A stretch of DNA of 35,945 bases, taken from contig JAPJNB010000102.1 in NCBI GenBank assembly GCA_026461385.1, forward strand, positions 1 to 35,945, in the 5' to 3' direction. This DNA is from Akkermansiaceae bacterium (GTDB lineage Bacteria > Verrucomicrobiota > Verrucomicrobiia > Verrucomicrobiales > Akkermansiaceae). Position numbers and translations under genes: made by a program. A model generated the notes under the pieces. That model saw only the letters and a list, made by a program, of their open reading frames with translations. It was not told the origin of the DNA and ran no database searches. This document shows, in pieces, positions 1 through 35,945 of this stretch; within the stretch, counting starts at the first letter, position 1, and each line of letters begins with the position of its first letter.

Positions 1-1
1 C

Positions 2-136
2 GGCGTTGAAGTACGCCCCGGCAACGAACACGCCGCCGCCAAAGGTTTACCCGGACTCTGGCAGACCCTTGAAAAACTGCCCCGCCACCAATGGCCCACT
101 CTCACCGCCCGATCCATTGCCGCCCACCAAGCCTAG
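2..136 (+). pseudogene. 3' remnant of a transposase (IS1380-like)
   Basis: A reading frame open from the window edge encodes 44 residues (GVEVRPGNEHAAAKGLPGLW, then QTLEKLPRHQWPTLTARSIA and four more) and stops at TAG 134-136. The VEVRPGNEHAAA..LPGLW pattern resembles the central part of DDE transposases of the IS1380 type, as I remember them. In an intact copy WPTL would be followed by an RGD/DSG-type segment carrying a catalytic Asp. Here the sequence diverges and is cut by stops at 134 and 152, so it is a broken end. The rest of the element lies outside the window. The family name is a judgement from memory. An unrelated ORF tail cannot be excluded. Confidence 0.45.
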
Positions 137-193
137 CATGAGCTTGATATTTGATTTCGTTGTGTTTTCCAGCTTGCTCAGCAGGAAATTTTA

Positions 194-217
194 ATTTACT
201 CACCGTCCTGAGTAAAT
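194..217. promoter_or_regulatory. Perfect 9-bp inverted repeat, probable operator of the DUF4143 ATPase gene
   Basis: ATTTACTCA (194-202) and TGAGTAAAT (209-217) are exact reverse complements separated by 6 bases, and the right arm ends three bases before the ATG at 221. The spacing places it over the translation start and leader, where a repressor or an RNA hairpin could block expression. No Shine-Dalgarno sequence is visible between it and the ATG. The regulator is unknown, and autoregulation by the ATPase is only a guess. Confidence 0.5.
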
Positions 218-220
218 CTT

Positions 221-1417
221 ATGAAACGCTCCCATCTCTACTCCCAACTACTTTCCCGGGTCAACGAGCCGCGCCGTTTCATCCAGGTGCTGGCAGGTCC
301 CCGACAGGTGGGGAAGACCACCTTGTCGCGCCAAGTCATGGAAGCCTCGGGGCTTCCCGCGCATTACGCTTCGGCCGACGAGCCCACCCTCCGCGACCAG
401 GCATGGCTTGAGCAGCAGTGGGATCTCGCTCGCCTCAAGGCCCGCAACCACCCCGAGGGCGCGCTGCTGGTGATCGATGAAATCCAGAAAGCCGCCCGCT
501 GGCCTGAGGTGGTGAAACTTCTCTGGGATGCCGACACCCATGACGCCACTCCGTTGAAAGTGGTGCTGCTCGGCTCCTCGCCGCTGCTCATCCAATCCGG
601 TCTCACCGAGAGCTTGGCTGGCCGTTTCGAAACCATCCCGGTTCCCCACTGGTCCTTCGCCGAAATGCAGGAAGCCTTCGGTTGGGATTTGGAGAAATAC
701 CTGCTCTTCGGTGCCTATCCCGGTGCCGCTCCTCTGGCGGACGATCCGGACCGCTGGCGGCAATACATCAACGACTCGCTGATCGAAACCACCCTTTCCC
801 GGGACATCCTGCTGCTCACCCGAGTGGACAAGCCCGCCCTTCTCCGGCGCATGTTCCAACTCGCCTGCGCCTATTCCGGCCAGATCCTCGCCTACCAGAA
901 AATGCTCGGCCAACTCGTGGATGCCGGCAACACCGTCACCCTTGCCCATTACCTCCAACTCCTCGAAGGCGCTGGCATGGTCGCCGGCTTGCAGAAGTTT
1001 TCCGGAAACCAAATCCGCCAACGCGCTTCGAGTCCCAAGCTCCAAGTCCTCAACACCGCCCTCATGACCGCCCAATCGGGTCGCAGCCCCGATGCCTGGC
1101 GCACTGATAGCGATGCCTGGGGACGCCTGATCGAATCCGCCGTCGGCGCTCATCTCGTCAACACCGCCATCGGCACCGGAATCTCCGTGACCTACTGGCG
1201 CGAGCAAAACAAGGAAGTCGATTTCGTGCTCCAGCGCGGCGACTCCCTCGTCGCCATCGAAGTCAAAAGTGGCGGTCGCAAACAAACCTTCTCCGGCATC
1301 GCCGCCTTCGACAAAGCCCACCATCCCACCAGCAAACTGCTAGTCGGCGGCCAAGGCATCCCTATCGTCGAATTCCTCCAAGCACCCGCCTCCCACTGGC
1401 TCGGAACACCCATCTAG
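221..1417 (+). CDS. AAA+ ATPase with C-terminal DUF4143 nuclease-like domain
   Basis: This 398-residue protein belongs to the widespread AAA-plus-DUF4143 family, whose cellular role is not settled. Residues 26-33 (GPRQVGKT) are a Walker A P-loop. LLVIDEIQ at 82-89 is Walker B. LAGRFE near 132-137 fits the arginine-finger region of the fold. The C-terminal part has YWREQ..EVDFV at 325-336 and AIEVKSG at 345-351, the E-(V)-D...E-V-K spacing of a PD-(D/E)XK-like domain typical of DUF4143. ATG 221 gives the full P-loop N-terminus and sits just behind the 194-217 inverted repeat. The gene lies between a transposase remnant and a DUF2130 gene, which suggests an accessory, possibly horizontally moved segment. 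The family is confident but the function is not. Confidence 0.9.
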
Positions 1418-1449
1418 CCTATCAGCAATCTCCAATCTCGATTCAAACC

Positions 1450-2844
1450 ATGAAAGACATCATCTGCCCTCATTGCCATAAAGCGTTCAAAGTCGATGAA
1501 GCTGGCTACGCGGATATTTTAAAACAGGTTCGCAACAGCGAGTTTGAAGAGCAACTGCACCAGCGCCTCGAACTCGCTGAAAAAGAAAAGCTCAACGCAC
1601 TCGAACTCGCCAAAGAGAAAGCCGCCAGCGAAATGCAAAAGGCCGCCGCCGCGAAGGAAGCGGAAATCCAGGAATTGAAAGCCCGGTTGGATAAGGGCGA
1701 GGAATCCCGCAAGTTGGCAGTCGCGGAAGCCATGGCCGCCGTTGAAAAGGAACGCGACAAATTAGCGGCCGAACTGGCACAAGCCAAGCAGGAGACCCAA
1801 GCCGCTTCGCAGATGGCCGAACTCAAGCGCAGCAAAGACCTGCAGGAAGCCACTGCAAACAAGGAAGCCGAGATTCAATCACTCAAAAACAAACTGGAAT
1901 CCAACGAGCTGAATCAAAAACTCGCGATCAAGGAAGCGCTTGAGGTTGTCCAGAAAGAACGGGACATCCTGCAAAACAATCTCCAGCAAGTGGAGCTGCA
2001 GAAAAAACTCGACGAGCAATCCCTCAAAGAACGCTACGAGATGCAGATCAAGGACAAGGACGACGCCATCGAGCGTCTTCGCGACATGAAAGCGAAGCTC
2101 TCCACCAAAATGGTCGGCGAGACCCTGGAGCAACACTGCGAGACCGAGTTCAACCGCCTCCGCGCCACTGCTTTCAGCAAAGCCTATTTTGAAAAAGACA
2201 ACGACGCCAAGAGCGGCAGCAAGGGTGACTACATCTTTCGCGAGGCGGATGCGGGCAGCAACGAGATCGTCTCGATCATGTTCGAGATGAAAAACGAGAG
2301 CGACGCCACCGCCACCAAAAAAAGGAACGAGGACTTCCTCAAGGAACTCGACAAAGACCGCAGCGAGAAAGGCTGTGAATACGCCGTCCTCGTCTCCTTG
2401 CTCGAACCGGAAAGCGAACTCTACAATTCCGGCATCGTCGATGTCTCCCACCGCTACCCCAAGATGTATATCATCCGTCCCCAGTTCTTCATCCCGATGA
2501 TCACCCTCCTCCGCAACGCCGCGATGAACTCCCTGCAATACAAGGCGGAACTCGCCCTCGTGAAATCCCAGAGCATCGACGTCACCCACTTCGAGGAGAA
2601 ATTGGACACATTCAAAAGCGCCTTCTCCCGGAACTACGACCTCGCCTCCAAGAAATTCCAAACCGCCATCGACGAAATCGACAAGTCAATTGATCACCTC
2701 CAGAAGACGAAAGATGCCCTCCTCGGAACCGACCGCCAACTCCGTCTCGCCAACGACAAAGCCCAGGACGTCACCATCAAAAAACTCACCCACGGCAACC
2801 CCACCATGGAAGAAAAGTTCGCAGCCCTTAAACCTGAAGAATAA
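1450..2844 (+). CDS. DUF2130 domain protein with long coiled coil
   Basis: The protein has 464 residues. It starts with a short CPHC motif (residues 6-9), half of a possible zinc knuckle. About 190 residues of Glu/Lys/Ala-rich heptad sequence follow (roughly 30-215), clearly a coiled coil. The C-terminal half (about 220-440) begins at [19 protein letters not shown] and contains GDYIFRE, a MFEMKNES strand and an [13 protein letters not shown] segment. This is the conserved DUF2130 core, which looks restriction-endonuclease-like, but no activity is established. It starts 32 bases after the DUF4143 gene in the same direction, so co-transcription is plausible. The spacer has no strong ribosome-binding site or terminator. 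The family assignment is from memory and the function is unknown. Confidence 0.85.
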
Positions 2845-2872
2845 TTACCCAATCTCCCAATCTTCCCCATTT

Positions 2873-2894
2873 CAGCTTCTCAGCTTCTCAGCTT
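2873..2894. repeat. Short tandem repeat, 8-bp unit (CAGCTTCT, 2.75 copies)
   Basis: Two perfect copies of CAGCTTCT and a partial third fill the spacer between two convergent genes and run into the stop codon of the minus-strand DUF2017-like gene. The preceding bases (about 2850-2870) are a degenerate run of CCCAATCT-like units. It is probably slippage-prone spacer DNA. No terminator hairpin with a T-run is visible here. Confidence 0.6.
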
Positions 2895-3397
2895 AGGGGT
2901 TTTGCTGGGGGGAGCTGGGAAGGGCCCATCACATGATCTAACAGAAGGCATTGGATCGCGCAGTAAAATTTCGAGCGCATGAATGCGGTCCGCTTTACGG
3001 GATCGGTCCCCTCGAGGCTGATCGATTCCGCGGCACCAAACTGATACCTTTCTTCCAGTGCAAGGCGTGCCTGATTGAGCGCGCTGTACCATGGGAACAC
3101 CTCATCCCGGTTGATCCAAATCGGGCCAGGTCCGCCGTCGGCGATGTGGATTGCCGACTCGATGGCCGCGCCGACTTGGGCGAGCTCGTCGTGAAAGCCC
3201 TCGCGCAGATCGGGAACGATGTATTCCTCCCAGTCTTCGCCGCCGACTTCTTCGCTGAGGAGTGCACCCATCCGGCTGGCTAGGTCGTGGGTCGTGGCGT
3301 CATTGGCATCGACGATGATCGAGCGGAGGACCCCCCAATCATTAAAATTTTCCGTATCGATCCGAAGTCCACCTTCGAGTGTGGGCATGGCCTTCAT
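2888..3397 (-). CDS. DUF2017-like protein, partner gene of clpS
   Basis: The product has 169 residues if translation starts at the ATG whose first base is 3397, giving an ATGA overlap with the clpS stop. A longer upstream reading from 3481 would run deep into clpS and is less likely. The sequence is soluble and acidic, with WYSALNQARLALEERY near residues 115-130. This resembles the 'W(L)NDLRLALGERL' signature of DUF2017, a family encoded immediately after clpS in actinobacteria. The position directly after clpS supports that assignment more strongly than the residues do. The function is unknown. A role in ClpS/ClpP proteolysis is inferred only from the coupling. Codons near the 3' end include one TGTTAGA heptamer (reverse strand, 2937-2943). 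Confidence 0.7.
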   Translation of the reverse strand: MKAMPTLEGGLRIDTENFNDWGVLRSIIVDANDATTHDLASRMGALLSEEVGGEDWEEYIVPDLREGFHDELAQVGAAIESAIHIADGGPGPIWINRDEVFPWYSALNQARLALEERYQFGAAESISLEGTDPVKRTAFMRSKFYCAIQCLLLDHVMGPSQLPPAKPLS

Positions 3398-3675
3398 TTG
3401 GATTTTTCGAGGGTGGTTTTCAACTGATGCCCTTGCAGTTGCTGAACGTAGAATTCGGCCTTCTCGCGCTCGCCGGTCCAAACGATCGAGCGTCCTTGGC
3501 GATGCACTTGGATCATGAGAATGGAGGCCTTTTTTTCGTCATAGCCAAAAACTTTGGTTAGAACAAAGGTGACATAGCCCATGAGATTGACGGGGTCGTC
3601 ATTGACCACGACGTTCCATGGAACATCGAGCGTGGCGACTTCTTCGGTCCGGATGAGGGTGTCGGTATCAGACAT
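3394..3675 (-). CDS. clpS: ClpS, N-degron adaptor of the Clp protease
   Basis: ClpS delivers proteins with destabilising N-terminal residues to the ClpAP or ClpCP protease. The 93-residue length is typical. PWNVVVNDDPVNLMGYV (19-35) holds the Asn-Asp pair (N25, D26) that contacts the substrate amino group, and MIQVHRQG (54-61) holds the matching His (H58). The tail AEFYVQQLQGHQLKTTLE is the usual last helix. The style (DDPVNLM) is closer to ClpS of organisms using ClpC than to the E. coli protein, but no clpA or clpC is in the window. The gene starts 10 bases after ispG on the same strand and overlaps the next gene by ATGA, so the three probably form one operon. Confidence 0.95.
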   Translation of the reverse strand: MSDTDTLIRTEEVATLDVPWNVVVNDDPVNLMGYVTFVLTKVFGYDEKKASILMIQVHRQGRSIVWTGEREKAEFYVQQLQGHQLKTTLEKSK

Positions 3676-3685
3676 GGAGTTTGGT

Positions 3686-5497
<1,812 letters not shown>

Positions 5498-5598
5498 TTC
5501 TACGGTCGGTATAACTGAGAATCCCGTGCGCCGCAACGATTGCGTTTCACCCGAGATTTCGCTCGCCCGCCGTGGGGCCGCAGGTGAACACTTCGCGC

Positions 5599-6132
5599 AT
5601 GGTTCGGCGGGGTTTACCCAAAACTTCAGTGCAAGAACGGATTCACTATGGCATTGGGAAATGCTCGCTCGGATGGGTGCTCGCGGCTTCGTCTGAAATC
5701 GGGGTCTGCGCGATTTTTCTCCATGATCGACCCAACTTGCTCGTCGCCGAATTGCAGGGAAATTTCCCTCATGCTCGGCTCATCGACCATGGCGAGGATC
5801 GGCTGAGCCCGCTGACCGAGGTCGCCCGATTTCTTGAACTGGCGGCGGGGCGGCTCGACCTCCCGCTCGACCTTCGAGGCACCGTCTTCCAGCAACGCGT
5901 CTGGCAGACACTGCGTGAAATCCCTGCTGGATCCACCGCCAGCTACACGGAGGTCGCGAAACGAATCGATTCCCCGCGTGCGATTCGAGCCGTCGCCGCA
6001 GCCTGCGCGGCAAATACCATCGCGGTCGCCATTCCGTGCCATCGCGTGGTGGGTCGCGACGGCCGACTTGCCGGATATCGCTGGGGCGTGGATCGCAAGC
6101 GGTTTTTGTTAGAACGCGAGGCCTCCTTTTGA
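5599..6132 (+). CDS. ogt: Methylated-DNA--protein-cysteine methyltransferase (O6-alkylguanine repair)
   Basis: This suicidal enzyme moves an alkyl group from O6-alkylguanine in DNA to its own cysteine. The active-site motif IPCHRVVG is at 145-152 with the acceptor C147. It is preceded by the helix-turn-helix part (TVFQQRVWQTLREIPAGSTA, SYTEVA, and RAIRAVAAACAAN for DNA binding). The N-terminal section (IHYGIGKCSLGWVLAA..EIGVCAIFL) resembles the Ada C-terminal half. With ATG 5599 the protein is 177 residues. An in-frame GTG at 5572 would add nine residues with no family support. It is divergent from ispG and convergent with the M16 peptidase gene, with nine bases between the stops. The symbol could equally be ada-like, since the Ada phosphotriester domain is absent. 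Confidence 0.93.
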   Translation: MVRRGLPKTSVQERIHYGIGKCSLGWVLAASSEIGVCAIFLHDRPNLLVAELQGNFPHARLIDHGEDRLSPLTEVARFLELAAGRLDLPLDLRGTVFQQRVWQTLREIPAGSTASYTEVAKRIDSPRAIRAVAAACAANTIAVAIPCHRVVGRDGRLAGYRWGVDRKRFLLEREASF

Positions 6133-6141
6133 TCCGCATTT

Positions 6142-8655
6142 CTAACAGGACTCTGGTAAGACCGTCACGATGGTAGGGGCCACCGAAAAAACGCGTGATG
6201 CAGTTTGTCGAACGTGCTCAGGTGTTAGGGCGTGATAGGCAGCGGGCAAGCGGCGGAATTCGTCGGCAGGGTGACCGAACAAAAGATCCAGAGCCACGTG
6301 ACGGGCGGTTGAAGCGATCGATTGTTGTTGGATGGCGAGGCCGCTGAGAACCGTGGAACGCACGCGCTCAAATGCCTCATCTGGGATTCCCGCCTCGGCG
6401 ATTTTCCCGATTTCCGCAAGCAGTTCGCGGCGAGCGAGGTCAACTTGTTCGGGCGAGGTGGCCATGTAAAAGGTGAAAAGTCCGCTGTCGTAGCCGAGAA
6501 ACTGCGTGGCCCCGACCTGATAGGCCAACCCGAGTTCCTCGCGGATGCGCGTGAAAAGTGGGCCCGCCATGTCTGAGGCGTATTCTTGAATCATTGCCAA
6601 CGCATGGCGTTCTGCCCCACTCACCGTGGTGCCCGGAAATCCAATGGTTAGCACCGCCTGGTTTTTCGGCAGATGACGCGTCACGGATTGGCCGGTCGTC
6701 ACGCGGCTCGCGGGGATGCTCCACGGCTGCCCTGCGGAGAGCCCCGAGAATTTTTCCTGGATCGAGTCGAGGATCATCGCAGGATCAAAATCACCGGCGA
6801 TGGCGAGCGTGATGTTCGCGCCATTGAAATGGTTCGAGTGATGGGCACGGAGTGTCGCCTGGTCCAATGCGGCCAAACTTTCGGGCGAACCTAGGGCATC
6901 GAGACCGTAACCATCGCTGCCAAAAACCGCCTGGCGCAGGGCGCTGAACCCCGTGTGCAGGGGGTCTTGGAGTGCTTCTTCCAGTGCCGCAAGTTGGCTT
7001 GCTTTCTCGCGTTTGATCGATTCATTTGCCAGCAAGGGCGACACAATCACCTCTGCAAACACGTCGAGAATCGTCGCGAAATCCGGCGCCAGTCCGCCTG
7101 CTTGGACCAGAAGCGCGTTGTTCCCCGTGCTGGCGCTGATCGATGCGCCGAGCGACTCGAGGGTCACCGCGATCTCCTGCGCCGTGCGCGTGCGTGTGCC
7201 TTTGGACAGGGTCGAAGCGAGTAGCTGGTTGAGGCCATTGGTTTCGAGAACCTCCGACGGAAGCCCACCACGAACGGCCACTTGGAGGTGCACCAACGGC
7301 ACTCGGCGATCTGGGATGAGCGCTAGGGTCAATCCGTTCGATAGACGATGGACCTGAATCTCCTCCCTCACTCGCGCCGATTTGCCGATACGGACGGGTG
7401 CGGCAGAATCAAATGGATCCAGAATGATCAGGCTGAGTCGCTCATCCGCAAGTGTGGCAGCGACGCGTCGGATGTCCTCGACGGTGACGGCTTGGATCGC
7501 TGCCAGATAGCGACGAGTGAAATCGAGGTCTCGCGCTTCGTGCCAATTCGACGCGAGGTCTGCCGCGCGACCTGAGGCGGTGGTTAGACTGCGAAATTGG
7601 CTGGCGAAAATCTGCCGTTTTGCCTTGGCAAGGTCGTCGTCCAGCTCGCTCGCTGCCACGGTAGAAACTTCTGTTAGAATGGCAGCGATCAAGGCGTCGC
7701 GCTTCGCCGGATCTGCATCGGCCGAAGCCGCGAGCAGGCCTTCACGACCGGGGCCCATCCACGAGAATGCCGAGATTTCGAGGGCGAGTTCCTGTTCCTC
7801 ACGCAGCCGCCGGTGAAGCCGCGAGGCACGACCGCGACCTAAAATTCCAGCAAGCAAATCGAAGGCTGGAGCATCGGGATGGTCGAGCGCCGGTGCCTTC
7901 CACGCGATGGAAATCTTGCTGGTTGGGATGGCAAATGTCCCACACGAACGCCGGGGGCCAATCTGCGGCGGATCCCTCAAAACCAGCGGCTCACGCCCGC
8001 CTCCGCGCAAGCAACACGCCGTCAACTCTTCGACCATCGCTCTCGCATCCTCCGGAGAAAAATCACCAGAAATCACCACATGGCAACGATCCGGTGTGTA
8101 CCTGCTCCGGTGGTATTCTGTTAGATTTTCATGGCGGATCGCGTCAAAAAGATGGCGATGCCCAATCACCGGATGGCGGCGCGGGTCGTCCGTGAACACC
8201 GTGGAAAATAACAGACGCGACGCGACATTGTCAGGATCGTCGAGGCCCATGTCGATTTCCCGGCGGATGACGTCTTTTTCTTTCTCAAATTCAGATTCGG
8301 GGAGGTTTGGCCAAAAAACGAGGTTTGTTAGCGTCTTGATGAAAACCGGCAACGAGTGAGATGGACCATCGATGTAATAAACCGTGCGGTCAAAACTCGT
8401 GTAGGCATTCCAATGCCCCCCCGCCGCTTGCACGGTCGAAGCCAGGGTGTCCCCGTCATAGTCCCGGGTGCCTTTGAAGACCATGTGCTCTAGGAAATGA
8501 GAAATTCCAGCGCCAAGGTGCTGATCCTCATGCATGCTGCCAGTGGCAACCCAGATTTGAACACTGATCACCGGGGCGGTGGGATCTGGGTCGAGAATCA
8601 AAGTGAGCCCATTTGCGAGCGTTTCAGCGGTGGCGGCAGTCGGTGGATATTCCAT
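6142..8655 (-). CDS. M16 family zinc metallopeptidase, two-domain fusion
   Basis: This 837-residue protein fuses two pitrilysin/insulinase-like units. The first has the inverted zinc motif HFLEH at 53-57 and the third ligand Glu at 133 (RREID), exactly 76 residues after the motif as expected for M16. RASRLHRRLREEQ later matches the usual R/Y-L substrate-binding segment. The second unit (from about residue 430, VHRLSNGLTLALIPD) has LNQLLASTLSKG where the zinc motif should be, so it is catalytically dead, as in mitochondrial processing peptidase-type pairs. LFTRIREELGLAYQVGA is its conserved R..LAY segment. No signal peptide is obvious. ATG 8655 is preferred over TTG 8703. The stop codon TAG lies inside a TGTTAG hexamer. 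Substrates are unknown. Confidence 0.93.
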   Translation of the reverse strand: MEYPPTAATAETLANGLTLILDPDPTAPVISVQIWVATGSMHEDQHLGAGISHFLEHMVFKGTRDYDGDTLASTVQAAGGHWNAYTSFDRTVYYIDGPSHSLPVFIKTLTNLVFWPNLPESEFEKEKDVIRREIDMGLDDPDNVASRLLFSTVFTDDPRRHPVIGHRHLFDAIRHENLTEYHRSRYTPDRCHVVISGDFSPEDARAMVEELTACCLRGGGREPLVLRDPPQIGPRRSCGTFAIPTSKISIAWKAPALDHPDAPAFDLLAGILGRGRASRLHRRLREEQELALEISAFSWMGPGREGLLAASADADPAKRDALIAAILTEVSTVAASELDDDLAKAKRQIFASQFRSLTTASGRAADLASNWHEARDLDFTRRYLAAIQAVTVEDIRRVAATLADERLSLIILDPFDSAAPVRIGKSARVREEIQVHRLSNGLTLALIPDRRVPLVHLQVAVRGGLPSEVLETNGLNQLLASTLSKGTRTRTAQEIAVTLESLGASISASTGNNALLVQAGGLAPDFATILDVFAEVIVSPLLANESIKREKASQLAALEEALQDPLHTGFSALRQAVFGSDGYGLDALGSPESLAALDQATLRAHHSNHFNGANITLAIAGDFDPAMILDSIQEKFSGLSAGQPWSIPASRVTTGQSVTRHLPKNQAVLTIGFPGTTVSGAERHALAMIQEYASDMAGPLFTRIREELGLAYQVGATQFLGYDSGLFTFYMATSPEQVDLARRELLAEIGKIAEAGIPDEAFERVRSTVLSGLAIQQQSIASTARHVALDLLFGHPADEFRRLPAAYHALTPEHVRQTASRVFSVAPTIVTVLPESC

Positions 8656-8702
8656 GAATTTCGGGCTTGGACGACAAGTTGGATGACGTATAAACAACGG
8701 CA

Positions 8703-9149
8703 ATGCAACGTTGGATCATCGCGGGTGTGGTGTTATTGGTATTCACTTTTGGTGCCGGTTTCATCGGCATCCGAATTTACAAACAAAACCGGCCCTACCC
8801 GGTTTGGGTGCCACTGCCCGTGAATTCCGAGCTGTCAGGCGAAAAAAAGCTGCAATTTTCCAAAGAACTGAAGCAGAAGCTCGGCGAGCACTCGTACCTC
8901 CTTTCGTTGAGTAAAGACCTCGAACTGGCGAAAAAGTGGAAAATCGCCTCGAATGAGGAAGCGGCGAATCTCGTTGCCGCGCGGCTTTTCGTAAAGGTGG
9001 GTGAGGCAGACACTTCCAAGGGAACCAAAATTCCTTCCATCAACATCGGAGTCAACGGAAAGGCGAAGGATAAGGAAATTTCGAACGAAATCGCACTCCG
9101 TCTTCACCGCGATGTCCGGAAACTCCTAGGAGCCGACCAAGATCCCTGA
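8703..9149 (+). CDS. Small membrane-anchored protein of unknown function
   Basis: The protein has 148 residues with one N-terminal membrane segment (about residues 4-24, WIIAGVVLLVFTFGAGFIGI) followed by IYKQNRPYPVWVPLP. A charged soluble domain follows with helices rich in Lys/Glu, then FVKVGEADTSKG, SINIGVNGKAKD and a final helix LRLHRDVRKLLG. With no cleavage site evident, it is probably anchored in the inner membrane with the C-terminus outside. I do not recognise the family. It is divergent from the M16 peptidase with 47 bases between the starts, so the two share one promoter region. The next gene is convergent. Confidence 0.75.
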   Translation: MQRWIIAGVVLLVFTFGAGFIGIRIYKQNRPYPVWVPLPVNSELSGEKKLQFSKELKQKLGEHSYLLSLSKDLELAKKWKIASNEEAANLVAARLFVKVGEADTSKGTKIPSINIGVNGKAKDKEISNEIALRLHRDVRKLLGADQDP

Positions 9150-9150
9150 T

Positions 9151-9185
9151 TGGCCGCAAGGCCATCAGACAAGCCAAGCGGCTTG
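9151..9185. terminator. Two tandem hairpins between convergent genes (weak bidirectional terminator)
   Basis: TGGCC-GCAA-GGCCA (9151-9164) forms a 5-bp stem with a GNRA-type loop. CAAGCC-AAGC-GGCTTG (9170-9185) forms a perfect 6-bp stem. They lie just after the stop of the anchored protein and before the end of the convergent lipoprotein gene. No T-run follows directly; an A-run at about 9214-9219 could serve the opposite strand. They could equally be read as a small stable RNA structure. Confidence 0.4.
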
Positions 9186-9234
9186 CCCACCATCAAGGCA
9201 GCCAAGCCGCTGAGAAAAAACCTCCGCGAATGGC

Positions 9235-9696
9235 TTAGAAAGCGACGCGGGTGCGTCCGCCGCTCGATATGACCCGGACTCGGTCACCGATCATGAACCG
9301 CTGTTCGTTGCGGCTAACTTCCTGCACGACGGCAAGGGAACCACCGTCATCCAAATGAACCGTAATTTCGATCCCTTGGCGGGTTCCCATCGACTGCTCA
9401 GCATGGGAGCCCACGGCGCCACCCAGCAGAGCCCCGCCGATCGCGCCTGCGGTGTTTGCGGCTCTTCCCTTGCCGAGGTTGCTGCCTAACAATCCCCCTG
9501 CTAGGCCACCCACCAGCATGCCGGCGTCACTGCCTCCCTCAATCTTCACTGGGCGGATCGCTGTGATGCGGCCGTTGCTCACCGACTGATACTGGCGGGC
9601 TTCACCCCGAGAATACGTGTCTCCTGTCAGGCTATCTTGAGCACACGACGAGAGCCAGAAAATCACGGGCAAACAAATCAATGGTTTCACTTTCAT
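9235..9696 (-). CDS. Glycine-zipper outer-membrane lipoprotein (SlyB/PcP-like)
   Basis: The protein has 153 residues. The signal peptide MKVKPLICLPVIFWLSSC ends in a lipobox with Cys18, so it should be lipidated. Residues 58-100 are a glycine zipper (GMLVGGLAGGLLGSNLGKG and GAIGGALLGGAVGSHAEQ), the two-helix element found in SlyB, PcP and related envelope lipoproteins. The C-terminal domain (IEITVHLDDGGSLAVVQEV..FMIGDRVRVISSGGRTRVAF) matches the small beta-domain that follows the zipper in that family, including the final R(T)RV. It probably sits in the outer membrane and may stabilise the envelope. It is monocistronic, divergent from signal peptidase I. Confidence 0.88.
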   Translation of the reverse strand: MKVKPLICLPVIFWLSSCAQDSLTGDTYSRGEARQYQSVSNGRITAIRPVKIEGGSDAGMLVGGLAGGLLGSNLGKGRAANTAGAIGGALLGGAVGSHAEQSMGTRQGIEITVHLDDGGSLAVVQEVSRNEQRFMIGDRVRVISSGGRTRVAF

Positions 9697-9832
9697 CCCC
9701 GACAGTTTGCATCAATCCCCAGTCATTTTCAAGGCCGCTTTTCTGAAAAAGCCGATGGGATCGCCGGTGACAATCCGCGTGCCTAGGTTCTCCATGCTTG
9801 CAGAACCGGCCATCGAAAGCGACACTACCGCC

Positions 9833-11059
9833 ATGTTCACGCCGAAGTGGAAAAAAGAGGCCCTGCACCTAGTCAAGGCCGCGAAGAAATTCATCGATTA
9901 CAAGCGTGACCTGCTCACGCCGGAGCGCTTGGCGGAAATCAACTCTCGCCGGGAGGATTTGCGCGCCGCGATCCAAGCGAAGGACCAAGCGATGGTGAAA
10001 GAGGCATCCAAGCAACTCACCGCCATGTGTGAAAATGCGTTGCCGCGCGAGAAGCCGCAGGGCGCGTTTGAGGAAAATGTCGAGGTGATGTTTGTCGCGA
10101 TCGTGATCGCCCTCGGTCTGCGAGCCTACTACCTGCAGCCTTTCCGGATCCCGACGGGATCGATGCAGCCCACCCTCAACGGCATCATCGGCACGCCGCT
10201 GAAAAAAGACCAATGGCCAAGTTTGCCTCAGCGCGTGGCTGAAAAAGCGCTGCGCGGCAGAACCTATATCTGCGAGATTAACGATCGCGACCGGCACATC
10301 GCTATCACTCCCCAAGGTGGTCTGGGCGGATTTGACATCAGAGACACTCAGTTTTTGCATTTCTTCAGCCGCTCAGAGATTCATTTTTCGGACTCGGAGC
10401 CCATCCGCCTTCCCGCCCCGATCAACCCGTGCATGAGCATCGGACTTGGCAACGCACTCAATTACGCATATCGCAATGGCGGCTTGATCCCGAAGGGGAT
10501 GGTGATCTGCGAGGGCACCATCGATTCCGGCGACTTGGTGCTGGTGGATAAATTTTCCTATCAATTTCGCAAGCCCACGCGTGGTGAGGTTTTCGTGTTC
10601 GACACGATCGCCATCAAAGGCATCCAGCAGCGCAGCGGCGACCAGGGCGCAGGATCGCATTACATCAAACGCCTTTGCGGCGTGCCGGGTGACACCCTCT
10701 CGATTCAATCACCCAATCTGTTAGTCGATGGGAAGATTGCACAGGAGCCTGGGATTCAGCGGGTGATTCATGCGGAAGGTGTCTATCAGATAAATCCCAA
10801 TGGCTATGGCCTAGCCAGCCCGAATGAACCTCTTCACCATGGCAAAAAGCTCCCTCAATTTCTTGCAACTGCAGATGCCACGCTGAGTCTAACCGAAAAT
10901 GCACGAACTGGCATGCGTGAATACGCCGCGCTGGGTGACAACACGGGGAACTCACTCGACTCTCGCTACTGGGGTCCGGTGAAAGAATTCAACTTGGTGG
11001 GTCCAGCCCTCTTTGCTTTGTGGCCAGTCACCACGGGGCACTGGGGATTCATTCGCTGA
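9833..11059 (+). CDS. lepB: Signal peptidase I
   Basis: Signal peptidase I removes signal peptides from exported proteins at the outer face of the inner membrane. VMFVAIVIALGLRAYYL (about 84-100) is the anchor. PTGSMQPTL carries the nucleophile S110, and YIKRLCGVPGD carries the general base K279. GDNTGNSLDSRYWG near the C-terminus is box E. About 168 residues separate Ser from Lys, against about 54 in the E. coli enzyme, so there is a large insertion in the catalytic region. An N-terminal helical extension of about 80 charged residues precedes the anchor. I chose ATG 9833 (MFTPKWKKEA). In-frame starts at 9707 (TTG), 9755 and 9794 add sequence of no clear character. The stop overlaps the next start as TGATG, indicating coupling. 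Confidence 0.93.
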   Translation: MFTPKWKKEALHLVKAAKKFIDYKRDLLTPERLAEINSRREDLRAAIQAKDQAMVKEASKQLTAMCENALPREKPQGAFEENVEVMFVAIVIALGLRAYYLQPFRIPTGSMQPTLNGIIGTPLKKDQWPSLPQRVAEKALRGRTYICEINDRDRHIAITPQGGLGGFDIRDTQFLHFFSRSEIHFSDSEPIRLPAPINPCMSIGLGNALNYAYRNGGLIPKGMVICEGTIDSGDLVLVDKFSYQFRKPTRGEVFVFDTIAIKGIQQRSGDQGAGSHYIKRLCGVPGDTLSIQSPNLLVDGKIAQEPGIQRVIHAEGVYQINPNGYGLASPNEPLHHGKKLPQFLATADATLSLTENARTGMREYAALGDNTGNSLDSRYWGPVKEFNLVGPALFALWPVTTGHWGFIR

Positions 11060-11886
11060 TGTCGGTTGCTTCCGAAATCACTCGCAAGGCGAAGTCGAAT
11101 CTTGCATTCGCCCTGAAAATCCTACCACGAGGGTTGCGGGATGACATGGTGGTTTTCTATGCATTCTGCCGGATCATGGATGATCTAGCAGATGATCCAG
11201 CCACCGCACCAGATGAGCGAGCGATCTCGTTAGAACTCTGGAAAAATGGACTCATGCATGGGTTCAAAAATCCAACGGATTTCCAAAACGAATTAATTTC
11301 ACTGCGCAGCCGCCATCAGATTCCCAACGAACTTCTCGTGGCCATCATCGAGGGCTGTCAGATGGATCTCCGGCCGCAACGATTTGAAACTTGGGATGAA
11401 CTCTCCCATTATATTTGGAAAGTCGCCTGCGCGGTGGGTCTGGTTTCGATCCAGATTTTGGGGTGCAAAGATCCAGAATCCGAGCGCTATGCGATTGCGC
11501 TCGGACGAGCCTTGCAATTGACCAATATCCTGCGGGACGTTGGCGAAGATCTATCAAACGGCGGCAGAATCTATCTACCACTCGCAGATCTCGCTCGCTT
11601 CAACTACACCGAACACGATCTCGTCGCGCGCGTCTGGGACGAGCGTTTCATCGCACTGATGAACGATCAAGCCAGCAAGGCAGAGATGTTCTATCATGAG
11701 GCCGCAGCCGCTCTTTCAGATGCAGATCGCCACTGCCTGCTTTCGGCCGAAATCATGGGCGAGATTTATCACGCCTTACTGGACCAAATGAAAGATGGTC
11801 GATTCAAGGTCTTTACCAAGCGCTACCGAGTGAATAAAGCTTATAAGGCCGCCATTTTCATGAAGCATCTTGCACAGGCGATCTAA
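11059..11886 (+). CDS. Squalene/phytoene synthase family enzyme
   Basis: The family joins two prenyl diphosphates head to head, giving (pre)squalene or phytoene. Both Asp-rich motifs are present: FCRIMDDLADD at 36-46 and QLTNILRDVGEDLSNGGRIY at about 153-172. The length of 275 residues is normal for HpnD/HpnC or bacterial CrtB. The NILRDVGED..GRIYLP form is shared by CrtB and HpnD-like members, so the product cannot be fixed from sequence alone. No hpnE, crtI or squalene-hopene cyclase gene is nearby. The ATG is fixed by the TGATG junction with lepB. Pairing with signal peptidase is probably only transcriptional. Confidence 0.88.
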   Translation: MSVASEITRKAKSNLAFALKILPRGLRDDMVVFYAFCRIMDDLADDPATAPDERAISLELWKNGLMHGFKNPTDFQNELISLRSRHQIPNELLVAIIEGCQMDLRPQRFETWDELSHYIWKVACAVGLVSIQILGCKDPESERYAIALGRALQLTNILRDVGEDLSNGGRIYLPLADLARFNYTEHDLVARVWDERFIALMNDQASKAEMFYHEAAAALSDADRHCLLSAEIMGEIYHALLDQMKDGRFKVFTKRYRVNKAYKAAIFMKHLAQAI

Positions 11887-11925
11887 ATCAGGTAAAGATT
11901 CAAATGAATCCTCCAACTTGCGCCT

Positions 11926-12276
11926 ATGTATCATCGTGCTATCTTAACCACCGGAGTTGCTCTCGCCGTCATGGCTTCATGCAGTGCTCCTGACTTGCCA
12001 CCTGCTAGACGTCACTACACTCGCCATGTTTCGGATGTCGATGCCCTGTCCACGGGGTATCTATCCGATTTGCCGCCATCGAGTGGGGTCGTGCCACCAT
12101 CCCTACCACCTCCAGTGCCACCTGCAGGCCAAGGCTACCCAACCGCCCAGCCCACGGATCACCCAGACCAAGTGCGCAGCCCGTTCGAGCCATTTCGCCT
12201 CATCGATGTGACCGGCTTCAAGTCAGGCCAACTCGCCCGCGACCCAGCCAATCAGAAAATTTTCCGAATCCCTTAA
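11926..12276 (+). CDS. Proline-rich lipoprotein of unknown function
   Basis: The protein has 116 residues. MYHRAILTTGVALAVMASC is a lipoprotein signal peptide with Cys19 as the acylated residue. The mature part has a Pro-rich stretch (PPSSGVVPPSLPPPVPPAG), probably an extended spacer. It ends with FRLIDVTGFKSGQLARDPAN and QKIFRIP, which looks like a conserved C-terminal peptide. I do not recognise the family. It follows the squalene/phytoene synthase by 39 bases in the same direction and is likely the last gene of that unit. Composition suggests a small envelope protein that bridges to another layer, but this is inference. Confidence 0.75.
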   Translation: MYHRAILTTGVALAVMASCSAPDLPPARRHYTRHVSDVDALSTGYLSDLPPSSGVVPPSLPPPVPPAGQGYPTAQPTDHPDQVRSPFEPFRLIDVTGFKSGQLARDPANQKIFRIP

Positions 12277-12299
12277 CGCGTGGAAATCAATTGAGTGAT

Positions 12300-13025
12300 T
12301 CACGGTTTCCCGAAAAGAGAGTTCACAAACACCGATGCTGTTAGACGGTTGCCCATCGCACTCGGGTGGCTGCCGTCTGCTAGAAACAACATGCTTCCGC
12401 GACCCTCGGAAAACTCACGCTCCCAGGCGTCGCTCACGGCTACCACGACAAGACCGCCCGCATTTTCTGCCGCAGCTTGATAATTCGCCCGAACTCGCTG
12501 AGTCATGGCATGAAAGTCATCGCCTAACAGGTTTTTGGCCCCATCACGGCGCCCCCATGTCTGATAGAGTATCGGAATTGCACCATGGATACGGCAAGCG
12601 TTCACCAGCTCTCGCAGGGGTGAAAACATTCGCGCAGCACACCGACTCGGCGGCAACGCGGGAATCTCGCTAAACTCTTGGAAAACCACAACATCCCAAG
12701 CGCCATTGCGAATCATCTGCAGCGTCCCTTCGAACGCGGCATGACGTTGGAGCGTCCAGCCACTGAAGGTCGATTGATCCACGTGCACGCGATGACCCCG
12801 TCTAGCAGACAATTTCGCGAACTCCCGTGGCGCGCCGAAACTATAGCTATTTCCTACGAAGAGGACACGCAATTCATGCCGCGCGTGAACTCTCGCCGCG
12901 AGCTCACCCTGGGCGTCGATCCCACGTTGCCCTGATGGCATGGGCACCTGAGACGAGCATGCTGATAGAATACATACAGTCATTACCGACAGCCCCTTGA
13001 TGAGTGGATTGATGATATTTCTCAC
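12300..13025 (-). CDS. SGNH-hydrolase-like lipoprotein (DUF4886-like)
   Basis: The protein has 241 residues with signal peptide and lipobox ILSAC (Cys23). VLFVGNSYSFG (about 54-64) resembles block I of the SGNH fold with Ser as nucleophile. VVVFQEFSEIP follows as block III-like. DGSHPSAMGNRL near the C-terminus supplies the Asp-x-x-His pair (DGSH). It is therefore probably an esterase or acyl hydrolase anchored in the envelope. The arrangement GNS...DGSHPS matches the DUF4886 group as I remember it. Translation starts at GTG 13025, which overlaps the stop of the recombinase gene by GTGA, so it is probably co-translated with it although the functions look unrelated. The substrate is unknown. 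Confidence 0.8.
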   Translation of the reverse strand: MRNIINPLIKGLSVMTVCILSACSSQVPMPSGQRGIDAQGELAARVHARHELRVLFVGNSYSFGAPREFAKLSARRGHRVHVDQSTFSGWTLQRHAAFEGTLQMIRNGAWDVVVFQEFSEIPALPPSRCAARMFSPLRELVNACRIHGAIPILYQTWGRRDGAKNLLGDDFHAMTQRVRANYQAAAENAGGLVVVAVSDAWEREFSEGRGSMLFLADGSHPSAMGNRLTASVFVNSLFGKP

Positions 13026-13912
13026 GCTCGTGGATGGGCAGTGTCGTAAGCCTGCTTGAGTCGCTCTTTCGTTACGTGAGTATAAATTTGGGTGGTTGAT
13101 AGCGAGGCATGCCCAAGCAACGCTTGAACGCTGCGAAGATCAGCCCCGGCATCGAGAAGATGGGTTGCGAAGCTATGGCGGAGCTTGTGTGGGCTAATCG
13201 CGAAGGGAATGCTACTACGCTTCAAGTACTTTTTTAATAACTGGTCGACTGCTTGCTGAGTGATGCGGCGCTGGCGGGTGCTGAGAAACAACGGTCCAGA
13301 TGCAACTGCGGCGGCCTGGCGATAACGCTGGATTGCGTTGATCGCGGGGCCGCCGACCGGGACGATGCGCTCCTTGGAGCCCTTTCCGGAGACCCGCACC
13401 GTTTCACCAATGAAATCGAGGTGTTTCACATCCAAGGCCAACAACTCGGAAATCCGAAGCCCGCAGGAATAGAAGAGCTCAAGGATCGCGGCATCGCGCA
13501 GTGGCAACCACGGCGGAGTTTTGGGATCCACCTCGCCGCGCAATGGCATGCCTAGCAGCTCATCGATCTGCGAGATGCTGAGTACCACCGGCAAACTGCG
13601 CTCAGGCTTCGGCAAGCGAACGACCGCCACGGGGCTGTGCGCTAAGCCTTGGCGAAGCACTAGAAATCGATAGAACGACCGCAACGCCGCAAACCTGAGG
13701 CGAATGGTCGCCTGTTTGAATCCCTGTTTCATCAGGGCAAACAGATAATCTCGGAAATCATCCGCAACCGCCTCTCGCCAACCCGTGAAGCGGTCGCCGC
13801 GCCATGCCTGATAGGCGGCCAAGGCATCACGATAGTTCGCCAAGGTCCTCGCTGAGGCATTTTTCTCCGTGGCTTGAAACGCGAAAAAAGCGATCTCGTC
13901 GCAGTTCGTCAT
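13022..13912 (-). CDS. Tyrosine recombinase of the XerC/XerD type
   Basis: Xer recombinases resolve chromosome dimers at dif sites. The N-terminal SAM-like domain (about 1-100) has NYRDALAAYQAWRG and a typical RLRFAALRSFYRFLV helix. The catalytic domain shows R153 (CGLRISELLAL), K177 (SGKGSKER), H242 and R245 (HKLRHSFATHLL), H268 (LLGHASLSTTQ) and the nucleophile Y277 (IYTHV), a complete active site. The length of 296 residues is right for XerC or XerD, and which of the two cannot be decided here. It does not look like a phage integrase. I chose ATG 13912; TTG 13921 is an alternative. It shares a 121-bp divergent promoter region with the RecB-like gene. Confidence 0.92.
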   Translation of the reverse strand: MTNCDEIAFFAFQATEKNASARTLANYRDALAAYQAWRGDRFTGWREAVADDFRDYLFALMKQGFKQATIRLRFAALRSFYRFLVLRQGLAHSPVAVVRLPKPERSLPVVLSISQIDELLGMPLRGEVDPKTPPWLPLRDAAILELFYSCGLRISELLALDVKHLDFIGETVRVSGKGSKERIVPVGGPAINAIQRYRQAAAVASGPLFLSTRQRRITQQAVDQLLKKYLKRSSIPFAISPHKLRHSFATHLLDAGADLRSVQALLGHASLSTTQIYTHVTKERLKQAYDTAHPRA

Positions 13913-13986
13913 GAGGTTCAAATGCTAGCAGCATGCGCTGCTGAACACCAAGCGAATTGCATCGCAGATCACACGCGAATTCTGAT

Positions 13987-14002
13987 TTTCGGAATTCCGA
14001 AA
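13987..14002. promoter_or_regulatory. 16-bp perfect palindrome in the xer/addA divergent promoter
   Basis: TTTCGGAATTCCGAAA is exactly self-complementary over 16 bases and is centred 39-40 bases before the ATG of the helicase-nuclease gene. A perfect palindrome of this size in a short divergent promoter is a likely binding site for a dimeric repressor. It does not match the TGTTC-N4-GAACA box I recall for LexA in this phylum. The regulator is unidentified. Confidence 0.4.
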
Positions 14003-14033
14003 TGACAAAAATCTGCCTATCTTCTTCCCAGCG

Positions 14034-17000
14034 ATGGATACCACTGAAAAAGCCAGCTCAACAGCCGAGCCCGAAAAGCAACTCAACATCGGTGAACCTA
14101 ACCTACTCATCTTGGCCTCTGCCGGTTCGGGTAAGACATTCCAACTCGCGAACCGAATCATCCACCTCGTGGTGCGTGGTGAAGAGCCCGCGAAAATTGT
14201 CGCCCTCACCTTCACCCGCAAAGCTGCGGGCGAATTCTCCGACTCGGTACTGATCAAGCTGGCAAAGGCTGCCAAGGACGCTGGAAAAGCCGATGAACTT
14301 CGCATGGCGATCCAACAGCCCAACGCCGATTTCAGAGTCGCTCTCGAGCGAGTGGTTCAGGCATTGCCGAACATGATGCTCGGAACCATGGATGGCTTTT
14401 TCTCCAAAATGGTTCGTGGGTTCCAATACGAGTTTGGCGTGACGGGTGGAAAATTTGATCTGTTAGAAGGTCCGAGGGCGGTGGCGGCAACGAACGAAAT
14501 TCTCACCAATATCCTCAGTGAGGAGATCGACGATGGCGGGGCGGATGAATTTCTATATGCCTTCCGCCGCGCATCCATGGGCAAGGAGCACCAAGGAGTG
14601 ATCGAAAGCCTGCGGAAATTTGTGCGGGTTTGGCAGGGGATTTTCCGAAATACCCGCCAGTCTAACTGGGGGCCTGCCCACCTCGCGGGCGTGGACATTG
14701 CGGATTGGGAGGCCAGCAAAATCCGGCTAATGGCTCAGGTCATGCGTGGCCTCGATGGTATCACCTACACCGATAAAAGGCAGCGGAATGCCTTGGCAGA
14801 AGCGATCGACTCCATCGCGCAACATACCATCGGTAGCGGCAGCCTGGGAGACGCAAAGGGTTTACTCCTAAGTATACTATCCGAAGTGAACGGCCCCATT
14901 GGCCCCCTTCAACTGAAGTATCACAAAGAATTTGTTTTCGGCGGCCTCTCGGGTGATGCGCTTCGGGAAATGATTTTACTAGCAGCTCGTTGTGAGATGG
15001 CAGCGGCCTTGCAGCGGACGCGCGCGGTGTGGGAGATCATCTCGATCTATGACGAACGGTGCGAATCCGAGCTCCGCAGCAGGGGATTGCTTGGGTTTGA
15101 CGACATCAAGCATCTCATGGGCCGATGGCGCGATAACGAAAAGGATCGGCTCACGAGAGAGGCCATCGATTTCCGGTTAGATGCGCGCTACGACCATTGG
15201 CTGTTAGATGAATTCCAGGATACCAGCCGAAGCGATTGGACCGGCTTGTCGCCGCTCGTCGATGAGGCATTTTCAAGCGACGACCGTACCGTTTTCATTG
15301 TAGGAGACCGCAAACAAGCGATCTATGGGTGGCGCGGCGGAGATGTTCGGTTGTTTGACGAGATCATCGAGAACTACGGCGACGGCTTGGCCAGAGAAGA
15401 AATGGCGGATTCGTGGCGCTCGTGCCCCGAGGTCTTGGAATTGGTGAACGCCGTCTGCGGCGACCCAGCAGCGGTGGGCCAATTTTTTGGCGAGACCAAT
15501 CCAAAATGGGAGTGGCAGCAACACACGTCTGCCAAGCGATTGGCAGAACCCGACAAGCGAGGCGAGGCGCGGGTTGAGATCGTCGAGGGAAAGCTCGAAG
15601 AACGCTTGGAGCGACTCAGTGAGTTGTTAGATGAATTGGGGGTGGGTGAGAAAAATCATACCTGTGGCGTGCTGCTACGGACCAATGCCACGATGCGGAA
15701 GGTCGCCGATCATCTCCGAGAAAAGGGATTCGACGTGATCGAAGAAGGGGCGCGTCAGCCAAGTAAGGACAATCCGGTCGGCGTCGCGCTGGCGCATCTC
15801 CTCAAGTGGTTGGCCGATCCGTCCGATGCCTTTGCCAAAAAAGTGATCGAGATGTCACCGATCGGGCAGGTGCTCACCGCGAAATTTGGCGAGGCGTGGC
15901 AGCAAACCTGGGAGCGGCTGTTAGAAATTGTAGCAACCATCGGTTTTGCGGGGATGGTGGAGGTGGTGATTCGTGAGGTTTGGATGGATTGGTCCGATTT
16001 TGGCCGGAGGCGTGCGGGTGACATCATGGCGGCCTTGGCGAAGCTCGATGCTCAGGGGGGCGCGACCGCTCAGCAAGCGGCAGATTGGATTGCCAACCTT
16101 GAAGTTTCACAAAGCCCAGGGAGGGCTGCCGTACAAGTCATGACGATTCACAAGTCGAAAGGGCTTGGATTCGACATCGTTGTTTTACCTGATGTCCCCG
16201 ACGAAGAGATTCCGCAGGCTCAAAAATTTGAAGTAGCAGAACACCCCGAGTGGATCAGCCAAACACCGCCGAAATGGGCGCGGGAATTGATTCCAGAGAT
16301 GGTTCAGGCGGAGTCACGCTGGGCGATGACCCAGCGCTATGAGGCCGTCTGCATGCTTTACGTGGCAATCACCCGGGCGAAGCGTGGGCTTTACATTTTG
16401 CTAGAAGCTCCTGGCAAATCAAAAAATATCGAAAAACCAACGCTGTCGAATTGGCTGCTCGCATCGGTGGGGAGCAAAACCCAGACGGATTATTTCTATC
16501 AAGTGGGTCGGCTAGACTGGGTGGATCTCGTTGAGCAAGCGAAGGGAATCGATTCCGCATCCAGCGACTTGGCGCTCACCAAGGGCATCACTCGCCGAGA
16601 GCGGACGACGCCGAGCGGCTTGAAGAAAAGTGGGGGCAAGGCAGTCACGCACTCTGGAAGTGGCATGAAATTTGGCAGTGAGGTTCACGCCGCGTTTGAG
16701 CAAGTCGGCTGGGTGGATGAGGTGGCACCAATGCTTCCGAGAAACGATGCTGGCCGACTGGTCGCGGAGCTGTTAGAAGCGCCAAGCCTGCGCGAGCTCT
16801 TCTTGCGCAATGGAAAGGCAGTTGAGCTTTTCTGTGAGCAGCCGATCGACGCGATCGTCGACAACACGTGGTTAAGCGGGGTGATTGATCGGCTTCACTT
16901 GCATCGCGACGGGGCGGGACTCGTGAGACGGGTGGAGGTGATTGATTATAAAACGGATGGAGTCGAGCAAATCGAAGAGCTCGTGGAGCGTTATTCGCAA

Positions 17001-17105
17001 CAAATGCTTGCCTACCAGCAAGTGATGCAAATCGCCTACCCTGATGCTGAAGTGGCATGCATCTTAGTCTCCACGCGTTTCAAGCAGAGCATCTTGGTCA
17101 ACTGA
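14034..17105 (+). CDS. AddA/RecB-like UvrD-family helicase with C-terminal nuclease
   Basis: This protein would unwind and degrade double-strand ends for recombinational repair. Helicase motifs run in order: I, ASAGSGKT (28-35); Ia, ALTFTRKAAGEF; II, LLDEFQD (390-396, with D392 and E393); III, VGDRKQAIYGWRGGD; V, VMTIHKSKGLGFD; VI, YVAITRAKRGLY (about 776-787). The RecB-type nuclease follows at the C-terminus with SGVIDRL (D952) and VIDYKTD (D971, K973), so both activities look intact. At 1023 residues it is shorter than typical AddA or RecB (about 1200). No addB or recC neighbour is present; the next gene is pckG. Five TGTTAGA sites lie inside it, at LLE/LLD codons. Confidence 0.92.
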   Translation: MDTTEKASSTAEPEKQLNIGEPNLLILASAGSGKTFQLANRIIHLVVRGEEPAKIVALTFTRKAAGEFSDSVLIKLAKAAKDAGKADELRMAIQQPNADFRVALERVVQALPNMMLGTMDGFFSKMVRGFQYEFGVTGGKFDLLEGPRAVAATNEILTNILSEEIDDGGADEFLYAFRRASMGKEHQGVIESLRKFVRVWQGIFRNTRQSNWGPAHLAGVDIADWEASKIRLMAQVMRGLDGITYTDKRQRNALAEAIDSIAQHTIGSGSLGDAKGLLLSILSEVNGPIGPLQLKYHKEFVFGGLSGDALREMILLAARCEMAAALQRTRAVWEIISIYDERCESELRSRGLLGFDDIKHLMGRWRDNEKDRLTREAIDFRLDARYDHWLLDEFQDTSRSDWTGLSPLVDEAFSSDDRTVFIVGDRKQAIYGWRGGDVRLFDEIIENYGDGLAREEMADSWRSCPEVLELVNAVCGDPAAVGQFFGETNPKWEWQQHTSAKRLAEPDKRGEARVEIVEGKLEERLERLSELLDELGVGEKNHTCGVLLRTNATMRKVADHLREKGFDVIEEGARQPSKDNPVGVALAHLLKWLADPSDAFAKKVIEMSPIGQVLTAKFGEAWQQTWERLLEIVATIGFAGMVEVVIREVWMDWSDFGRRRAGDIMAALAKLDAQGGATAQQAADWIANLEVSQSPGRAAVQVMTIHKSKGLGFDIVVLPDVPDEEIPQAQKFEVAEHPEWISQTPPKWARELIPEMVQAESRWAMTQRYEAVCMLYVAITRAKRGLYILLEAPGKSKNIEKPTLSNWLLASVGSKTQTDYFYQVGRLDWVDLVEQAKGIDSASSDLALTKGITRRERTTPSGLKKSGGKAVTHSGSGMKFGSEVHAAFEQVGWVDEVAPMLPRNDAGRLVAELLEAPSLRELFLRNGKAVELFCEQPIDAIVDNTWLSGVIDRLHLHRDGAGLVRRVEVIDYKTDGVEQIEELVERYSQQMLAYQQVMQIAYPDAEVACILVSTRFKQSILVN

Positions 17106-17166
17106 TATTTTGGTTCTGTTAGATTTACAGGGTCACAAAATGCGTTGATTTTATCGTATCAATGAA

Positions 17167-17195
17167 TTGCCAAACTGGCTCAGTTTTGTTTAAAT
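17167..17195 (+). promoter_or_regulatory. Candidate sigma-70-type promoter for pckG
   Basis: TTGCCA (17167-17172), a 17-base spacer and TTAAAT (17190-17195) fit a vegetative promoter loosely (four of six bases in each box). It would leave a leader of only a few bases before ATG 17204 and would exclude the alternative ATG at 17162. The AT-rich stretch before the ATG also fits a weakly structured start region. The call is weak. Confidence 0.25.
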
Positions 17196-17203
17196 CAAAT
17201 TTA

Positions 17204-19045
17204 ATGACTGTTGCTAATCCCACCACCCACGCGGCCCTTCTCAAGTGGGTAACTGAAATTGCAGCCCTTTGCACGCCCGACGCGATTGAGTGGTGTGATG
17301 GGTCACAGGCGGAGTGGGATCGGCTGACCACATTGATGGTTGAACGTGGTACCTTCACTCGGCTGAATCCCGCCAAGCGTCCGAATTCCTTCCTTGCGCG
17401 TTCCACTCCATCGGATGTTGCTCGAGTGGAGGAGCGCACGTTCATTTGCTCGAAGCGCCCGGATCAAGCAGGGCCAACGAACCGCTGGGCCGACCCGGTT
17501 GAAATGCGCGGCGTGCTGACGGGCAAATTCAAAGGGTCGATGAAGGGCCGAACGATGTATATCATTCCATTTTGCATGGGCCCGGTGGACTCTCCGTTGG
17601 CGAAGATCGGAGTAGAGATTTCTGATAGTCCATACGTGGTGGTGAACATGCGGATCATGTGTCACATGGGAGCCAAGGTGCTTAAGCAACTTGAAGACGA
17701 GGCGAGCGGCGTCAGCGTGAAAAAACGTGATGGCCACGGGCATTTCATTCCCTGCCTACACTCCGTGGGTGCGCCACTCGAGGAAGGCGCCTCCGATACC
17801 AGCTGGCCCTGCAACGATGACAAGTACATCGTTCATTTTCCCGAGACTCGTGAGATCATGTCCTATGGATCTGGCTACGGTGGTAACGCGCTGTTAGGGA
17901 AAAAATGCCTCGCGCTGCGCATCGCATCGAACATCGCCCGCGAACACCGCTGGATGGCGGAGCACATGTTGATTGTTGGGATCCATGCGCCCGACGGTAC
18001 CCGAACTTATATCACCGCTGCATTTCCATCGGCCTGCGGCAAAACCAACCTCGCGATGTTGATCCCGCCCAAGGCCTATCAGGATGCAGGATGGAAAACC
18101 TCCATCGTGGGCGACGACATCGCATGGCTTTGGCCTCATGCGGATGGCAAGCTCCACGCGATCAATCCAGAGACCGGCTTCTTCGGTGTCGCCCCCGGCA
18201 CAGCATACGAGACCAATCCAATCGCGATGGAGTCGATGAAGGAAAACACCATTTTCACCAATGTGGGTCTAACCGATGATGGAGATGTGTGGTGGGAGGG
18301 GATGACTCCTGAGGCGCCTGGCCATCTCATCGACTGGACGGGCCGAGACTGGACGCCGGATTGTGGGCGCGCTGCAGCACATGCGAATGCACGCTTCACC
18401 GCACCTGCCGTGCAGTGCCCGACCATCGATCCTGAGTGGCAGAATCCCGAGGGGGTCCCGATCGACGCGATTGTGTTTGGTGGCCGTCGGCCGACGACCA
18501 TGCCTCTGATCTATCAGGCATTCAACTGGAGCCACGGAGTTTATGTGGGAGCCACCATGGGATCAGAGATGACTGCGGCAGCGGCTGGCATCATTGGCAA
18601 GGTCCGTCGGGACCCGATGGCGATGCTGCCATTTTGTGGATACAACATGGGTTCATACTTTGGACATTGGTTAGAGATGCGCCGCTACATCACCAACCTT
18701 CCGCGCTTCTTTCATGTCAATTGGTTCCGGAAGAGCGATGATGGGAAATTTTTGTGGCCTGGCTATGGAGAAAACATGCGTGTTCTCGAGTGGATTGTGA
18801 AACGTTGCCATGGGAATGCGGCGGGTTATGAGACACAAATCGGTTGGACCCCAGCGTTCGAGGACTTCAACATCGAGGGACTTGAGGGATTCACCCGCGA
18901 GGATTACGACAAGGCCATGGCCTTCAATCGTGCCGAGTGGAAGGCTGAGCTGGTGAGCCAGGGCGAACTTTTCATCGACCTTTATGACGACTTGCCCAAG
19001 GAGTTGATTTTCCAGCGGGAATTATTGGCAGCAAGACTCTCGTGA
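17204..19045 (+). CDS. pckG: Phosphoenolpyruvate carboxykinase (GTP)
   Basis: The enzyme converts oxaloacetate and GTP to PEP, CO2 and GDP, the first committed step of gluconeogenesis. At 613 residues it has the normal length of the GTP-dependent family and lacks the features of the ATP type. [13 protein letters not shown] (274-286) is the kinase-1a P-loop with the family-specific reactive Cys (C278). GDDIAWLW is the metal-binding kinase-2 segment. [11 protein letters not shown] and FFHVNWFRK belong to nucleotide-site loops. I chose ATG 17204 ([16 protein letters not shown]). An upstream ATG at 17162 would add 14 residues not expected for the family. A TGTTAGA site lies in the leader at 17117-17123. 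The DUF2071 gene follows by one base. Confidence 0.96.
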
Positions 19046-19046
19046 A

Positions 19047-19844
19047 ATGAAGAATGGCGTCTCTGGCCCAAATGATCATTCTCACGTGGTGCCAGTGATC
19101 CATCCTAACCAAGAACAACGACTCGCGGCCCGCGAGATGCCTAGCAGCCGGCCCGTCATGCGGCAGCGCTGGGCGGACCTGTTGTTCCTTCATTGGCCGA
19201 TCGACCCCGCCTTGCTTCGTGCCCGTTTGCCAGCGGGACTCCATGTGGATACCTACCTGGGAAATGCATGGATCGGTGTGGTACCCTTTTCGATGCAGCG
19301 CGTTCGGCCCGTTGGCTTGCCGGCCGTGCCGTGGCTGTCTTGGTTCCTGGAATTGAATGTTCGCACCTACGTCCATGATGATTTCGGAAATCCTGGAGTT
19401 TGGTTTTTCTCGTTGAGTTGCAACCAACCGCTGGCGGTAGAAATCGCAAGGCGCGCCTTCCATCTTCCCTATGAGCACGCGGTGATGGGTCGCAGCCAAA
19501 CGGTCGGCAACATCCAGTATTCGTGCCAGCAGAAATCGCACGGTGCGACGGCCGCCGCCTTTGAATACACGGTCGCTCACGAAACTCAGCAGGCAGCGCT
19601 TGGTTCGCTCGAATGGTTTTTGGTCGAGCGATATCTGCTTTTTTGTGCGAACCAAGACGGCCGTTTGTTTTGTGGGCGTGTCCACCATGAGCCGTACCAA
19701 ATCGCGGCGGGCGGGTGTACCAAGTGGTCGGCAGAGCCGCTCCGACTCGATGGCTTTCCTTCTCCCAGTGACCCACCCACATCCATCCTCACCGCTGCGC
19801 CCGTGGACGTAAAAATTTTCCCGCTGCGCGAGGTCCAACGCTGA
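19047..19844 (+). CDS. DUF2071 (YqjF-like) protein
   Basis: The protein has 265 residues. The core from about residue 37 (MRQRWADLLFLHWPIDPALL, RARLPAGL) through VDTYLGNAWIGVVPFSMQRV and ELNVRTYVHDDFGNPGVWFF is the DUF2071 signature, a beta-rich fold related to acetoacetate decarboxylase. No catalytic lysine role can be assigned from this, and the function is unknown. Its start lies one base after the pckG stop, so it is almost certainly co-transcribed. The first 30 residues are hydrophilic and possibly not real. A downstream ATG at 19137 is an alternative start. Confidence 0.85.
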   Translation: MKNGVSGPNDHSHVVPVIHPNQEQRLAAREMPSSRPVMRQRWADLLFLHWPIDPALLRARLPAGLHVDTYLGNAWIGVVPFSMQRVRPVGLPAVPWLSWFLELNVRTYVHDDFGNPGVWFFSLSCNQPLAVEIARRAFHLPYEHAVMGRSQTVGNIQYSCQQKSHGATAAAFEYTVAHETQQAALGSLEWFLVERYLLFCANQDGRLFCGRVHHEPYQIAAGGCTKWSAEPLRLDGFPSPSDPPTSILTAAPVDVKIFPLREVQR

Positions 19845-19922
19845 GCGATCCGGATGCTTTGTTGGGTCGATTGGTTTTTCGGCCTTTGATCGCTGGCCAT
19901 TTCGCTGCAAGCTCGCGGTGCC

Positions 19923-21050
19923 ATGTCAGACGGACTTTCCGCTGCGGAACTTCTCCGCTACTCACGCCACCTGCTCATCCCAGCCGTGGGTGAGGCTGGC
20001 CAGCTTCGGTTGAAGCGCGCGGCGGTCTTGTTGATCGGCACGGGCGCCCTCGGCTCACCTGCCGCTCTGTACCTCGCCGCAGCCGGTGTGGGCAAACTGG
20101 GTTTGGTCGATCCCGATGTGGTTGATGCTTCCAACCTCCAGCGGCAAATCCTCCACGGCGAATCATGGATCGGAAAGCCCAAGCTCGAGAGCGCGGTCGC
20201 TCGGCTACGCGAGGTCAACCCTCACATCGTCATCGAGACCCATCCCGTGAGGTTCGCTCCGGAAAATGCGAGGCAGATCGCCGCTGGCTATGATGTGCTG
20301 TTAGATGGCTCTGACAATTTCCCAACCCGATTTCTAACAAACGATACTGCATTTTTCCAGCGCGTGCCATGGGTCTATGGTGCGATCCATCGCTTTGATG
20401 GTCAAACGGCCGTGTTTGCGCCGCACCTCGGCGGGCCATGTTATCGTTGTTTGCTGCCCGAAATGCCGCCTGCGGGGAGTGTTCCATCATGCCACGAAGC
20501 TGGGGTGTTAGGGGTCTTGCCAGGGATCATTGGGTCGATTCAAGCGATGGAGACGATCAAGCTGATTCTCGGCATCGGCCAGATTCCTTTGGGCAAACTC
20601 ACCTGCTATGACGCGCTCAACAGCGAGTTTCGAACACTCAAGATCCACCGCGACCCCCAATGTCGCCTATGCGGCAATAAGCCCGACATTCATCAAGTAT
20701 CCAACGCTGAAACCACTTCAACCACCGATTGCAACCTCACCCCAACCACCATGGACTCCATCACCACCACTGAACTTCGTAGCATCCTCCATCAACCGTT
20801 CGATGGGCTCCTCATCGACGTGCGCGAGCCGGCGGAACATGCCGTCGCACACATCGAAGGCTCACGCTTGATTCCACTACAAACGCTGCCTGAGCAAATC
20901 GGAAGTCTGCCGAAGGACAAGGAAATCTTGGTCCACTGCAAGGCGGGTGGCCGCTCCGCCAAGGCCGTGCAGTTTTTGTTAGACCACGGATTCACCGACG
21001 TCAAAAACGTCGCGGGCGGGATGGATGCTTGGCTTGCTGAAAATCCCTAA
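19923..21050 (+). CDS. MoeB/ThiF-type adenylyltransferase fused to a rhodanese domain
   Basis: Such proteins adenylate the C-terminal glycine of a small ubiquitin-like sulfur carrier (ThiS, MoaD or similar) and hand on sulfur from the rhodanese cysteine. Residues 38-46 (IGTGALGSP) are the nucleotide-binding loop. VDPDVVDASNLQRQILH is the E1 signature. Cys pairs C173/C176 and C247/C250 should bind zinc, and C190 (SCHEAGVLG) sits at the adenylyltransferase cysteine position. After a linker (about 260-278) the rhodanese domain has LLIDVREPAEHAVAHIEG and the active-site loop HCKAGGRS with C339. The 375-residue layout matches MoeZ/MOCS3-type fusions. No thiS, moaD or cysO gene is in view, so the carrier is unknown. 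Confidence 0.93.
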   Translation: MSDGLSAAELLRYSRHLLIPAVGEAGQLRLKRAAVLLIGTGALGSPAALYLAAAGVGKLGLVDPDVVDASNLQRQILHGESWIGKPKLESAVARLREVNPHIVIETHPVRFAPENARQIAAGYDVLLDGSDNFPTRFLTNDTAFFQRVPWVYGAIHRFDGQTAVFAPHLGGPCYRCLLPEMPPAGSVPSCHEAGVLGVLPGIIGSIQAMETIKLILGIGQIPLGKLTCYDALNSEFRTLKIHRDPQCRLCGNKPDIHQVSNAETTSTTDCNLTPTTMDSITTTELRSILHQPFDGLLIDVREPAEHAVAHIEGSRLIPLQTLPEQIGSLPKDKEILVHCKAGGRSAKAVQFLLDHGFTDVKNVAGGMDAWLAENP

Positions 21051-21063
21051 CCGCTCGCAAGGC

Positions 21064-23682
21064 TCACTCTGCGGCTTCTTCCTCGCCGCCTTGGTCCACA
21101 TCCTCTGCTAGAGCACCATCTGCCGATGCTTCAATCGAATCTTCGCCGTCAGGGATGACGATGGAGATGTCTTGAAGTTTTTCGACAGCCTTGAGCGTGA
21201 GGAGTTTGACACCTTGAGCATTGCGGCCGGTTTCGCGGACCTCTGCGGCACGGATCCGGATGCTTTGGCCACTCGAGGTCATGAGCATGAGCTCGTCCTC
21301 CTCGGTCACCGTCACCGCACCGACCACTGGGCCCGTTTTCTCGGTGACCTTCATGGTGATGATGCCCTTGCCGCCGCGGGATTGGAGGCGATAGTCCTCG
21401 AAGGTCGTGCGCTTGCCGATACCGTTTTCCGATGCCACGAGAAGTGTCGATCCCTGAGTGACCAGCGCTAGGCCAATCACAAAATCCCCCTCGCTCGGCC
21501 GGATTCCCATGACTCCTGCGGTGCCGCGGCCAAGAGCGCGGGTGTTATCCTCATGGAATCGTAGACTCATCCCTTCATGGGTCACGAGAATGATCTCATC
21601 CGATCCCGATGTTAGACGGACACCGATCAGCTCGTTGTTCTCCTCCAGATTGATCGCGATGATTCCATCTTTGCGATAATTTCGGAAATCATTCACGGCG
21701 GTTTTCTTCACCTTGCCGCTGCGGGTGGCGAAGAAGACAAAGCCCGCTTCTTCACGGAATGTGATGTCATTGCCATTTTCATCCACCGTGCGTTCGAGTC
21801 GGAGCAATGCCGCAATTTTCTCCTCGGGTTTGAGGTTGAGGACGTTCTGGATGCTGCGGCCCATCGCTGTGCGAGAACCCTCGGGGAGCTCATACACCCG
21901 CTCGACATACATCCGGCCTGTGTTGGTGAAAAAGAGCAGGTAATCGTGCGCCTGCACGCTGAAGAGGTGCTCGATGAAATCAATTTCCCCATCTTTCTTC
22001 GCGCCCCGTGTTTCCATTCCCTTGAGGCCCTTGCCGCCTCGGCCTTGGACTCGATATTCGCTTGAGGGAGTGCGCTTGATGTAACCACGATGCGAGAGGG
22101 TGACAATCATCGCATCGTTCGCGATGAGATCCTCCATGGCGACCTCACCGACTTCGGCGACGATCTCGCACTTCCGGGGCGTGGCGAAGCGATCCTTGAT
22201 GACGCGGAGCTCGTCCTTGATGATGAAAAGGACACGTTCCTCGCGGGCAAGGATGTCCATTAGATCCTTGATGTCGGCAAGCACTGCATCGTACTCACCC
22301 TTCACCTTATCCTGCTCGAGGCCGGTGAGTTGATAGAGGCGGAGCTCAAGGATGGCATTCACTTGACGCTCGCTGAAGGTATAGGTTCCGCCAGAAATCG
22401 ACGGCTGTGAGCGGATCATGATGCCGAGTGCCTCGGCGGTGGCGACTGGGAAACTGTAGGCGGAAAGGCGCTCGCGTGCTTCATCACGGTTTTTCGACGA
22501 GCGGATGATCTTGATGAAATCATCGAGGTGACCAAGGGCCAGCAGGAAGGCTTCTAACAATTCCGCGCGTTCCTCTGCTTTTCCTAACAAATAGCGGGTC
22601 CGTCGGATCACCACCTCGCGGCGATGCTCGATGTAGGCGTCGATTGCTTCCTTGAGGGAAAGTTGCTTCGGACGATTCTTATGGATCGCCAGCATGTTCA
22701 CGGAGAACGAAGTCTCCATGGAAGTGAGTTTGAACAACTGCGCCATGACCACCTGTGGGCGGGCGTCGCGTTTGAGTTCGATCTCGATGCAGGTATCTTC
22801 GGCCGACAAGTCGCGCATGCCTGAGATGCCGGTGAGAATCTTCTCGTTCACCAGCTCGGCGATGCGCGCTTGGAGCGTCGCGCGGTTCACGCCGAAGGGC
22901 ACGCCGCGGATGATGATGAACGAGCGCCCTGCCGCATTCTCCTCGATTTCCATCTTGCCGCGCATGCGCATCGAGCCACGACCGGTGCGGAAATACTCCT
23001 CAATGCCGCGGATGCCGCGGATCTCGCAAGCGACCGGAAAATCGGGGCCCTTCATGTACTGCATCAACTCCGGCAGCGTGATTTCCGGATTGTCGATTTG
23101 CGCACAGATCGCCTCGACCACCTCACCGAGGTTGTGGGATGCGAGGTTCGTGGCCATGCCGACGGCGATGCCGGTGCTGCCATTGACGAGGAAGTTAGGA
23201 AATGCCGATGGCAGGACCGATGGCTCATTCTGCGAGCCATCATAGTTCGGGACAAAGTCGACGGTATCCTTATCGAGGTCGTCCATCATCGCCATGCCAA
23301 GCGCATGGAGGCGCGCCTCTGTGTAACGCATCGAAGCCGCTGAGTCGCCTTCCACCGATCCGAAGTTTCCTTGGCCATCGATCAGCATTTCACGCATCGT
23401 CCATGGTTGGCCCATGTTGACGAGGGTCGTGTAGATCGCCATGTCGCCGTGAGGGTGGAAGTTACCCATCGTTTCACCGACGATCTTGGCGCACTTGACG
23501 TGAGCTTTCCCTGGGCCGACGCCGAGTTGGCGCATCGCGTAGAGGATCCGGCGTTGGGACGGCTTCAGTCCGTCACGCACATCGGGGAGCGCACGGGAAA
23601 TGATCACCGACATCGAGTATTCCAGGAAGGACTTCGAAAGTTCCTCGGCGACGTTGATCGGTTTGATGTTAGATTCAGACAT
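21064..23682 (-). CDS. gyrA: DNA gyrase subunit A
   Basis: GyrA cuts and religates DNA in the gyrase heterotetramer. At 872 residues it has full length. GLKPSQRRILYAMRQLG, the catalytic segment AASMRYTEARL with the Tyr, and the C-terminal GyrA box (QGRGGKG, with a second SRGGKG later) separate it from ParC. Other C-terminal blades are present, and the tail is acidic (DQGGEEEAAE). In the quinolone region HPHGDMAIYTTLV, residues 81 and 85 are Met and Thr, at the positions of E. coli Ser83 and Asp87 (see findings). It follows gyrB by 42 bases and was probably transcribed with it. Confidence 0.96.
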   Translation of the reverse strand: MSESNIKPINVAEELSKSFLEYSMSVIISRALPDVRDGLKPSQRRILYAMRQLGVGPGKAHVKCAKIVGETMGNFHPHGDMAIYTTLVNMGQPWTMREMLIDGQGNFGSVEGDSAASMRYTEARLHALGMAMMDDLDKDTVDFVPNYDGSQNEPSVLPSAFPNFLVNGSTGIAVGMATNLASHNLGEVVEAICAQIDNPEITLPELMQYMKGPDFPVACEIRGIRGIEEYFRTGRGSMRMRGKMEIEENAAGRSFIIIRGVPFGVNRATLQARIAELVNEKILTGISGMRDLSAEDTCIEIELKRDARPQVVMAQLFKLTSMETSFSVNMLAIHKNRPKQLSLKEAIDAYIEHRREVVIRRTRYLLGKAEERAELLEAFLLALGHLDDFIKIIRSSKNRDEARERLSAYSFPVATAEALGIMIRSQPSISGGTYTFSERQVNAILELRLYQLTGLEQDKVKGEYDAVLADIKDLMDILAREERVLFIIKDELRVIKDRFATPRKCEIVAEVGEVAMEDLIANDAMIVTLSHRGYIKRTPSSEYRVQGRGGKGLKGMETRGAKKDGEIDFIEHLFSVQAHDYLLFFTNTGRMYVERVYELPEGSRTAMGRSIQNVLNLKPEEKIAALLRLERTVDENGNDITFREEAGFVFFATRSGKVKKTAVNDFRNYRKDGIIAINLEENNELIGVRLTSGSDEIILVTHEGMSLRFHEDNTRALGRGTAGVMGIRPSEGDFVIGLALVTQGSTLLVASENGIGKRTTFEDYRLQSRGGKGIITMKVTEKTGPVVGAVTVTEEDELMLMTSSGQSIRIRAAEVRETGRNAQGVKLLTLKAVEKLQDISIVIPDGEDSIEASADGALAEDVDQGGEEEAAE

Positions 23683-23724
23683 GGTGTAAAAATGGGTTTA
23701 GGCGCGAGTGAGGTCAGCGGCCGA

Positions 23725-27458
<3,734 letters not shown>

Positions 27459-27568
27459 GGGCTTGGCGATGACGGGTCGGAGATTCAGTGTTGGGGAGGT
27501 TTCTGAAATGAATCACGCGGGAACCTTGAAAGTGCGTTCTCCAGCTGACAAGCGAAATTCGTGAGGTT

Positions 27569-27583
27569 CGGTCGAGAGGACCG
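27569..27583 (-). terminator. Small hairpin after the carboxynorspermidine-dehydrogenase-like gene
   Basis: CGGTC-GAGAG-GACCG is a perfect 5-bp stem five bases past the stop at 27588 (minus strand). No T-run follows on either strand, so this is at best a weak or factor-assisted terminator. The surrounding 129-bp spacer (27459-27587) shows nothing else I can name. Confidence 0.3.
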
Positions 27584-27587
27584 CAAC

Positions 27588-28811
27588 TCAGGCTACGTGA
27601 AAACCCGCAGCTTGGTCTTGGGTCAATTCGATGACTTTCCATGGCAAGCCATGCTCGTTGAGGTCCGCCATGAAGGCGTCTGGGTCGTGTTGTTCGATGT
27701 TCCAGACCCCCGATTTCCGCCAGTCGCCGGTGAGCAACTGCTTGGCACCGATCATCGCCGGGACCCCGGTCGTGTAGGAAATCGCCTGGGAGCCCACCTC
27801 CGCGAAGCAGGCTTCGTGATCGCAGATGTTGTAGATGTAAATCGCCTTGGGCGCGCCATTTTTGACCCCGGTGATCACATTGCCGATGCACGTGCGGCCC
27901 TTGGTCGTCTCGCCAAGATCGCTTGGATTGGGCAAAACCGCCTTGAGAAACTGGAGTGGGACGATTTCCACGCCTTGGTAAATCACGGGGTCGATCCGCG
28001 TCATGCCGACGTTTTGAAGCACCTCAAGATGCTTTAAATAATTGGGCGAGAATGACATCCAGAATTGAGCGCGCTGGAGGGTTGGGATGTGTTTGACGAG
28101 CGACTCGAGCTCCTCATGGTACATCCGGTAGATTTCGTAAGTTCCCACGCCATCTGGGCAGGTGAACGACTGGTGCTGCGACATCGGCGCGGTTTCGACG
28201 AAGGCACCGTTTTCAAAATGGCGGCACTCTGCGGTGACCTCGCGGATATTGATTTCCGGATTGAAATTCGTGGCAAACGCCTTGCCGTGATTTCCGCCGT
28301 TGACGTCGATGATGTCGAGCGTGTGAATCTCGTCGAAGTGGTGTTTGAGCGCCCAAGCTGTGAAGACATTGGTCACGCCGGGGTCAAATCCGGAGCCGAG
28401 TAGCGCCGAGAGCCCAGCGTTTTCAAAGCGTTCTTGGTAAGCCCATTGCCACGAATACTCGAACTTCGCGACGTCGAGCGGTTCGTAGTTTGCCGTGTCC
28501 ATGTAGTCGCATCCCGCGAGCAAACAGGCATCCATCAAATTCAGGTCCTGGTAGGGCAGCGCCACATTGACCAGTAGCGTCGCACCCGTCTTCCGGATGA
28601 GTGCGGCGGTTTCCTCGGCGTTGTCCGCATCCACCTTGGCCGTGCCGATCGTGCGGCCCGTGCGCTTGAGCACCTCGGCGGCGATGGCGTCGCATTTTGA
28701 AAGGGTCCGCGAGGCGAGGGTGATTTCCCCGAAGACTTCGGGAACCATGGCGCATTTGTGGGCGACGACGCTGCCGACTCCGCCGGCTCCGATGATGAGG
28801 ACTTTGTTCAT
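27588..28811 (-). CDS. Carboxynorspermidine dehydrogenase-like (saccharopine dehydrogenase family)
   Basis: The enzyme would condense a diamine with aspartate-semialdehyde using NADPH, giving carboxy(nor)spermidine, in the alternative spermidine route. MNKVLIIGAGGVGSVVAHKC is the Rossmann loop. The family pattern continues with ITLASRTLSKC, LVNVALPYQDLNLMDACLLA, GCDYMDTANYEP and GSGFDPGVTNVFTAWALKHH. The length of about 407 residues fits. TTKGRTCIGNVITGVKNG and YTTGVPAMIGAKQLL occur near the end. I chose ATG 28811; an upstream in-frame extension to 28961 is non-coding leader. The decarboxylase partner (nspC) is not in the window. A generic saccharopine dehydrogenase is the alternative. Confidence 0.85.
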   Translation of the reverse strand: MNKVLIIGAGGVGSVVAHKCAMVPEVFGEITLASRTLSKCDAIAAEVLKRTGRTIGTAKVDADNAEETAALIRKTGATLLVNVALPYQDLNLMDACLLAGCDYMDTANYEPLDVAKFEYSWQWAYQERFENAGLSALLGSGFDPGVTNVFTAWALKHHFDEIHTLDIIDVNGGNHGKAFATNFNPEINIREVTAECRHFENGAFVETAPMSQHQSFTCPDGVGTYEIYRMYHEELESLVKHIPTLQRAQFWMSFSPNYLKHLEVLQNVGMTRIDPVIYQGVEIVPLQFLKAVLPNPSDLGETTKGRTCIGNVITGVKNGAPKAIYIYNICDHEACFAEVGSQAISYTTGVPAMIGAKQLLTGDWRKSGVWNIEQHDPDAFMADLNEHGLPWKVIELTQDQAAGFHVA

Positions 28812-28959
28812 GGTCTGGTGCAGGAGCAGAGTTGGGAGAATCTGACCCTGCTGGCAAGAAATTCCCAACCGAGATCGCCAATCTTTGCGCGAATTTCCCG
28901 ACAATTTTTGAGTGGCATGGTGTTTTGATCCCTGCAAGGCTCCTGCAAGCCGCCAATCC

Positions 28960-29400
28960 ATGAAAATTCACTCATCCTCACCTCGCATCCGCCGCAACTC
29001 TGGATTCACCCTCCTTGAAATGGTGATTGTCCTCGGAATCATCGCCATGATCCTCGGTGGCGCGATCTTCTCCATGAACAAAATCGGCAACTCGGCCAAA
29101 CTCAGCCAAGTGGAGTCGGATTTCAAAAGCTTCGAAAGCGCGCTGGCCATGTACAAGCTCAATGCCGGCTCGTTCCCGACCACCCAGCAGGGCCTCAACG
29201 CGTTGGTGAGTAAGCCGTCCAGCACTCCGGTCCCACGCCGCTGGGTCCAAGTGATGAGCAAGGTTCCCAAGGATCCATGGGGTACCGAGTACGGCTATCG
29301 TTTCCCCGGCAAGAAGCGCGCAAATGACTTCGAAATGTTCAGCAAGGGCGAAGACGGCATTGAGGGCACCCCAGATGATCTCAGCAGTCAGGACGATTAA
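28960..29400 (+). CDS. gspG: Type II secretion major pseudopilin GspG
   Basis: GspG builds the periplasmic pseudopilus that drives secretion through GspD. The 146-residue protein has a short charged leader and prepilin cleavage site RNSG-FTLLEM at residues 15/16, followed by a hydrophobic helix. The classical GspG signatures are LNAGSFPTTQQGLNALV, KDPWGTEYGYRFPG and FSKGEDGIEGTPDD, the last being the Asp-rich calcium-binding tail. ATG 28960 starts 148 bases from the divergent CANSDH gene. It heads the cluster; a faint sigma-54-like sequence in the spacer was not accepted. Six pseudopilin-type genes follow with near-zero spacing. Confidence 0.93.
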   Translation: MKIHSSSPRIRRNSGFTLLEMVIVLGIIAMILGGAIFSMNKIGNSAKLSQVESDFKSFESALAMYKLNAGSFPTTQQGLNALVSKPSSTPVPRRWVQVMSKVPKDPWGTEYGYRFPGKKRANDFEMFSKGEDGIEGTPDDLSSQDD

Positions 29401-29935
29401 GCCGCAGCGAGGCTTCACGCTGATCGAAATCGTCATGGTTCTCGCCATTTCCGCGGTCGTGATGGCGGGCGCGGTCGGGTTCATGATCGCCTCGTCCGAC
29501 GAACGGGCGCTGCGCAACACCTCGGGAGAAATCGAACTTTTGGCGAAAAAAGCCCGCGCCTCCGCCATTCTTCACCAAACTTCCTACGCCTTGGAGTTCC
29601 GCGAGGGCGTCGTGCGGCTGCTCCCGCTCGCCCAAGCGGGAATCATCCAGAAAAAAAACTCGCGCACACTTCCGCCGGTTTCTGCCCCAGAATTGAACGA
29701 AGCCAGCGGCAAGAACCAAGTGAATCTCAGCGGCGACATGGCCCTTTTCATCCGGCACTGGAACTCGGACGCATGGCTTCCGACCATCAAGAATGCCGTG
29801 CAAGTCTGGCGCTTTGACCCAGACGGTCTTTGCGAACCGATCTCGATCCGGCTCAGCCTTCCGAAAAGCTGGTCAGAAGATTCCTACCACCCGCTCACCG
29901 CCACCATTCGCGAAAGTTCGCTCGAAGCCCGATGA
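29375..29935 (+). CDS. gspH: Type II secretion minor pseudopilin, GspH-like
   Basis: The product is 186 residues with ATG 29375, overlapping the end of gspG by 26 bases. The prepilin site is PQRG-FTLIEIV at residues 13/14, followed by MVLAISAVVMAGAVGFMI. The C-terminal beta-rich domain is short of recognisable motifs (LEFREGVVRLLPLA, DMALFIRHWNSD, VWRFDPDGLCEPISIRL), but RFDPDGLCEPISIRL is the type of strand pair seen in GspH/FimT. The assignment rests on position between gspG and gspI. A longer reading from 29324 would run back into gspG. Confidence 0.8.
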   Translation: MISAVRTIKPQRGFTLIEIVMVLAISAVVMAGAVGFMIASSDERALRNTSGEIELLAKKARASAILHQTSYALEFREGVVRLLPLAQAGIIQKKNSRTLPPVSAPELNEASGKNQVNLSGDMALFIRHWNSDAWLPTIKNAVQVWRFDPDGLCEPISIRLSLPKSWSEDSYHPLTATIRESSLEAR

Positions 29936-30342
29936 AACGCCCGATCCAGCATGGCCGACGCGGATTTCTCCTCCTTGAGATGATTCTCGCGCTGGGCGTA
30001 TTCGGCATCGCTGCCACCGGATTCGCCGTGGCACTTCACCGGATGGCCGCTGCCGCGCAAATGGCGCAAAGCGAGCTGCGGATCACTCGGATCCTTGACA
30101 GCGCGCTCGACGAGACCCTGTCACTCCCCGTGCTCGAAGAAGGTGAGCTTTCTTCCTCCGTCGGCGACACGGGCATCGAGCTTAAAACCTCGGTCACTCT
30201 GCTCGACAAGCTGGAAAATGATGAAGGGCAACTTCTCCAGGAAATGTTCGCCATCAAGGTGGAGGCGAAGTGGTATGCTGAGGGGCAATGGAAGCGACGC
30301 GATGTCGAAACTTGGCGCTACGGCCGCATGTACCAGCCATGA
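29932..30342 (+). CDS. gspI: Type II secretion minor pseudopilin, GspI-like
   Basis: The 136-residue protein has a prepilin-type N-terminus, GRRG-FLLLEMILALGVFG, where Leu replaces the usual Thr two residues after the cleavage glycine. The rest has a heptad-like helix (AVALHRMAAAAQMAQSEL, RITRILDSALDETLSLP) and a terminal strand KWYAEGQWKRRDVETWRYGR. GspI is expected at the tip complex with GspJ and GspK. The ATG overlaps the gspH stop by ATGA. Identity is by order and class, not by a unique motif. Confidence 0.78.
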   Translation: MKRPIQHGRRGFLLLEMILALGVFGIAATGFAVALHRMAAAAQMAQSELRITRILDSALDETLSLPVLEEGELSSSVGDTGIELKTSVTLLDKLENDEGQLLQEMFAIKVEAKWYAEGQWKRRDVETWRYGRMYQP

Positions 30343-31211
30343 TCCACCATCCTGTCAAAAACCGGCCCTCAGGCTTCACGCTGCTCGAGCTCGTGATTGC
30401 GATCGGCTTGTTGTCGATTTTGGTCGGGATGGTCTTCAGCACCGCCCGCACTTCGCTGGCGCTCGGCAACACGATCGTGCAGACCCAAAACGAGGAAATG
30501 CTCCACCAAGCGTTTTTCGAGCTCCTCAGCCAACGCTTTTCCTCCCTCCCCGGCAACACGCGCCTCGAGCTGAAAGCTCAAGACTCCGGCTCACGCTACA
30601 CCTCCGACCTCACCCTCCAAAACGTGCCTCTCAGCTTCACCTGGGGCGGCGAGGCCCGCATCGCCAAGGCCGTCCAACTCAGCACCGTGAAGCGCCGCAG
30701 CGGCTACCTCGACATCGTGCTGCGGTATTATGAAAACGAAATCCTCGAAGGCTCCGCTTCTACCTTTGGGAGCTCGACCGACACGGCGCCTTTCGCAGAA
30801 ATCGTCCTTCTCACCGATGTCGCGTATTTTGAATGGCGCGTGCTCGACGGCCGGACGATGGAATGGCAATACGACTGGGACGCCCAAGGCCGCTTGCCCC
30901 TCCAAATGGAACTCACCATGGCCATCGGCGCGAAAGGCGAGGAAATCCGCCAGATTTTTTGGATCCCACCCAAGCAAAACCCCGAGATGCTCATGCGGCA
31001 GATGGCTCAATCCGGCGGCAACAGCAACCCCGCAGACCCCGCAGCCGGCGGTATCCCTCCCGACGGCGGAGCGCACTTGCCTCAGATTCAAATCCCTGGA
31101 TTTCCCCCAAATGGTGGCCGTCCAGGCGGAAATGGTGGTGGCCGTCCAGGCGGAAATGGTGGTGGAAATTCCGGTGGTCCCAGACCTCCTAACCGAAACA
31201 TAGGCCGATGA
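30339..31211 (+). CDS. gspJ: Type II secretion minor pseudopilin GspJ-like, with Gly-rich C-terminal tail
   Basis: The protein has 290 residues, longer than usual (about 200), with prepilin site NRPSG-FTLLELVIAIGLL at residues 12/13. The body (ARTSLALGNTIV through YFEWRVLDGRTMEWQYDW and LPLQMELTMAIGAKGEEIRQ) fits GspJ. Beyond about residue 220 comes a low-complexity Pro/Gly region. It includes GGRPGGNG twice from a perfect 24-bp DNA repeat and ends in GGPRPPNRNIGR. This tail is unusual for a pseudopilin and may be flexible. ATGA overlap with gspI fixes the start. Confidence 0.8.
   Translation: MIHHPVKNRPSGFTLLELVIAIGLLSILVGMVFSTARTSLALGNTIVQTQNEEMLHQAFFELLSQRFSSLPGNTRLELKAQDSGSRYTSDLTLQNVPLSFTWGGEARIAKAVQLSTVKRRSGYLDIVLRYYENEILEGSASTFGSSTDTAPFAEIVLLTDVAYFEWRVLDGRTMEWQYDWDAQGRLPLQMELTMAIGAKGEEIRQIFWIPPKQNPEMLMRQMAQSGGNSNPADPAAGGIPPDGGAHLPQIQIPGFPPNGGRPGGNGGGRPGGNGGGNSGGPRPPNRNIGR
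31113..31160 (+). repeat. Perfect 24-bp tandem repeat, two copies, inside gspJ
   Basis: The 24-bp unit begins GGTGGCCGTCCAGG at 31113 and again at 31137, each copy encoding GGRPGGNG. A degenerate third part (GGTGG AAATT) follows. Copy number is a likely source of length variation in the Gly-rich tail. The unit length is a multiple of three, so changes keep the frame. Confidence 0.85.
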
Positions 31212-32146
31212 AGCACGATTTCCTTCCACCCCAACGACCTCGCGGTGTCGCTCTCATGGCGGTGCTCTGGTTGATTGCGATCCTCGCGATGGCCTGCATG
31301 ACCACCTTGCGGGTCATTTCCTTCGACATGGAGATCGCAACCGCCAAGGTCCATGGTTCCCGCGCACGGCAAATGGCAGAAATGGGCATCGCCATCGGCT
31401 CGAACCCCGCGGTCAAACGCTCGGACCCGATCCTTCGCCAACTCAATGCCGAAACCGGCGAGGGCTTCGAGGCCAGGGTGGTTTCCGAAGGCGGACGCTT
31501 CAACATCAACTCAACCCTCATGCAGGGCGACAAGGAGCTACTGACCTCGATGTTTGTGAACTGGGGCCTCGACGTGGCGGTTGCCCAAGGTGTCGTCGAT
31601 TCTCTCATCGACTGGATTGACACCGATGATGACGAACAGATGAAAGGCGCTGAGAAAAAATATTACGAAGGGATCGGCCGGATCAACCAACCGTTCAATC
31701 ATCCGTTTTATGACCTTTCCGAAATGAGCCTCGTCCGCGGCATGGAGTTGGTCGAAGCGGTCCGTCCCGATTGGCGGAACTGGTTCACCGTGTGGAGCAG
31801 CGGGGGCCTTGACCTGAATGAGGCGACACCCGAGCTGATCGCCGCCGCCGCCGAAATTCCCGCCGAACAAGCCGAAATCATCCCCGAGACCGTCGCCGGC
31901 TTGGATGGCATCAAGGATACAACCGACGATGTTCCTTTTCAAAATCCTTCCGCAGCTCTTGATCTTTTGGGAATAGACCCACAAGGTCGCCCTGATCTTT
32001 CGCGGAGATTCACCACCAACGATCCGACCACCCGCGTGGAAAGCATCGGCTATGCCGAGGGCGTGAAGCGCAAAATCAGCATCATCATTCGCAACCGCAC
32101 CGGCAAACCGGCTCTCCTCGAACGTACCGAAGAAATCATCCCGTGA
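31208..32146 (+). CDS. gspK: Type II secretion minor pseudopilin GspK-like
   Basis: The 312-residue protein has a prepilin-type start, RPRG-VALMAVLWLIAILAM, with the family-typical absence of Glu at position 5. The body continues with LRVISFDMEIATAKVHGSRA (RQMAEMGIA), NSTLMQGDKE and the Asp-rich VDSLIDWIDTDDDEQMKGAE, which is the GspK hallmark. LNEATPELIAAAA and RVESIGYAEGVKRKISIII close it. GspK caps the pseudopilus and initiates assembly. The start overlaps the gspJ stop by ATGA. Confidence 0.87.
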   Translation: MKHDFLPPQRPRGVALMAVLWLIAILAMACMTTLRVISFDMEIATAKVHGSRARQMAEMGIAIGSNPAVKRSDPILRQLNAETGEGFEARVVSEGGRFNINSTLMQGDKELLTSMFVNWGLDVAVAQGVVDSLIDWIDTDDDEQMKGAEKKYYEGIGRINQPFNHPFYDLSEMSLVRGMELVEAVRPDWRNWFTVWSSGGLDLNEATPELIAAAAEIPAEQAEIIPETVAGLDGIKDTTDDVPFQNPSAALDLLGIDPQGRPDLSRRFTTNDPTTRVESIGYAEGVKRKISIIIRNRTGKPALLERTEEIIP

Positions 32147-33375
32147 GTAAAAACACCCAAAACGTGCTTCTCGTCCCCGGCGAATCTGGCTGGGAAATCT
32201 GGACCGGCCCCACCGGTTCCGCCCTGGAACTTCACGAAGTCACCGCGTGCGAGCGCCCGGGCGACCTCACGAATCTTCCCAGCGGCGATTTGCTGCTGCT
32301 CTTCCCCGTCAAGGCGATCACCGCGCTCCCCATGCGGGTGACCAGCGACGACACCTCGCTTTTCCCCGACCTTGCGGCCCTCCATGCCGAGCGCCTCGGA
32401 CTGCGCCCAGACCCGATGGCGGGCCAACTCACCGACTTGTTCGTGATCGCCCGTGAGGCGGAAAACACCGCGCTGCTTTCCGTCCTGCTCCGTGCCCCAG
32501 GTGAGGGTGACATGCCACCCCGCGGACCCAAGAGTTTCGACCTCTCTGCCCGTGCTTACCCGCTCGCTGGCGACGCCCTCGCCGTTTGGATGGAACTCGG
32601 CCGTTGGGTTTTCAGCCTCTCGCATCAAGGGAATTTGGTGTACTGCCAAGCCACCTCCGGCACCTCACGCAGCCCCGACGAAGCCCTGGCCCGAGAGATC
32701 CGCTTGGCGCTCATCCAGCTTTCGCTGCAGGGCCTCGAAATCGAGCCGGCCCGCATCGTCGTCTGGACGAACTCGGAAAACCTCAACCTCGCTGCCCTCG
32801 CCGCCGGATTTAAGGCCCCCGTGGAAATCTCAGCCCGCCCCGCCCCCACGCTGCCAGATCCCATCAGCAAGCTCCTCCCTGCCGATGTCCGCGCCGCCCG
32901 CCGCGAGGCAAAACGCCGCCAAAATATCATGGTCGGAGTCGCCGCCGTCGCCACCCTTTACCTCACCGCCATCGGCTGGTTTAGCTACGGCCTCTGGAAA
33001 GACAGCGCCTCGACTCAGAAGCTCAAGCAGCAAGCCGCCGCCGCCGCCCCAGAAGGCAAGGCGTACGCGACCCACATGGAAAAATGGGACGAGCTTTCCC
33101 CCGCCATCGAACTGACGAATTCCCCCGTCGATATCCTCAGCCGAGTCGCCGCCTGCATCCCGGCCAACAGCGGACTCCGCCTGAAAACCGCAGAAATCAG
33201 CGGCACGGAAATCAAGCTGATCGGCGAGGCTCCCCAACTCCAAGCGGTCAACAGCTTCAGCCTCAACCTTGACAAAAACACCGATCTAGCCCAGTTCGAC
33301 TGGCAGACCCCAGAGCCGAACCAATCGACTCGCGGGTGGGAATTCGTCTTCAGCGGCGATGTCCCGCATCCTTGA
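32143..33375 (+). CDS. gspL: Type II secretion inner-membrane platform protein, GspL-like
   Basis: The 410-residue protein begins at GTG 32143, overlapping the gspK stop by GTGA. The N-terminal cytoplasmic part (1-255) is consistent with the actin-like fold of GspL/PilM but shows no clear phosphate loops. One membrane helix lies at about 262-284 (MVGVAAVATLYLTAIGWFSYG). The periplasmic part resembles PilN/GspL ferredoxin-like domains (DILSRVAACIPANSGLRLKT). GspL links the ATPase GspE to the pseudopilus platform. The identification is from architecture and order. A PilM-PilN fusion is an equally valid description. Confidence 0.7.
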   Translation: MSKNTQNVLLVPGESGWEIWTGPTGSALELHEVTACERPGDLTNLPSGDLLLLFPVKAITALPMRVTSDDTSLFPDLAALHAERLGLRPDPMAGQLTDLFVIAREAENTALLSVLLRAPGEGDMPPRGPKSFDLSARAYPLAGDALAVWMELGRWVFSLSHQGNLVYCQATSGTSRSPDEALAREIRLALIQLSLQGLEIEPARIVVWTNSENLNLAALAAGFKAPVEISARPAPTLPDPISKLLPADVRAARREAKRRQNIMVGVAAVATLYLTAIGWFSYGLWKDSASTQKLKQQAAAAAPEGKAYATHMEKWDELSPAIELTNSPVDILSRVAACIPANSGLRLKTAEISGTEIKLIGEAPQLQAVNSFSLNLDKNTDLAQFDWQTPEPNQSTRGWEFVFSGDVPHP

Positions 33376-33388
33376 TTTTTCAGCTCCA

Positions 33389-33417
33389 CTGACAAAAATT
33401 CTCCACCACGGCATTAT
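33389..33417 (+). promoter_or_regulatory. Candidate internal promoter before gspM
   Basis: CTGACA (33389-33394), a 17-base spacer and CATTAT (33412-33417) fit a sigma-70-type promoter moderately, with the first base of TTGACA changed and two changes in TATAAT. The ATG of gspM is 37 bases downstream. The 78-bp gap from 33376 to 33453 is the largest break within the cluster, which fits a second transcription start for gspM-C-D. Confidence 0.35.
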
Positions 33418-33453
33418 TCGGTCAGCACACCCGCATCCACGTTATTTTCATTC

Positions 33454-33984
33454 ATGTCATTCCGCGAAAAAAAACTTCTCATCTTCTTTGCCCTCGCGGG
33501 GTTTGTCGTGCTGAATTTCCTCGCATTCGGCTTCTTGAAATCGAAGCGCCTCCAAGTGACCCGCGCCCAAGAACAGGCCCGCCAAGAACTCGCGACCGCA
33601 GAGCAGTTCCAAGAAAGCAGCCAGTTGATCGCCGACCAAATGGAATGGCTCGCCGCTCACGAGCCGCAACCGACCGCCAACCAAGAAGCCCAAACCACGC
33701 TCCAACAACTGGCCGAGCGCGAAGCCAAGGCCGCCGGACTCACGATCAAATCCCAAAAACCCCTCCCCACCGATTCCGCCGAGGGCAAACATTACCACCG
33801 CGCGAAACTCCAAATCACCGTGACCGGCACCGAACAAGCACTCTACACGTGGTTCGACCGCATCAACATGCCTGACCAGCTCCGCATCGCCACCCAGATC
33901 CGCATGTCGCCCGACACCCAAGACGACACGAAGATCGACTGCACCGCCACGATCGACCAGTGGTTTGTACCATCCACCCTTTAA
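33454..33984 (+). CDS. gspM: Type II secretion inner-membrane protein, GspM/PilO-like
   Basis: The protein has 176 residues with one N-terminal membrane segment (about 8-28, LLIFFALAGFVVLNFLAFGF). A short coiled coil rich in Gln/Glu follows (RAQEQARQELATAEQFQESS). A C-terminal ferredoxin-like domain follows (LTIKSQKPLP, KLQITVTGTEQALYTWFDRI, ATQIRMSPD). This is the GspM/PilO layout, and the protein would pair with the GspL-like product. Its 3' end lies 38 bases before the next start. Sequence alone does not decide between GspM and PilO names. Confidence 0.75.
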   Translation: MSFREKKLLIFFALAGFVVLNFLAFGFLKSKRLQVTRAQEQARQELATAEQFQESSQLIADQMEWLAAHEPQPTANQEAQTTLQQLAEREAKAAGLTIKSQKPLPTDSAEGKHYHRAKLQITVTGTEQALYTWFDRINMPDQLRIATQIRMSPDTQDDTKIDCTATIDQWFVPSTL

Positions 33985-34022
33985 CTCGCCTTTTTTTGAA
34001 AGCTCCGGCACTCCATCCCGTC

Positions 34023-34640
34023 ATGCTGCTCCTCGCCCTCACCGGCTTGGCGGTGGCGGATTTACCCAAAAAGCCGCCCCTCAGCCGTTACTCCGGGCTC
34101 TGGACGAACTCACCCTTCACCTCCAAGCCGCCACCGGCCGACCAAGGCCCAGAAGTCAACCCGCTCGACGACTACGCGCTCATCGGCGTGTCTCCCATCG
34201 GCGGCAGCGGCTACCGCGTGACGCTCATCAACAAGAAAAAAACCGACGAACGCATCACCGTCGACTCCGGCAGCACGAAGACGGAGTTTAAAATCATCGA
34301 GGTGATCCGGAAAGACGGCAACCCGCAGGGCACGACCGTGAAAATGTCATCAGGCACCCAGGTCGGAATGGTGGCATTTGACGACAAACTTCTATCGCTG
34401 GTGGCCGCTCCCGCCGCCAAAGCACCGCAACCTGGCCAAATTCCGCAGAACGGCATCCCTGGCCAACAACCGCAGGTGGTCCAGCCCGGCGTGCCCCAAC
34501 CCGCTGGCGCAAACCCGCAAATTCAACGCCAACCCCGGCCACGGGTGGTCCCTCCTTCCACCGGAGGCCAAATCCAGCCCAGTCACATCCAGCCCGGCCA
34601 GTCTGGCCAAAAACAACGCCCGGACCGCCGAGGCCCCTAA
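34023..34640 (+). CDS. Putative GspC/PilP-like periplasmic component with Pro/Gln-rich tail
   Basis: The 205-residue product starts at ATG 34023 with a signal-peptide-like segment (MLLLALTGLAVADLPKK). A GTG at 33960 would overlap gspM and is less likely. LWTNSPFTSKP and DYALIGVSPIGGSGYRVTLI, then RITVDSGSTKTEFKIIEVI, look like the homology-region/PilP-like beta fold that docks on the secretin N0 domain. From about residue 145 the sequence is low complexity (PGQIPQNGIPGQQPQVVQPG, PQPAG). The immediately following gene is gspD, which supports a GspC-type role. There is no PDZ domain. The function is inferred from context. Confidence 0.6.
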   Translation: MLLLALTGLAVADLPKKPPLSRYSGLWTNSPFTSKPPPADQGPEVNPLDDYALIGVSPIGGSGYRVTLINKKKTDERITVDSGSTKTEFKIIEVIRKDGNPQGTTVKMSSGTQVGMVAFDDKLLSLVAAPAAKAPQPGQIPQNGIPGQQPQVVQPGVPQPAGANPQIQRQPRPRVVPPSTGGQIQPSHIQPGQSGQKQRPDRRGP

Positions 34641-34670
34641 TTCTCCAACTTGCTCTAACCGTTTTTCTCC

Positions 34671-35945
34671 ATGTCCTGCCATCGCTCCATCGCACTCCTG
34701 CTTCTCGGCCTCATCTCCGCGTCCGCTCAACCACCTGCAGTGCCCGTCAGCCCTGCCGCCCCAGCAACGCCCGCTGCGGTCGCCGCGCCTGATACTTCTT
34801 CAGCCCCGGCTCCTGCAACCCCTGCGCCTCCGGCAAGCGCAACTCCACCGCCTCCGGGGGTCCCGATCCCAGGCGTCGTTCCGCCCCCGGCCGCTGGAAT
34901 TCCGAGCTTCAAATCCCCTGCGCCCAACCCGCCACTCGGCGAGACCAAAATCACCGCCGACATCAACGAGCCCAAACTCAGCGGCAACGCACTCGCCGGC
35001 CTCTACCGGAAATACACCGGCCGCCGCGTGATCGTCTCCGCCGCCGCTTCCACGGCCGAATTCTCGTTCGTCCAAGAAGCCACCCCCCAAGACCCGCTCA
35101 CCTTCGCTCAAGCCGCCGAACTCTTGAAAAAGGCCGCCACCATCGAAAACTTCGTTTTCGTCCCCGACGAGCAAGACCCCACCCTCGACATCCTCACGCT
35201 CTCCACCGGCGGCATCCGCCCAACCGGCCGCGGCGTCGACGTCTACAACGAAAACAAACCCCTGCCCGATGGCGACGCGGTCATTTCCTATGTAATGACG
35301 CTCAGCTTCATCAAACCCGCCGAGGCGGTGAACACCTTCACCCAGATCATCGGCCAGTTCGGCTCCTACGGCTCGATCGCCCCAGTGCCAAATGCCTCCG
35401 CCGTGGTCATCACGGAAAACACGTCGCTCATCCGGAAGCTCATCGACCTGAAAAAGGAAATCGACAAGCCGTCCTCACAGATCGCCACCCGTTTCATCAA
35501 GGTCCAGTTCGCCGACGTCACGGAAATCGCCACCACGCTCAATGAGCTCCTGAACGCCCAGCAGTCTGCCCAAAAAACCGCTGGCATCCAGCGTGCCGAT
35601 TCGCCGGCACCGGTTCCCGCAGCGGTTCCCGGCGTCCCCGCTCAACCGGTTGCCGCCGGTGCCAAGGCGGGCGCAGCCAGCTCCGCAGGGGGCGAGGAAA
35701 CCCCCGTCCAGATCATCCCCGACCCACGCACCAACCGCATCTTCGCCATGGGCCGCCCCGTGGACCTCTTGTTCGTGGAAGGCCTGATCCGCGAGTTCGA
35801 CGTGGAAACCAGCGAGAAAAATTTCCTCCGTCGCAAGCTCCGCTTCCTCACGGTGTCCGATTTCCTACCGATCGCTGGCGACGCGTTGGGCCGGGCGTTC
35901 GGCGGCACGGGCGAGGGTGGTGGCGGTGCCGCGGGTGCTGCCAAC
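34671..35945 (+). CDS. gspD: Type II secretion secretin GspD, N-terminal part (runs off the window)
   Basis: The frame is open from ATG 34671 to the window end (425 codons), so only the N-terminal portion is visible. Residues 1-20 (MSCHRSIALLLLGLISASAQ) are a signal peptide, probably cut before Gln20. A Pro/Ala-rich stretch (about 21-85) follows, an unusual linker for a secretin. N0 begins near 100 (ITADINEPKLSGNALAGLYR). N1 comprises ISYVMTLSFIKPAEAVNTF and SAVVITENTSLIRKLIDLKK. N2 comprises TRFIKVQFADVTEIATTLNE and VQIIPDPRTNRIFAMG, split by a Pro/Ala/Gly insert. The secretin barrel domain lies beyond 35945. It forms the outer-membrane channel. Confidence 0.88.
   Translation, partial: MSCHRSIALLLLGLISASAQPPAVPVSPAAPATPAAVAAPDTSSAPAPATPAPPASATPPPPGVPIPGVVPPPAAGIPSFKSPAPNPPLGETKITADINEPKLSGNALAGLYRKYTGRRVIVSAAASTAEFSFVQEATPQDPLTFAQAAELLKKAATIENFVFVPDEQDPTLDILTLSTGGIRPTGRGVDVYNENKPLPDGDAVISYVMTLSFIKPAEAVNTFTQIIGQFGSYGSIAPVPNASAVVITENTSLIRKLIDLKKEIDKPSSQIATRFIKVQFADVTEIATTLNELLNAQQSAQKTAGIQRADSPAPVPAAVPGVPAQPVAAGAKAGAASSAGGEETPVQIIPDPRTNRIFAMGRPVDLLFVEGLIREFDVETSEKNFLRRKLRFLTVSDFLPIAGDALGRAFGGTGEGGGGAAGAAN

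Follow-up and report, generated by a model that had tools for sequence, protein, structure and literature searches.

An AddA-like protein with an unlinked AddB-like partner, and a genome-wide TGTTAG word in part of the Akkermansiaceae

Known enzymes and sequence marks

AddAB, represented by the addA_alphas and addB_alphas profiles and by the Bacillus enzyme, combines an AddA subunit, which carries SF1 helicase motifs and a C-terminal nuclease, with an AddB subunit, which carries a nuclease and no Walker A motif. AddB of the Bacillus type is expected to have the cysteine layout of an Fe-S cluster. In AdnAB both Adn subunits bear helicase motifs. The Chi sites of RecBCD and AddAB are short, over-represented, non-palindromic and mostly intragenic, and those known cover a range of lengths and densities into which TGTTAGA falls. 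The USS of Haemophilus (Pasteurellaceae) and the DUS of Neisseria (Neisseriaceae) occur in both orientations at more than one copy per kb and are limited to part of a family. To our knowledge, words that are about 6–30 fold enriched genome-wide in both orientations are mainly Chi sites and uptake sequences from a few lineages; we know of no uptake mark in Verrucomicrobiota, and open-licence papers yielded no Chi or uptake word of this phylum.

The window, which is the whole stretch of 35,945 nucleotides analyzed from an Akkermansiaceae bacterium, encodes an AddA-like protein and is rich in the word TGTTAG. We propose, with a probability of roughly 0.6, an explanation in two parts, namely that AddA belongs to a split AddAB and that TGTTAG(A) is a separate self-DNA mark rather than the Chi site of this enzyme. 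The enzyme part would be an ordinary AddAB whose two genes are unlinked and whose AddB apparently lacks the Fe-S cluster.

The AddA-like protein and its neighbors

The first-pass annotation had placed an AddA-like protein at 14034-17105, flanked by xer and pckG. Profile matches and, for AddA, aligned motifs bear this out, and the reading frame is intact:

13022-13921, minus strand: Xer tyrosine recombinase, divergent neighbor, outside any add operon (PF00589, E = 8.4e-44; NF001399 above its cut-off)
14034-17105, plus strand: AddA-like UvrD-type helicase with PD-(D/E)XK nuclease, 1023 aa (P0001; Pfam and NCBIfam matches, aligned motifs)
14067-15377, plus strand: UvrD-helicase N-terminal domain, residues 12-448, Walker A = ASAGSGKT
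16785-17036, plus strand: PD-(D/E)XK nuclease core, GVIDRLHLHRDGAGLVRRVEVIDYKTD intact (PF12705 and alignment)
17162-19045, plus strand: GTP-type phosphoenolpyruvate carboxykinase (PEPCK), downstream neighbor (PF00821, E = 5.9e-163)

The product of 14034-17105 matches PF00580 (E = 1.6e-33), PF13361 (1.5e-17) and PF12705 (9.7e-6). Walker A, DEFQDTS and the later motifs of a UvrD-type SF1 helicase are present, and both Pfam and the alignment of 17 family rows (G131 left out) show the catalytic motif of the C-terminal PD-(D/E)XK nuclease to be intact. The top NCBIfam profiles were those of a RecB-like helicase (NF010485, 4e-70) and of addA_alphas (TIGR02784, 9.1e-64); since the protein reaches the curated cut-off of neither (216 of 861 bits for TIGR02784), it is named AddA-like, outside the curated equivalog. 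With phmmer the best match in the PDB was a 1095-aa chain of 6ppu labeled 'UvrD/REP helicase' (1.3e-21), which we take to be AdnB; Bacillus AddA (3u44) matched at 2.4e-11. Like AdnAB and RecB, the protein joins a UvrD-type motor to a RecB-family nuclease.

That AddA is shorter than usual, as had been stated, is true relative to the curated addA and recB profiles (1138, 1234 and 1175 positions) and untrue relative to the RecB-like helicase models (909–945 positions) and to the family, where 16 other translations have 997 to 1086 aa and 1023 aa is a normal length.

The AddB-like partner

The observation that AddA stands without AddB holds for the neighborhood, where profile scans of mostly the longer of the 138 open reading frames gave no match to AddB or RecC. 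It does not hold for the genome: another contig carries an AddB-like reading frame of 913 aa (G000:C136:5504-8245, minus strand), which matches PF12705 (4e-24) and addB_alphas (TIGR02786, 3.2e-22), the latter with 78.5 of the 486.5 bits of the curated cut-off. The protein keeps the nuclease motif, ending IDYKSG, and a pattern search found in it no Walker A, as in AddAB and unlike in AdnAB; phmmer found no relative in the PDB (best E 0.13). The partner with an inactive helicase and an Fe-S nuclease that had been envisaged was found as far as the nuclease and the missing Walker A are concerned, and not with respect to the Fe-S cluster. In the five AddB rows aligned after a strict pattern filter, the C-terminal Cys triplet is absent from this genome (G000), G069, G013 and G045, which have one cysteine (559) in SCPFRYYLK; the fifth row (G028) has C-x2-C at 893 and 896. 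Because the triplet is lacking, the AddB-like protein probably contains no Fe-S cluster. In this respect, in its unlinked genes and in the scores of both proteins below the curated cut-offs, the pair differs from the described AddAB.

AddB matches at E ≤ 0.001 are found in 176 of the 195 family genomes. The genes of AddA and AddB adjoin in G064, G082, G131, G155, G028 and G085, and are separated by 4.1 kb in G141, by 8.0 kb in G036 and by about 624 kb on one contig in G061. The adjacency in several relatives suggests that the two genes were neighbors in related lineages and were then separated within the genus of the source genome. A single-subunit form, in which AddA works alone without AddB, would agree with the missing gene next to addA and is very improbable in view of the AddB-like gene in the same genome and of the matches across the family, several of them adjacent to AddA; the same findings support the other option of the first-pass annotation, a partner encoded elsewhere. 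We predict from the sequences that 14034-17105 supplies the AddA half of a break-processing complex of the AddAB type, both components of which score below the curated NCBIfam cut-offs. Judged from the intact motifs, unwinding and cleavage of broken DNA ends would fall to AddA, while AddB would contribute a nuclease of its own as the second arm.

TGTTAG in the window, the genome and the family

The window contains 29 copies of TGTTAG, where 3.46 are expected and none of 100 shuffles reached 29:

2938-25280, both strands: span of all 29 copies (21 plus, 8 minus)
14461-14466, plus strand: copy 1 in addA (CTG TTA GAA)
15202-15207, plus strand: copy 2 in addA
15625-15630, plus strand: copy 3 in addA
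15919-15924, plus strand: copy 4 in addA
16771-16776, plus strand: copy 5 in addA

The 10.7 kb from 25281 to 35945 contain zero copies. All five copies in addA are on the coding strand and encode Leu-Leu-Glu/Asp. The over-representation and the five copies within addA had both been noticed correctly, but the five are not a significant accumulation, 2.24 being predicted from how densely the word occurs elsewhere in the window (P = 0.077).

Over-representation itself is stronger and wider than could be seen from the window. In 272 kb of the same genome TGTTAGA is found 66 times versus 5.7 expected, rank 1 of all 7-mers, and genome-wide there are 801 copies of TGTTAGAW and 123 of the reversed word. 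A codon or amino-acid effect as the source of the excess is ruled out by synonymous shuffles (98 copies versus 24.6) together with the antisense frames (sense copies 4.2-fold, antisense copies 3.7-fold enriched). The word is enriched both within and between genes. A mobile repeat was also rejected: in four sets of sites, of which the 41 sites from L021 and L022 formed a noisy one, the flanks are little conserved beyond about three bases on either side, hence TGTTAG is not a dispersed element. In the own sample 23% and in G064 37% of the TTA codons lie within TGTTAG, versus 1/77 and 1/23 in two motif-poor relatives. In the relatives L021 and L022 a fraction of 0.71–0.89 of the sites is intact (permuted 6-mers 0.57–0.65), a modest conservation.

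The specificity is approximately TGHTAGR. In the richest sample, G045, with 547 TGTTAG in 313 kb (1.75 per kb), G and TAG are strict, one place takes T, C or A and the last place A or G. Among 195 Akkermansiaceae genomes the motif is more than twofold enriched in 35 (hand count), and in the sample of the class it is so in none of the 162 genomes from outside the family. TGTTAG(A) appears to be a separate matter from the enzyme, a genome-wide word enriched in both orientations in part of the Akkermansiaceae only, which selection or biased copying, acting on DNA, may maintain.

Chi site, uptake sequence or binding site

TGTTAG had been put forward, as a speculation, as a Chi-like site of AddA. 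TGTTAGA would then be read in single-stranded DNA by AddAB and switch the enzyme from degradation to recombination. Like Chi sites, the word is short, over-represented, non-palindromic and mostly intragenic; its length and its density in the own genome lie within the span of known Chi sites, AddA and AddB are both present, and in none of the five AddAB-lacking genomes that are at least 90% complete does the CTGTTAGA/control ratio exceed 2. Strand use is also locally uneven (21 versus 8 in the window, 17 versus 5 in L021, 12 versus 4 in L022). It varies beyond chance between stretches of G087 (p = 0.0008) and of G045 (p = 0.0015), and not significantly in the own sample (p = 0.24).

Unlike Chi, however, the word shows no leading-strand polarity beyond composition. 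When the leading strand was approximated by the GC skew of the individual stretch (those below 4 kb, with a skew below 0.02 or rich in N excluded), the share on the G-rich strand was 59/114 in the own genome, 188/326 in G045 and 51/112 in G064, all far from 75%. The apparent bias in G087 (119/173 = 0.69) is matched by base composition, permuted 6-mers there giving 0.66, and in none of the four genomes is the share significantly above that of permuted 6-mers. Across the family the motif follows neither the presence nor the identity of AddA and AddB. By AddA identity, enrichment is missing in G178 and G192 (65%) and in G172 (58%) and is seen in G155 (60%), G053 (57%) and G026 (55%), and the richest genomes, G045 and G087, have AddAs that are 44% and 34% identical. 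Weak enrichment is even seen in two genomes without AddAB (G041, 26 versus 6.7; G073, 24 versus 7.4). The tree, built from AddA alone out of a set of 18 AddA and 14 AddB rows, requires at least five changes of the motif state over its 18 rows, with several long branches and six open forks. We consider it unlikely that the word is a Chi site of AddAB; if it were one, it would break the polarity rule by which Chi sites are sought. A mark of self-DNA, whether of the uptake type or another, is no less likely.

A KOPS reading of the 1.2-Mb contig of G064, where the matches listed were 95 on the plus and 5 on the minus strand, was dropped after direct counts in 20 tiles (TGTTAG 61 versus 54, TGTTAGA 35 versus 20).

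Were TGHTAGR an uptake-type tag, competent cells would import tagged DNA and transformation would spread the tag. By analogy with USS and DUS this is possible, if doubtful. As in these systems, the word lies in both orientations, within and between genes, with no orientation bias beyond composition in the four genomes, exceeds one copy per kb at its densest, in G045, and is patchy inside one family. ComEC (191 of 195 genomes) and PilT-family ATPases (56 of 56, 55 of them over the cut-off) are present, competence being only a candidate property here. The consensus, on the other hand, is relaxed, singly mismatched copies of TCTGTTAGA outnumbering perfect ones in all four genomes (perfect to mismatched 13:68 in the own genome, 40:62 in G087, 54:340 in G045 and 13:50 in G064), while in USS and DUS, according to one account (PMC1626085), perfect copies are more numerous. 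A general preference for non-coding DNA is lacking, G064 being the only one of four genomes with a higher density there. Close opposed pairs (<60 bases) are in no clear excess (observed versus expected 5 versus 4.4 in the own genome, 15 versus 9.8 in G087 and 47 versus 50.9 in G045), and spacing is clustered rather than regular. ComEA-like HHH hits (HHH_3) do not track the motif, as motif-rich G045, G026, G144 and G155 lack them and many motif-poor genomes have them. An uptake mark would be, as far as we know, the first of its phylum.

The motif could also be a site bound by a protein that organizes the chromosome or otherwise acts on DNA and has no part in uptake or break repair. The sharp yet degenerate specificity in G045 and the relaxed consensus are what is expected of a binding site, which makes this a tentative option; no candidate protein emerged, and the uneven spacing and the copy-free stretch of the window speak against it.

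Returning to the self-DNA mark, we propose tentatively, at somewhat less than even odds, that TGHTAGR is a type of mark for which no precedent in Verrucomicrobiota is known to us, gained and lost several times in one family, read during uptake, recombination or chromosome handling, and shaping codon use. The most likely role of the motif would be self-DNA recognition in uptake, recombination or chromosome organization by a putative reader, rather than that of a Chi read by AddAB.

Comparing rich and poor genomes

A sharp motif that comes and goes in one family offers a natural comparison, 35 rich versus many poor genomes, for the hunt for a reader protein. Among the ComEC, PilT-family and ComEA-like candidates none was found; ComEC and the PilT-family ATPases fail to discriminate rich from poor genomes by their near-universal presence.

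No other word of comparable enrichment was present in samples of 49–80 kb each from G105, G172, G085 and G008. In G028 the word ACTATTAACT was considered as an alternative dialect and rejected: among four 20-kb stretches it is confined to L138 and therefore looks like a local repeat.

AddA and its Partner AddB

The helicase-nuclease gene of the window and a gene on another contig (C136) of the same assembly encode an AddAB-type pair of an ordinary kind whose genes are separated:

14034-17105 of the window, plus strand, AddA-like ORF, 1023 aa
C136:5504-8245, minus strand, AddB-like ORF, 913 aa, containing the best PF12705 match of the genome

The AddA-like ORF matches UvrD-helicase (1.6e-33), UvrD_C (1.5e-17) and PDDEXK_1 (9.7e-6) in Pfam and, both well below the curated cut-offs, the NCBIfam models RecB-like helicase (NF010485, 4e-70) and addA_alphas (TIGR02784, 9.1e-64). 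The helicase motifs, from Walker A (ASAGSGKT) and motif II (DEFQDTS) to the later ones, are intact, as is the nuclease motif, and all of them align over 17 family members. As these span 997-1086 aa, an ORF of this length is typical of the family; "shorter than usual", as the first-pass annotation had it, is true when the curated profiles for addA and recB are the yardstick, and the ORF is longer than the RecB-like helicase models of NCBIfam. The neighbors named there were confirmed with Pfam and NCBIfam: a divergent Xer recombinase upstream and a PEPCK gene downstream.

That annotation had found no AddB nearby and left the choice between a partner encoded elsewhere and a single-subunit form. 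The partner is encoded elsewhere: the window is contig C259 of an assembly of 3.79 Mb (273 contigs, 94% complete), in which PF12705 has seven matches, the best in C136. With an AddB-like gene in the same genome, the gene separation is no sign of a single-subunit form. The AddB-like protein matches PF12705 (4e-24) and, below cut-off, addB_alphas (TIGR02786, 3.2e-22); its N-terminus is AddB-like, its nuclease motif is intact (GKIDRID...VIDYKSG), and phmmer found no credible PDB relative (best E 0.13). The layout expected for the Fe-S cluster of AddB is a C-terminal cysteine triplet. It is absent from this AddB, as also from those of G069, G013 and G045; AddB of G028 has a C-x2-C close to the C-terminal end and an AESGKT stretch. 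An addB-like gene with inactive helicase and Fe-S nuclease had been anticipated; the gene was found and a pattern search gave no Walker A, but the C-terminal cysteine triplet is missing. According to the title of a work cited in PMC4824097, the Fe-S cluster is essential in AddAB-type enzymes.

With this AddA as query, all 195 family genomes gave a match (E <= 0.001), in some no stronger than those of other UvrD helicases; with AddB, 176 of 195 did. The genes adjoin in G064, G082, G131, G155, G028 and G085, lie 4.1 kb apart in G141, 8.0 kb in G036 and about 624 kb on one contig in G061. Since they are adjacent in relatives and on different contigs here, the split arose within the genus of the source genome. 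Both are absent, as judged with queries from two genera, from five genomes at least 90% complete (G014, G041, G052, G062, G073). UvrD-type matches in such genomes (G073:C1:27198-28559, G052:C1:767558-768904, G014:C12:36882-37151; open frames 1183-1214 aa) may be RecB- or AdnB-like replacements.

Enrichment of TGTTAG

TGTTAG is a strongly enriched genomic word, separate from the AddAB pair. The window contains 29 copies vs. 3.46 in shuffles, and the genome 801 copies of TGTTAGAW vs. 123 of the reversed word. In a sample of 272 kb usable sequence TGTTAGA ranks first among 7-mers (66 vs. 5.7, order-2 model), as it does in G087 (120 vs. 18.4), G045 (351 vs. 11.3) and G064 (55 vs. 2.7); TGTTAG density is 0.45 per kb in this sample and 1.75 in G045. 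Enrichment within genes exceeds synonymous shuffles and holds for sense and antisense copies (98 vs. 24.6, 4.2x and 3.7x, in the source genome; 144 vs. 49.5, 3.2 and 2.6, in G087; 458 vs. 79.8, 5.2 and 7.7, in G045; 87 vs. 19.9, 5.0 and 3.7, in G064). Leucine codon use is shaped by the word, which contains 54 of the 231 TTA codons of the source sample and 45 of the 122 of G064, vs. 1 of 77 (G172) and 1 of 23 (G085). Single mismatches in G045 give TGHTAGR, with G and TAG strict, T, C or A between them and A or G last; outside the core barely any sequence is conserved.

CTGTTAGA exceeds twice its reversed word, a rough control rather than a matched null, in 35 of 195 family genomes (hand count) and 7 of 16 genera, G087 (1470 vs. 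60) and G045 (1288 vs. 65) being richest; congeners of the source genome such as G105 (1 vs. 34) and G172 (2 vs. 97) show no enrichment. Rows over twofold in a sample of the class numbered 5 of 26 for the family and 0 of 162 for the rest (hand count).

The spread is uneven even among core genes. The final 10.7 kb of the window (25281-35945), starting within gyrB and including rnd, is TGTTAG-free. The five copies reported inside addA are there, but the density elsewhere in the window predicts 2.24 (P = 0.077), so that a special link to the gene falls away.

Is TGTTAG a Chi Sequence?

The traits by which PMC8022716 defines Chi are core-genome over-representation and leading-strand polarity. That TGTTAG(A) is the Chi of AddAB, a link that had been put forward as speculative, is unlikely. 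With the leading strand approximated by GC skew, the G-rich strand carries 59/114 copies in the source genome, 119/173 in G087, 188/326 in G045 and 51/112 in G064. Permuted 6-mers of the same composition have comparable shares (0.61, 0.66, 0.58 and 0.64), and therefore the word has no polarity of its own; the source genome and G064 are even below expectation. On the other hand, local strand use is uneven in the window (21 vs. 8) and in its Akkermansiaceae relatives L021 (92% identity; 17 vs. 5) and L022 (89%; 12 vs. 4), and varies from stretch to stretch in G087 (p 0.0008) and in G045 (p 0.0015), not in the source sample (p 0.24); base composition and gene direction could account for this unevenness.

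Nor does the word track AddA. G178 and G192 (65% AddA identity) and G172 (58%) are unenriched; G155 (60%), G053 (57%), G026 (55%) and the richest, G045 (44%) and G087 (34%), are enriched. An 18-row AddA tree (several long branches, six open forks) requires at least five changes of motif state. The CTGTTAGA ratio is over 2 in none of the five well-covered AddAB-less genomes, too few (n = 5) to be called an association, yet TGTTAGA is weakly enriched in two of them (G073, 24 vs. 7.4 in 100 kb usable; G041, 26 vs. 6.7). G080 and G103, without AddAB hits and only 82% and 58% complete, have high CTGTTAGA ratios (170 vs. 35, 448 vs. 26); TGTTAGA counts from small samples of them are 8 vs. 3.7 and 14 vs. 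2.5. The motif is the part worth pursuing; the AddAB pair is not, apart from the missing AddB cysteines.

Is TGTTAG an Uptake Sequence?

With DNA uptake sequences the word shares some traits and not others. Like them it lacks strand polarity beyond base composition; but only G064 of four genomes shows a non-coding preference, close pairs are in no clear excess, spacing is clustered rather than regular, and in each of the four, copies with one mismatch are commoner than perfect copies. ComEC is present in 191 of 195 family genomes and PilT-family ATPases in all 56 chosen genomes (55 above cut-off). The presence of ComEA-like HHH domains does not track the motif; the strongest HHH_3 matches lie mostly within ORFs of about 760-900 aa, which we take to be Tex.

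Other Observations

The window encodes type II secretion minor pseudopilins (30288-32146), GspJ-like and GspK-like, below the NCBIfam GspJ and GspK cut-offs and above those of Pfam T2SSJ and T2SSK. In G087 (L043-L062) a second word, GGTAAGTTTT, is over-represented alongside TGTTAGA (25 vs. 0.34). L138, one of four 20-kb stretches examined from G028, whose genome is complete and belongs to a different genus of this family, has a dense repeat with AGTTAATAG, 9 of 10 among the copies listed being on the same strand. Contig C41 of the source genome (L010, 43-2979) contains a type V CRISPR locus, in which a 418-aa ORF that matches Cas12b in its C-terminal part (NF033949, positions 872-1252 of 1253, 5.4e-97) directly precedes a Cas4-Cas1 fusion (NF049935, 5.2e-181).
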